Below the pieces are notes generated by a model that was not told where the DNA came from, ran no database searches, and saw only the letters and a program-made list of their open reading frames with translations. From assembly GCA_902728285.1 (NCBI GenBank), contig CACVBU010000824.1:699307-763306 (forward strand): 64,000 nucleotides of DNA, written 5' to 3'. Within the stretch, counting starts at the first letter, position 1. Each line of letters starts with the position of its first letter. This document shows, piece after piece, positions 1 through 64,000 of the stretch. The position numbers and the translations under genes are program-made. This DNA comes from Clytia hemisphaerica (taxonomy: Eukaryota; Cnidaria; Hydrozoa; Leptothecata; Clytiidae).

Positions 1-3000
1 GATCGTGATTATAAGAGAAGAACGCCTCTCTTTGTGGCAGCTGAGACAGGTACTGTTGACGCTCTCTAATTCGATTTATAAAGGGATTATGATAAGGGAG
101 TGTATCGAATAGCAGAGTGTTGTTTATGAGTGTCAACTGTATTCAAAAGATTTATTCCTGATTTCTTTTGAGTGATACAAAACTACCGGTAGAATGAAAA
201 CTCATAAGACATCTTTTTGAACATTATCACGCATGAAAAACCGTCCGTTTTCTTTGTTAGACCACTTTTAGAAATTATCCTTCCTATAATGAGTTTGTTT
301 GAAAGAAAGTTCTTTTTTTATATTTATTTGTCTATCTAACAAAGTCGCTTGACCCATGGGTTTTCACTTTAGGTCTGTTTCACGTGGCTGGGTAGCTCAG
401 TCGGTAGAACATTCGCTTGACAATCTAAGAGTTGTGAGTTCGATCCCCAGTCACCGCAAACTCAGCGAATGGGTAGTTAAGATTGGGTAATCTGATCCAA
501 GCGGTAAGTTACTGGGAGCTGAGAGTAGATATTGTGCCTCACCTCAGCATTCGACCTCCCAGGTCTAGCGCAAATAGAAACGGGGATAGAATCCCTTACT
601 CCCAGCTCCGCTGATAACCACCAAATAAGTATACCTTATCGGGGAAAACTTCGTCGGGGAAAATTTTCGTCGGGGAGAAATTCGTCACTTGCTAGTAGTT
701 GGTAAACGCATTAAGGCTGGGGAAAATTTTCGTCGGGGAAAAATATTCGTCACTTGGCCAAAATTTCGTCACTTTTCCCCGACGAAGTTTTCCCCGATAA
801 GTATACTTACTTACTTTATGTCTGTTTTAAGTGTCTTTCGTATTTAAGTTATTTTTGTTCTTGCTATATAGCTCGTACTGATGCAGCACGTTTTTTGATT
901 GACCGAGGTGCACCGGCCGGTGTTTACGATTCTTCCGGAACTTCATGTTTATCCCTCATGATCGAAAAAATGCCTCAAATCGCATTAGAAGCTGTCGAAC
1001 AATTTCATCTCCTTGATTTGGCGTTTCGAAAACATTATTATTATCTAAGTTACCTGGAACCAGATCCTGCTTTCATGGTGGAGTATATTCCGGAGTCGAA
1101 GAAAGAGAGAAAAGAACAGGTCGAACGACGAAAAGCGGAGAAGCGGCTTCTGAAAGACTCTGGACAACGAGTGACAAAGAAAGAAAAGTCATATGCTAAA
1201 ACACCCCTGGAGGTAAATTAATTAATTGGATTACACGTTTGGGTTTCTTAATTAAGGCCGGTCTCCACTTGCGCGGGCTGTGATCGCACTTTTTCGAACA
1301 AAGCTTCCACACGCTATTGGTCAAAAGAAAAATGAAGCAATTCTATTAGCGCGATCTGATGTAGCGGTTGAAAAAAGTTGAAATGTATTCAACTTTTTTT
1401 TCGAGCACGTGCTACATTTTTATGACGTAATCTTTTTTCCAAGCAAAAAGGATTGAAGCCAAAAGGTGCGATCTTAGCGCGCGCAAGTGGAGACCGGCCT
1501 TTAATCTTAGTTGTAAAAAGTGTGGGACTGTATTGAGAGCTTTTAAAACTTTCACGACACCCCCCCCTTCCCAGACCATTTTGGATTTTGCTATAATGTG
1601 ATATAATGTGTCACCGTATAATATAATTAGAGAAAGAAAGAAAAATCGTACGCCAGAACACTTATTGAGGTAAGTTCCATTGATAACATTTTTTATACCC
1701 ATTGCCGTAAAATCCCAGTGATATTCAGACAACATAACCAATCGACACTTATCAACCCTTTAAGCGTGAGGAAACGAGGAAACTGAGTTAAAGTTTACCA
1801 GAAAAAGAAGCTGAAAAAGAACCAATGGAATTGCTTCATTTTTTAACCGACAAATGACCTTACAAAAATATTAAAAAGTTTTCACTCATTTCGCGCGAAA
1901 GAGGAGACCGACCTTTAGTAAGAAAATCAATGACTTCAGACATGTGACGTTATTTTTCTTGTTAAACTCCATCCCAGGCCCCTCGCCCTTGATAGGGTGT
2001 TTGATAGGTCCCAGTCCCCAAACTCACTCAATTTATCTGAACATTTCTTTCTCACCAGGTTATTGTCCAATACGATCAACTTGATATTATCATGCATCCC
2101 GTTTTCCAACGTTTGTTACACGTCAAATGGAACCTGTTCGGAAAACGAGGCTCAGCAAAGATGTTGGCGTTGAATTTCCTTTATACCTTGATCTGGACCA
2201 TCCTCGGTATCTTGATTCCCAGAGATCATCGATATTATACACCATTCTCGGACATGTGGTGGAGACCAGTGCTGGAGATCAGTGGCGTGTCGTTGACTAT
2301 TTACTTCATATTCATGGTAAGTTAACCTCATTTAGACGATTTTCTTAACGCCTCAAATACCCGGAAGACGTTTATATACGTTTTAGATTTGCCAATATAC
2401 CGAGTCCCAGACTTAAGGCCATAGCTCCTGACCACTTGATTTAAAAGGGCATAAATGTTTTTAGAACAAATATGAAAATACCTTTCCCAGGGCTACTTAG
2501 ACTACACAATATATTGGTGAGCAATATCCGACAATATAGTTTGCGGACCGTAATGTACGAAAACAACAGGTGCTCTATTTTAAAAAACTTATTTTCTTTC
2601 TGTAACCGATCCCCCTATATCGTTGGTATATTGCAAATCGAGCTGACAATATATTGTGGACACTTTTTCAATATTTTGCCGGCACTCAGCAATATATTAT
2701 CAATATATTGCCTGACATATATGTGGAATCCAAGGGTTGTGGGTTCGATCCCAGATCAACACCAACTTAGCGAATGAATAGCTGGGGTTGGATAATCTGA
2801 TCCAAGCGGTAAGTTAGTTGGAGCTGAGAGTAGGTGTGGCGCCAAACATTTGCATTCGTTCTCTCAGGGCTAGCGCAATTGGAAAAGGGGATAAACACCC
2901 TCATTCCCGGCTCCCGACTCCGCCGGCAGCCACCAGATTAATATACTAGCGAGTTTAAGTATGTGTGTTTTTCAGCGACGGAGACGGTAAGGTTCTAATT

Positions 3001-6000
3001 TGGCTAGATCATGACCAGCTGAGGACGATGGTAAATCAGCACTTTTACCGTCCTCGATTTTGCGGGGCGGAATTGCGGGTTTTTCCAAATCGCTTCAGTC
3101 ACTCTACCGTCCTCAAAAGTGCAAATACATAAACTCGGTACTTACTCACTCATGACAGGAAATATCAGAGGTTCGAAGCAACGAAAAGAAACACAACAAC
3201 TGGAGACAATGGAGAACAAGGCACATGGAGAAAGATTTGGAATATTGTCATCCTCGGTGGCCTGAAGAAAAACAATATTTGACTTCAGAACTTCTTCAAA
3301 TTCGTGGATATCAAAGAACTTATTTCAGGGATCCATGGAATATCTTTGAATGGGTGCGTATCCTAGCTGGCACATAGCGTTGTTTCAACTTTCATCTAAC
3401 GTTATATGGACGTTGTGAACGTTAAATAAACGTTGAAACAACGTTGTGTGCCAGCTGGGATTCAAAATCTTCAATAATGTAGAATGTATCTTTGAAATGA
3501 CGTTGTTCCACTATTTTTCTTCTTGGCTCCAAACGATAAATTTAAGTTTAGAAAGGATCTCATTTAATAGGAATACGGCATTTTCAGGGTATGAATCTTG
3601 TCCATGTTTAATGAGCTCAGAATCTTCATTTTTGAGTTTAAGGATTTTGTTTGAAGAATATAACTTGTCCTCTTGAGAGCTCAAATCTTTTCAACGATTA
3701 ATGAGTTTGTTCGTTCAGAATCTTAGTAATAGATCTTATCGCAGTTTTCGATTTTTCTAAAAAAGTGATGCATTGTGGGACTGTTTCGGGAGTATTACAA
3801 TAGAATTCCCTTGAGGAAAATTTCTAAGACATTTATATTGTAATACTCCCGAAACAATCCCATAATGCATCGCTTTTTTAGAAAAATTCCGATAAGATCT
3901 ATTTACGTGAGACGCAGTACATTTTTCTAATTGAGCCATTCCCTCATTCTCGTTTCCAGATCTCTTACTTGGTCGTGCTCACCTTGGTTTTCACCCGCGT
4001 CCTTTCCGTTGCTAGTAACAATCATACCGCCGCTGAGGTTCATCCTAAAGTTTATGCGTTAGGTTTGATTGTGCTTTGGTTGCGCTTCATGAGATCGTGT
4101 CGTGTCTTTCAAACACTTGGTCCTTTCATCGCTATTTTGGGTAAGTTGTTATTTTTCATTTCTTTAAAATTGGAGTTCTTTCACCTCAAAAGAGCTGGTG
4201 AACCTCTCTGTGTGTTATTGGCTTTTTGATGCTTACTTGTAGCACCAGATAATTCTCTGGCGTCCATCAGTAACGTAAATAAAGCCTGGAGTATACGGTG
4301 ACGATGTTGAGAGCTTGTAGTTCTTTTCAAAGTTTTTCCGTCTCAGAGAATTTAGAATAAATTCATTTCTGCTTCAAAATCTCAATACTCTACCCCCACG
4401 GTAATCATGCAAAATAAATTTTTTCACACAAGATATTTTTTACATTCATCGTAAATTTAACTATTTCTCTTTTCGCTTTACAGGTTCAGTCGTTGTAGAC
4501 ACAGCGAAGTTTTCTTTCCTGTTGTTCGAATTCTTTGTTCCGTATACAGTTGGATTCTGGATAATCTTTGGAGGACCTGAGAATGCTTCCAAGATGACGA
4601 AGAACGACTGGAACCAATTTAATGATTTGACTTTCAGTGTGTTTAGCGTAAGTTTCTCTAAACATTTGTTTTTTGTAAGAACATCCAAAATTTATGAAGC
4701 TTAACTTTTTGAGTTTTAAGTCTAAAGATTTTCTTAACATTCTTATTTTCATCATTTTTTGAGCATTTTTGTATATTTCCCTAAGAAATCGGGAGTTTTA
4801 GAGTCTACGAAGCCTTAAAATGTTCCTTAACTTGTTCAACAATTGGCCATTGAAGCCTTATATTCCCATATAGTTTGTTCTTGTAAACAACGTGTAACTA
4901 ATAGAGACTTTTTTTTACAGATGACATTGATGGGTGGTTTTGATTGGGCAGGACTTGTGGCAGTTGACCGTTTGATGGCTCAAATATTATGTGGTTCTTA
5001 TTTCGCTCTTGCTGGAGTGGTCTGTATGAATCTGTATATCGCTTTGTTATCAGATACATTCGCCCGTGTGTACGCCCAGGCTAAAGCAACAGCTGTCATG
5101 CAACAGGCTAAAACCATTATCAAGTTGGAAGGGAAATTGGCCAAGTTTTATCGCTCCAAATACGCACATTATTTCCATAAAGAGTGCTCACCCCAGGTAA
5201 ATAATTAATATCAAGAGGACATTTTAGGAATATTCTGTTATAATGCCTCCTGTTTCATAGTTTAGGTCTAAACTTATTTCGTTTTTATGATTTTTGTTGG
5301 CGAAAAGAACGGTGGGAACTTCCAAACGTTTTCGCCAACAAAAATCATAAAAAAGAAATAAGTTTAGACCTAAATTACCTGTTCTATATACCTTTTTAAA
5401 AAGCCACCAGACCATAGATGAAAAATATTCTTTTTTTTCACGCTTAAATAATCTCAGATACATCATATGTATCAAGCTAAGTCTTGAGGAGTTCTCATGA
5501 TGAAAAATCTATTATTTTCTTAATATAAGAATAAATAACTTTTAACTTGAATATCTCAACTTAAAAAGAGTTAGTCGAAAATCTTCTTAGGTGTTGTCTA
5601 CAGGACTTTAAAAGCTAAAGATCTCAAATTATCTGATTATCCAGTCACAAAATTACCCTTAAACACACCATTCATATCATTTACTTACCAGTTTCTTTAC
5701 CAGACTCTTTCATCAATAAGTTACACGATAAAGTTTACTTTGACCCAGGGCCCCCGAGGGCCGAAGTGAGGAAGCAAAGTATTGAAGTATATTGACGTTG
5801 ACAATGGTTGGGTAGCGGAGAAAAATTCTGAATTGTGAGGGGTTGAAAGAAACATTTTAGGACCCACTTAGAGTCAATTTGAAAATAATTTATGGAGAAA
5901 AAAACGAGAGTTTTCAAAATAGCCTAAAAAAGCGAGGGCCCCATGGCCTCCAACGTTGACATGGCCATTTGACCACTTTTCACAAGCTCGTACCTTTTCA

Positions 6001-8139
6001 CCCAATAGGAAGTGTACACTCGTGATGAGTCTCAAAACATCGATGAACACGAGAATGGAATGTTGGAACGCGTGTCACGGCAAATTGTCAACAGGATTGA
6101 TTCTATGGAAGAAAATGTTATAGGCCAACACAAGAAACTACAGGTATGGTAATGCATGCAAACTTCTCATAATTCAGTGCTTCTACTATACATTTTAGAC
6201 TTAAAAAGATCTAACATTGCTCTTGATCTTCATCTCGAATCAAAGTCTTTCTACTGACATGAAAGTAGAGCGACCGTAGTACAGTGGTAGAGCATCCGGC
6301 TACGGTTCACAATTTGTGGGTTCAACCCCCAGCCGGGTCATACCAAAGATTCCCAAAATGGTACTTGATGCCTCTCTGCTTGATGCTCAGCAACTAAGAG
6401 AAGGATCAAGGGTAAGTGGAGAAATCCAGGGAGAAAGAGTGGCGCCCTCCCCTACCTTCGGGTAGATAGCTATCGAAATAGGAGCCTTCGGGTCGCCTCC
6501 GACTGCGGTCGCAGACTTACTTACTTAGAGCGTCCGGCTAAGGTACGCATGGGTTTTATGTTCGACCCCGAGCCGAGTCATACCAAAGATCCCAAAATGG
6601 TACTCGATGCCTCTCGGCTTGATGCTCAGTGACGGCACATGGTTAGGGAAGAAATCTATGGAAAGGCCTTGCGTCTTATTCTATATTCGGGTAGACAGCT
6701 AAAGAAAAGGCAGCTCTCGGGTCGCTCATGACTGTGGTTGCAAATAGTCATCGCATACAGATCAGGAAAAGCGGTTACATCACTGTTTAAGTATTTGAAG
6801 GACTGAAATTCTATTCTTTTTTGAACCCTTTTTAGCCTGTCGCGAGTTTCAGAAATATTTATAAAGTAAGAGTCTGATGTTCTAATATATACTACCCTTT
6901 CCTTTACAGCTTTATCAACAATCAAACGAGGGAGTATTGAACGCTCCTCCCTTGGACATAGTAGACAATGGAGATGGAGGGAACGACGACGGCTTTGGTG
7001 GATCAGGTAGCCTCGGAGGAGGAGGTAGCAGTGGGGATGCAGGCTGTAGAGTGCTGATGAACCGATTCATGGAGATACAGAATCACCAGTATCAAGATGT
7101 CAAGGATGAAATGGACGACATCAAGTCTATGCTGAATGATATCTTTTCCATCATTCAAGGAGGGAGCTTCCAACCTCCTAGTGGTAGTCAGTTGGCACTA
7201 GGCGGTAGCCAGCAACCTCTTTTAGGGATTCACCCACCAGCACCTCAGCCATCAACCCACCTATTGAAATCAGCATCGCTACCAAGAGGCTCACCACATC
7301 CACCACCGATCATGAGACGAAGAGGTTCGGAACCCCCAGCAGAGATATCCTCCCTTCTTAAAAACATCCAAGATCTAGTGAACATCGACCCTGATCAAGA
7401 AAATAATCTTACTTCCAAAAGCACCGGTAACCTGCCTGTCCTACCCTCACCTGTTACAGAACATCCCGCTGATGTTCCCTATCCTATGAGGACTGACCAG
7501 AACCCCTACCCACCAGGAACCCTCCCACCTATTGATGCCAACAACGTGTATCCACCAGCTCACATCCCAATCGGTCAGCCTCCTCCTGCAATGAACCCGT
7601 ACCCACCTGTATCAAAATCATACCCTTCTTTGAACAAGACTGCAGCTTACCCTCCAGATACAAGCATGGCTGCTTACCCACCAGGATCAGGGAGTAACCC
7701 ACCACCCTCACAGAAGACAAGTAGTGCCATCTATCCTCCCTTGACCAATATGGACCGGAAAACATCGTCAAATCAAGAAATCAGTAAAAACAGAGCTAGA
7801 AGCCTCCGCCAACAAGAAGCCAATCCTCAATCGAATCGAACGCCCCCGCCAAGCCGTTTTGGGCGTGATTCGTCTGCTCAGAATACACCAGCTTTGAACC
7901 GTAACACTTTCAACCAGGAACCAAATAGCGACGGATCAACGGCTTCAACCTTAACTCTCAACACATCACAAAATAACGTCGAAGACAATTTAAATGATTA
8001 CGATACAGAAATCATGTATCAAAATAGCGCCCCAAATACGCCAGGGCGTAATAATGGGCGGAGAAGGCGTCGAAAACAACATAAGAAACAATCATCTATG
8101 GATGGTGGTATACCCATGAATTACACGGAAACCATGTAG
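1..8139 (+). CDS. Ankyrin-repeat TRP cation channel, copy A (5' end outside window)
   Basis: Exons 1-49, 872-1212, 2059-2316, 3159-3353, 3960-4140, 4484-4647, 4921-5196, 6009-6143 and 6910-8139 join in phase with GT-AG introns (942 codons, TAG stop). The visible protein starts in the last ankyrin repeats. It then has a basic linker, a pre-S1 block (HPVFQRLLHVKWNLFGKRG) and S1-S2. A long charged S2-S3 linker (YCHPRWPEE, DPWNIFEW), S3-S4 ending FQTLGPFIAIL, S5, a pore loop (MTLMGGFDW), and S6 with NLYIALLSDTF follow. The last about 450 residues are cytosolic, rich in Gly, Pro and YPP motifs, and end near an RRRRRK cluster. This order is that of TRP channels with N-terminal ankyrins (TRPA/TRPV side); I cannot fix the subfamily. 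The likely role is a sensory, Ca-permeable cation channel in the plasma membrane. It is a tandem paralogue of the gene at 11410-21143, with identical lengths for six shared exons. Introns hold many repeats. Confidence 0.88.
384..640 (+). mobile_element. tRNA-derived SINE, family 1, copy 1
   Basis: Positions 386-456 look like a tRNA (GGCTGGGTAGCTCAGTCGGT as the A box, GTGAGTTCGATCCCC as the B box). A non-tRNA body follows and recurs at 2733-2945 (shared: AATCTGATCCAAGCGGTAAG, GGGAGCTGAGAGTAG). The shared body shows a SINE rather than a functional tRNA gene. It lies in an intron of TRP copy A. Confidence 0.75.
626..809. repeat. Inverted-repeat element (TTATCGGGGAAAACTTCGTC arms)
   Basis: The left end (AAGTATACCTTATCGGGGAA) and right end (TTCCCCGATAAGTATAC) are inverted copies. 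Inside are several direct GTCGGGGAAAA and TTCGTCAC units. It abuts the SINE at 384-640 and ends about 60 bp before the next TRP exon. MITE-like; no coding content. Confidence 0.7.
1255..1500. mobile_element. MITE with TTA target duplication, copy 1
   Basis: Terminal inverted repeats (AGGCCGGTCTCCACTTGCGC and its complement) are flanked by TTA on both sides (1252-1254, 1501-1503). Related copies are at 27059-27268 and 47463-47691, each also flanked by TTA. A 3-bp TTA duplication is typical of PIF/Harbinger elements, so that assignment is an inference. A solo right end (GAGGAGACCGACCT) is seen near 1900-1916. Confidence 0.82.
2489..2730. mobile_element. MITE with GGGCTACTTAGACTACACAA end (truncated copy)
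   Basis: It begins with GGGCTACTTAGACTACACAA followed by many AATATATTG units, as does the full copy at 43523-43796. Here the right end is replaced by the SINE copy that starts near 2733. Confidence 0.65.
2733..2945 (+). mobile_element. tRNA-derived SINE, family 1, copy 2 (5'-truncated)
   Basis: It starts inside the tRNA-like head (GGGTTCGATCCCA B box) and carries the same body as 384-640, ending in a GGCTCCCGACTCCGCC-like tail. The A-box half is missing. Confidence 0.7.
3371..3462. repeat. Short hairpin MITE (GCTGGCACA ends)
   Basis: GCTGGCACATAGCGTTGTTT is matched in reverse by AAACAACGTTGTGTGCCAGC, with several AACGTT palindromes between. A relative with the same AACGTT core is near 11040-11115. 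Intron of TRP copy A. Confidence 0.7.
3736..3904. repeat. Long hairpin MITE (AGATCTTATCG ends)
   Basis: Two arms of about 65 bp (TGTTTCGGGAGTATTACAAT / ATTGTAATACTCCCGAAACA) flank a short loop. The outer ends AGATCTTATCG and CGATAAGATCT are exact inverses. No coding content. Confidence 0.8.
4665..4885. mobile_element. MITE family GTAAGAACATCC, copy 1
   Basis: It starts GTAAGAACATCCAAAATTTA and contains the family signatures CTTAACTTTTTGAGTTTTAA and TTTTCATCATTTTTTGAGCA. It ends near GTTTGTTCTTGTAA. Other copies are at 9240-9450, 9720-9905, 44780-44960, 48085-48275 and 58700-59125. It fills the intron before the pore exon of TRP copy A. Confidence 0.7.
5260..5376. repeat. Hairpin MITE (TTTAGGTCTAAACTTATTTC arms)
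   Basis: The left arm TTTAGGTCTAAACTTATTTC and the right arm GAAATAAGTTTAGACCTAAA are exact inverses. The pairing continues through TTTTTATGATTTTTGTTGGC. Confidence 0.82.
6270..6790 (+). mobile_element. Two tRNA-derived SINEs, family 2, head to tail
   Basis: The first unit starts about 6270 with a tRNA-like head (GACCGTAGTACAGTGGTAGA, then GTGGGTTCAACCCCCAGC). Its body contains CATACCAAAGATTCCCAAAA and TTGATGCTCAGC and ends in a CTTCGGGT-rich tail. A second, 5'-truncated unit from about 6527 repeats the B box and body. They fill the intron (6144-6909) that TRP copy B lacks at this point. Confidence 0.75.
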
Positions 8140-9945
8140 AATAATTACAATTGGTTGTACAGTTTTTATACCCAATACATTTACTGCTATTCAATTGGTT
8201 TCTGTAAAGAATTTCTTTCTCGGTTGAAAAGCAGTCAACCAGAGGAGAAAATTGTTCGAAGGGTTTCTCAGCTATTTGAAATCGCTTACTCCAAAACAAG
8301 ATGTGTATAATTTTATAACAAAATTTACAACTATGAAAAAGATATGATGATACGAAAATGCTTAGAATATTCAGCTTACATTTATATTTGAAGGCGAACC
8401 ACCCATCCGGTTAGCTTGTTTGACAATATTATAATTTGAGCTTGATATCGATTTCCAGCTTCATTAAGTAATAAACAAAAAACACTAAAATATTGGATAA
8501 ATTCTTGATGGAAAAAATATAGCTGTCATGGTTCAAATTTCTGATTGAAGAGGAGGACTGTAAGGTCTACAGGGCTGAAAAACTCAACTACTTTTACCAA
8601 AATAGTTTGAAATAAATGTTATTATGTTTGTTGACAGAAATATGGCATTAACAAAAAGGAATATTATTTAGATTTTAACCCACACAACAATATATTTAAA
8701 GAAAATAATTTATTTTTTTCAACATTTATCAACAGGGATGTATAAGAATTTTTTTTTTGTTTTTTGATGACGTTTTTTATTATTGGTATACTTTAAAAAT
8801 ATATATAAGTATTGTATTTTATTTTAAATGATTATTTTTATCTCACACCCCTGTGTCACAGCCCCGTTGGAAAATTTGGCAAAAATGCGCCCCGATGGGA
8901 AAGTACCCTGGAATCATTCGAAATTCAATGTATAAAAATTTGTACCCCAAGACCATCCCCACTGGATTTTTTTACCTTGGAACAATAGAATTTCTACCCC
9001 CATTGGGATTTCGATAGGAATTTTTATCCCCACTTAGGAAAAAAGTCCCACCAGGGCTGTGAGACAGGGTTGATATCTCATAACAATACCATCAAATGGA
9101 GATTTTTTCATATGATAAGCCATGAGGTATAAAAATAATTCGAACGTTTTGAAATGAATCTAAGGTATAGTAGGGTTAAAGTAGCCGTTGTTTTACTAAC
9201 AGTTTTCTTATTGTTTTGATTTTTCTTACTTAATTGACTTCGCCCTATACGTTTTTCGTAATAAGAACATTCAAAATTTTTGACCTTTTATGACTTTTTG
9301 AGTTTCAATCCCTAAAAATTCTCAACATGCTCTTATTTTCACTATTTTGTTGGTATTTTTGCTTATTTTCCTAAGAAATCAGGCGTGTTAGAGTTTTAGA
9401 GTCTGCAAAGCATTAAAATATTCTTTGTTCTTATAGAAAAAACATACTTAAGAAATTCGTATCTCTCTGTGTCAGGGCTAAGTGTTTCATCTGTATAACT
9501 ATTAATTTCAATTATCTTGCTGGAAAAATGCATTGAAAAACAATTTGTTAGACAGATGCATTTGTTACCAACTACCATTACATATTGTATCAAGGCCACT
9601 TAAACACCCTAAATTACAAAATGCCAGGATTCTTAGCTTTATTGTTTCATCGTCTTGTAAATCGATTTCGCAAAAGTTAGAATCCAAAAACTTAGAGGAT
9701 TAATTGTGTTTCACGTGAAACACGTTTCTTTTGTAAGAACAAACTATATAAGAACATAAGGCTTCGATGACCCAAATATTAAGAACAAGTTAAGAACAAA
9801 AAAATACTCATAAAATGGGGAAAATAAGAACATTTTCAGGCTTAAAACTTAAAAATTTAAGAATATCCGAAGACTTTAAAAATGTTGGCTGTTCTTATAA
9901 CTACAAATGTGTTTTTTAATTATTTTTTTTTTTTTTTCTTTTTTC
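8140..9945. other. Intergenic, downstream of TRP copy A
   Basis: I find no gene here. It starts with the A+T-rich 3' flank of TRP copy A. A degenerate element at 8855-9075 has ends CACACCCCTGTGTCACAG and CTGTGAGACAGGGTTG. Two GTAAGAACATCC-family copies lie at about 9240-9450 and 9720-9905. Confidence 0.6.
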
Positions 9946-9947
9946 AG

Positions 9948-10097
9948 CCTTTTTATATTCTCTCGCCAAAAAAACAATATTGGATTAAACAGTTACCTGG
10001 TTGGAAAGCTCATAGATATCACTTTGAAAAGCTTCAAGAATTTATAGATTGTTCTTTCAACCCACTCAAGGAACTTAATGGACACCCTCCATGCAAA
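9948..10097 (+). pseudogene. Isolated exon-like segment of 50 codons, unrecognised
   Basis: A long pyrimidine tract and CAG precede exactly 50 open codons (PFYILSPKKQYWIKQLPGWK at the start), followed by AAA|GTAAGA. The polypeptide is protein-like in composition (Trp, Pro, aromatic residues). It vaguely recalls the F-G region of cytochrome P450, but that is only an impression. No partner exons were found within 3 kb on the same strand. It may be an orphaned exon relic, a terminal piece of an unseen gene, or chance. Confidence 0.35.
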
Positions 10098-10484
10098 GTA
10101 AGATGCATTCTGATCAGATGTTCTTTCCAAAAGTCCTGCTAATTTTTAAGAAGATTACTAGCTGAGAATAAAATTAACATGACGTTTTGTTTTTCCGAAA
10201 ACCATTTCTTTTGACTGTATCCTTTATTTTTATTTTTTACGTATATCAATCAAATGGTTTCGTCAAACCACTTAATCAAGTTGCTGAGTGAAGGTTGAGT
10301 CATGGCTGACTGGTTTAAATAATCCAAGATTTTTTGGTCGCATCTTTAAAGGTAAATTTTCATAACTTCTTTGTTGTCTTTATTGAAAATATTTCCACCA
10401 CAATCGATTATGCAAAGCTCGTCACTTAGTGGTTTTGAGCACTCTGGTGACAATAGCAGTCTATGCTCGCTTACCCAAGCCGCA

Positions 10485-10605
10485 CTGATGAGTCCTGGGA
10501 AGGACTAGTCTGAATCGCAGACCTCTACAAAACCCCAGGTAGTATAGGAGCACGAATCCATTAGTGGATGCCAGCAGCCTAGGGAAGGACGAAACACGTG
10601 TCTAC
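10485..10605 (+). ncRNA. Decayed hammerhead-ribozyme-like pair
   Basis: CTGATGAGTCC-loop-GGAC (10485-10505) matches the 5' core plus stem II of a type I hammerhead. About 85 bp later a related block (AGGGAAGGACGAAACACGTGTC, ending near 10602) keeps the 3' core GAAA, a tiny stem III and a GTC cleavage site. Each copy has lost the half the other keeps. Such pairs occur in retrozymes and Penelope-like element ends. Probably inactive. Confidence 0.4.
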
Positions 10606-10679
10606 TACGTCTATGGATAGATATTTTAAGAGTATATAAAGTTAATGAGCCCTCCCAAGTGGTTTTCATGATGGTGTGA

Positions 10680-10890
10680 TAGGGACTTTTTTCTAGCGTG
10701 ATTACGTGAATTTTCTTTCTTGATTGCATGATCAGAGGTCAAAGCGTGATCGTGATTTGAAAGATTTTCGAGCTGTGATACGTGATTTGGACTTTTTCAC
10801 AGGGATGCGTGATCATCCAAGATTTTTGCTGATTTTCGTGATCGTGATTGAAGACAAAAAATTGCGTAATATCGTGATCAGACTTATCGC
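10680..10890. repeat. Simple repeat of GCGTGATCGTGATT type
   Basis: A degenerate array of GTGAT/CGTGAT units. The same motif in the opposite orientation (AATCACGCATCACGC) forms the array at 27285-27530. Confidence 0.7.
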
Positions 10891-11409
10891 TGGGGGGCCT
10901 CTTTAGTCATAATATAGTTGTGCAAGTTGCTCTGGGTGTGAAGTTAACGCGACCTTAGCTCGGTTTATTTGATGTAACTTTCTGATAAAATTTCTCTTTG
11001 AAATAACCAGTTATGTCAAAGTAACCCAACTGGCTCGACATTATCATAACAATGTCTATGTGACGCGTCCTTAACGTTCATATAACGTTAGATGAACGTT
11101 GAAACAACGTTCCAGTTGGTCTGGACACATAACCAGATGAAAAATTGACAAGTTAAGGAGATATTGTTAACAGTTTATATGCGGATTATCTTTGGAAAAG
11201 GTCATGGAATGTATTTGACGAACCAAATGGACTTTAGAAACGGTCTAGCTAAAATATTTAAGAAGTTACTGTACCTATGTTTTTTTTTTCAGTCAGTTGT
11301 CAAATTATTGAAGGGTATTTGATAGCTAAACCACGCCTTAATTTTAGATTGTTAACTTGATTTTGTTGACGGTGTTTCATTATTTCTAATGTTCCCTTTT
11401 TTTATAGAA

Positions 11410-14400
11410 ATGGCGCGTAATAGCCATTCAAAAGAAAAGTCTTTTGGCTATGGTTTGCAACCACCACCAATCATGGGTACAACCGATGACTTTGACAAAC
11501 AAAGCATAATCGATCAATTAAGGAGGTCGATGGTGACGTCAGAAGATACAGGTGGTGGAGGATTGAAATATCGAAATTATTCGTCGAAAAGACGTATTGA
11601 AAAAGATAAAACTGATTATTACCGAAAAGGTTTGTCTATACATTAGCGAGTTCCACTTTGATGATTTTCATAAAATAGAATAAGCCTTTCAAGTGTTTTG
11701 ACGCAAATTCGAGTTTTTCAATACTACATGAGCTTCGAATGTTTAAAGTGACGTCAAAAAATTGAATGTTTGGAGCCCAAGAATCTGGGCTCAAAACATT
11801 CAAAAAAGTTGCAAAGTGGAATAGACGTTACAGCGTAGAAAAAATGCCGCGACGTCTAGTATAGGCTAACTGTACATTGGCTTTCTATTTCACACGAATC
11901 TCCCATCAGGGAATCATCAGCCATTTGGGGGAAATGTATGTATGGAAACTTGTGATGAGTTGGAATCATCTATAGTGTGCACTCTATTTTGTTTACACGT
12001 GAAAACCACTCCCAAGAGAGTTATTGTAATAAGGCTGACAGGGTTTCTACATTGTAGCAAAAAAAACGCACATTAAAAGCCATGGATCATAGTTTGTTTA
12101 AATCGATCGTCAATCTTTTTCCATAAGGAAATTTCCCTCCGATGGCTGATAATGGAAGGTTCACTTAAAATAAGAAAGTCAGTGTTCAGGAAATTCCCGA
12201 TCGTGAAACTATCATTCTACCTTATATGATTTCCAAACAGATCCACTACGGGTCAGATTTAATTTACTTTAACTTCACGTCAAACCAATTCCTCTCTTGT
12301 TATTTCAGGTCCTGCACCAATTGAGGACTCAGACGCTTTAACAAAATCGACCTTGAAAGCGACTTACGGGACTTTAGATTCTGATGTTGAGGATCTAGAT
12401 TTCGAAGAAGTCAGACACCAAAACTCCAAGAATAATTATTATAATAAGCTAAGGATAACTACTAATGAAAGAGGGGACAATTTGGCGAGTTGTCGAGCTT
12501 TGATCGTTTATTTTTCTAAACTCGCCAAAAGTAAGGATGAAGAAGAGCTCATAGATTTAAATTTCGTTGAGTCGCTTTTGGATAATGGGGCAGATATCAA
12601 CTTCCCTGACAAACACGGTCAAACAGCTTTACATGAAATAGCGAGAGGTTGGCATCCAGACGTAGCCCGCTTTGCAATCGAGCATGGAGCTGATTTGAAT
12701 AAATGTGATTCATTTGGGCGGACGCCCCTTCATTTGGCGGCAGCCGTTGATTATGACGACATGGTTCAATTTTTAGTTGACAATGGAGGTATGCAACGAT
12801 TTTCCATTATTTTAATCTTTACCATATGTCTTTCATTGAAATAGGTTGCCACACTCCACCATTGAAAATGGATGACAACGAACCCCGGGGGGGGGGGGTA
12901 CTAGGGTTGCGAGCTGACGGGGGGTGCTGCCCGACTTTCGAACTTTGGACCCTTACCGGGACTAAAAAAGAGAAAACAAAGGAACATTTTGGGAATTTTA
13001 CGATCCTTAGCGGGACAAATTTGACCAAATTTCGATCTTTCAGGAGGTAAAAAGTCGAAATTTTCCTATTTTCCCGACCTTTAGTGGGACTGAAATTTGA
13101 TTTTCTGATTTTTCCAACTCTTAGCAGGACTTTGGAAGTCCAAAAAAGGTACCCTTAAGGGCGGCACATACCGTACCCTCCATTTGCCTAAGTACCCCAC
13201 CCCCTCCCCCGGGCAACGAACATGAAGTACCTTAAGTTAAAAAATGGATGACTACATTACTAACCTTAGCATGAGTTATCACAGGCATAACATTTTAAAT
13301 AAATTACCAAATTCCTATAGTTAATAACAAATTACCACATCCTTAACATTTTGCAAATATATGATATTGAAATTTGAGACACTTATTGCTGAAAATGACT
13401 TTCCACATACCTGACATTGAAAATGATATAGCACATCCCTACTAATGAAACAATTCAAACATCTCTAATTTTGAAAAACGTTACTACGTACAAACACCTG
13501 AAAACGTTTTACCACAAACATAATCATCAATGAACATGAACCAGCATATTCCAAAAATCAAAAATGAATTACCACAGTCCCAACTTCGAAAATGAATTAC
13601 CACAACCCTAACTTTGAAAATGAAATACCACAGTCCTAACTTTGAAAATAGATTACCACAGCCTTAACTTTGAAAATGAATTATCACAGTCCTAACTTTG
13701 AAAATAGATTATCACATTGTTAACTTTGATAATGAATTACCACAACCCTAACTTTGAAAATTAATTACCACAACCCTAACTTTGAAAATTAATTACCACA
13801 GTCCTAACTTTAATAATAGATTACCACATTGTTAACTTTGAAATGAATTACCATAGCCCTAACTTTGAAAATGAATTACCACATTGTTAACTTTGAAAAT
13901 GAATCACCACATACATAATACTAAAGAATACATTTTCAATCAATTCATTGTGTCAAATTCCCATAAACCTTCCTTTTACTTTTCATTCCATAGCTGATCT
14001 TGGTGCAAAGACATACGGCGAAGAGCAAACAGCAATGCATTATGCAGCCAAGAACAATGCAGCTTCTTCAATCAAAGTCATGTTGAGATTGGGAGCAGCT
14101 ATCAATGATCGAGATTATAAAAAGAGAACACCCCTCTTCGTTGCAGCTGAGACTGGTAAACAGTTTTTTTTGTAATTATGTCGACTCTCTACGGCCAACA
14201 ATTTTCTACGAATTAGAGAAATATTCGAATTACAGAGAGTAATTTAAACCACTTTTCAGCTGAGACGACCTATTTTTTAGTTCGAATTGCAGAAAGATTC
14301 GAATAAAAGAGCTTCGAATTAGAGAGAGTCGACTGTATTGCATTTCCATGCGCAGAGACGAGTTGCATCCATTTAAGAAATTGTGTTTTTATATATATAA

Positions 14401-17400
14401 TTAGTGCTGAGAAGTACTACCTACGTCATCTTTCCGAAAGCTACATTTACATTGCACCTTGTTTTATTACTGATCTAACATTTTTATTTTTTATAGCAAG
14501 AACCGATGCCGCCCGGTTCCTTATTGAGAATGGGGCGCCTGCAGGGGTGTACGACTCGTCTGGAACACCATGTCTTTCCCTTATGATTGAAAAAATGCCT
14601 AATATTGCAATTGAGGCTGTCGAACAATTTCATCTCCTGGATTTGGCGTTTCGAAAACATTATTATTACCTCAGTTACCTGGAACCAGATCCTCACTACA
14701 TGGTGGATTACATTCCGGAGTCGAAGCGTGAACGCAAGGAGCAGAGAGAGCGACGAAAAGCTGAAGAGAAACTGATCAAAGATACTGGACAATCTATTAT
14801 CAAGAAAGAAAAATCGTACGCTAAGACTCCTCTAGAGGTAATATAATTAGTTTTGTTTGGATTTGAAGAACTTCTCTTTTACTACACAGTATGCTATCAT
14901 ATAAAATATTGTAAAAGTGCTCTCGAAATATTTATATTGGTGCACGCAATATATTGACAGCTCGATTTGCAATATTCCAACAATATGAGGGGGTTGTTTA
15001 CAGAAAGTACTTTTTTTCATAATTCGTCTTACTTTTTCATTATATCAATGCTTATAAAAAATTGACTGATGTAGCTTTTCTACTAGCAAATCTGTGGATC
15101 TGGCTCCCTTGAACTTCTTTTATAATTATTTTCTCATTTTAACAGGTTATTGTTCAATACGATCAACTTGATATTATCATGCATCCCGTTTTCCAACGTT
15201 TGTTACACGTCAAATGGAACTTGTTTGGCAAACGAGGCTCAGCAAAGATGTTGGCGTTGAATCTGTTGGATACGTTGATTTGGACCATCTTGGGGATTCT
15301 TTTGCCAAGAGACCATCAATATTATTATCCATTTGCAGACAACTGGTGGCGATTGGCTTTGGAATTATTTGGGGTTTTGATGACTGTATATTTTATTGTG
15401 ATGGTAAGGTATTTTTATCATTCATCCAAATATCCATGTACCGAGTATTGAAAACAAATTACTACATTCCTAATCACTGAAAATTGATTTCCACATTCTT
15501 AACGCCCTAAAAAATACCCTATCACCTAAAAATATATGCGCAACAATGAAAATGAATTACCACATCCTTAGCATTGAAAATATTTTACCACAACTCTAAC
15601 ATCGAAAGTCAAGTCCTAAATACCTAACACCTGAAAATGAATTACCACATCCCTGATATTGAAAATGATTTACCACACCCCTAATATTGAAAGTCAAGTC
15701 CTAAATACCTAACACCTGAAAATAAATTACATCATCCCTAGCATTAAAATTGCTTTCCATATTCCTAATATAGGAATTGTCACAACCCTAATTTTCAAAA
15801 TGATTTACCACTTCTCTAACTTGAAAATGACTTACCTAAGCATAAACTACCATATACCTGACTTTGAGAAATGTTTTACCACATCCCCAACATCGAAAGT
15901 TAAGTTCTAAATACCTAACACTTGAAAAAATCACCATATCCTTGTCGACATTGAGAATGATATACAACACTCCTTGCATTTAAAATGAATCACCCAATGC
16001 ACAATTACTACACACGTTGTTCATTTGAAATTGTTTTTATTAGTGTTTTTCTTAAGGTGATAAAAGCAACACTATTATTGAGCCAAAATATTCTACCATT
16101 CAAAGTCCCCTATTATTCTACCATTCATTTCCTCGAACACGTAGGAGCTAACTGAGGTTCGGAATAATGAAAAGAAGCATAATCATTGGCGCCAATGGAG
16201 AACACGACACATGGAAAAAGATTTGGAATATTGTCATCCACGTTGGCCTGAAGAAAGACAATATTTGACTTCAGAGCTTCTTCAAATTCGTGGATATCAA
16301 AGAACTTATTTCAGAGATCCTTGGAATATTATCGAGTGGGTAAGTCAAGAATCTTTTAGGTTTCAAAGTATCAAGGTCCATCACAACTGGCTTGTTGACC
16401 AGAAATTTTCTTTCCCCACTGGAATTATTCCCACTGGAATAATAGAAGTTTTCCCCACTGAGAGAAAAGTTCAACTGGGGCACTGAGACAGGGGTGTATC
16501 ATTTTGTTCAGAGAGCATCGCCGAAAATTCTTTTATTTTCACTTTACTTTTTTTCTCTTACCACGTATTTGATATGGCAATTTATTGAACAGTCTGCTTT
16601 AAGAGTCAGTGATCTCAGAGGGTTTCGAAACCATCAACAGATCTTAACAATCTTGTACCCAGAGCCATTTGCACCACTTGTCGACTTTACTGATGAACGG
16701 GATACAATCTTTCGTGGATGCTTTCAAAATCATAAAAAAGCGACTGGGTTACTAAGGGACTGGGTATATTAGCTCAACACATTCACTGCACAGTACGAGT
16801 ATTCATGATATGCACCACTGCAATGTCTTACTGTGATGTCTTCTAACATTACATCACGGACCCAGTAGCTGATTGGCTGTACACGCTGTTTTTTTATAAG
16901 AATACACTTTATAAGAATGTCCATGATGAAAATGGCCAGAAAATGAAGAATATACTAAGAATATCACCATCATAGAATTTTGCTACTCAAGCTAAGAATG
17001 CCATTTTTAGACCATTTTTTAGTCAATTAGGATCCTAACCTAAGGATGCTGTAAGGATATTTTAGGATGATTTTCCCAAAAAAGTTAAGAATATCCATGA
17101 TGAAATGGATTTACACCATTCTTATAAAAAAAAGCGTGTAGGTGACGTAAAATCAATCAATACGCTACTTGCAACCAATCAGCTGTTGCATCCGTGGAAG
17201 ACATTGCAATGATGCATATCATAAATACTCGTAGAAGACGGGTTAGAATACCGGTAGAGCTGTAATTTTGTATAAATGTCAATTATGCGTCGATTGGTAT
17301 ACAATTAGAAGGAATTTGAAGCAAGACTCAGGTCACGGGAGCCTCAGAAAGTCAAACTTTCGATAAAATTCTAAGAGGTTGAATTTCTTATTTCTGTGTT

Positions 17401-20400
17401 ATCGCAAATAATGTTTTTCTTTGTTTATAGATTTCATACTCTGTTGTCTTAACGCTAATCTTCACACGTATTCTGGCTGTTGCTACAAGTAATATGGCCA
17501 TCGCAGAATTCCATCCTAAAGTTTATGCGTTGGGTTTGATTGTAATTTGGTTGCGTTTCATGAGATCGTGTCGTGTGTTTCAAACGCTTGGTCCTTTCAT
17601 TGCTATTTTGGGTAAGTTGTTATTTTTAAAGGTGGAGTTATTTCACAACAAAAGTCTTAATGAAGCATTTCTACCTCAACATTCTCAATAGCTTGAACTG
17701 CTTTGACCACTGTATAGATATTCATTGCTATCCTTGGTAAGCTATATAGTTTAAAAGTTTAGAATTTGCTTTAAGTAACTATTGCTTCTACTCTGTTGAT
17801 TAGTAGAAAGGATTCGATCACAGATTCGCACCTCACTGGACTGTGCTCGAATCCCAAGCACTTCCAAAGAGTGTTAGGGAATCACTACTTTTAGCTATAA
17901 CTTTTATGAAAACTAGCTTTCTTATCTTAAAAAAAGACCATCAGAATCCGCTGATTTGTTGGAGATAATTATATCTCCGAAAATGATTCTCAAAAGAGTT
18001 TTTCTGATTGATGTTGTTCTTTGTACTAAAATATCTAGCCATTGTAATTCCTATACCTTTTTATTCACCAGGCTCAGTCGTTGTGGACACAGCCAAATTT
18101 TCATTTTTGTTGTTCGAGTTTTTCATCCCTTACACCGTTGGATTCTGGATAATCTTTGGAGGACCTGAAAATGCTTCCAAGATGATCAAAAACGACTGGG
18201 AGAATTTCAATGACCTGACCTTCAGTGTTTTTGGGGTGAGTTTGTGTTGTTAATTCTTTGTTTGGATTTTTCTAGATGTGAGGTCACGTTGAAATTTGTA
18301 ATTCGATTGCTAATGAAAGGACCTTTAAAATCCGGAGCTTGTTCAACTATTTATGCCATAAAATTTTTTTCTAAAGTTCGTCTCACTTTCTATACCCTAT
18401 TCTCACAGATCCAATGGGACCCCTTCCCACTGGAAAAATTGACCAAAACATCGTCCCCGGTAGAAATTCATTCTCCAATTTTTGTCCCCACTGACAATTA
18501 TCAAATAAACCAATTCTCACTGCAAAGTATTATGCAATTTTTTCATCCCACTGAATTTTCTGATTCGATAACAAAAGATAAGAAATCCCCAGTCATAAAA
18601 AATATAGGAATGTCAATCCCCATCGAGTTTCAGTCCGTTATTTTTTTCCCCACTGGCTGAAAAGATCCTACCGGTTCTGTGAGAAGAGGGTGTCTTTTTT
18701 AACAATTTCTCAGCACCCATTTTAATTTATGGCATTTTAAAAAACTATTCACCGTTGGAAAGATATTTAAAAGAAGAGTAATCTAAAAGATAAGAGATAT
18801 TTGAGATGTTGAAAAAGAAGAAGAAACCAAACACAAATTGAACAAAATTTGAAATCAGTAAGGTTAAAAGATTCTAAAGATTATCTATCTATCTATTAGA
18901 TTATTCTCCTTGGAAATATCTTTCCAACATGGTGTATAGCTTTTCAATATAGCATAAATTCGTGGTGTGAAATGGTTAAAAAAGTGTTCATATTTTGAAA
19001 CAGACTTCAGTACTTCAAAATATTCTTTCTTGATTTAGATGACTCTAATGGATAACTATGATTTCAATGGATTGGTTGCAGTTGATCGTTTGATGGCTCA
19101 AATCTTATGTGGAAGTTATTTAGCACTAGCCGGAGTGGTCTGCTTAAACATGTACATCGCCCTGCTATCAGATACATTCGCTCGTGTTTACTCCCAGGCT
19201 AAAGCAACAGCTGTCATGCAACAGGCTAAGACAATAATTGCGCTGGAAGGAAAACTTAATAAATTTCACAAATCGAAATATGCTCATTACATGCTTCGAG
19301 AGTGCTCGCCTCAGGTTAGTTTAACACTTAATCCGGAAAGATTTCGCTACAACTGGGGAGGGGGTACTGGATTTGCGAGGTAACAGATATGTCCGACCCA
19401 AAGTTCAAAAATCGACTCTTTGAGAGAACGAATTTGGACGGTTTTGTGATCCTTTGAGAGGTTTTTTTTCCTCCAATTTTTAGCCCAAAATTACAAGATT
19501 CCATGACCCTTTGAGGGTAGATTTTTCGATATTTCGTAATTTTGGGATCCTTTTAGAGATTTTATTGATAATCTATCGTTTTTGTACCCCTTTGAGAGAC
19601 TTTCGTGGGCTTACAAAAGGAAACCTTATGGCTCGCTAAACTCACGTTTTCTGTATCTGTATCAAATGATGATTGAAAAAAAAGGTTTGCATATAAAAGT
19701 TGTTATCGATTACCCAGATGAAAATGAGCGAATAATACGAAGACGGGTTAAAAAAAGTGGATCTAACTGTTAGAATCCTTATATTATTCTATTCTAAGTA
19801 AAGCTCTGGATCTTCTTTTTACACAGGAAGTATACACGCGTGATGAATCAAGCGAAGATGGCAGCTATGAAGGAGAGCAATTTGATCGCATCGGGCGCCA
19901 AATTGCAAAACGAATCGACACCTTGGAGGAGAACATCATTCTGCGATACAACCGTAACAGCGGTAGAAAACAAAAAAGCAGTGACAATCAAAACAACAAA
20001 ACAGAATCTGGTCAAAAGAAGAATTTCCCGAACCGCCTTTCTTATTCTTCTTTCATGGATGGCGACAACTCAAGTAATGACAGCGATGGCGGACCGCCCC
20101 CTTTCGGAGAGGCGGTTGGTAGAGGTTCATCGGGTTGTAAACAACAGATCAAAAAAGTAGCAGAATTCCAACGGGAACAATTTAATGACCTACAAGATGA
20201 GATTGCCAATATCAGATCAATTTTATCGAATATTTCTTCGTTATTGTTAGCACAGCAAGGGGATAACCAAGCAGTGGTTGCTTTACCAAAATTGAATGCA
20301 GCCCCTTCAGAATTTGCCTATCCACCGCCAGATGCTCCCTTTACCCCATCTGCTATTGGCTACCCACCACCAGAAGCCCCTTTTACTCCATCTGCTATCG

Positions 20401-21143
20401 GCTACCCACCCCCTGCTACCTCCTTTTCGAAGTCTCCTGCCCTCTATCCACCAACTGTTGACGATAACAACAACTCAATATTTGAGTCACAGTCAACCCT
20501 GGTCGAATCGCCTACTCAAGCGGTGACCCCACCTCCAGAGATAGCTGACATTATCAATTCAGTAGGCTCCCTCATGAATGCTGATCAAACAGAAACCAAC
20601 CAGTTTACTCACAAGAAGACCCCTCCCTCCAGTGACGGGACAGCCACTCCAGTCATGAAACCGAAAACAAATCCTCGTCCTGTACCTACTCCTCGAGGCA
20701 GAACACAGAGCAATGGAACCCATCCACCACGACCTTCCCCAAGTCTTGCTCGATCCATCTCAACCAACAGCCCTCTCTACCCACCTTTGGTTGAAGACCA
20801 AGATTTCGGCTTCCCGCCACCTTCGATCAACGTATCCACCCCTGTTATCAACAAGAAACGCTTCAACGAAAGCTTTGATGAAGACCTTCGAAGCCAAACC
20901 CTACCTTTGATTGATCGCTCGAAAGGCCCCAATAGAAGTAAATCTGTATCCAACGTTGCTGTTATGGATTCTCCTCTCCTTGATGCTGATGATGCATCGG
21001 GATATCAATCTCTACCAAGATCATCAAGTGGACGAAGGCGGAGACGAAAGAAAACGCCTTCACCTCACCCAAATAAAAATGATTATCAATTGTTCTCAAA
21101 TGGAAATGGATCAGTCATGTCAAAATCAACTGAAATGCTTTGA
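11410..21143 (+). CDS. Ankyrin-repeat TRP cation channel, copy B (complete, 1197 aa)
   Basis: Exons 11410-11629, 12309-12788, 13994-14155, 14497-14837, 15146-15403, 16145-16339, 17431-17611, 18072-18235, 19039-19314 and 19827-21143 join in phase. The ATG lies 2 nt after a splice acceptor, so a noncoding first exon is likely upstream. Domains by residue: variable N-terminus 1-155; about five ankyrin repeats 156-330 (GRTPLHLAAA, TPLFVAAET); basic linker with RERKEQRERRK to 401; HPVFQRLLHVKW pre-S1; S1 about 437-457; S2 about 468-487; charged linker 488-552; S3-S4 553-612; S5 about 618-640; filter MTLMDNYDF at 668-676; S6 about 688-712; helix with ARVYSQAKATAVMQQAKTI. The tail has a coiled-coil-like block, a 15-residue repeat (YPPPEAPFTPSAIG) and an RRRRRKK patch. 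TRPA/TRPV-like cation channel; subfamily open. It fuses in one exon what copy A has in two. Confidence 0.92.
11645..11868. mobile_element. MITE family GCGAGTTCCACTTTGA, intact copy
   Basis: It starts GCGAGTTCCACTTTGATGAT and contains AAGCCTTTCAAGTGTTTTGA. It has a central inverted pair around GAGCCCAAGAATCTGGGCTC and ends GACGTCTAGTATAGGCTA. Further copies are at 55690-55912 and split around 49925-55320. This copy shows the empty site of the large foldback insertion at 49981-55129. It lies in intron 1 of TRP copy B. Confidence 0.82.
13240..13930. repeat. Intronic minisatellite, about 28-bp unit (AACTTTGAAAATGAATTACC)
   Basis: More than fifteen degenerate copies of a unit reading TTGAAAATGAATTACCACA plus CCCTAAC. 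It fills the 3' half of intron 2 of TRP copy B, ending about 60 bp before the next exon. The same unit occurs at 15440-16010 in intron 5 of the same gene. Confidence 0.85.
15440..16010. repeat. Intronic minisatellite, second block of the same unit
   Basis: Degenerate copies of TTGAAAATGAATTACCACATCC with CCTAACA spacers, matching the array at 13240-13930. It starts shortly after the exon ending at 15403 and fills most of the intron. Confidence 0.8.
16395..16497. repeat. Fragment of the TCTCACAGACCC-type MITE
   Basis: CCCCACTGGAATTATT repeats and a right end CACTGAGACAGGGGTG resemble the elements at 18400-18693 and 39768-40066. Confidence 0.5.
16802..17228. mobile_element. MITE (CATGATATGCACCA ends) with another MITE inside it
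   Basis: Outer arms CATGATATGCACCACTGCAA and TTGCAATGATGCATATCATA are inverted, as in the palindromic copy at 57010-57248. Inside, at about 16879-17133, a second inverted pair (GCTGTTTTTTTATAAGAAT / ATTCTTATAAAAAAAAGCG) marks another element with GTAAGAACATCC-family-like ends. TRP copy B, intron 6. Confidence 0.7.
18400..18693. mobile_element. MITE with TTCTCACAGA / TCTGTGAGAA ends
   Basis: Left end ACCCTATTCTCACAGATCCA and right end TTCTGTGAGAAGAGGGTG are inverted. The body holds many TCCCCACTGG units. The same type is found at 21255-21720 and 39768-40066. Confidence 0.72.
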
Positions 21144-21254
21144 AAATATAACGATAAAAAGACGATAACGATAAAAATTTGACGTTTAAACGACTTCGAG
21201 TTCGTTGTGTCGTGAAAAAGATAATTTAGTATGTTGTCCAAAATTTGACCAATA

Positions 21255-21720
21255 ACCCCTCTTCTCACAGACCCGGAAAGATTTTTCCAGCCAGTCGGGG
21301 TAAAAATTAATAGACTGAGAGTTGATGAGGATTGATAGTCCCATGTTTTTTATGGTATAGGATTTGAATTCCATTTTTTCAAGTCAGAGAATAGACCTTT
21401 TCATAAATTACGTCACAAACATCAATTGCCTCGTTTCAAAATTATTGCCATGGTGATTAACTCCCAGCGGATTTTATTAAAGCTACTTTTTATTTATAGA
21501 AAAATCATTTAATGTCTCAAGGGACATAGTCACCATGGTAATTGTTTGAATACAAGGCAAGTGATGTTCGTGACGTAATTTATTAAAAGGCCTATTCAGT
21601 GGGGATGGAAATAATGGCATAATATTTTACATTGAGGATTTGCTTATCTGATTATTTTCATCGGGGACAAAAATTGAAGTATAATTTCAGCTAGGGACGA
21701 GAAGGGGGTGTAATCACGAG
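21255..21720. mobile_element. MITE with TTCTCACAGACCCGG end, interrupted by another MITE
   Basis: CCCCTCTTCTCACAGACCCG starts it and ACGAGAAGGGGGTGTAA ends it. The copy at 39768-40066 has the same internal order without the interruption. Here a 205-bp element (21390-21594) splits it, flanked by TA on each side. Confidence 0.75.
21390..21594. mobile_element. Small MITE nested in the previous element, TA-flanked
   Basis: Arms ACCTTTTCATAAATTACGTC and GACGTAATTTATTAAAAGG are inverses, each outer end next to TA. The arms carry ATTGCCATGGTGATTAAC and GTCACCATGGTAATTG, close to RFX X-box palindromes. Confidence 0.78.
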
Positions 21721-21835
21721 ATATTGGCTTTCTTGAATGCTGGATCATTGGTGGTAATGTTCGAGTTTGTGGGACTGTTACATATTTCGTTAACAACAAT
21801 ACGATATAAAGATGTGTTCCAAAATAGTCGCACTA

Positions 21836-22082
21836 AAGCTTTTTTCACATGTACGTAAAATCTTACTTTAGACCTTACGAAAAATCATTCGTAAGGCTGT
21901 CTTTTGGGAATTTCCCCGACATTATGTAGAGTTTTTGTTGATTAAGAGGGACTTTTCCTTCCGTTCAAAACTTTTTGAACGTAAGCAAACTCTAAGGCCT
22001 TAAAATACTACGTAAGCTTAGAGAAATTCCACACTCTTCAAGGTCTTAAGTAAAATTTTACGTACATGTGAAAAAAGCTTAA
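21836..22082. repeat. Inverted-repeat element with AAGCTTTTTTCACATGTACG ends
   Basis: AAGCTTTTTTCACATGTACG is matched by CGTACATGTGAAAAAAGCTT at the other end, with a second inverted pair inside (TTCGTAAGG, CTTAAGTAAA). It lies just beyond the presumed 3' end of the minus-strand SELENOM gene. Confidence 0.8.
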
Positions 22083-22808
22083 AGACAATATTGATATACA
22101 TAGTGTCCTAGAAAACTAGACTCTGAAGGAGTATTTAAGCACATTTTAAGACACATTTAACTCTTAGAAAAGGAGAAACATTTTTAAAGGGCGTTTTATT
22201 TAAATCCTTATTACTAGCTTATATGAATGCACTCAGATGCACTATAAAAATATAATAATTAACTGAGAATAAGATGGACTCGAATGGAAAGAGTAAATAA
22301 TATTATGTTCAAACAAATTTATTTTTCTAAATCCATAAAAAAAGTTATAAAAGTTTATACTAAACTGGATATCAAAACTTACAGTGTCCTAAAATTGGGT
22401 TGACTATAAATTCATCATAGAACTTTTCCAAATATGAATAAAGTAAAAAAATATATTGTTCGTCCCCAATATAGATGATCTTGTGGCAATTTTTAAAAGC
22501 AAAAGCTCAGGCATTATTATGCACCTGGAAAAACAGTGACGTACAAATCTCTACAAATACAAATACAAAATTGAACTAAACCTAAAAATAAAATTATATC
22601 ACTATTTTTCCAGACACATGAACCCTGAGAATTTATAGTTTTCTGTCAAATCCATACAAAGAATACAACGAAACGTCATTTTTTAAAAAGTAGTAAAATT
22701 GGACAAATGAAATATAAAACTTAGTAAATTTGATGAATGTTTTTAAAAACTGCCACGAGAAATCTATGGGATATTTTATACGAAAATGCACTTAAAATTT
22801 TTAGTTAT

Positions 22809-25807
22809 TTACAATTCGTCATCGTGAGGGGGTGGTGGAACATCTTCTTGTTCCTTCTTTGTGAATCCTTTCGATTCAACCGTTTCACAGATTTTCTCTG
22901 TGTCCATATCTGCTACTGCAATTCGCTGGAGAAAAATCAATATAACATAGTTATTGCTAGAATATATTTCTTAAAATAAAATCTTTACCTTTCAATGAAA
23001 ACACTTATAGGAGATTTAGCAAGTTTTTAACAAGTTGCAAAGTACCTTTGTTATTTGACTGAACATTTGACTAGGAATAAATTTAATCATGAATAGACCC
23101 CTAAATTTGACTCCTAAAGTAGATTTGAGAGATTCAAATATATCGAGAATAAAGCCTAAAATTTGTATACCTCTTCTGAATCGTCATTTTTGACAAAAAC
23201 GAGTTCAGGATCTGCACCACCAATATATTTTACTTGAAAATTTTGGCTTTATTTATAAAAAAGGACAGTTAAGAAAAAATATGATAAAGAATACTGATTC
23301 TAGGTGATATCTTTAAGGAAATATGAGATACAAGTCAGACATTGACCTTTTTGTCCAACCCACTTAAAAATGCTGCAGGTGTTGCGTGGTATTGAGGGAA
23401 TTTTCAGAAGATCTATAATCCTAAATTTTCTAAGTGGGTTTTGAACATTACATTTTCGCAGGCAGAACACCCCATTTTTTGCATTTTTCAGTCAGTTTAA
23501 CCTGAAAATCTTTCATAGTTACATGTATGATAATGAGCTTAAAATACAATTGGTATATGTATCATAATCCTAGTTTATTACAAAGAGCATTCGAAGTCTA
23601 ATTTCTGCTTTTTGGCACCATCAGAAAAGATTTCAGATTATATTGTTTCTCAGGCAAAACCCCATTTTCCAGTTTTTGGTCAATTTTGCCCCATAAATCA
23701 CAATTTTTTGAATTTTTTGTGTACGATATTTAACTGTTACAATTCTACTTTTCTCCAAGGAACATTTTGTGTCCAATTTTAGGGTTGTAACACCAACACA
23801 ACATATTTCAAACTTTTCACTCAGGCAAAATGTCATTTTTAGCAGTTTTCAGCCAAATGTTGACCTGAAAACTAGTTTTTTGCTATTTGTGTGTATGAGA
23901 GAGCTATATATCATTGTTCCATTACAATATAATCCTACTTTTTTCCAAGGACCATTTTGGGCCTAATTTGAGGGCTGTAGCACCAACACAGTAACAATTG
24001 GTCCATTTAGGATGTAAGTGTATAGCCAAAGGTCTGTTATTTGAAGGGCACAAAAATTTTGAGACTTTTAAACTTATCAATTACCATTAAAATATAAGTT
24101 TTCTTTGAAAAGATACTAAAGATTGGCATGATCATTGATGAAAGCCTTCACCTATAAAAGATTAGTATTAAATATAAATAGCTGCATATTCCATGGAATA
24201 CAGCAAAAATATATGATGCACAAGTTAAATCAAAACTCAATTTTCCCCTATCTGACTATGTACGGTGTTTAAAAGTTTTTCCTCATAAAATTAAGATTAA
24301 AGATTAATATAGTATTCCTCAAATCATCAGATTCCACAAATTGGATGAGTATCATAAAGTACAAAATCAAAAACAAAGTATTACAAGGTAAGAAGTAGTA
24401 AGAAGAGATATATTTAAATACAATGAGAATTTATTACCTTAGGAAGGCGGTTCAATCGTCACCCACCACAAGTCTGAAAATAAGAATAAAAAGCCAGTGA
24501 GACGCAAAATTTAGTAGTATATATTAAAACCACTTGAAACAATTGGAGTGGCCTATATCTATTTCCTTTATTAGGCTATTCCAAAAAAAATTCATGTACG
24601 ACAAACTTGATTTTCTTTATGATGAACCATATAGATGAAGCCATAGTCTACGGCCGGGTCAGAAATTATTTTTTTTTTCACCCGGCCAGTTTCCGGAAAC
24701 ACTATACAGTATACATTTTTTTTTTGCTCCTTACTTAAAAAATATTTTTTCATTTATTTATTATTATTGTTCCATCAGCGAAAATAACTCGGAAAAACTT
24801 CATGCTAATATAGAAATAGAAAAATAGAAATAGAAAACTTTCCTCATCAATCCCCCTGGAAATTTTGAATGGAGTTTATTAGGGGCAGTTACATCAATAT
24901 GCCTTCTTACCTGTCTTTAAAAATATAAATAAAAGTAATCACGGAAAAGGACGCGAAAAAAAAGACATAAGTGTGAGAACAGAGTAATCAAACTCGTTAG
25001 AAAAAGTACCATTAGAAGTCATAAAAAATCAACCTGAATAAATGCAATCGAAATCCCAGAGAACTTCATAATTCCCCAAACAACATTACATTACTATGCC
25101 AAACTCCCATTACATAAATTTTACAATTACGTCAGAGTAAGACTACGCTCGCCACCGAAGAGGTTTATTTGGAAAGGGTAATTACATTTTATTGTTCACT
25201 TCTTTTTTAAAGATTGGCCGGGTTGGAAAAGTATGAATTTCTTTGTACATATTTTACCTACCCCAAATATTTAGGAGGCTGAGTTTTAAACAAATGGTCA
25301 AGTTGAAACGAACGATAATGTATCAAGGTCTGTTTTATTTACCCCCTGGTGACTTAACAAAAGAGACTTAACTCGATGCTACAATCCAATTATTGAAAGT
25401 TTGTCTCGGCCTTTTTACAATGAGCGAGACATACGTTCTCTGATTACGCAATTTTCATATTGACGTTTTCGAGGCATTTTGATGTAACTGAGGGGGAAGA
25501 ACCCTCTGGAAAGTAAAATTTTGTGAAAAAGGGGCCGGAAAATAACTTTTTATGCCACCTCAAGTGAAAAGAACCCACTGGAAATCTTTAATAACTCCTG
25601 GAAGGGCCTCAAAACCTTAATGATCCCCTTGGAGATTATAAAAAATGAACAACAAAAACATCTTGGTGGGAAAATCCAAAAAATCCAAAGCCCCCCCAGG
25701 AAGAGTTAAAAAGAAGCTGAAGCTTTTACCTCGAGTCTTGCAGATTTGTATTCAGCTTTACATAATGATACCAGGAGAAGACTGGCAAGAAGGAAAATTG
25801 CCTTCAT
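22809..25807 (-). CDS. SELENOM: Selenoprotein M, with TGA-encoded selenocysteine (113 aa)
   Basis: Five minus-strand exons, in coding order: 25807-25730, 24473-24438, 24151-24117, 23246-23171 and 22925-22809. All junctions are GT-AG and in phase (114 codons with TAA). Exon 1 encodes a signal peptide (MKAIFLLASLLLVSLCKA). The 36-nt exon 2 reads TCGG-TGA-RLNRLPK, the CxxU-type redox motif of the SELENOM family; the TGA is at 24459-24461. Exon 3 gives VKAFINDHANLY, exon 4 VKYIGGADPELVFV, and exon 5 an acidic tail ending HDDEL, an ER-retention-like end. The order CGGU, NRLxxVKAF, GADPELV, GF.KK is that of known SELENOM. The family acts as a thioredoxin-fold thiol oxidoreductase in the ER lumen. 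Decoding needs a SECIS element in the 3' UTR (below 22809); I could not identify one confidently. An AATAAA is at 22323-22318. The model predicts the TGA is selenocysteine, not stop. Confidence 0.9.
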
Positions 25808-26594
25808 TTTGTCGAGAAAATTTCAGCCTTCGTCACTCTGATTTGACTGTGGAAAAGAGTGAAAAGTGACTGATGATGTGGAAATTTTGGAGCTTTTGTT
25901 TACAGCCCGTGCTAGATCTCATCCATTCACGGATGTAAACAATGGATTGTAAAGTTTACAGACTTGTAATTTTGAGTAACTATATACCTGTTTCATATAA
26001 ATTGACGATTTTAGAAATTTAACCAAAATTAATTGTGTTGTAATATTAAAAAAAAAAAAAAAATTGAGCAATTAATATATAAAAACACTAATTGTGACCT
26101 AATAAACTGTTTACACTTGAGTCTGGGTTATAAATAATAATTTAAGAAACTTCAAGTTGTTTCCGCGCGCTAATGAAATTCCGAGAAATCGCGGTCTGAC
26201 TGCAGACCTTCCCACTGACTTTTTACTTTTTAAAATTTTTAAATCTACTTTTTGTTACATTTTGCTACCTTTAACTAAATATACAGGTAGACACCAGTGG
26301 AAATTGTTGATGGAGTAATTGAGTGGTAAGAAGCTTTTTTGATGTCTGTTAATTCAAAGGGAGGGGGGTGTTAAATCAGTAGACACCCCTTCATCTTCAA
26401 AAACCTGATGAACCTGGGGCTTGGTGGGGTGGGTGCCCCTGCGGCACTTATTATTGTCCTGACAGTTTCATATTTGTTAAAATGCAACTCGTAACTCGTA
26501 AAAAGTAACTCGCAACTCTTGGTTCTAAGTACAACTCGGAACTCTGAACTCGCATATGAAAAATCCTCTATAAAAACAAAGCTGTTTTACTCAC
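25808..26594. other. Upstream flank of SELENOM
   Basis: No second gene recognised. It holds a poly(A)-like tract near 26049 and repeated AACTCG units near 26487-26550, just outside the large inverted-repeat block. The SELENOM promoter is presumably here, reading leftward. Confidence 0.4.
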
Positions 26595-26774
26595 ACAGTC
26601 TGGGAAATCCTCTCAATTGCACGCTTATGTTCCGAGGCCGTAAGAGCGGAATTGCACGGTTAATCAAAATGGCAGAATTTTTATACACGCTTATCGAAAT
26701 TGTTCTGAAACGGGCGGTAAGCGTTAAGCAAGGTTGACAGGTGACGGCTTTTGCGGTAAGCGTGCAATTCCAGG

Positions 26775-26995
26775 GGATGTCAATCGAAAAATTCGATTGT
26801 CGAATCGATCGAAGTCAATCGAAGTCGATCGAAGTGATCGGTCGAATCAATCGAAGTCGATCGAAGTGATTGTCGAATCGATCGAAGTCGATCGAAGATT
26901 TACATTTTTTTCCTCTTAACGATCGACTTCGATCGACTTCGATTGACTTCGATTGACTTCGATCGACTTCGATCGATTCGACAATCGAATTTAAC
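26775..26995. repeat. Hairpin array of TCGATCGAAGTCAATCGAAG
   Basis: CGATCGAAGTCAATCGAAGT units run to GAAGATTTACATTTTTTTCC, then the same units run in reverse complement. A similar array with the same centre lies at 31665-31965. The DNA can fold on itself. Confidence 0.85.
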
Positions 26996-27058
26996 TTGTA
27001 ACTTGTTACTTGCTTGCGGCAAATAATTTCACCCACATTGTGTCTCCTTTTTGCCTTA

Positions 27059-27268
27059 AGGTCGGTCTCCACTTTAGCGCGCTGCGATAGCTCTTCTTTG
27101 AACAAAGCTTCCACGCTATTGATCAAAAGAAATATGAAGCAATTCCATTGGCGTGATCTGATGTAACAATCACTCGCTTGAAAAGCAAGCGCACGCTGCG
27201 TTTTTCTCAAAGCAAAAATGATTGAAGCCAAAGTTGCGATCGCAGCGCGCGCTAGTGGAGACCGAACT
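27059..27268. mobile_element. MITE with TTA target duplication, copy 2
   Basis: Ends AGGTCGGTCTCCACTTTAGC and GCTAGTGGAGACCGAACT are flanked by TTA (27056-27058, 27269-27271). Same family as 1255-1500. Confidence 0.8.
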
Positions 27269-27284
27269 TTAGGAGTCCCCCCCC

Positions 27285-27530
27285 CTAATCACGCCATCAC
27301 GCAAAAGATTTTTCTCCATCACGCATCATGAAAGTCGTTAAAATGTGTCATCACGCAAAAAATAGCGAAATATAGCCCAAATCACGCATCACCATCACGC
27401 CTCAAATTTTTGCCCTATCATCACGCATCACGTCAAATTCTTGATCACGCTACCACGCCAAAAAAATCTCTAATCACGCCATCATGCAAGAAAAAAGTCC
27501 CAATCACGCCATCATGCAAACCGCTTTAGG
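27285..27530. repeat. Simple repeat of CATCACGC type
   Basis: AATCACGCCATCACGC-like units, about 20 degenerate copies; the reverse orientation of the array at 10680-10890. Confidence 0.75.
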
Positions 27531-28382
27531 TTCGAAAGAATATTGGTTTTTATAAGTGGGAAGTTTCACTACCGAATCACCACACTTTTGAATTATTCTA
27601 ATTTTTAGACGACTTCTGGCATACATAACATAACACAGCAAAGCCCCTTTCATGAAACAATTAATGTCGATCAAAATGCTGCATCATTCAATATTGGAGT
27701 GAGCATGTAGGTTAGTTAATTTCCTATTTTTGTTTAGCTGAAAATCAGTTTTAATCCCTCTTGACCTCGATTGGCTGATTGTGATGAATAAACTCTTTGT
27801 GGGTTACTTTTCTGGGAGACAATTTATATCATGATTAAATTAGTCAAGTACCGTAAGTCTAGATGACTTCGGCCACTTTTGACCATTTTTATTTTCGTTT
27901 GCAATAAATATTGATTGTACGAGCATGAAACTTCTTATACATCATCTTGAAGTCCCTCAAATTAATGTGTTAGAATTTCACAACCTAAAAGTATTTCCTT
28001 CGAAAGTAATAACCCAAAGAAGCCCAAAAAGTAGCAAAAGATAACTTCGGCCAGCCTCAAAATCAAACATATGAAAATATATCTGTCTGTTAGTAATTAC
28101 GGCTCGTTAATTGTTCATGTATATTTTTACGATTACTTGGCAGTAAACTGGTTTGGTGGGATCGTGTTAAGTACTAACAACGTGCCAATTAATTAATTGT
28201 TTTTCCGATTTCATTTTTAAGGCTCTGTCCTCTTTGGAATCAGGATGGATCAAGAAACGAAGTTTATAAGAACAAACAAACTCTGCAAGCATTTGCTTTG
28301 CGTTTGTTGTTTTACCGAAGCTGTAACGATTACATTTCAAAAAGAAAAGCAAGCAACAGACGAACATAATAATCTGCCCTAC

Positions 28383-29014
28383 CCGTCATTCTTCTAATTT
28401 AATCCGTCCTCGAATTAGTACGAATTAATTATTTTGGCAAAATGAAATAATTTATCTAACTCTAATTATTAGTACGAGTCCATGATCACGAATTTCTGAT
28501 TTTCCTCTGATTTAGTACGATAAAGGTCAAATTTTCCTCTAATTATAGTACGAATAGTAAAAATAAACGAATTTTTTTTGTTTCAAAGACACTTTCTTTT
28601 TTAAAAAAACATGAAAAAATTTTATCTAATCTAATTTACATATCAAATGGATCGTCTTCAGTCAGATCGTCTCCACTGTCTAGGATGGTATTAGCTTTTT
28701 CCATGCATTTTGAATAAAATTCGCCACTTCGGACTTTCGAAGGATCTGTGGTAGTTATTCCGCATACATCAAATGATTTCATTATCATTATCATTATTAA
28801 CGATATTGGCTCGTTCTTGGTGTAGATAGAAATTACATATGATCGATTCGAAATTTTTGAACCCCTAATTTAATACGATTTGATATCTCTTTTACTCTAA
28901 TTATTAGTACGACAGTCAACGTCAATTTCCAAGGTATTTTATTTCCTCTTATTATTAGTACGACCCCTTCAAAATAATTATTTTTTCCGGAGGATTAAAT
29001 TAAAAGAATGACGG
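28383..29014. mobile_element. Inverted-repeat element, about 630 bp (CCGTCATTCTT ends)
   Basis: CCGTCATTCTTCTAATTTAA and TTAAATTAAAAGAATGACGG are inverse ends. Inside, ATTAGTACGA recurs many times on one half and its complement-like forms on the other. Third level of nesting in this block. Confidence 0.75.
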
Positions 29015-30659
29015 TACACACTTGTACAGAACCCGTTGGGACCTAACACTGGAAATTGCAGTCGTAAATTTCTATTGCAAAATATGTTATAGGGGAAGAA
29101 CATTTGGGGTTTAATTAAGTCGGGGAAAAATTGTGACGGGATAAACTGGGAATCAAACGCAAGTGTAAAATTTGATGATACTCTGTTTGGTTATTGTAAA
29201 GCCGCTGGTATATGTGGACATAAACGGATGATATCCACTGTCCCGGACATTTACTGACACACATGGACGTACATTTTTTATATTTCATATATAATAGAAC
29301 ACCCCTTTCTCAGTGACCCAGTGAAGTTTTGAAACCCACCGGGTCTGACTATAGGATCTCCAAAACTCACTAAGTGATAACTTTTAACTTCGTCGGGTAG
29401 GGAAAAATCGACTTTCAAGTAATATTCCAAAAATTCTCAAAAAAAATTAACGATTGTTGACCGGGGTAAGACCATAAATAAGATCTTTGATTTGGGTTAT
29501 ATGTAATTTCTTTCACCGGGTTATCCATCGAGTGGGGCTGACCGGGTCACTGGTATAGGGGTATAATAAAAATATTTGCATATTTAATCTCCGTGGATAC
29601 AGTCGGGTGCATAATTCTTAGCGCTTCGATGGTGAATAAATGATTTTCCTGCCATGTTTTAGTCAAGTTGACAATTAAGGGTAATGTCTACCTGAGAACG
29701 ATCTCGATTATCGGTTCATCCAGTGGTTCCTATAAAAGACAACGAATGAATAAAAATAGGTGTATTCAGGGCTTCCATTACGTTAGCTCTTTAGATAGAA
29801 AGCACAATCAAACCCATCGAATATTTATTAGACATGTAAAGAAATTTACAGTTAACGTTAATCTCAAAACTTAATAAGCGGGGGGGGGGTAATAAAAATG
29901 TCCTGGGTGGAAAATTTTCGAAAAATTATTAGGGAGTACTTACTTGTACACTATTCTGCACTTTCACGGTATCCCTCCTTTTTATGTCATTATATACCGT
30001 TACGCGCCATTGATACTACCTAGAACGCAAATGTTAATGTCAAAATCCTGGAAATTAGAAGATGTAACTTTACTTTATCTATGTTGGGATAAATTTTTGT
30101 CATTCAGTAGTCAACGAACTAAAATAGGGGTGCATGACAAAATTGTTAAGATACATATTAAAATGGTATAAAGGATGACGATAAAACCAGGTGAAAACAT
30201 TCGAGAACGAAATACCTTTTCCTAATTGTATGCCCTCCAATATGACGATGCGTTAACTTCTCAATCCGGAATACTTGATAGCTGTACCATTATTCGACTT
30301 GTCGATTTGGAATATCTTGAAAGAAAAGCAATGTATTCAAATTATTTAAATCTTCAACCGGCAAAACCACATTTAACCGATCAAATATGAAACAGTTACA
30401 CACAACAGCGTTTCAAAACCTTTTCTAACATTTTTAAATGTCCATCATGTGGCGCTAGAATATCTTTAAATCCCTAAACCGGCGAAATTCTGGATTCATT
30501 GACTTAAATCAAAATACCTTACGTGTCCGCCGTTTAGGTGGATTAAACTCTGTGGAGTAATTTAAAAAGACGGTAAATTAGTGACTTACATGAATTTTCG
30601 CCCTTTTCGCGAAACTTAGTTCTTGCTAAATTGAAAATCCGTTATAACTAAAGAAATTG

Positions 30660-30957
30660 GTGCGTATTTCCTTCGTTGCAAGGAAGGGGTGTAATGTGTA
30701 TTTCCTTCGTTGCGAGAAAGGGGTGTAATGTGTATACCCTCCGTTGCGAGAAAGGGGTGTAATGTGTATTCCCTTCGTTGCGAGAAAGGGGTGTAATGTG
30801 TATTCCCTTCGTTGCAAGAAAGGGGTGTAATGTGTATTCCCTTCGTTGCGAGAAAGGGGTGTAATGTGTATTCCCTTCGTTGCAAGAAAGGGGTGTAATG
30901 TGTATTCCCTTCGTTGAAAGAAAGAGGTGTAATGTGTATTCTCTTCGTTGCGAGACA
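30660..30957. repeat. Tandem array, 35-bp unit, about 8 copies
   Basis: Units of TTCCCTTCGTTGCGAGAAAG plus GGGTGTAATGTGTAT. The minus strand is open in two frames (89 and 118 codons). With a unit length not divisible by 3 and no start context, this is a by-product of the repeat rather than a gene. Confidence 0.88.
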
Positions 30958-31664
30958 GGGAAATAGGAAAGCTCACATACACACTATATCTTTCTGCAAT
31001 CTTTTATAATCACGGTTTCAAAAAAGACGGTGAAAGATTTCCGTTTATTTTTGCCCCATTTTGGCTAGGAATAAATATTCTTGTTTTTTCTATTGTACCA
31101 TCCGAAAGACCTTTATTGTGGCCAAACGTGTAGAAGAAATGAATGTGATTCATTCATTCTATAAAAAGTTACAGCCCTTCAAAGTCGGCCGAAGTTAACA
31201 GAGCGTGGCCGAAGACATCTGGGTTTACGGTACGTTTTCTTAAAGGTTGGCACGGCAATTGACAGATCGTAAATATAGTAAAGCCTCCAATTAACGGACA
31301 AGCGGACATTTCTATCTTTCACAGCCATCTTTTAGTCAAAGCGTCATAAAAAATTCCAAATGTGGAAATTTCTAATTATAGTGGACAAACTTATTACTTA
31401 GCGGATACAAACCCATTTTTCCGACGGTGCTACTAATTGAAGGCTCTGGCTCTATTAGTGTTCTCGTCTTTTTGGCGTCGTTTTACGAATTCACCAGAAT
31501 TAAAAGCCACTATGATGGTAGCGTATCTCTATCTCAACACGCGATTTTTTGATCACTCGGTGTCGAGGAAAAAGCCGTGGTCGTCTGGTACAGATATATA
31601 ACGCCAATCTCATAATCTCGCACCGTGAAGTTTTTGTGGGTTTGATTCTCTCTGATCGAAAGTG

Positions 31665-31965
31665 ATCGTTTAATATCGATGCAGTCGATCGCTCGAAGTC
31701 ATTCGTAGTCGATCGAAGTCAATCGTAGTCGATCAATCGAAGTCGATCGAAGTCAATCGAAGTCGATCGAAGTCAGTCGTAGTCGATCGAAGTCAATCGA
31801 AATCGATCGAAGATTTACATTTTTTTAAAGGTTTGATCGACTTCGATCGATTCGACAATCACTTCGATTGACTTCGATTGATTCGACCAATCATTTCGAT
31901 CGACTTCGATTGACTTCGATTGCTTCGATCGCTTCGATCGGCTTCGATCGCTTCGATTGACATCC
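31665..31965. repeat. Hairpin array of TCGATCGAAGTCAATCGAAG, second copy
   Basis: Same units and same centre (GAAGATTTACATTTTTTT) as 26775-26995. It ends in GATTGACATCCCCTGGG, the inverse of the left flank of the first copy. Confidence 0.83.
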
Positions 31966-32853
31966 CCTGGGCAATTGCACGCTTTTCCTTCCGAAAGCTC
32001 TGTTGAATTTCAAAAGCCTAGGGCAGTTTTACTCAAAATTTATCGTAGAAGAAGATTCCGTAAAAATGGATTGCCCGTTCAGTTAGTCACACTAGCGTCC
32101 CGCCAAAATGCGTATCAAAGATTAATGATGCGAAAGCGCTATATCGTTTACTTGACTCTCAAGCAAAGAAATGCGCCGCAAAATTTCTAAGGAGATTCAT
32201 GAAAAAATAACCCGGCGCTTTTTAATGAAATTAACATTTTCAAAAACTTTGAGAAATTGCCTAAAATTTGAGCCATAGATGAAAAAATTTGAGCCAAGCC
32301 AACCTTGAAAACTAATTTGAAGATCAACTTACCAAGAAAAAGATCTACGGGGGAGGCGGAACCCACCTAGATCCGCGCACCGCCGGATAGGCTATCTCCC
32401 GGAAATTTCGCCGGACCTCAAACAATGACCCATTTACATGTGCGGAATTGTTTTTACTTTAGCGTATAAACAAGGCCTTAAAAATCGAAGCGCTGTCTCG
32501 GGAATTGAATGACAAATTTTGGTTGGTTGATTTTGGCTGCTGCACGTTTTATTTTGTTTTCAACTTTCAAGTTTTAATTAATATTGTCTTGCGAACTTGA
32601 TTCAAGTAACTCTCATCCTTGTTGTTGAAATGTATCCTGTAGATGACTGATGTTGTTTTTTCTGAAAGCTTAATTTCCTAGTGTGACTAACTGCCGTTAA
32701 ACCATGCCTTCGCCCGAATTAGAGAATTCTGAACCCCTTGAAATCCCTAAGCAATTTCAACCGGGGCGCGAGCGGGCGTAAATTATAACCATGCAATTGC
32801 GCGCTTACGCCCTCGGAACATAAGCGTGCAATTGAGAGGATTTCCCAGACTGT

Positions 32854-35020
32854 CACAAATCAGCATGATTCTTTTATAAAAACCAAGTTGTATATTTAAA
32901 AAAAAACATTCTTAAAAGTTGAGTTGCAAGCAAGAATTAACAAAAACAATGCAGGGTTTAGTTTGAGATGAATAAAATTTCATTTCTATAACAATGATCA
33001 GGATAAAACCTTCATTCAAAGTGATTTCTAGCAGTTTCTAGGCGTGCATTTTACAGTGGAATATAAAATATCACGTGCGATAAATCACACGCCTTGTTTT
33101 TCAAACAAACAAACTAACCCTAACCCTAACGACGATGTACAAAAAAAAATGCAGCCGGGTGACGACGAAATAAATTTTTCACCCACAGCCGGTGGACCAG
33201 AAACAAAGTTGTTTTTCAGGTTCGCCTAAGTCATGACAGATTTAAGCTTTAGTTCATATTTTCCATGCAACCATCATCAGGGCATAATTTCAGTTCATTC
33301 ATTATAGTAGAAATGAATGATGATTTCTCAAGACCCTAGAAAACGAAACAATTAAAAAACATGTCTTTATCCTTTAGAGGACAAATATAAGTACATTTTG
33401 TGAAAATTTCAAGTCCCTAGCACTTTCCTATCCGGAATTATCTTGATTCCGATTTAGAGGGATCTCAACCGGGATGAGGACGGGATAGAGGGATCTCTCG
33501 AAAACGAAAGTGCCCAATAACTGTTGAACAGTTTGATGTATCAAAAATTTTTTTTCCTACTTTTACATTGCTATAAGGAGATTTTATATACCAAATTTAA
33601 TCTCCTTATGAGCACTACTTAAGGAGATACAAGGGATATTAGCCAAAATAATCCCAATTTTACAAAAGTTCCAATGAAAGATCACTGTGTTATAGGTTTG
33701 CCAAAAAAAAACCCTTGTCAAAATATTTTCATCTTCATTAAGTTACAGTCAATAGACCTGCCAACTTAAGATGTTCATTTTGCACGAGATAAAAATGTTG
33801 AAGCAAAATCCGAAATTTTAGCCTAGTTTTCTGATTTTTTCAAAAATCTCGAAAATCCAGGAAACTTTTTTGTAAAAATTGGAAAAATCAGGGAAACTTT
33901 TTTCCAAAAAATGGGGTACAGTATACTTTAGGCGTACAAACTTTCGCGAGCAGAAACTTTCGCGAGGACGAAAAATCGCAAAATTCACGACATTTACTTT
34001 CGCGAATTTAACGGAAAAATATATTTCGCGAGCATAAACTTTCGCGAATCAAAACGTAGAATTGAGAATTTTCACATGAAAAAATGGCTCAGAGGGACAA
34101 ATACTTCTTGGATTGGCTTGAAACATTTGTCCTTTGACTTATTAGTCTTATAGCAGGCTAAAAAGTGCCATAAAAGTTACATTTTATTCAAAGTTTGAAG
34201 ATTTACAAATTATCTATTTTGTCAAAAATTTTTCGCGAGTATAAACTTTCGCGAATGGCCCTTCCTAGAATTTTTAAATGTACTTACTTTCGCGAAAAGG
34301 GCCAAAATTCGCGAAAATCGCGAAAGTTTCTGCTCGCAAAAGTTTGTACGCCTAAAGTATATGAGAAATGAAACTTTTTCAGAAATTGCTTGAGACAGTG
34401 TGGAAATGCCTGAGTCTCACGCTCAATGAATGAGTTGACACTTCTGAGCCAATATGGCAATTTCAAAATTTTTGCTGTCAAAGGATAGCCTATATATAAC
34501 CCAAAGGGTCCCTAAAAACCAAATTGTCAAAAAATCTCAAAGGAAAGTGGTTTAAGAATTTTAGCGAAAGACTAGCACTACCACAATAACTTCATAAATT
34601 GGGGATTTTAGCACCAAAAGCAGAGTTATCTTAGGAAACATGAAAATTTCTTTGAAATCGTTTAATATTATATTTCTTTACTTAGTGCTAATGGTCGGAG
34701 AATAAGATACCTTTTTCATCAATAAGGGATTGCGGCCTTAGAGAAATCGCTATCATTCCCATCTTTAATGAAGGATGACAGATGTTTAAATGAGGGATCT
34801 TGACATTAGACCAACTTACTACAGACCTTTTACTTAGGCAGACCAGACAGTCTATTGAATAACAAATTACTACACCCTGGGCCAGTAAAAAAAATGGTAT
34901 AAATTCTTTTGTTTCTACACTTCAGCTAATACATGTAGAAATATCTTGAAATCTGGATTTCCTTATTTGACACCATTGTTTGACTCTTTGTTATAGAAAT
35001 CATAAAGTATTTTTTAAGTG
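32854..35020. other. Intergenic, upstream of CFAP410
   Basis: No gene recognised. It contains the inverted-repeat element at 33917-34363 and a splice-acceptor-like TTGTTATAG just before the CFAP410 start, which may end a 5' UTR intron. Otherwise A+T-rich unique-looking DNA. Confidence 0.5.
33917..34363. repeat. Inverted-repeat element with many TTTCGCGA motifs
   Basis: ATACTTTAGGCGTACAAACT at the left and AGTTTGTACGCCTAAAGTAT at the right are inverses. ACTTTCGCGA occurs about ten times between them. No coding content. Confidence 0.85.
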
Positions 35021-35941
35021 ATGGGTACTTTAAAGGAAAAGGAGTGTCTCCAACGATCAAGAGCTGCATGTTTAGAAAATATTCGAAATCTAAATGTATG
35101 GGGCAGTGGATTACATGACATTTCTATTGTGCAGCAGCTGGTTAACTTGGAAGTATTAAATTTAAGTGTCAACAATGTTTACACACTTCAAAATTTATCT
35201 CATTGTCCAAGAATCAAGGAAATTTATTTGCGAAAAAATAAAATAAGTGATTTAAAGGAGATCAAATTTCTTAGAAATTTGCCAAATCTGCAAGTGTTAT
35301 GGATTGCTGATAACCCTTGCAGCGAGACAAATGAAACCTATAGATACACTGTTTTAAAAAATTTACCAAATCTCATAAAACTCGATAGTTCTGTTGTAAC
35401 CAAGGAAGATCGAGAACTTGCACAAGAAAGAGGCATACTTTATGAAAATGATATTGAGTTACCTTGTTTTGATGGACTAGAACTTGATAAAACACTAACC
35501 ACTGAAGCACTTCGCTCATTTTTCAAGAATCAGAAGTCGGTGAATGAAGATATTCCTAACGAAGAATATGAAAAAGTTGAAGTTGCTGAAATTACACTAC
35601 CCCCTGATGAGGAGCTGCCCAAAGATAATAATCCTTCTGAAAACAACAATAATATTGAAAACATTTCAGGATCACCTCTTGTTGAAGACAGCTTGAAGGA
35701 GGTCTTACCGGCTCAAGAAGAAAAAGATCTTCAGAATACTTCAACCATTGAAAATGAAGCCTCCTCTACCACTGAATCGTCTCTTCCAAGAAGCTTGTCT
35801 CATAAATCGAATACATTGGCAGCAGTGTTATTGCTTATTGATGACTTGAATGAAGATGAACTGGAAGAAGTACAATCTGTAACCAAACAAATGCTTGACG
35901 CAAAATCATCTAAAGTTACAGAGTCAATTTTGGTAGATTAA
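35021..35941 (+). CDS. CFAP410: Cilia- and flagella-associated protein 410 (C21orf2), intronless coding region
   Basis: The ATG at 35021 opens 306 codons without an intron. Residues about 20-125 form leucine-rich repeats with the family's signatures: LNVWGSGLHDIS, LEVLNLSVNNVYTL, IYLRKNKISDL, VLWIADNPC, and YRYTVLKNLPNLIKLD in the LRR cap. A variable acidic middle follows, then a conserved C-terminal helix (NTLAAVLLLIDDLNEDELEE), which the family also has. CFAP410 acts at the basal body and cilium base with NEK1-type partners and is needed for ciliogenesis. It lies 0.94 kb upstream of MKS1 on the same strand. The start was chosen as the only ATG before the conserved LRR; one extra upstream in-frame GTG is ignored. 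An acceptor-like TATAG at 34996 suggests a leader intron. Confidence 0.9.
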   Translation: MGTLKEKECLQRSRAACLENIRNLNVWGSGLHDISIVQQLVNLEVLNLSVNNVYTLQNLSHCPRIKEIYLRKNKISDLKEIKFLRNLPNLQVLWIADNPCSETNETYRYTVLKNLPNLIKLDSSVVTKEDRELAQERGILYENDIELPCFDGLELDKTLTTEALRSFFKNQKSVNEDIPNEEYEKVEVAEITLPPDEELPKDNNPSENNNNIENISGSPLVEDSLKEVLPAQEEKDLQNTSTIENEASSTTESSLPRSLSHKSNTLAAVLLLIDDLNEDELEEVQSVTKQMLDAKSSKVTESILVD

Positions 35942-36879
35942 TAATATATCACACAAGCAGACACAAGTATAACTGTTGATTAAAATGAACTTGACAAAAA
36001 TCAACCCACATTCTTCATATCATGGCTGGTTTCAATTAGAGGGGGTATTCACCACAAAATTTTCGGTTCATGTTCATAATTCTGCTGGTCTAGCTGCATT
36101 TGTGTAATAAGGTTTATCCTACTAGTGTTTTTCTAAAGTCTGTCTCAAAATAATATACAGCTGAGACAAAAATGGCTGTAACTTTTGATAGAATTTGAAT
36201 CAAGTTGCGATTTTGTGCTCGTTAAAAAGATATTTGTGAGGGGAATATTATCAAGTAAAAAATTTGGAAGAAAAAAGAAAAAGAAAATGAAAAATGAAGA
36301 AGAAAAAAATCAACTTCTTGTAGAAATGTGGTATAATTACCATTTTCACAGGAGCAGCATTTTGTTTTGAAAAGATCTTTAATACCCTTTCTGCAGCTAT
36401 TAAAACCTATAACTACCATATCTCATTCTATCATCAAATATATATATAATATATATTATTCATTTAGATCAGTGTAAACTTTATACCCTAAAATAATTTT
36501 TTTATATAAGTTGTTTTTAAAACCTTGATTATAATGTTAAAATTGTATGTAAATATTTCGATTAATAAATTAAAAATTTATTTTTATTTGATTTTGACCC
36601 TTCAAATATAAGGCTTTGTCCCTGTTTCATAGATTCAAAGTTAAATGTTAAAAATGGAAACACAAGCATGAATTATTTTCCAAAATTTATAGCTATCTCC
36701 TCCTCTATTACATTTATTAGCTTTATGATGGTTTTTAAAAATAATTCCCTAATTGGTCAAATTTAAAAATTCATTTTCAAATTTCAATATTTATTAGATT
36801 ATAATAAAAAAATAGCTGTCAATGAAAAATATAATACAAGATAATTGTACAAAAGATTGAACTTTAATCATCAAAGCTG
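35942..36879. other. Spacer between CFAP410 and MKS1
   Basis: A+T-rich, with AATAAA-like signals near 36563 suitable for the CFAP410 3' end. No gene is seen. It must contain the MKS1 promoter. Confidence 0.5.
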
Positions 36880-39800
36880 ATGGAGAACAATTCGATTGGT
36901 CAATATAGATCACATGATCCACCAAAGAACTTTGCAGTCAGGTACGATTACCATATGAAATTCCTCCTTATTCGCATTCCACCTCTTTACATTCTCTTTG
37001 ATAATTTTGATTTTAATCACTTTTGACTATCTCAAAACCCTTTTATTAATCAGGGAAACTCAGATGAGTGCATTTATAAAACGAAATAAAACTGCTTCTG
37101 CTTCTACCATTTCTCATTATTATGAGAAGAGTTGCTCAACTTTTGTTATAAAACTGCTCTTTTAATTTAGAGCAGCAACGCTCAACAGATACTCTATGAG
37201 GAGAAGATAAAAACTTTCAAAGTACTATTTCTCATGTACACAAATTTACAAAATGCAACTAACACGAGAAGAAACCTATTCATATTAAATTCTTTGCTTA
37301 TGATTTTGTACAAAAACATTAAACAGCAAACTTACAAAATGCAACTAATATAAGAAAACTCCTATTCATTTTCAATTCTTTGCTTATGATTTTGTAGGGT
37401 TACTTTTTGGAAGGTGAAACCAGGGAGTGTAATTCCAACGAATCGATATCAACAAAACATCGAGCTTGCAGAAGAAGCACATGAATTGGTTGACCAATAT
37501 AATAAGGTTTGTTGTCGTTGCAATCTCAAAAAATTAGACAATTTGATACTTTTGTCACAAGTTTTGAAAAGAAAGAAAAGGTATTATCGCATTGATAATT
37601 TCACATGACACTTCTACTGCAAAAACTTTGGAAAATATGATACATGGAAAAATCAAAATATAGTAACCACATCCTTTTTTATCGTTCAGCATATCAGAGT
37701 ATCCATGTAATAATTTTAGGTACTAGATATCATTACCCCCTGATAAATCTGGATAAATTGGGGCTCTTAGACCCCTTCCATGTGGACTGTGGTGAAAATA
37801 TTATGATGATAATCGAAATACCATTTTATGATTTCCAGGTTCGTTGTTGTGTCCTCAAAGAATTAGGCAATTGATGCTTTTATGTTTGAGTTTTAAGTTT
37901 GAAAAAAAAAGAAAAGGTATTTTCGAATTGATACTTTCCACATCTTTGATGGCTGTTCTATTACCAAATACTCCAGATAATACAGGATAATATGATTTAT
38001 TCTGGCTGTTATGTAAAGTATGCTTTTTGAATGCAACAAACCGCTATAAGTTTCATTTTCAAGATATTGTGGGGTCGAATGACATGACATAAAAGCTTTC
38101 TATCTTTCTTTCTGTATCTGTCAGAGCATCAAAGCAATAATTTTAAATACTTGTTATCTTATTGGCCAAAACTTAGACCGGTCTTAATTTTAGTTGGCCC
38201 AAATTTTAGTCGGCCCTAATTTTAGTCACCAAGTCAAAATTTAGTCACTTAGGGCCGACTAAGTTTTGGCCGATAAGGTAGATAAACTTGAGCTATAAGA
38301 CCCCTTCCCATGTTGTGATGAAAAGATTGAGTAAATAATCTAAATACCATTTTGTGATTTCCAAAGGAGGAGGAGAAAGAAGAGATTATGATCCACTGGC
38401 AAGAGAAATTGTTCAGCTCCAGAGAATTCGATCATTACAATGATCCGTTGAATTGTATCAGTGCTCTGGAGAAGAAATATCATGACGATATCCAATACAT
38501 TAAAAGGTTTATTAGAGACAAGTAGTAAATCAATGACTATGAATGAATTTAAAGTCATTAAAAGAAACAATTAAAAAGGAAAAACATTCGAATGTTCGAT
38601 TTGTGTGAACGTTTTATGTGAATTTCTCTACAATATACCGGGTGGGCCACAAAAAAGTTTCTCTCTTTTAAACTAATTTTCTCGAAATCTAAAAGTTTTA
38701 AAAGAACCGTTCCTATTTCATTAGAAAGAAGAAAAATAAACTTAAATTTTGATGGGTCATTTATTGAATTCGATTCATTAGATCAAAAGTTATGCTCAAT
38801 TGAATAAAAAAAGTTACTTTCGGAAAATGCTCAAAAACGTTAAAAATCGACTTATCAAATTAAACAGAAGCATAATTATATGATATATCAGTATTTTCGT
38901 TTCAGTCATTAAAATGATAATTAGCTGTCAAAAATGCCTTTTTGTTATTTAAAAGAAGGTTGAATTTCAATGAAAGGAAAGAAATTCGTCGAAAAAGGCC
39001 AAATAATCTGGTAAAATTCATAAAAATACATTAAATATGGGTTTCGAGGTAGATCCAGCCTTACATAGACTTTATCCAGTCTAGAACCAAAAATCTGAGG
39101 AAAGCTAAATTAAATTGATTTTGATGAAGATTTTAAATCCTTTCGACCCTTCAGTTTCAAAATTTATGTGTTTTTTACTGAAAAATGCTCTTAATCATGT
39201 AAAGTCTATTGCGATTGCTAGTTTTTTAATAAAAATTTTGATAGGTCGATTTTTAACGTTTTCGGGCACTTTCTGAAAGTAACTTTTTTATTCAATTGAG
39301 CATAACTTTTGATCTAATAAACCGAATTTATCAAATGACCCATCAAAATTTAAGTTTATCTTTTTTCTTTCCAATGGAATAAGAATCATTCTTGTAAAAT
39401 TTTTCGATTTCGAGAAAATCAGTTTCAAAGAGAGAAACTTTTTTGTGGCGCACCCGGTAGAAAACTTGAAATTTTTGTTTTTGTCTTTGGGTATATAATA
39501 AAACATTTACGGTTTACGTTGATTATTGGATCTATTATAACCCTCGATGATGAATATTACATCACCTGGGGTTAATAAATCTTAATAACCAACTTTTACC
39601 TATTTAATATCTGCTTAATATTCTCTATCCTTTCATTCATCATATACTGCTTAAGGTTTAATTAAATTGATTGGAATCTTTTATAAATGGATTGGTTTTC
39701 ATGTTCCTTGTTTTTAATATTGAATGAAAATATTTCAAGTATTTTAGAATTTTGTAAGTTTTCATACACCGGCTTCTCACAGACCCGGTGGTAGGATTTT

Positions 39801-42800
39801 TAGCCAGTGAGGGTAAAAATAATTGACAAAAACTCGATGGGGAGATTGATATTACTATGTTTTTATGGTCGGGAATTTGAATTCCAGTGTTTAGCCAACA
39901 AATTCAGTATGGATGAAAAAAAGAGCACATATTTTTGAGCGAGAATATGTTTATTTGATTATTTTCGAGAGAGACAAAAATAGGAGTATGATTTTTCACT
40001 AGGGACGATATTTTTGCCAATTATTTTAGTGAGACGGGATCCGACCAGGTCTGTGTGAAAGGGTGTTTTCATTTCAAGCATACTTTGTCTCTACTACTAC
40101 TTACTAGATTGTATTATTCTATTGGTCATTTTTCTCCATAGTTCACAAGGGGATCGTCCAAACCAACGAATCTTCACCTACATTGATTCAGATACGGCAG
40201 CCATGTTGCACGAATTCAGTCAAGTCACCTTATCAGAAAGTGAACATCAGAACGTCTTGATGGATAAAATGTCACAAAACAGATACACAGGTTCCTTCAA
40301 ACCTCAAGCAAAGCTAAATCAAGCAGGTATGATTATGTATCTTCAATACCCTGCAATTGTGGTACATTTTTAATAATATCACTTCATGGATTTGATTTTA
40401 CAACAAGCTTTCATTTTAAGTACGGTTATTGTTTTTGATTCCATTTACACCTTTTTAGACTTTCTAAATCATCATTTCAGGCTTATATCTAGTCACGATT
40501 TGGTTATTGCTTACTTACTGCACGATTTGACGCCCGTTGTTCCCAGCAGCTGAGGTTGACGCCTTCCTACGATGCTCGTACGCAAGGCTGACCTATCATG
40601 ATCAGTCATGTCGACAGTTTTATTAATTAATTTGAGGTCGTCTTATGTCTTTAGACGCAATATAGAATCCACAGAAAGTCTTCAAGAGAAAAAAAAACAA
40701 TGACTGCTCAAAATGATGTAATGAACCATTATCTAGACTATGCTCGCTTAATTTAATGGTACAAATTTTGTGCCCAATTTTGAATAAATTTTACCCAATT
40801 ACTCAAACTCTATTTCCCTTTATTTAATTCATAACAGGTCTACGTAGAAGGAACATCGTCACCAATGATCCAACACAAGCTATGAAGTCCAACAGAATCA
40901 TCTCAACACCGGTCAAAGTAATGAAGTTTATGGTGGATGTGGGTTCAACCAACTCCAATGGTGTCAGAATCGAAGATGAACGAGTCATTTGTACTGTCAA
41001 AGTGAGTAAACAATCTTTTGAATATCTTATTCATATAGGGAAAAACTCTTGACAAAGAGGCATTTAGCATCGATATATTGTTAGGACGTCTGGTGCCTTG
41101 AGTGTAATCTAAACATTCGAATAGCTCTTTTTTATTGACGTTTCTTTTAAATCACTTCAATACAAATCCTTGTCTTGTCTCGCATTTTACACCATTTTGA
41201 TACCATCGTCCAAAAGAATTTTCCTTGTATTTTCGGTACCACTGACCGCTTTGCTAGGGGTAGATAGCACATAATATCCTATATAAAACATTACAGGCTT
41301 TTTATTAGAATATCTTCTATAAGAATATCAGGGTGAAACTCGGCCAAATCGTAAAAATACCCTCTACGGCAAGTTTCACAGATTTTGATAAGAATAGAGT
41401 CACCATCAATTGTGGCAATTTCTTAAGCATACTTGACCCTCATCCAAAGTACAATATTGCTATAAAAATGCGTGTAGTGTTTCATATAAGATATCTGTGG
41501 TTGATAGGCGTATAAGAATTTCAATCCTGTGATTTTTAAAACATCCGAAAGATGAGAACCTTCTTAATCAGATTTTTCTTCTTTTAGATACACTTGTGTT
41601 ATTGATACATCGTCTAAAAGAATTTTCCTTGCATTTTTGTTCCCACTGACCGCACTGCTATGGGTTGATAGGCGTTTAAGAATTTCAATCCCGTTGTGAT
41701 TTTTAAGACATGTGAAAGACGTGAACCTTGTTAATCAGATTTTCTTCTTTTAGATCAATGCCAACGGCTTAATAGTCATTCAACCTGATATTGAAATGGA
41801 TGAGATTTATACCCTGGAAACCTATCACGAGACACGAAGCGTGTACCGCTACCAAATCGAACACGCGTCGGACGAAATGTCGAAAGATGAAAAGCAACAA
41901 GAATCTAAGCTATTCAGTGAACTCTATAACAGGCATGCGCAATTAATGGCTTCGCAAATTGGGACAGATATGGCATTATTACCGAAAAGGAACGACCTCT
42001 TTGTTTACAATTTTTGTGAGATAGTATTAGGGAGAGATTTTGAATACGACAGCTTGTATGTTGTATATACACTTGATTTACCGGACGGCTGGTATACTAA
42101 CGATTATGAAAGTTTGACTGGTGTCACTCATCGATGCTCTATGAACAAGGTAAACTCATCGAGAGATCGCAGATTTTAAATTACAGTTTAATCTCTATAA
42201 CTCGAACCTGCACGGGGAACACAAATTTGGAGTTTTGGAGTATGGTTTATAAGGCACTTTTAACTGAAAGGGCAATAAAACTTGTTCGAGTTAAGGATAC
42301 ATTCGAGTTGTAGAGGTTCGAGTTAAAGAGAGACTTTACTGTAATATATTTCTATAAAAGTCAAACTCTGTACAATATTTTAACGGCGTGAGCTTTAGAA
42401 GATCATCTTCAGATTTGGCTGATTTTCTTTACGGACACAAAGTAATGAAACAGAGTGAATAATGAGAGCTATAAGGATTTTTTTGGAACTGCGATATTAT
42501 GACTATCTGAATATTTCATTTTATGGCCCATGAAACACTATGTCAATACACGTTATTGAAGTTATTAAAGCTTTTTCATTATTATTTTTTAAGTCTTCCC
42601 TAACATATGCAATTGCGATAAAAAAAGTGCCAAATTCTTCAAATTCAAACTTCCAAATTTCCATATAGTTTTCTCTTCACAAAAATCAGTTAAGGTGAGT
42701 TTTGGGTAACTCCATTTGTATTGCTTGTTCTTTACTGAAGTATAAATGGGTGAAAAAGAAATCGAGTAAATATCAATGATTAATTTTACTTACAGAACAA

Positions 42801-45800
42801 AATGGCGAATTTTAGTTACCCATTTCAATTCCAACTTCAATACACATGGCCAGAAGAAAATCCATGTGAATTCATCAAATGGCCGACCCTCTTCTTCGAA
42901 GTTTACTCTCTGGACTCATGGCAACGCCATCGCATCGAAGGTTATGGTTATTGCCAATTGCCAGATATCGCTGGATCAACATGTTTCGAATTGGATCTGT
43001 GGAGACCGAAGGGTGATTCAAGAAACGATGAGATTCGTAGATTCTTTATAGGAGGTAGGCTTTTTTATTTTGGTTATGGTAAATTATTTAGATAGAGTCG
43101 ATATTTTACGGCGTGAATAGCTAGTAATATAGGACTTTTAGACAGTCTTTCGATTGTTTTCACGGGGTTCACGGCCAGCCAACTCGGCTATCTATGAACG
43201 GAACATTGGAGTTAGGATTCGAACTGTGAACCCCTGGGTTGAAACGATGATCGCTCCTTAAATCGATACGATTTACACTCCCTATCTCGATTTCGAGAGA
43301 GCCCCTGGTTCGGGGGAAGTTCCTGAAAGTCAAGCCGAAAGTCATTCCACGGTTTTGAACTTTCCCTATCTCGAAATAGACATATATGGTCCCTAAAATG
43401 ACTTTACAAGCTAACTTATTTTTCCGGTCTCGAACTTCCTGAATGAAGTCAATTATGATTTTTTTGTCTTTTATGTGGTTCGCTTAAGGACGAAACATTG
43501 AAAACCTACTGAAATTTGGTCAAGGGCTACTTAGACTACACAATATATTGATGAACAATATTGGGCAATATAGTAATGCACCAAGTAAACAACATGTGCT
43601 CTATTATAAAAAAGGAATTTTCTTTCTTTAAAAACCCCCCTATATTGTTGGAATATTGCAAATCGAGCTGACAATATATTGGGGATACCTTATCAATATA
43701 TTGCTGGCACTCAGCAATATATCGTCAATATATTGCCAATATATTGCCTAACATTATATTGCGTAGTGTTAGTGTATGTAGCCCTTAAGATACTCTAATT
43801 CATCTTACTCGTAGTTTCTAGAGGGGTCAAGACCCCCCTTAGGTAAGAGGACCTCCCCTTAAGTGCTAACCCCCCTTAGGAAATTCATCTAAAATTTCAC
43901 ACCCCCCTTTAGAAAATCAGTATAAATGAAACGATTGTACAAGAGTCATAATTCAAGGAAGATCCCCCCCCTTATCTAAGAAGACCCCCCTTAGGTAAGA
44001 AGACCCCCCTTAACTGGCAACCCCCCTTAGGAAAGTCAAACTTTTAACACCCCCTTGCTTTTGGTAGAAACTATGTTACTATTATTTGTTTACCATGTTT
44101 CTACAGGGACACCGGAACTAGAAGACACATCGTACATCAAAGACTTACATGGTACGGATGAGAAAGTCAGCAAGTTCTTCTTCAAGACTGTTTCCACTGG
44201 AACTCTGGTCCTCAGAATAAACACAGCTCTACAATCAAAGTAAGTTAATGGGCTTTTTCAAGACAGTTTCCACTGGAACTCTGGTCCTCAGAATGAACAC
44301 AGCTCTACAATCAAAGTAAGTTAATGGGCTTTTTCAAGACAGTTTCCACTGGAACTCTGGTCCTCAGAATGAACACAGCTCTACAATCAAAGTAAGTTAA
44401 TGGGCTTTTTCAAGACAGTTTCCACTGGAACTCTGGTCCTCAGAATGAACACAGCTCTACAATCAAAGTAAGTTAATGGGCTTTTTCAGAAAAACAATTT
44501 ACCCTCACTGTTGAGGATATTGATTTTTCGAAGTATCGAACCCCCTGGATATCCTACTTTATTAGTAAAGACCCTCTGGATATCCACTCTTAAAAATATG
44601 CTCAACCCCCTGGATATAAAAATGCTTACCCCTGGATATCGTAATTTTTACTTGAAAAGAAACTTTACCCCCTGGATATCCGCTCCCTTGTAGATATTTA
44701 ACCCCCCTGGATATCCGATATCCTCGACAGGGGGGGGGGCACGGACTATTTCTGGTAAAGCCCAATTATATCATGTTACTATACAAAAATAATTTCATAC
44801 AAGTCTTCAACTGTTCTTAACTTTTTTGAGTTCTTAAAATGTTCTTACTTTTGAAATTTTGTTAGTAATTGTGCGATTTTCTTAGAAATTAGATGTCCGT
44901 GAAGCCTTTTAAAATGTTCTTTACTTGATCTTAATATCTTGGTCATTGAAACCATTGAGCCTCGAAGGGGCTGGAGAGGAATCTATAACGTTTCTAACAA
45001 AAGAGTAAAAGAAGCCTTAACCCTTTAAGACTTTGCGTCCCCGATGAGTGTCCCCAGGGCAAAAAAGCAAAAAAAGTTGATGTCGTCCAATTCTAATGAA
45101 ATTACGAATATAACACAATCAAATGGTGTAGAATTGAATGGCAATATTGTTTTTTGTGTATTTGGGTCTTTTAAAGGGTAAAATTGGGGGTTTTGGGCCC
45201 AATTCTGGGCTTTTTGGGCAAAAAATGACCCAAAAATGAAGTTTCTCCAATTTCGATGAAACTTTCCAGTTGTATCCAATTTTACATGTAGAACACGAAT
45301 ATGAAACTTAAAATTCTTCAAAAGTCCTGAAATACCCTCAAAAAATAAATCTAGCCCTTTCTTTGATTTTAAGCGGCACATTTTTTCAAAATCCGGCGAT
45401 GGATTTTACTTTCAATCTGGAGTTTTGTGAAAACCATGCGGGTCACATGTTTTAAATGGGTGGCTTCGTTCCTTATCCAAGAGTTTCAAATCTAGCCCTC
45501 TTGAAATAATTATCGAAGCCTTATGTTTTTTACATATGTTTTTCTTACAAAAGAAACGTGTAGAATTGGGGAAAATTCTAGTCGGGAAGTTTCTTTTCTC
45601 GAGTTAGAAAAGTGATAGCTGGGGACTAAAATTAAATTAAAACTAAATTACCGGCTATTGAAAGAGAAGAACATTAATCAAGAGTACGCTTTTGAAAGTT
45701 ACAGTAATATTGAATGTAAATATGTAACACGTATAATCAAATATACTACATACATTACGTTTACAACATAATTATACTCATTTCACGAGAGGAAATCGGT

Positions 45801-48800
45801 TTTTGGTTACCGTTAAAAGAGTCTTTCGAGGTGTGGCAAAATGGTTACCGCTCACACCTACCAGTTACATATTTTCCAAGGAACATTGGGCTTTTCCAGA
45901 AAGAAACCATATACCCCCTGTTGAGAACATCAATTTCCGTTCCAAGGGGGTAAGGTTTGGTATGTAGCGGAATTCAATAGGGATATGCAAAAATCTGTCA
46001 AAATAACAGCAATTCAATGAGAGGTAACTTTTTCAATCCTACTAAAAACTCAGAATTCCAGAAGGTTCAAACGTAAAAATTTCCTATAATTCCAAGAGGG
46101 TTACATTATTTCCAGCTACAAAAGTTTGCACCTCAATAGGTGGTATACAGTTTTTTCCTGGAATTTTAAAAAGATCTTCTTTTGATTTCTTGTGATTTTC
46201 ATGACAGACTTCTGATTAAGTCGAATGTCTGACGAAAAATGTCGAATTCATCTTCGCCACTTTTCATGTTAACCTCTACTATGTTGTCTTTTCGGAGCCA
46301 TTTCTTTGAAAGGGCACAAAGAGGATAATGCGGTTGCAAATTACACGTTGGAAATGATATACAGAGCACTATTATTTTCGTCTTTTTGCGTTTTTGGAGA
46401 TGCTCAAGTTCATCTGACACGTGTTTTTCTATACCTCCATTTGTGGGAAATGTCCTGCAAACGTAGAATGGAAAGGATTGGAGCGGGATATCATCCTGGT
46501 TTGAATACAACAGTATCTGTTCAACTTTGTCGTTCGATTCTGGGAGATTGTCCAGTAGATTGGAAAGCTGGACTGGATCATTAAAAGTACCTTGCATCTC
46601 TAAGCCCGTAACATCCATGAAATCGTACGCAAAAAGACTTTGATAATTTCTATCTGTTATTCTTCTTAAAGAATTATGTGTTTTCGAATACACCCAGATT
46701 AAGGTGCATTTTTCTCTTAACAAAGCCTTGACGAGTAGGTAAAATTCCTCTTCGATATTTTCAATAATAGTTTGACCCGTGTATTCGGAGGTCATTTTTG
46801 AATCAAGTGGTGCAACAGTCATGATTATAGTGACATTTTTAATTCGAAGACAATAAGGTGATAGACTTTCTCCTTCAATACCACCAGACTGAGGATCTGA
46901 TCCATCCACCAAACATAATGTAAACATTGCTAATATCGTTAACGAAAATTCCAACTTCCCTGCCATTTTCTCTAAAAAGATAAAATTATTCGAATTAGTA
47001 AACCTCGACGAATGTGATGTTGGTGTTGGGGGCGTTAACACGTTCACTGCCGAGCTATTTCCAAAAATCGAAAAATTGACCTCTTACAATTTTGACAAAT
47101 CCTTGACTTTCAAAGGCTCCTGTGGCCTTAATAATGCTTCAAACATCATAAATTGATTGGTGTTCATTGGATGCAGAATTTTACGTAGATTTCGAAAATG
47201 CAATAAAAAAGCAGGCAAAAATATCTATATCAAAAGTTATTGGGCTTTAAAGTTACCCCGGTATTTTGACCTCCTTACTACGAGTGTAGTTGGCAGCGAA
47301 TGGGTTAACTCTCCTTTTTGAGAATCCTTGCCCATTGTGGATTCATGGTAAAATATGTCTTAAGTTTCTTGTATCCAGCCTTTCTAAACATCTTGTCAAA
47401 TTCTAATTTTTTGATCAAGTTGACGTGATACTACCTGATAGGAATTCTTTTTACTTTTGTTAAGGCCGGTCTACACTTGCACGCGCTGCGATCGCACCTT
47501 TTTGCTTGGATAAAAGATTACGTCATAAAAATGTAGCGCGTGCTCGGAAAAAAAGTTGAATACATTTCAACTTTTTTCAACCGTTACCTCAGATCGCGCC
47601 AATGGAATTGTTTCATTTTTCTTTTGACCAATAGCGTGGAAGCTTTGCTCGAAAAAGTGCGATCCCAGCGCTTTCAAGTGGAGACCGGCCTTTAGGCTGA
47701 TCGAAACTAAAACTTTTAAAAGACAACATACTCGCTCATAATCGCTTGGTAACTCTCAAGTGTTCTTATTTGAAGACAAATATTTTCCATGGATAACGAA
47801 AAAATTATAATAGGTTATAGTTGTGACTCATCATATATGTGTAAATCTATTCAATGTGAATGGTCTATGATGATTTTCCATTGACTGAATGCTGGTAGCT
47901 AGAGAAATTCTTTTCATGGTCTTTTCCTGCGTAAGCACGTTGGACTTGTGATGTTTTCCCAAAATATTTTTACTGTCACAAATATACTCTGAAAAAGGTT
48001 TCTCTGAAAAAAAAAGAGCGAACAGCAATTCTAATGGATGAAAGCAACAATAGTTTTATGTCGTGCACATTTTTCATTAGAACAAATTAGATAAGAAGAT
48101 TCGATGCCCAAATTGTTAAGATCAAGTTAAGAACTTTTTAATAAAAATACCCAATTTATTTAAGGAAATTGCACAAATATAACCACAAAATTGTGCAAAT
48201 AAAAAATGCTAGGCTTAATACTCAAAAAGTTAAGAACATCTGCAGGCTTTAAAAATTTGGATATTCTTATAATAAAGGCGTACCATAAGTTGACTCTTTC
48301 CTTCGTGAAAATCACGATTTGAACCTCAATGTGTCGATTGCTTCCCGAAAAAAGGGACTTCTGGGTAAAGTTTTTATAATAAAGGCGTACCATAAGTTGA
48401 CTCTTTCCTTCGTGAAAATCAGGATTTGAACCTCAATGTGTCGATTGCTTCCCGAAAAAGGGGCTTCTGGGGAAAGTTTAGTCTTTTATGTTAAATTTAC
48501 GAATAATGGGTCGTATGGACTCAAAATGTAAATTTTTTAATCATATTTACCCTAAAAGATGAGAAAGTACCGAATATACAAAATGCTTGAAATTATTTTT
48601 TTTCGAAGAAATCGCACTTCTCTGTCTAGACCAAATGTAAGGCGCCAGAATTATTAACTTTCCTAAAGATGAGAAACTACCGAAAACCTCCTCCCCCCCC
48701 CCCCCCGAAAGTGCAAAATGCTTAAAAAATATTTTCGAAGAAATCGCGCTGCTCTGTCTAGACCAAATGTAAGGCGCCACAATTATTATCTTCCCTAAAG

Positions 48801-51800
48801 ATGAGAAACTACCGAAAATACAAAATGCTCAAAATTATATTTTTTTTCGAAGAAATCATGCTGCTCTGTCTAGACCAAAATGTAAGGCGCCACCATTATT
48901 CTCTTTCATTCGTTTACAGGCTTGACGAGAAGATTTTGAACAGCACAGAACGATTTACGAAATGGAAACGCACTATCAAAAGGACTGGGTAAGGATGACT
49001 TATTACTGATCATTTTAAAATTGGTCTTTAGTCGTAAAATATTGATATGTCTCTGGTTTTAACTAATCGAGCACTCTTATAGCCTTGATTTGCCACACTT
49101 GTTCTGATTTTGCTCCTGGTTGGACAACTTTGTAGACCACTTTAGAGTTGGTGTTGCACGTTATTATCCACTATTAATGGAACATAATTTTAATATTGAT
49201 AGGTCTTTAGTCTGAAAGCTAAGGAATTTGAATTCTAAATATCAAACAAAGCAGTCTTGACTTGCATTTACTACTATAGGAATTATCAAAATTTAGCAGT
49301 CAGCAAACCCCTTTTTTGATCATTTTAAAATTGGTCTTCAGTCTGAAAGCTAAGGAATTTGAATTCAAAGTAACAAACCAAGAAGTCTGATTGACATTCA
49401 TGATATCTAAATTTGGCGGATACCAAATAGCTTCCCTTTTTTGCAAACTCTGTAACAAAAAAAAAAATATATCTTCGGTTTCCACTTTAACACTCACAAT
49501 TAAGCCTAGTTTTAATTTCATCTTCTTTATTTCTTAGTGGGTTTGCGGCAGCAGTGGACTCACTTACTCAAGTATTAGGTAATTTATCTTTTTCCGTTTC
49601 ATCTTTAATAGTGATTTTATTGAATTTGTTTTCCTTTTTTTACGAGAGGGAGGGGGTATACCCGAATGAAGACTGGTGCTCTGTTTTCAACATACTCAAA
49701 ATCATCGAACGTTTACTTGTTTTTTATCTGATATTCCGATGGCGGATTGGCGGCCGCCCACGCTAAAGCTCTAAAGGAGCGGGCCAATTTCCCATGGCGT
49801 AAACCTATAAATATTTCGGTTGGACCCGCCAATCCCCGAAAACGAGGGCTGGGTTACCAGACCTCCCGCTGCAAAATTCTTGACGCGGTCTAGCGAGCAC
49901 CTCACTAAAAACCGGGATTTTTCATCTCGTTTCTTAGTGAGTTCCACTTTGACGATTTTCGAAAAATAGAAGCCTTTCAACGTTGTTACTAAAAGAGGTA
50001 ACGAGTGGTAACGAGTGGTAACGAGTGGTAACGAGTGGTAACGATGTGGTAACGAGTGGTAACGAGGTGGTAACGAGGTGGTAACGAGTGGTAACGATGT
50101 GGTAACGAGGTAACGAGTGGTAACCAGTTGAAAACGGTGGCCCTAAGTCTCCAAATTTGAATTTCTCGATTCTGGTGGTTTTGCAACAGATGCTGATGGC
50201 TCTTGAGGTTCTGCAGCAGGACCTGGCAGATCTGGTGAATGTGCAGTAGGAATTGGAGATTTAGGCGAATGTTATATTGGAGTTGATGGTTCTGGTGAAT
50301 GTGATGGTAAACTTGGTTGTTTGGGTGAATGAAATGGTGGAATTGATGGTTCTGGTGAATGTGAATCAAAGAATGATGGTTCTGGAGGTTCTGCATTAGG
50401 AGTTGGCGATTCTGGGGAATGTGCATCAGGAGTTGGTGATTCTGGTGAATGTGCAGCAGGAGTTATTGGTTCTGGTGAATGCAATGGTGGAGTTGGTGGT
50501 TCTGGTGAATGCAATGGTGGAGTTGGTGGTTCTGGTGAATGTACACCAGGAGTTGGTGGTTCTGGTGAATGTACAGCAGGAGTTGGTGGTTCTGGTGAAT
50601 GTACAGCAGGAGTTGGTGCTTCTGGTGAATGTACAGCAGGAGTTGATGGTTCTGGTGAATAAAATGGTGGAGTTGGTGGTTTTGGTGAATGTGCAGCAGG
50701 AGTTGGTGGTTCTGGTGAATGTGCAGCAGGAGTTGGTGGTTCTGTGAATGCAATGGTGGAGTGGTGGTTTGGGGTGGGCAGGAAGTTGGTGGTTCTGGTG
50801 AATGGTGGTGGATTTGGTGGTTCTGGTGAATGCATGGTGGAGTTGGTGGTTCTGGTGAATGCAATGGTGGGAGTTCTTGGAGTGGTTCTGGTGAATGTAC
50901 AGCAGGAGTTGGTGGTTCTGGTTGAAGTCAGGAAGTTGGTGGTTTCTGGTGAATGTACAGCAGGAGTTGATGGTTCTGGTGAATAAAATGGTGGAGTTGG
51001 TGGTTTTTGTGAATGTGCAGCAGGAGTTGGTGGTTCTGGTGAATGTGCAGCAGAAGTTGGTGGTTCTGGTGAATGCAATGGTGGAGTTGGTGGTTCTGGT
51101 GAATGCAATGGTGGAGTTGGTGGTTCTGGTGAATGTGCAGCAGGAGTTGGTGGTTCTGGTGAATGCAATGGTGGAGTTGGTGGTTCTGGTGAATGCAATG
51201 GTGGAGTTGGTGGTTCTGGTGAATGCAATGGTGGAGTTGGTGGTTCTGGTGAATGTACAGCAGGAGTTGGTGGTTCTGGTGAATGTACAGCAGGAGTTGG
51301 TGGTGCTGGTGAATGTACAGCAGGAGTTGGTGATTCTGGTGAATGCGCAGCAGGAGTTGGTGGTTCTGGTGAAGGCAATGGTGGAATTGGTGGTTCTGGT
51401 GAATGTGCAGCAGGAGTTGGTGGTTCTGGTGAATGTGATAAGGGAGTTGATTGTTCTGGTAAATGTACAGCAGGAGTTGGTGGTGCTGGTGAATTTAATG
51501 CTGGCGTTGATGGTTCTGGTGAATGTGATAGTGGCGTTAATCGTTTAGGCGAATACAATGCCGGTGTTGATGGATCTGGTGAATGCAATGGTGGAGTTGG
51601 TGGTTCTGGTGAATGTGCATCAGGAGTTGGTGATTCTGTTGAATGTGCATCAGGAGTTGGTGGTTCTGGTGAATGCAATGGTGGAGTTGGTGGTTCTGGT
51701 GAATGTGCAGCAGGAGTTGGTGGTTCTGGTGAATGTGCAGTAGGAGTTGGTGGTTCTGGTGAATGCAATGGTGGAGTTGGTGGTTCTGGTGAATGTACAC

Positions 51801-54800
51801 CAGGAGTTGGTGGTTCTGGTGAATGTGCAGCAGGAGTTGGTGGTTCTGATGAATCCAATGGTGGAGTTGTTGATTTTGGTGAATATGCATCAGGAGTCGA
51901 TTGTTCTGGTGAATGTACAGCAGGAGTTAGTGGTTCTGGTGAATGGGATAGTGGAGTTGATGATTCTGGTGAATATAATGTTGATGTTGATGGATCTGGT
52001 GAATGCAATGGTGGGGATGGTCATTCTCGTGAATGCAATGGTGGGGAGGGTGGGGACAGTGAATGTGATGGAGTTGATGATTCTGGTGAATGTGCATTAG
52101 GAGTTGATGGATCTGGTGAATGCAATGGTGGAGTTAATGGTTCTGGAGAATGTGATGGTGAAGTTAATGGTTCTGGTAAATGTACATTATTAATTGATGA
52201 CCTTGAGCTTACTCTTAGGTTCCAAATAAACGCCCCCTTGTTAATTTTCCGAGAATTGTCTGACACTGCATGACCTCTTTGTTATTTTATACACTTTTGT
52301 CCATTTGACCGAGAATCTTTCCCATCCCCCACTCTAGTGGAAATATTCCTATTCCCATATTCCTATTCCCATTTGATTGACGTCATTTGGCAAAATGGTC
52401 AAACCATTGAAAAATTGGATGCTCTTTCAATCCCAATCCCATTTGAAACATTAAACTTTTTTAGATTCTTTTAAAGCTTTCCTTGGTATTGTTTTTACTT
52501 TGATGTTTCTTCTTGTTTCAACATTTTCCTTTTGAGTCATTAGGTGTGTTCATTAAGAGTTCTTTTAGAGGATATGAGAATTTCAAATCGCGGTGACCCA
52601 ATAATCTTTTGGATAAACTTTTTATTCAGTTTATTTGAAATAATTATTTCATCTCTACCCTGAAAAATGGCTTTTGAATAAAATTTTATGTTTAGTTTAC
52701 GTGGAAACATGAAAAATATGATTAACTGATAATATGAAATTCTCCGGAATTCAAGTACGATATGATATGGTTAAGTCATTGTTGTTGCTTCCCTACAAAA
52801 ACTGTTCACGAGGCTATGGCCTTTTTTTATACATATTTATTTTGTTAGGTATTTTATACGATAACATATGGTTTATTTTCTGAAGTTTTCTTAACTACGT
52901 TATTTTTAGGGAGAAAAAGTTTCCTCGAATTCTAGCTTTGCAAATTTCGATTTTTATTGATAGAAATTTTCATTTCAAAATTGAATATTGCGGGAATTCT
53001 CTCAAAGATATGCTTATATTTTTATATTTTGTTCCAAACGATGAAGAATATTTTGTTTAAAAAGAAACCTGAGAGATATTTTACTTGTGTTAAAATATTT
53101 TGTCATTGTATTCAAACATCTAATCAAAACGCTGTAGTTGGTTTAAAGAATGTTGTTGAATTGATGTTAAAAAACGCAACTTCACGCAAAGCATTGAACA
53201 GTACTTATAATCGTTATGTAATCGCCATTAGAGCTCATTTAATCTAGATAGTTTCACATTGAGCGATCATTAACTAGCAAAAAAAATATCAGATTCACCA
53301 TAAATGTATTTTCATTTCATGAATAACATCTCAATAACAATTTATCAGAATATGAACTCCTGCTGCGAATTCACCACAACCATCAACTCCACCATCACAT
53401 TCACCAGAACCATCAATTCCACCATCCCATTCACCAGAACCATCAACTCCAATATCACATTCATCAGAACCACCAACTCCACCATTGCATTCACCAGATC
53501 CATCAACACCGGCATTGTATTCGCCTAAACGATTAACGCCACTATCACATTCACCAGAACCATCAACGCCAGCACTAAATTCACCAGCACCACCAGCTCC
53601 TGCTGTACATTTACCAGAACAATCAACTCCCTTATCACATTCACCAGAACCACCAACTCCTGCTGCACATTCACCAGAACCACCAATTCCACCATTGCCT
53701 TCACCAGAACCACCAACTCCTGCTGCGCATTCACCAGAATCACCAACTCCTGCTGTACATTCACCAGCACCACCAACTCCTGCTGTACATTCACCAGAAG
53801 CACCAACTCCTGCTGTACATTCACCAGAACCACCAACTCCTGCTGTATATTCACCAGAACCACCAACTCCACCATTGCATTCACCAGAACCACCAACTCC
53901 ACCATTGCATTCACCAGAACCACCAACTCCTGCTGCACATTCACCAGAAACCACCAACTCCACCATTGCATTCACCAGAACCACCAACTCCACCATTGCA
54001 TTCACCAGAACCACCAACTCCTGCTGCACATTCACCAGAACCACCAACTCCTGCTGCACATTCACAAAAACCACCAACTCCACCATTTTATTCACCAGAA
54101 CCATCAACTCCTGCTGTACATTCACCAGAACCACCAACTCCTGCTGTACATTCACCAGAACCACCAACTTCTGCTGTACATTCACCAGAACCACCAACTC
54201 CTGCTGTACATTCACCAGAACCACTAACTCCACCATTGCATTCACCAGAACCACCAACTCCACCATTGCATTCACCAGAACCACCAACTCCACCATTGCA
54301 TTCACCAGAACCACCAACTCCTGCTGCACATTCACCAGAACCACCAACTCCACCATTGCATTCACCAGAACCACCAACTCCTGCTGCACATTCACCAGAA
54401 CCACCAACTCCTGCTGCACATTCACCAAAACCACCAACTCCACCATTTTATTCACCAGAACCATCAACTCCTGCTGTACATTCACCAGAAGCACCAACTC
54501 CTGCTGTACATTCACCAGAACCACCAACTCCTGCTGTACATTCACCAGAACTACCAACTCCTGGTGTACATTCACCAGAACCACCAACTCCACCATTGCA
54601 TTCACCAGAACCACCAACTCCACCATTGCATTCACCAGAACCAATAACTCCTGCTGCACATTCACCAGAATCACCAACTCCTGATGCACATTCCCCAGAA
54701 TCGCCAACTCCTAATGCAGAACCTCCAGAACCATCAATCTTTGATTCACATTCACCAGAACCATCAATTCCACCATTTCATTCACCCAAACAACCAAGTT

Positions 54801-56129
54801 TACCATCACATTCACCAGAACCATCAACTCCAATATAACATTCGCCTAAATCTCCAATTCCTACTGCACATTCACCAGATCTGCCAGGTCCTGCTGCAGA
54901 ACCTCAAGAGCCATCAGCATCTGTTGCAAAACCACCAGAATCGAGAAATTCAAATTTGGAGACTTAGGGCCACCGTTTTCAACTGGTTACCACTCGTTAC
55001 CTCGTTACCACATCGTTACCACTCGTTACCACCTCGTTACCACCTCGTTACCACTCGTTACCACATCGTTACCACTCGTTACCACTCGTTACCACTCGTT
55101 ACCACTCGTTACCTCTTTTAGTAACAACGGCCTTTCAAGTGTTTTGACGCAAATTCGATTATTTTGCTACTGCAAGAGCTTCGAAAATTAAAAGTGACGT
55201 CAAAAAATCGAATGTTTAGAGCCCGAAAACCCGGGCTCAAAACATTCGAAAAAGTCGCAAAGCGGAATAGACGTTAATTGCGTAAAAAACGCGGGTGACG
55301 TCTTGTATAGGCTAGACGCGGTCTTGCAAAATCCCGTAACCTAAACCTTCCAGATGTTGAAAATTTTCCCGACCTTCAGAGCTTTAGCGTGTCGTATGAA
55401 AATCTCACCATCTGGGTGCCAGATAAACCTGTTTTAAGATCTGTACACTCTTAAGGTCTACATAAATATCTTTATAAATTATTAGTAGAATGTCTTTGTG
55501 TATGTGCTAAATACTTTGCTACAACCCCGAAGAGGCCAGAGAAAATTTCTAAAATGGTTGACTAATCGACGTAATCCTCTAAGAATCCTTGCACCAATTA
55601 TCTTGTCAGTTAACCTCTTCCGTACATCCCTGTACTTCGCCACTCTTCGTAGCGAGCACCTCACGAAAAACCAGGATTTTCCATCTCGCTTCTTAGCGAG
55701 TTTCACTTTGACGATTTTCGAAAAATAGAAGCCTTTCAAGTGCTTTGACGAAGATTCGATTTTTTAGCTACTGCAGGAGCTTCAAAAATTTAAAGTGACG
55801 TCAAAAAATCGAATGTTTAGAGTCTGAAAACCCGGGCTCAAAACATTCGAAAATTTCGCAAAGTGAAATAAACGTTAATTGCGTAGAATAAACGCGGTCG
55901 ACGTCTAGTATAGGATACTCTCTTCGCCGTTAGAAATGGAAGATGATTGAATAAGTTTGCACCATCGTTTCTCAAACCATTCGATCATCACCACAAGCAT
56001 CAGTAAAATTTCTGCTGCAATAATCCTCTCTTTTCAATTTACTAAAATTATTTAATTTGTTCAGATGCTTTCCATCGAGCAAGAAGAAGAATGCTTTCAG
56101 CGAGATCTACACTACCTGTGGTCACGTGA
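36880..56129 (+). CDS. MKS1: MKS1, B9-domain protein of the ciliary transition zone (11 coding exons, 540 aa)
   Basis: Exons 36880-36941, 37398-37506, 38367-38506, 40142-40326, 40838-41001, 41754-42149, 42796-43054, 44107-44239, 48920-48988, 49538-49578 and 56065-56129 join in phase (1623 nt). Family signatures in order: YRSHDPPKNF near the N-terminus; EEEKEEIMIHWQEKLFS; NQRIFTYIDSD; then the B9 domain, about residues 300-478 (FEYDSLYVVYTLDLP, FSYPFQFQLQYTW, WQRHRIEGYGYCQLP, RRFFIGG, TGTLVLRI); and a C-terminal VLDAFHRARRRM. Human MKS1 is 559 aa, so the model is full length. MKS1 works with B9D1, B9D2 and tectonic proteins in the transition-zone complex. Introns 8 (4.7 kb) and 10 (6.5 kb) hold an antisense gene and a foldback element. 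The last four exons are small and easily missed, but phase and the HRARRRM end support them. Confidence 0.93.
38634..39458. repeat. Inverted-repeat element, about 0.8 kb (TACCGGGTG ends)
   Basis: TACCGGGTGGGCCACAAAAA with AAGTTTCTCTCTTT at the left is answered by AAAGAGAGAAACTTTTTTGT with GGCGCACCCGGTA at the right. Arms of at least 150 bp can be followed (ACTTTTGATCTAATAAACC and inverse). MKS1 intron 3. Confidence 0.85.
39768..40066. mobile_element. MITE with TTCTCACAGACCCGG / GTCTGTGTGAAAGGGTG ends
   Basis: Same layout as 21255-21720 without the nested insertion (TGATATTACTATGTTTTTAT, TTTATTTGATTATTTTCGAG). MKS1 intron 3. Confidence 0.72.
43523..43796. mobile_element. MITE with AGGGCTAC / GTAGCCCTT ends
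   Basis: Inverted ends AGGGCTACTTAGACTACACA and GTGTATGTAGCCCTT enclose many AATATATTG units, some as inverted pairs. A truncated relative is at 2489-2730. MKS1 intron 7. Confidence 0.75.
43800..44060. repeat. C-run repeats (ACCCCCCTTAGGTAAG)
   Basis: About ten degenerate units of ACCCCCCTTAGG spread over 260 bp at the end of MKS1 intron 7, next to the exon at 44107. Confidence 0.7.
44187..44490 (+). repeat. Four tandem copies of a 76-bp exon-plus-splice-donor segment
   Basis: Units start at 44187, 44263, 44339 and 44415. Each contains the last 53 bases of MKS1 exon 8 (TTTCCACTGGAACTCTGG to CTACAATCAAA), the donor GTAAGT and 20 bp of intron (AATGGGCTTTTTC). Copies 2-4 are almost identical to each other and carry ATGAAC where copy 1 has ATAAAC. 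Only the first donor continues the MKS1 reading frame; read-through meets TAA at once. Confidence 0.93.
44515..44740. repeat. Repeats of CCCCCTGGATATCC
   Basis: Seven or eight spaced copies of ACCCCCTGGATATCC in MKS1 intron 8. Short open frames across them are by-products. Confidence 0.7.
44780..44960. mobile_element. MITE family GTAAGAACATCC, degenerate copy
   Basis: The body signatures TTCTTAACTTTTTTGAGTTC and GAAGCCTTTTAAAATGTTC are recognisable; the ends are poor. Confidence 0.5.
46199..46966 (-). CDS. Predicted secreted protein of unknown family, antisense inside MKS1 intron 8
   Basis: 255 codons without an intron. The ATG at 46966 sits 5 nt after a good acceptor (ATCTTTTTAG), which suggests a leader intron. 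The protein starts with a signal peptide (MAGKLEFSLTILAMFTLCLV), then a moderately polar region with NVTIIMTVAPLDSK and alternating hydrophobic strands (KCTLIWVYS, QILLYSNQDD, KIIVLCISFPTC). About seven Cys residues are present. The strand spacing recalls a vWA/Rossmann-like fold, but no DxSxS metal site is seen. Transcription is opposite to MKS1, whose intron encloses the whole gene. I do not recognise the family. An upstream in-frame extension lacking an ATG was not used. A retrogene origin is possible. Confidence 0.6.
   Translation of the reverse strand: MAGKLEFSLTILAMFTLCLVDGSDPQSGGIEGESLSPYCLRIKNVTIIMTVAPLDSKMTSEYTGQTIIENIEEEFYLLVKALLREKCTLIWVYSKTHNSLRRITDRNYQSLFAYDFMDVTGLEMQGTFNDPVQLSNLLDNLPESNDKVEQILLYSNQDDIPLQSFPFYVCRTFPTNGGIEKHVSDELEHLQKRKKTKIIVLCISFPTCNLQPHYPLCALSKKWLRKDNIVEVNMKSGEDEFDIFRQTFDLIRSLS
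47463..47691. mobile_element. MITE with TTA target duplication, copy 3
   Basis: Ends AGGCCGGTCTACACTTGCAC and TTTCAAGTGGAGACCGGCCT, flanked by TTA (47460-47462, 47692-47694). Family of 1255-1500, to which its middle (TTGAATACATTTCAACTTTT) is close but reversed. Confidence 0.82.
48085..48275. mobile_element. MITE family GTAAGAACATCC, reverse-oriented copy
   Basis: AGATTCGATGCCCAAATTGT, CTCAAAAAGTTAAGAACATC and TTGGATATTCTTATAA are the complement-strand signatures of the family. MKS1 intron 8. Confidence 0.6.
48267..48890. repeat. Two adjacent tandem duplications next to MKS1 exon 9
   Basis: 48267-48480 holds two copies of a 107-bp unit (AATAAAGGCGTACCATAAGT). 48553-48890 holds three copies of a 110-130-bp unit (AAGATGAGAAACTACCGAAA, TTCGAAGAAATCGC, CTGTCTAGACCAAATGTAAG). 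The array ends 30 bp before the exon starting at 48920. Confidence 0.85.
49972..49980 (+). repeat. 9-bp target-site duplication, left copy (GCCTTTCAA)
   Basis: Identical to 55130-55138. The unoccupied MITE copies have GCCTTTCAA once. Confidence 0.92.
50272..52266 (-). pseudogene. Left-arm open frame: decapeptide repeat (SPEPPTPAVH), broken
   Basis: Roughly 60 copies of a ten-residue unit HSPEPPTPxx (xx = AA, AV, PL) read leftward, ending IPPFHSPKQPSLPSHSPEPS. A single in-frame TGA (52020-52018) interrupts the frame, and between about 50990 and 50740 the frame slips and returns. No ATG opens it; the first codon of the open stretch is GTG. Because the unit is 30 bp, other frames and the opposite strand are also open (for example VLVNVQQELV), so openness alone is no proof of coding. 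The Pro/Glu frame is the one conserved in both arms. Confidence 0.5.
53485..54838 (+). pseudogene. Right-arm open frame: decapeptide repeat (SPEPPTPAVH), frameshifted
   Basis: The mirror image of the left-arm frame, reading rightward. An extra A near 53949 (CCAGAAACC) shifts the frame, which continues from 53966 to the TAA at 54836-54838. The last about 60 residues match the left arm, apart from SIFDSH versus SFFDSH. No ATG precedes it. It is shorter than the left arm by several repeat units. Confidence 0.5.
55130..55138 (+). repeat. 9-bp target-site duplication, right copy (GCCTTTCAA)
   Basis: Pairs with 49972-49980. Confidence 0.92.
55690..55912. mobile_element. MITE family GCGAGTTCCACTTTGA, second intact copy
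   Basis: Runs from TTCTTAGCGAGTTTCACTTT to GACGTCTAGTATAGGATA, with the central inverted pair around AAAACCCGGGCTC. It shows GAAGCCTTTCAAGTGCTTTG uninterrupted. MKS1 intron 10, directly after the split copy; upstream DNA shared with 49888-49930 (GCGAGCACCTCAC) suggests the two copies are a local duplication. Confidence 0.8.
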
Positions 56130-58286
56130 TCTACATCCTCCATTCTGATTGGTTCATGGCAAGACTTAGTTGGATCTCATTGGCTGACTCTCAGTGTTTG
56201 GAGATCACGTGTCTCGTAAGCCTTATTCTGATTGGCTAATAGCGTGACTGGCTTCAATCTTATTGGCTGACTTCACCCTTTGTTAGTGGAGATGCAGGTT
56301 TGCTGTTTAGGAATACCTTTGTCTTATTTTTGGGTGAACTTTCCATGGCATGTGCTTCCGATGTGAAGTAATAGATTTGCAGACATGCTAGTAAGAAATA
56401 TGAAAATGGTGCAAAATCTTTTAGCATGCACTGCTGAGCTGTTTGGCAACAAATTCATTGTTAGTTATTTGTGGTTGTTGATAAGCTGGTTAGGAGACAT
56501 GTTCTGTATTCTTATGCGACAGCAAAGAGCACCAAACGTTCTCAAATAGAATACACTTCCAACCCTCACGCAACAAGACTGATTTAAAGACCATTTCACT
56601 GTCGAAAGGAATTATGGGTAATTATGACCACCGCACTCTGATAACCACTTTCTGTGAGTGAAAATTGTTGGATGTTATCGCGTCTAACCAACGGAAAGCC
56701 ATTATGGGGGCGCAATTATTCCTGATTACCCATGATTCATTTCGACTGTGTCCGAGCTTTCACGATTTGAATGACGTCAAAGGGCAATCAGTCAATTCAA
56801 TGGCTTCTGAAATTTGACGTTGTTCAACCCTTGTAAATTCGGGCCCTGTCCCTTTTATGCATCTTTTGGTGTACAAGATATGTAGGAATAGTTATATAAA
56901 GATTTTATAACCACATTCAGCACTGTCTAGTATACCGTAGCCAGAAAAACAAAATTCAGCTTCGGTTTTTTAAATGCACACTTATGTACAGCCAAGTACT
57001 TAGGAATAAATTCATGATATGCACCATTGCAATGTCTTCCATGGAGCCAACAGCTGATTGGTTGAAAGTGACGTATTGCTTGATTTTACGTCACTCACAA
57101 CTAATCAGCTGTTGGGTCCGTGATGTAATGTCTTCCACGGAGCCAACAGCTGATTGGTTGAAAGTGACGTATTGCTTGATTTTACGTCACTTACAACCAA
57201 TCAGCTGTTGGGTCCGTGGAAAATATTGCAATGGTGCATATCATGAACACACCAAATTTCTATTGTAAATAATACCGTAAACAATGTGTTCAAAACCGAA
57301 ATATTTATTCAAACAAATTTTCTTCAATTTTATCAGATTTTAAAACTGGTAGTAGTAGGCACAAACTCAAGTTATATCCTTTGATCCCAGTATTTTCGGA
57401 AACTATGTCCTGTGAATCGAATATTCACTTTTCAGAAGTGGGGGGACAAGAAATCAGCTAAACTCAATGTTGAGTTGACCCAGGTTTCAACCAGCTGTTT
57501 TAGTGTAAAAGTAGTTTTTGATTTAATAATTTACTTACAGATCTTTTTCAGTCAAAGTTCTATATTTTTTATCCTGGAATGTATATATGCATTTGGTGCT
57601 GTGAGCATATTTCTGTAATTTCTTCGCAAGAGGACCAAAACAGGGATCGAATATTCCTTAATTTGGGGATTTTTATTATTCAAAATTTCATTGGAAAACA
57701 ATGTCAATTAATGTGATTATCTGCGCACCTCATCTTCATGAAGAATCTGGAAGAGTAATTAACAGAATTACAAAGCGTCTGTACACTATTCATTGTCATC
57801 AAAAATTATTGAAAACCATTTTTTCCACCATTTTCTTTCATCTTCGTTTTACTCACTTTCAGCATTTCATCAAGAAAAAAAGCATTGAAGCGTTGAAAAA
57901 AATTTGCGGCCATAAATCAAGCTTTCTGATTGGTCGATAAGGAGAAATCAGGCCTTCTGATTGGCTAATAATGATATATTGCTTTCTTTAGCCGAAACAA
58001 TGTTTATCGACCAGAGTTTTGTTCAAACCCGTGTTTGCAATGTTCTAACAAATTAATGAATATATAATTAATTTTAAACAATTAATCTAGTCCGTATTTA
58101 ATTGGAGTTTTTCACCAGATAGATTTGCTTTTCGGTGACACTTATTTTCTACAAATAAAACCCATAGTTCAGGACAATCTCTTTTTGAGCAAACTATGCA
58201 GTAGATTTATTGAGGAGTACACTGAACAATTAAACACAATAACATCAATTACAAAGGCTTTCTCCACTATTAAACAAGAAAGAATA
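56130..58286. other. Spacer between MKS1 and GGT
   Basis: MKS1 3' flank, then repeats of TGATTGGCT/ATCACGTG type near 56120-56270 and the palindromic element at 57010-57248. The part before 58286 presumably holds the GGT promoter and leader. I recognise no gene. Confidence 0.5.
57010..57248. mobile_element. Palindromic MITE (ATGATATGCACCATTGCAAT ends)
   Basis: Ends CATGATATGCACCATTGCAA and TTGCAATGGTGCATATCATG are exact inverses. Inside, an approximately 100-bp palindromic unit (GGAGCCAACAGCTGATTGGT to ACCAATCAGCTGTTGGGTCC) occurs twice. Relative of 16802-17228. Confidence 0.87.
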
Positions 58287-61200
58287 ATGTACACTAACTT
58301 ATCAGACGGACCAAGCCAACGGCCAAGGAAAACGTAAGTTCAACGTCTTATTTTCTCGTTCTTCAAGATAGTTTAATGTGTGATTAGTGCGTTTAGTTTA
58401 GAGCTATTTGTCAATTACCTTAAAGGAATGGTGGGAATTTAATTTGGTGTTTGCTGAAAAATGTATCCTTAAAATGGCGTAAAAACAGCAAGAAAAAATG
58501 CAAAAACACCAAAAAAGAGATCATATTTTCAAAAAGTTTAATTTGGCGGGAATTTAATTTGGTGGATTCTGGCCAAATCCGCCAAATTTTCTTTCCACCA
58601 AAATTTCTTCCTTTAAGGTACTCTTTTGTAACACCATTAACGTCCCTTGACGTCCTTTAGAACGGAGAAGCCATGTGATGATCATATTTCTTTTAAGCTA
58701 AATGGGCTCACACGTATTTTTATAAGAACATCCAAAAATCTCAACTTTGGAGTCTTAAGCCTAGAAATGTTCTTACAAAATGCCCTTATTTTCACCATTT
58801 TGTGAGTACTTTTATGCAATTTCCGAAGATATTGGTTGTTTTAGAGTCCTGAGAGCCTTAAAGTTATCAACTTGCTCTTAACATTTTTGTCTTTGAAGCC
58901 TTTCACGTTTGTCTTATAAGAACATAAGAACAAATGGCCACGATGACCAATATATTAAGAACATGTTTTAACATTTTAAGGCTTTGCTAAAACACCTATT
59001 TTCTTAGGAAAAAGGATGAAAATACTCACAACATGGTGAAAATAATTTCCAGGCCTAAAACTCAAAAAGTTAAGAAAACCGAAGACTTCAAAGATTTTTG
59101 ATATTCTTATAAAAAAGCGTGTTTCTTCTTTTTAGTTTGTTCTTATAAAAAACCTGTACTACTGTTATTCAACAACACTTACCACACACACACTTTCTTT
59201 TCCCATAGAAAACCATCAAAGAAACAACTAGTATTAATCACACTAACAACCCTTACTGTTTGCGCAGCGATCGCCGTTGCTGTTGTCATAACATTGTATT
59301 GTTTCAAGTCTAAACGTCATATCCATGGGAACCCGAAATCCTCAGCTAATGCAGAACTGTACCAAAATGGCGCCGTCGCTACGGATGCAGCCAGCTGCTC
59401 AGAATTAGGTAAGATGAAGGGTTCATGTGTTGAAGTAATACTTGGTCTAATCTATTTGTGTAGGAATGTCCCAGGGACAGACACAATGCAGAGTCCTTTG
59501 TTCCCCTTTTTGATTGTCAAATTCAAGATCAAAATTTCTCAAAACCACAATATTTGAATGTAATTGGTTCAAAAGTTTACGAATTTTAGCCGCTAAATTT
59601 GCGATAAAGTCTGAATTTTCTTACTAAAGCTTTCTTTAGCATGCAACTGCTAGCGCTCTCTTACATTAATGACATTTCTCATATTTTGCTCAACCCAGGT
59701 CGTGATATTTTACGGAACGGAACAGCAGTCGATGCCGCAGTTGCCACCGCATTCTGTTTAGGACTATACAGCATGCATTCAACAGGTATTGGAGGCGGTG
59801 GCTTAATGATGGTTTATCAGAAGAGCTCCAAAACAATGGAATCGTTTGATTACCGAGAAACTGCTCCTGGTCGATCCACTGTAGATATGTTCAAGAAAGA
59901 CCCTTCAAAATCTAGCACAGGTAAAAATTGATCGGGCTTGTTTTAAAATGGTGTAATTTTTGAAAATCTTAATAAAATCAATTAAAAAAATTAGCTTTGG
60001 GTTTGTGGTTATGAAAATCAAATATATTCGAGAGATGGTGGGTATGGGGGGTTTCTGGCAGCTACGCCGAAGCTCAGATTGTTACCGTAGCTTTAGCTTA
60101 ATCTAGTCAACGCCAATTCTTCGCAGCAGAAAAATCTTTTATTGTGATATCCCGGTGAAGGCGGCAGGAAGACCCTGGAAATGCATCAGAAATGTTTAGT
60201 CGTGAGGTTTAACCACCCTAAGGTATCTTAACTCTTTTTTTCTCTGCAAGGTGGCTTATCAATTGGAATCCCAGGTGAGGTCAAGGGTTTACATGAAGTT
60301 TGGCGGAAGTATGGGAAAACCCCTTGGGAGAAGCTCATTCAACCTACTATTGATCTCGCTGAGAATGGTTTTCACATGACTTTACGGATGTATGAAGCTG
60401 CAGAAAGTATGAGACACAGGTTAAAGAAAGATGAAGGGTTCAAGTACGTCAAATTTTCATGTTAAAGGTTTTGTTTTTAAATAAGGGTGATATTGTTTGC
60501 TTACTCAATTCTAATTCACAAGCTTTTTAACATTGGATTGACACGGATGTGAAGCAAGATTAGTCAGAAAGAGGAAAAAATAAACATGAGACAAACATCT
60601 TTTTGCTTATATCAGCATAATCTAGCAATAGGCAGACACTTTCCTGGTATGAAATATGTGTCTCATATGACACGGGAACACTTAGGTAAAGATAAAACCT
60701 TTAAAAATTTCTCATTTAGTGGAATAATTCAAAAATCGGATATCTTGATTTTTTTACTGGTTCAAATAAATTTCTCTTTTCTTTACATAGGAAACTTCTG
60801 TTCGAAAACGGTGCTGTCTTAGAGCTAGGATCCACAATTATCGACAAAGCACTAGCCGCTACTCTCCGAAAAATAGCCGATGAGCCAAATGATTTTTACA
60901 ACGGATCACTAGCCGAAAGTATTGTTCAAGATATCCAGGCTAAAGGTGGGATTGTCACTTTAGATGACTTCGCGAATTATAAAGTAGTGAATCGCAAAAT
61001 CATGGAAACAGATCTTGGTGATTATACAATGCATGCTATGCCGAGTCCTACTGGTGGCCCTATCGTCAGTTTTATCATGAATGTTATTAAAGGTAGGTTA
61101 TGTCGTATATTTGACTCTCTCTAATTTGATTTTCAAGGGAATTGGATTTTCATCGAATAATAGTAGAGCGTCGTTTATGAGAGTTTCTTGTTTCGTTGAC

Positions 61201-62820
61201 TTTAAAAGTTATCGAATAATGAAACATATCAAATAGTGGCACGTCGAATTAGAGAGCGTCAACTGCTCTCCATTGTTCCTAGCATTAAACTCTTTCTTCA
61301 GATGAAGGCCTGAAAGCATTTATTGTCTATAGTGTAGACGACTTTGTCAAAAATATTGCGTCATTTCTATTATTATTTTTTTAAATATTTGGGAATTCAA
61401 TACCAGTACTCTGATATACGAGTGAGCGAAGATACTCATGAAATTGTGTGAAATTTTGAAACTCTGATCAAAAGGATTTTTCTTAGCCGGGATTCAGAAA
61501 CTACCTCTAGAACCTATACAAGGCTCGGTGGGCGAGTACAATGATTTTGAGGAAACTTTTCATTTTAGGTTATGGCTTCTCTTCTGAAGATTTATCAAGC
61601 ACTCCGAAGGAGATTAAAACATATCATCGGATATTGGAAGCAATGAAGTTCGCCTTTGCTGAAAAAACGAGAGAGGGTGATCCAGACTTCCAAGACAAAA
61701 TGGATGTGCAAAAGGTAGAACTCATCTCTCATGTCTTAACGGTTCTTTTTACGCTGAAATATTATTGTTACCAGTCTCCTAAAAAGCTGACCGCGTCCCT
61801 AAGGGTTGATGGGCGTATTGGCGTTAATTTTAGGCATACGGCAAATTTACGGCAAGCAAAAGAGGGCGTAAAAAGAGCCTAATAAGCAGTTAGAAGGGCT
61901 TCATTGCTAACCGTCCTACCTTAAGGGTACCCAGTCACGCGGGATTGACGTTCGCTTGCTTTTTTTATTAAAATCAGTACCCGCGAATTAACAAATTTGG
62001 GTATTTGTCATTAACAAAGTTTAAAAAATCCTTAGGAAAATGAACGAAATTTGTCCATGATATGGCAAAACCGCGAATATTAATTCGATGAAATCTGATC
62101 TTTTCGATCTTTTCTTCGAACGCTAAAAATGAGTTCCCGCTAAAATGAGTTCCCTAAAGGTATGTCTTTGACACGTGTGTTGCTCAAACTTTTCTCACCA
62201 ATTTTATTGGGAGTTTCAAATCTAATACTTGTACAAAGCTCCAAGGGAAAGAAAGCTTTCGAAATTCCAAAGCTTCCGTGACTAAGTTTTTAAAAAGTGC
62301 TAAGCTTCAAAATGCATCAACACAGAGAAAGTGTCTACTTCGCATCTATTGTTTAGTTTTCAAGAAAAAGTTAAAACACATGCGTATTTATAAATGTTAG
62401 TCGTTATTATACGCAGTACACAAAGAGGAATGAATACGTAGGGGTGGTACAGTTACTTTTGGTCGAGGTTGTAAATGGTGAAATTTGTCGTTCTTTTTTA
62501 AATTTGTCGTTCTTTTTTAAATTTGTCGTTCTTTTTAATGTTGCGAAGTAGACACGACAAAACTTCATCAAAAGCTTTTATCATTTTTGGATATAATTTT
62601 GCAATTTAAAAACCAATCAAATCTCATTCTAGTGGGAAGAAAACATGACCAGCTCTTATTTCGGTAACCAAATCCGTGGACGCATCACCGATGATACAAC
62701 GCACAATATTTCATATTACGGCGTCAACGTAGAACCGCCCACGGATCACGGGACAACGCACGTCAGTATTTATGCGCCGAATGGAGATGCAGTCTCTTAT
62801 ACTTCGTCAGTCAATGATTG
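58287..62820 (+). CDS. Gamma-glutamyltransferase, type II membrane precursor (3' end not found in window)
   Basis: Exons 58287-58333, 59209-59408, 59699-59920, 60251-60443, 60791-61092, 61569-61714 and 62633-62820 join in phase (432 codons so far). A short basic cytosolic N-terminus is followed by one membrane segment, residues about 23-48. The large subunit has the family blocks NGTAVDAAVATAFCLGLYSMHSTGIGGGG, with its Arg in DYRETAP, then GIPGEVKGLHEVWRKYGKTPW, DFYNGSLAE and MPSPTGGP. The last exon carries DHGTTHVSIYAPNGDAVSYTS, where Thr-411 is the expected autocleavage nucleophile starting the small subunit. The enzyme removes the gamma-glutamyl group from extracellular glutathione. It resembles GGT1/GGT5; I cannot choose. 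The exon ends TG|GT in phase 2, and the next exon (small-subunit core) is not recognisable up to 64000. Confidence 0.92.
58700..59125. mobile_element. Two GTAAGAACATCC-family MITEs in opposite orientation
   Basis: About 58700-58925 starts ACGTATTTTTATAAGAACAT-CCAAAAAT. About 58910-59125 runs in reverse and ends TTGATATTCTTATAAAAAAG-CGTG. Together they form an inverted pair in GGT intron 1, just before the membrane-segment exon. Confidence 0.7.
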
Positions 62821-63756
62821 GTATGTTTTTTTTGAAAATTGTCACATTGGGTTTTTTATTGATCTTGCTTTTTTTTTCGCTGATAAGATTCTTCGTCTGA
62901 TTTCTACACTGCTTAGGTTAGGATAAATCGTTATCGTATTATCATAAAACAGTTATATTACTGTACTAACATGGATTATAAACTACTCCAGTCTAAACGA
63001 GGTGGTATCGTTGATTTCAAATCCCCGAAGGGGCTATATCGGAAACTTCAGGATGGGAAATCCAATCCTAAACACGTGATCCGTGTGTTTTTCAAACAAA
63101 ATTTCTAAATGCGGGGCAAACTTAAGGCTTCACTTTTTCTTTCTTGAGAAAGTAGGTTGAAGATTCTTCTCTAGCCCTTTCGGGGCTTCAAACTCAATTA
63201 GTGGTATCTTGATAGCCTCCGTTCGCGAAAGCCACATCAAATATATTGATTTACAGAGATTAAGGGCTGCTTACAAGCTATCAAAAATTGCTATTGTTTT
63301 TTGAAATTGCTCTCAACTTCAAATCGTAATTTGATGCTGATGATGTTTATTTTGATAAGGAAGTTGTGGTCGCAATGTTATTTCAGATTACCACAAGTAA
63401 AATGAGAACCAAATATGTCTTGATTGCAATCTGAATTGTCAATCCACTTCACTGTGAATTAAATAAACAGACTTTGATATGGAGCTGTCTACTCACACGT
63501 CGCTTCTGCATAGAAAATGAAACATAGATACTGACGATTCTGATGTAGCAATGTCTCCCCGTCTTACCTTTTCTACTTGTTTTACTATTTTTAAGTTATT
63601 GTTTCCTAAGAGGGGGTCTATCTAACAAATCCTGCATTACTAAAAATAAACAAAAAGAACGACAAACTTCATAAAGAACGACAAACTTCATGTTTCGCCG
63701 TCCACAACCCCGACCGAAAGTGACTGTAACACCCCTACGGATTCATTCCTCTTTGT
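62421..63756. repeat. Inverted repeat pair flanking the catalytic GGT exon
   Basis: The left arm (62421-62500; CAAAGAGGAATGAATACGTA, GGGGTGGTACAGTTAC, AAATTTGTCGTTC) and the right arm (63651-63756; GAACGACAAACTTCATG, GTGACTGTAACACCCCTACG, ATTCATTCCTCTTTG) are about 80-100 bp and largely inverse. The left also has three direct TTTGTCGTTCTTTTTTAAA units. The exon 62633-62820 lies between them. Confidence 0.8.
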
Positions 63757-64000
63757 TTATCACGGGAATTAACTACATGTGGTTTAAAAGAACGACAAAT
63801 TATGAATTATGAATTGCAAGACGAACCCACTGCTAAGAATACAAAAAAGCTTGCAATCTCTCTCTGTCATGACCTATATAAGAACATTGGAGAACGGAAA
63901 AAGGAAACTAAAATTATGAGACGTTTTACTTTAAACTAGGAACCTCAAAAAAGAAAAGTAATTAAAATATGGAAATTTTAACCTATTATAGGTAAATGTT
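62821..64000. other. Rest of GGT intron 7
   Basis: No exon recognised. It holds the right arm of the inverted repeat and small hairpins (AGCCCTTTCGGGGCTT near 63175). The remaining GGT small-subunit exons should lie beyond the window. Confidence 0.5.

Follow-up and report, generated by a model that had tools for sequence, protein, structure and literature searches.

The segment 49981–55129 of our window, the whole 64,000-nucleotide stretch of Clytia hemisphaerica DNA (contig C566) analysed here, is a transposon of 5,149 bp. Our analysis indicates with high confidence that it is a non-autonomous, internally deleted cut-and-paste element of the Mutator/IS256 clan, which carries Foldback-type arms, sits in a MITE with a 9-bp target duplication and is probably mobilised in trans. 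The kind of element is known, Tm1 and Drosophila FB being comparable, and the member is new, in a cnidarian. In the papers searched, we found no description of a Clytia foldback element or of a cnidarian foldback or Mutator-like element with tandem-repeat TIRs. Its point of interest is the occurrence of related two-tier arms across families.

Structure and insertion site of the window element

The two inverted arms are 100% identical over their outer 200 bp and 99.7% identical over 600 bp, and each is built of tandem repeats in an outer tier of 10-bp units and an inner tier of 30-bp units (Table 1), the architecture by which Foldback elements are recognized. The word GTAAC[CG]AG occurs 22 times in the window, every time inside the two outer tiers; 11 lie in 49981–50140 and none in 50141–54969. 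The 9-mer GCCTTTCAA stands in direct orientation at 49972 and 55130, with further copies at 11684 and 55731. When the flanks are joined with a single 9-mer, the resulting sequence aligns unbroken across the junction to the uninterrupted MITE copies at 55650–55914 (90%, 2 gap positions) and at 11643–11868 (84%, 9 gap positions). The earlier note had proposed a foldback-type element with inverse ends, two repeat tiers and a 9-bp duplication, its empty site preserved in two uninterrupted MITE copies; end comparison, TRF and the joined-flank alignments, together with the copy family and transposase gene described below, bear this out.

Table 1 Features of the window element and its empty-site controls (window positions)
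Feature	Position	Strand	Evidence
Left target-site duplication GCCTTTCAA	49972..49980	.	Flank comparison, empty site
Left terminal motif CGTTGTTACTAAAAGAGGTAACGAG	49981..50005	+	End comparison; genome matches to motif
Left outer tier, 13 tandem 10-bp units GGTAACGAGT	49997..50128	+	TRF, 13.0 copies
Left inner tier, ~64 tandem 30-bp units	50279..52184	+	TRF, 63.8 copies
Residue of full element's transposase 5' side	52190..52440	+	Within C193 9110-8827, ~92%
Internal-deletion junction; C193 ~2839-8826 absent	52440..52441	.	Alignment to C193
Residue of full element's transposase 3' flank	52441..53350	+	Within C193 2838-1830, ~92%
Right inner tier, ~51 tandem 30-bp units, inverted	53355..54879	-	TRF, 50.8 copies
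Right outer tier, 13 tandem 10-bp units, inverted	54982..55113	-	TRF, 13.0 copies
Right terminal motif, inverted	55105..55129	-	End comparison
Right target-site duplication GCCTTTCAA	55130..55138	.	Flank comparison
Uninterrupted host MITE copy, empty-site control	55650..55914	+	Aligned to joined flanks
Second uninterrupted host MITE copy, empty-site control	11643..11868	+	Aligned to joined flanks

By eye, the host MITE (49891–49980 plus 55139–55311 around the element; 55650–55914; 11643–11868) contains a long near-palindrome around CCCGGGCTC. Elsewhere in the window, a host gene at 35018–35941 matches, at 99% identity, a EukProt protein bearing TCONS, the Clytia prefix, and a pair of Pro-rich ORFs (6937–8139, 400 residues; 19923–21143, 406 residues), similar in layout and with Arg/Lys-rich C-terminal parts, are perhaps paralogues of a host gene.

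A multicopy family with target-site duplications

A scan of the 417-Mb C. hemisphaerica genome for the 25-base terminal motif, with at most 2 mismatches, yielded 176 matches; the reversed control pattern yielded 0. Duplications of 8 or 9 bp were found in 26 of the 30 end pairs tested (15/15, 8/11 and 3/4 by set), these pairs being 26 plus-then-minus pairs among the first 100 of the 176 ends and 4 first-look candidates (40 of 239 candidates were scored in that first look). The loci L009, L010, L013, L021, L022 and L025 each came without both ends; later pairing joined L021 to L022 and L025 to L067. The flanks of pairs C118 and C417 are reverse complements, which suggests that the two contigs carry a single site; with this site counted once, duplications accompany 25 of 29 independent sites, 9 bp long at 16 and 8 bp long at 9. 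With equal base frequencies, 8 bases at a set place would match exactly by chance once in 65,536 cases. The other insertions with such flanks that the earlier note had proposed looking for are therefore present, and the element is multicopy and target-duplicating, as Foldback elements are. An arm holds between 8 and 73 units of 30 bp (14 two-ended loci and the window copy).

The end pairs that show no duplication are C242, C281, C285a and C523. In the last two (C285:240548–241895 and C523:452803–454113), 1.3-kb inverted end pairs have flanks of which one is the inverted copy of the other, and these flanks are similar between the two loci; they may be parts of another repeat, the end pairs being nested in another inverted repeat or artefactual. 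Such arm palindromes with mutually inverted flanks are what an assembly artefact, that is, a fold-back chimeric read or a misjoin, would produce, and a nested inverted element would look alike. The window element, however, has direct 9-bp flanks and arms that differ in 30-bp copy number, and direct duplications recur at 25 of 29 independent sites; we therefore reject an artefact for the window copy, giving it an exceedingly small chance.

At C248:76597–101449 (locus L068 covers 76400–81200), 12 terminal motifs follow one another on the same strand in 11 steps of 2,260 bp (one of 2,252), in a tandem array that includes one arm end and of which two compared units are 100% identical. It is possible, by analogy with Tetris, that this array is a satellite seeded by the element. 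An arm within a tandem array also fits a reading in which the repeats act as DNA or RNA structure (a hairpin, a source of siRNA or a satellite seed) and spread by arm recombination or gene conversion without a transposase, as does the greater likeness of arms within an element (mean 0.967, 16 elements) than between elements (0.942, 480 pairs). Target duplications and an empty site nevertheless require transposase-like insertion, and a transposase gene sits between the same ends; structure-driven spread is thus very unlikely to account for the family.

Transposase-bearing copies and the origin of the window element

The copy at C193 spans 10,529 bp between the family's ends, is flanked by the duplication ATCTCTCAG and carries a transposase gene of 851 open codons, split into five exons by GT-AG introns, on the strand reading toward the C193 left arm. 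It is the longer, transposase-encoding relative for which the earlier note had suggested a search. The ends of the C250 copy, with duplication AATCCATCT, are 21.9 kb apart; of the four longer exons of its gene, three contain gaps and two have a shortened open frame. A third transposase copy, C860, is 98–99% identical in two frames. The C250 and C193 gene regions are 98.8% identical over 3.7 kb, from which the recent activity proposed in the earlier note is plausible, and the family may be active at present. In L021 (~7000–7140, minus strand), a Pro-rich tandem repeat, TNPPPVN, with a 21-bp unit lies near the N-terminus of the transposase.

Fourteen of the 15 short two-ended copies, that in the window included, are 99–100% covered by C193, and L012 is covered to 92%. 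Capture of host-gene DNA was considered, and with this coverage none is seen in the 14 copies; the sole uncovered stretch of at least 80 bp among the 15 is the 363 bp at L012 element positions 1600–1962, not found in C193. Because arm repeats match easily and make up much of each copy, the centre of the window copy is the closest proof of its relation to C193. This centre consists of two C193 stretches joined at 52440 and lacks ~5,990 bp of C193 (~2839–8826), nearly the whole transposase gene, so that the window copy is an internal-deletion derivative. We infer that it moves in trans, with the transposase of a fuller copy.

The transposase belongs to the Mutator/IS256 clan

Relatives, the predicted fold of a homologue and duplication size support assignment of the transposase to the Mutator/IS256 clan. 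P0003, a related Clytia transposase of 419 residues, is matched at 100% over residues 9–419 on contig C624, and five open frames of the Clytia genome both match P0003 and exceed the PF10551 (MULE) cut-off. The spliced C193 protein itself scores 13.7 bits against PF10551, below the cut-off of 27.6, which is a model threshold and no biological criterion. Among 17 aligned relatives, 3 match PF10551 (best E 0.0041), and the hhalign probability between the transposase homologue profile and PF10551 loci is 5.4%, for 19 of 20 fetched loci (at least 130 open codons) drawn from 91 genome matches. No PHD or FLYWCH match was obtained in the transposase with Pfam at E ≤ 1; a Cys/His pattern in its C-terminal exon corresponds to no Pfam family.

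A Foldseek search with the predicted model of the homologue P0010, 38% identical to the C193 frame, returned as closest solved fold the ISCth4 transposase of the IS256 family (6xg8, 6xgw, 6xgx), at low TM-scores (0.22 by query, 0.34 by target). IS256 elements make 8–9-bp duplications, and ISCth4, a bacterial element with short simple ends and no foldback arms, resembles the Clytia element in duplication size as well as in this closest solved fold of a homologue. The transposase is thus homologous to the MULE/IS256 type, and the 8–9-bp duplications at 25 of 29 sites fall within the 8–11 bp expected of the clan. The Mutator affinity suggested in the earlier note accordingly stands on five bridging frames, an ISCth4-like predicted homologue fold and duplication size, with the C193 protein below the MULE cut-off. 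When solved structures were searched by sequence with the alignment of homologues, the best 60 of 575 matches were antibody chains, which we took as spurious. The 91 PF10551 matches in the Clytia genome, at least five of them bridging to the foldback lineage, indicate that more typical Mutator-like families coexist with it.

Related arms beside related transposases

Two further families carry related arms beside related transposases. The transposase of family 2 (C915, C624) is 50% identical to that of the family described above (family 1). At C915, its inverted repeats of 472 bp are 96% identical; their ends read GGTTGTTACTAAAACGAGGAACGAG, after which comes a 10-bp array whose core is GTAACCAG, and the C624 arm is like that of C915. 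Family 2 has a 149-bp repeat, and no 30-bp tier resembling that of family 1 was found in its C915 and C624 arms. The C915 element shows no target duplication, and a second partial copy adjoins it.

The transposase of family 3 (C936) is 58% identical to that of family 1. Its array of 35 units of 30 bp differs from the family 1 unit at 6 of 30 bases (the closest of 20,000 shuffles differed at 10), and a GGTAAC 10-bp array follows. The contig stops inside ACTAAAAG, so only part of the terminal motif is visible. The parts of C936 examined were positions 1–4600, in which no arm was found, and those beyond 8999, where the far end has an arm ~6 kb away from the transposase; the link between the two is thus one of position alone.

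Families 50–58% identical in transposase thus share, as far as their ends are visible, the terminal motif and a 10-bp array with a GTAAC core, and one also shares a homologous 30-bp array. By sequence comparison, the transposase appears to be accompanied across families by the terminal motif and the 10-bp tier, as expected of its recognition site; we infer that the 10-bp tier is a transposase-recognition array. A precedent is Galileo, for which transposase-binding sites within arm tandem repeats are described (PMC3688188). The chances seem to us about even that a Clytia Mutator-clan lineage inherits a bipartite foldback arm together with its transposase, the outer tier being a co-evolving putative binding array and the inner one another module that is conserved.

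Coding potential of the arms

The earlier note had also read the arms as encoding a Pro/Glu-rich decapeptide-repeat protein. The 145-codon ORFs that it reported at the two outer ends are both present and differ at one residue (H/Q); they are out of frame with the Ser-Pro-Glu-Pro-Pro-Thr-Pro decapeptide, and other frames on both strands are also open over long stretches. A repeat protein read from either frame, as a second protein of the element or spliced to the transposase, would agree with a run of 533 open codons of the decapeptide frame in the C193 left arm, with one frame kept throughout in 21 of 36 arrays (both C193 arrays included), with a frame free of stops over ~1.17 kb in the C936 array and with the entry 'Minisatellite in Cterm' for Rehavkus in Table 1 of PMC6446971.

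Codon, indel, open-frame, cross-family and protein-search tests did not uphold coding arms. Our codon test covered 1,420 units from 36 arrays, which after units containing N were dropped gave 426 types and 273 inferred single steps. The decapeptide frame had 40 synonymous steps against 55.4 expected, that is, fewer (P(≤S) = 0.006), and none of the six frames had a significant synonymous excess (lowest P 0.16). Of 41 true array indels, 26 break the frame and 15 keep it, where chance alone would keep about one third in frame (the 15 were tallied from the listing, and spacings of 60 or 90, from units missed by the scan, were left out). The 145-codon frame is open in 7 of 32 arms and meets a stop in the family 3 unit, and every one of the six base changes that separate the family 1 unit from that of family 3 alters the decapeptide. 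A protein search with the 533-residue arm frame gave no array-wide match and two weak partial ones covering 7–8%, and the transposase frame has its own stop, which precedes the arm by ~900 bp. We conclude that a stop-free unit repeated with a period of 30 suffices to account for the open frames; we consider coding arms quite improbable, and the arms look more like DNA signals than like a protein gene.

Comparison with known elements

Drosophila FB elements have 10-bp outer repeats and 9-bp duplications. Their arms resemble those in Clytia: in FB, end sequences of 467–479 bp are followed by variable numbers of inner 27–31-bp repeats in opposite orientations (PMC7642927), and the repetitive arms are frequently rearranged (PMC8277862). 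FB belongs to a different phylum, and the likeness is one of described structure. Its class is disputed, being given as Tc/mariner in Repbase (PMC8277862) and as P-element-related (PMC7642927), and some foldbacks have been grouped with Mutator (PMC3169594).

Of the systems described, the Mutator/Foldback family Tm1 of root-knot nematodes (PMC3169594) comes closest to the Clytia element. In both, composite arms of tandem repeats vary in length, duplications are mostly 9 bp, and short derivatives occur alongside copies with a Mutator-type transposase. The Tm1 repeat unit is ~14 bp and its 7-bp outer motifs are asymmetric, whereas the Clytia family has symmetric ends and two tiers; the 496-residue Phantom-type transposase of Tm1 has FLYWCH and MULE domains (PMC3169594), neither of which lies above the Pfam cut-off in the 851-residue spliced Clytia protein.

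Rehavkus likewise makes 9-bp duplications and has one transposase gene and a minisatellite before its 3' TIR (PMC6446971). It is listed for arthropods and annelids and with a PHD finger (PMC6446971); in the Clytia transposase, Pfam gave no PHD match at E ≤ 1. The Clytia element has repeats at both ends and duplications of 8 or 9 bp. Galileo and Tetris share foldback-like arms (PMC3688188, PMC4079207). Unlike the Clytia element, Galileo belongs to the P-element superfamily (PMC3688188), and Tetris is apparently non-autonomous with 220-bp repeats; its arm repeats seeded satellite DNA (PMC4079207), a likeness to the C248 array. Inversions and satellite arrays are among the effects of foldback elements (PMC7642927, PMC4079207).

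Implications

In the mechanism that we favour, transposase from a fuller copy, such as that at C193, would most likely act in trans on the window element, recognizing it by its terminal motif and outer 10-bp array, cutting the ends and inserting the element with an 8–9-bp stagger. The inner 30-bp arrays would be minisatellites that expand and contract and encode no selected protein, possibly serving as a spacer or secondary binding array.

Foldback elements cause unstable alleles; what their repeat-built arms do is poorly understood, and many lack a transposase. Clytia is a laboratory animal. Because a single genome contains short copies, a copy whose transposase gene is open and two related families, with arms that are related but diverged, the role of each tier can be compared with its presumed enzyme. 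If a Clytia lineage does inherit its two-part arm together with its transposase, why foldback elements build their arms from repeats would become testable in a laboratory jellyfish.
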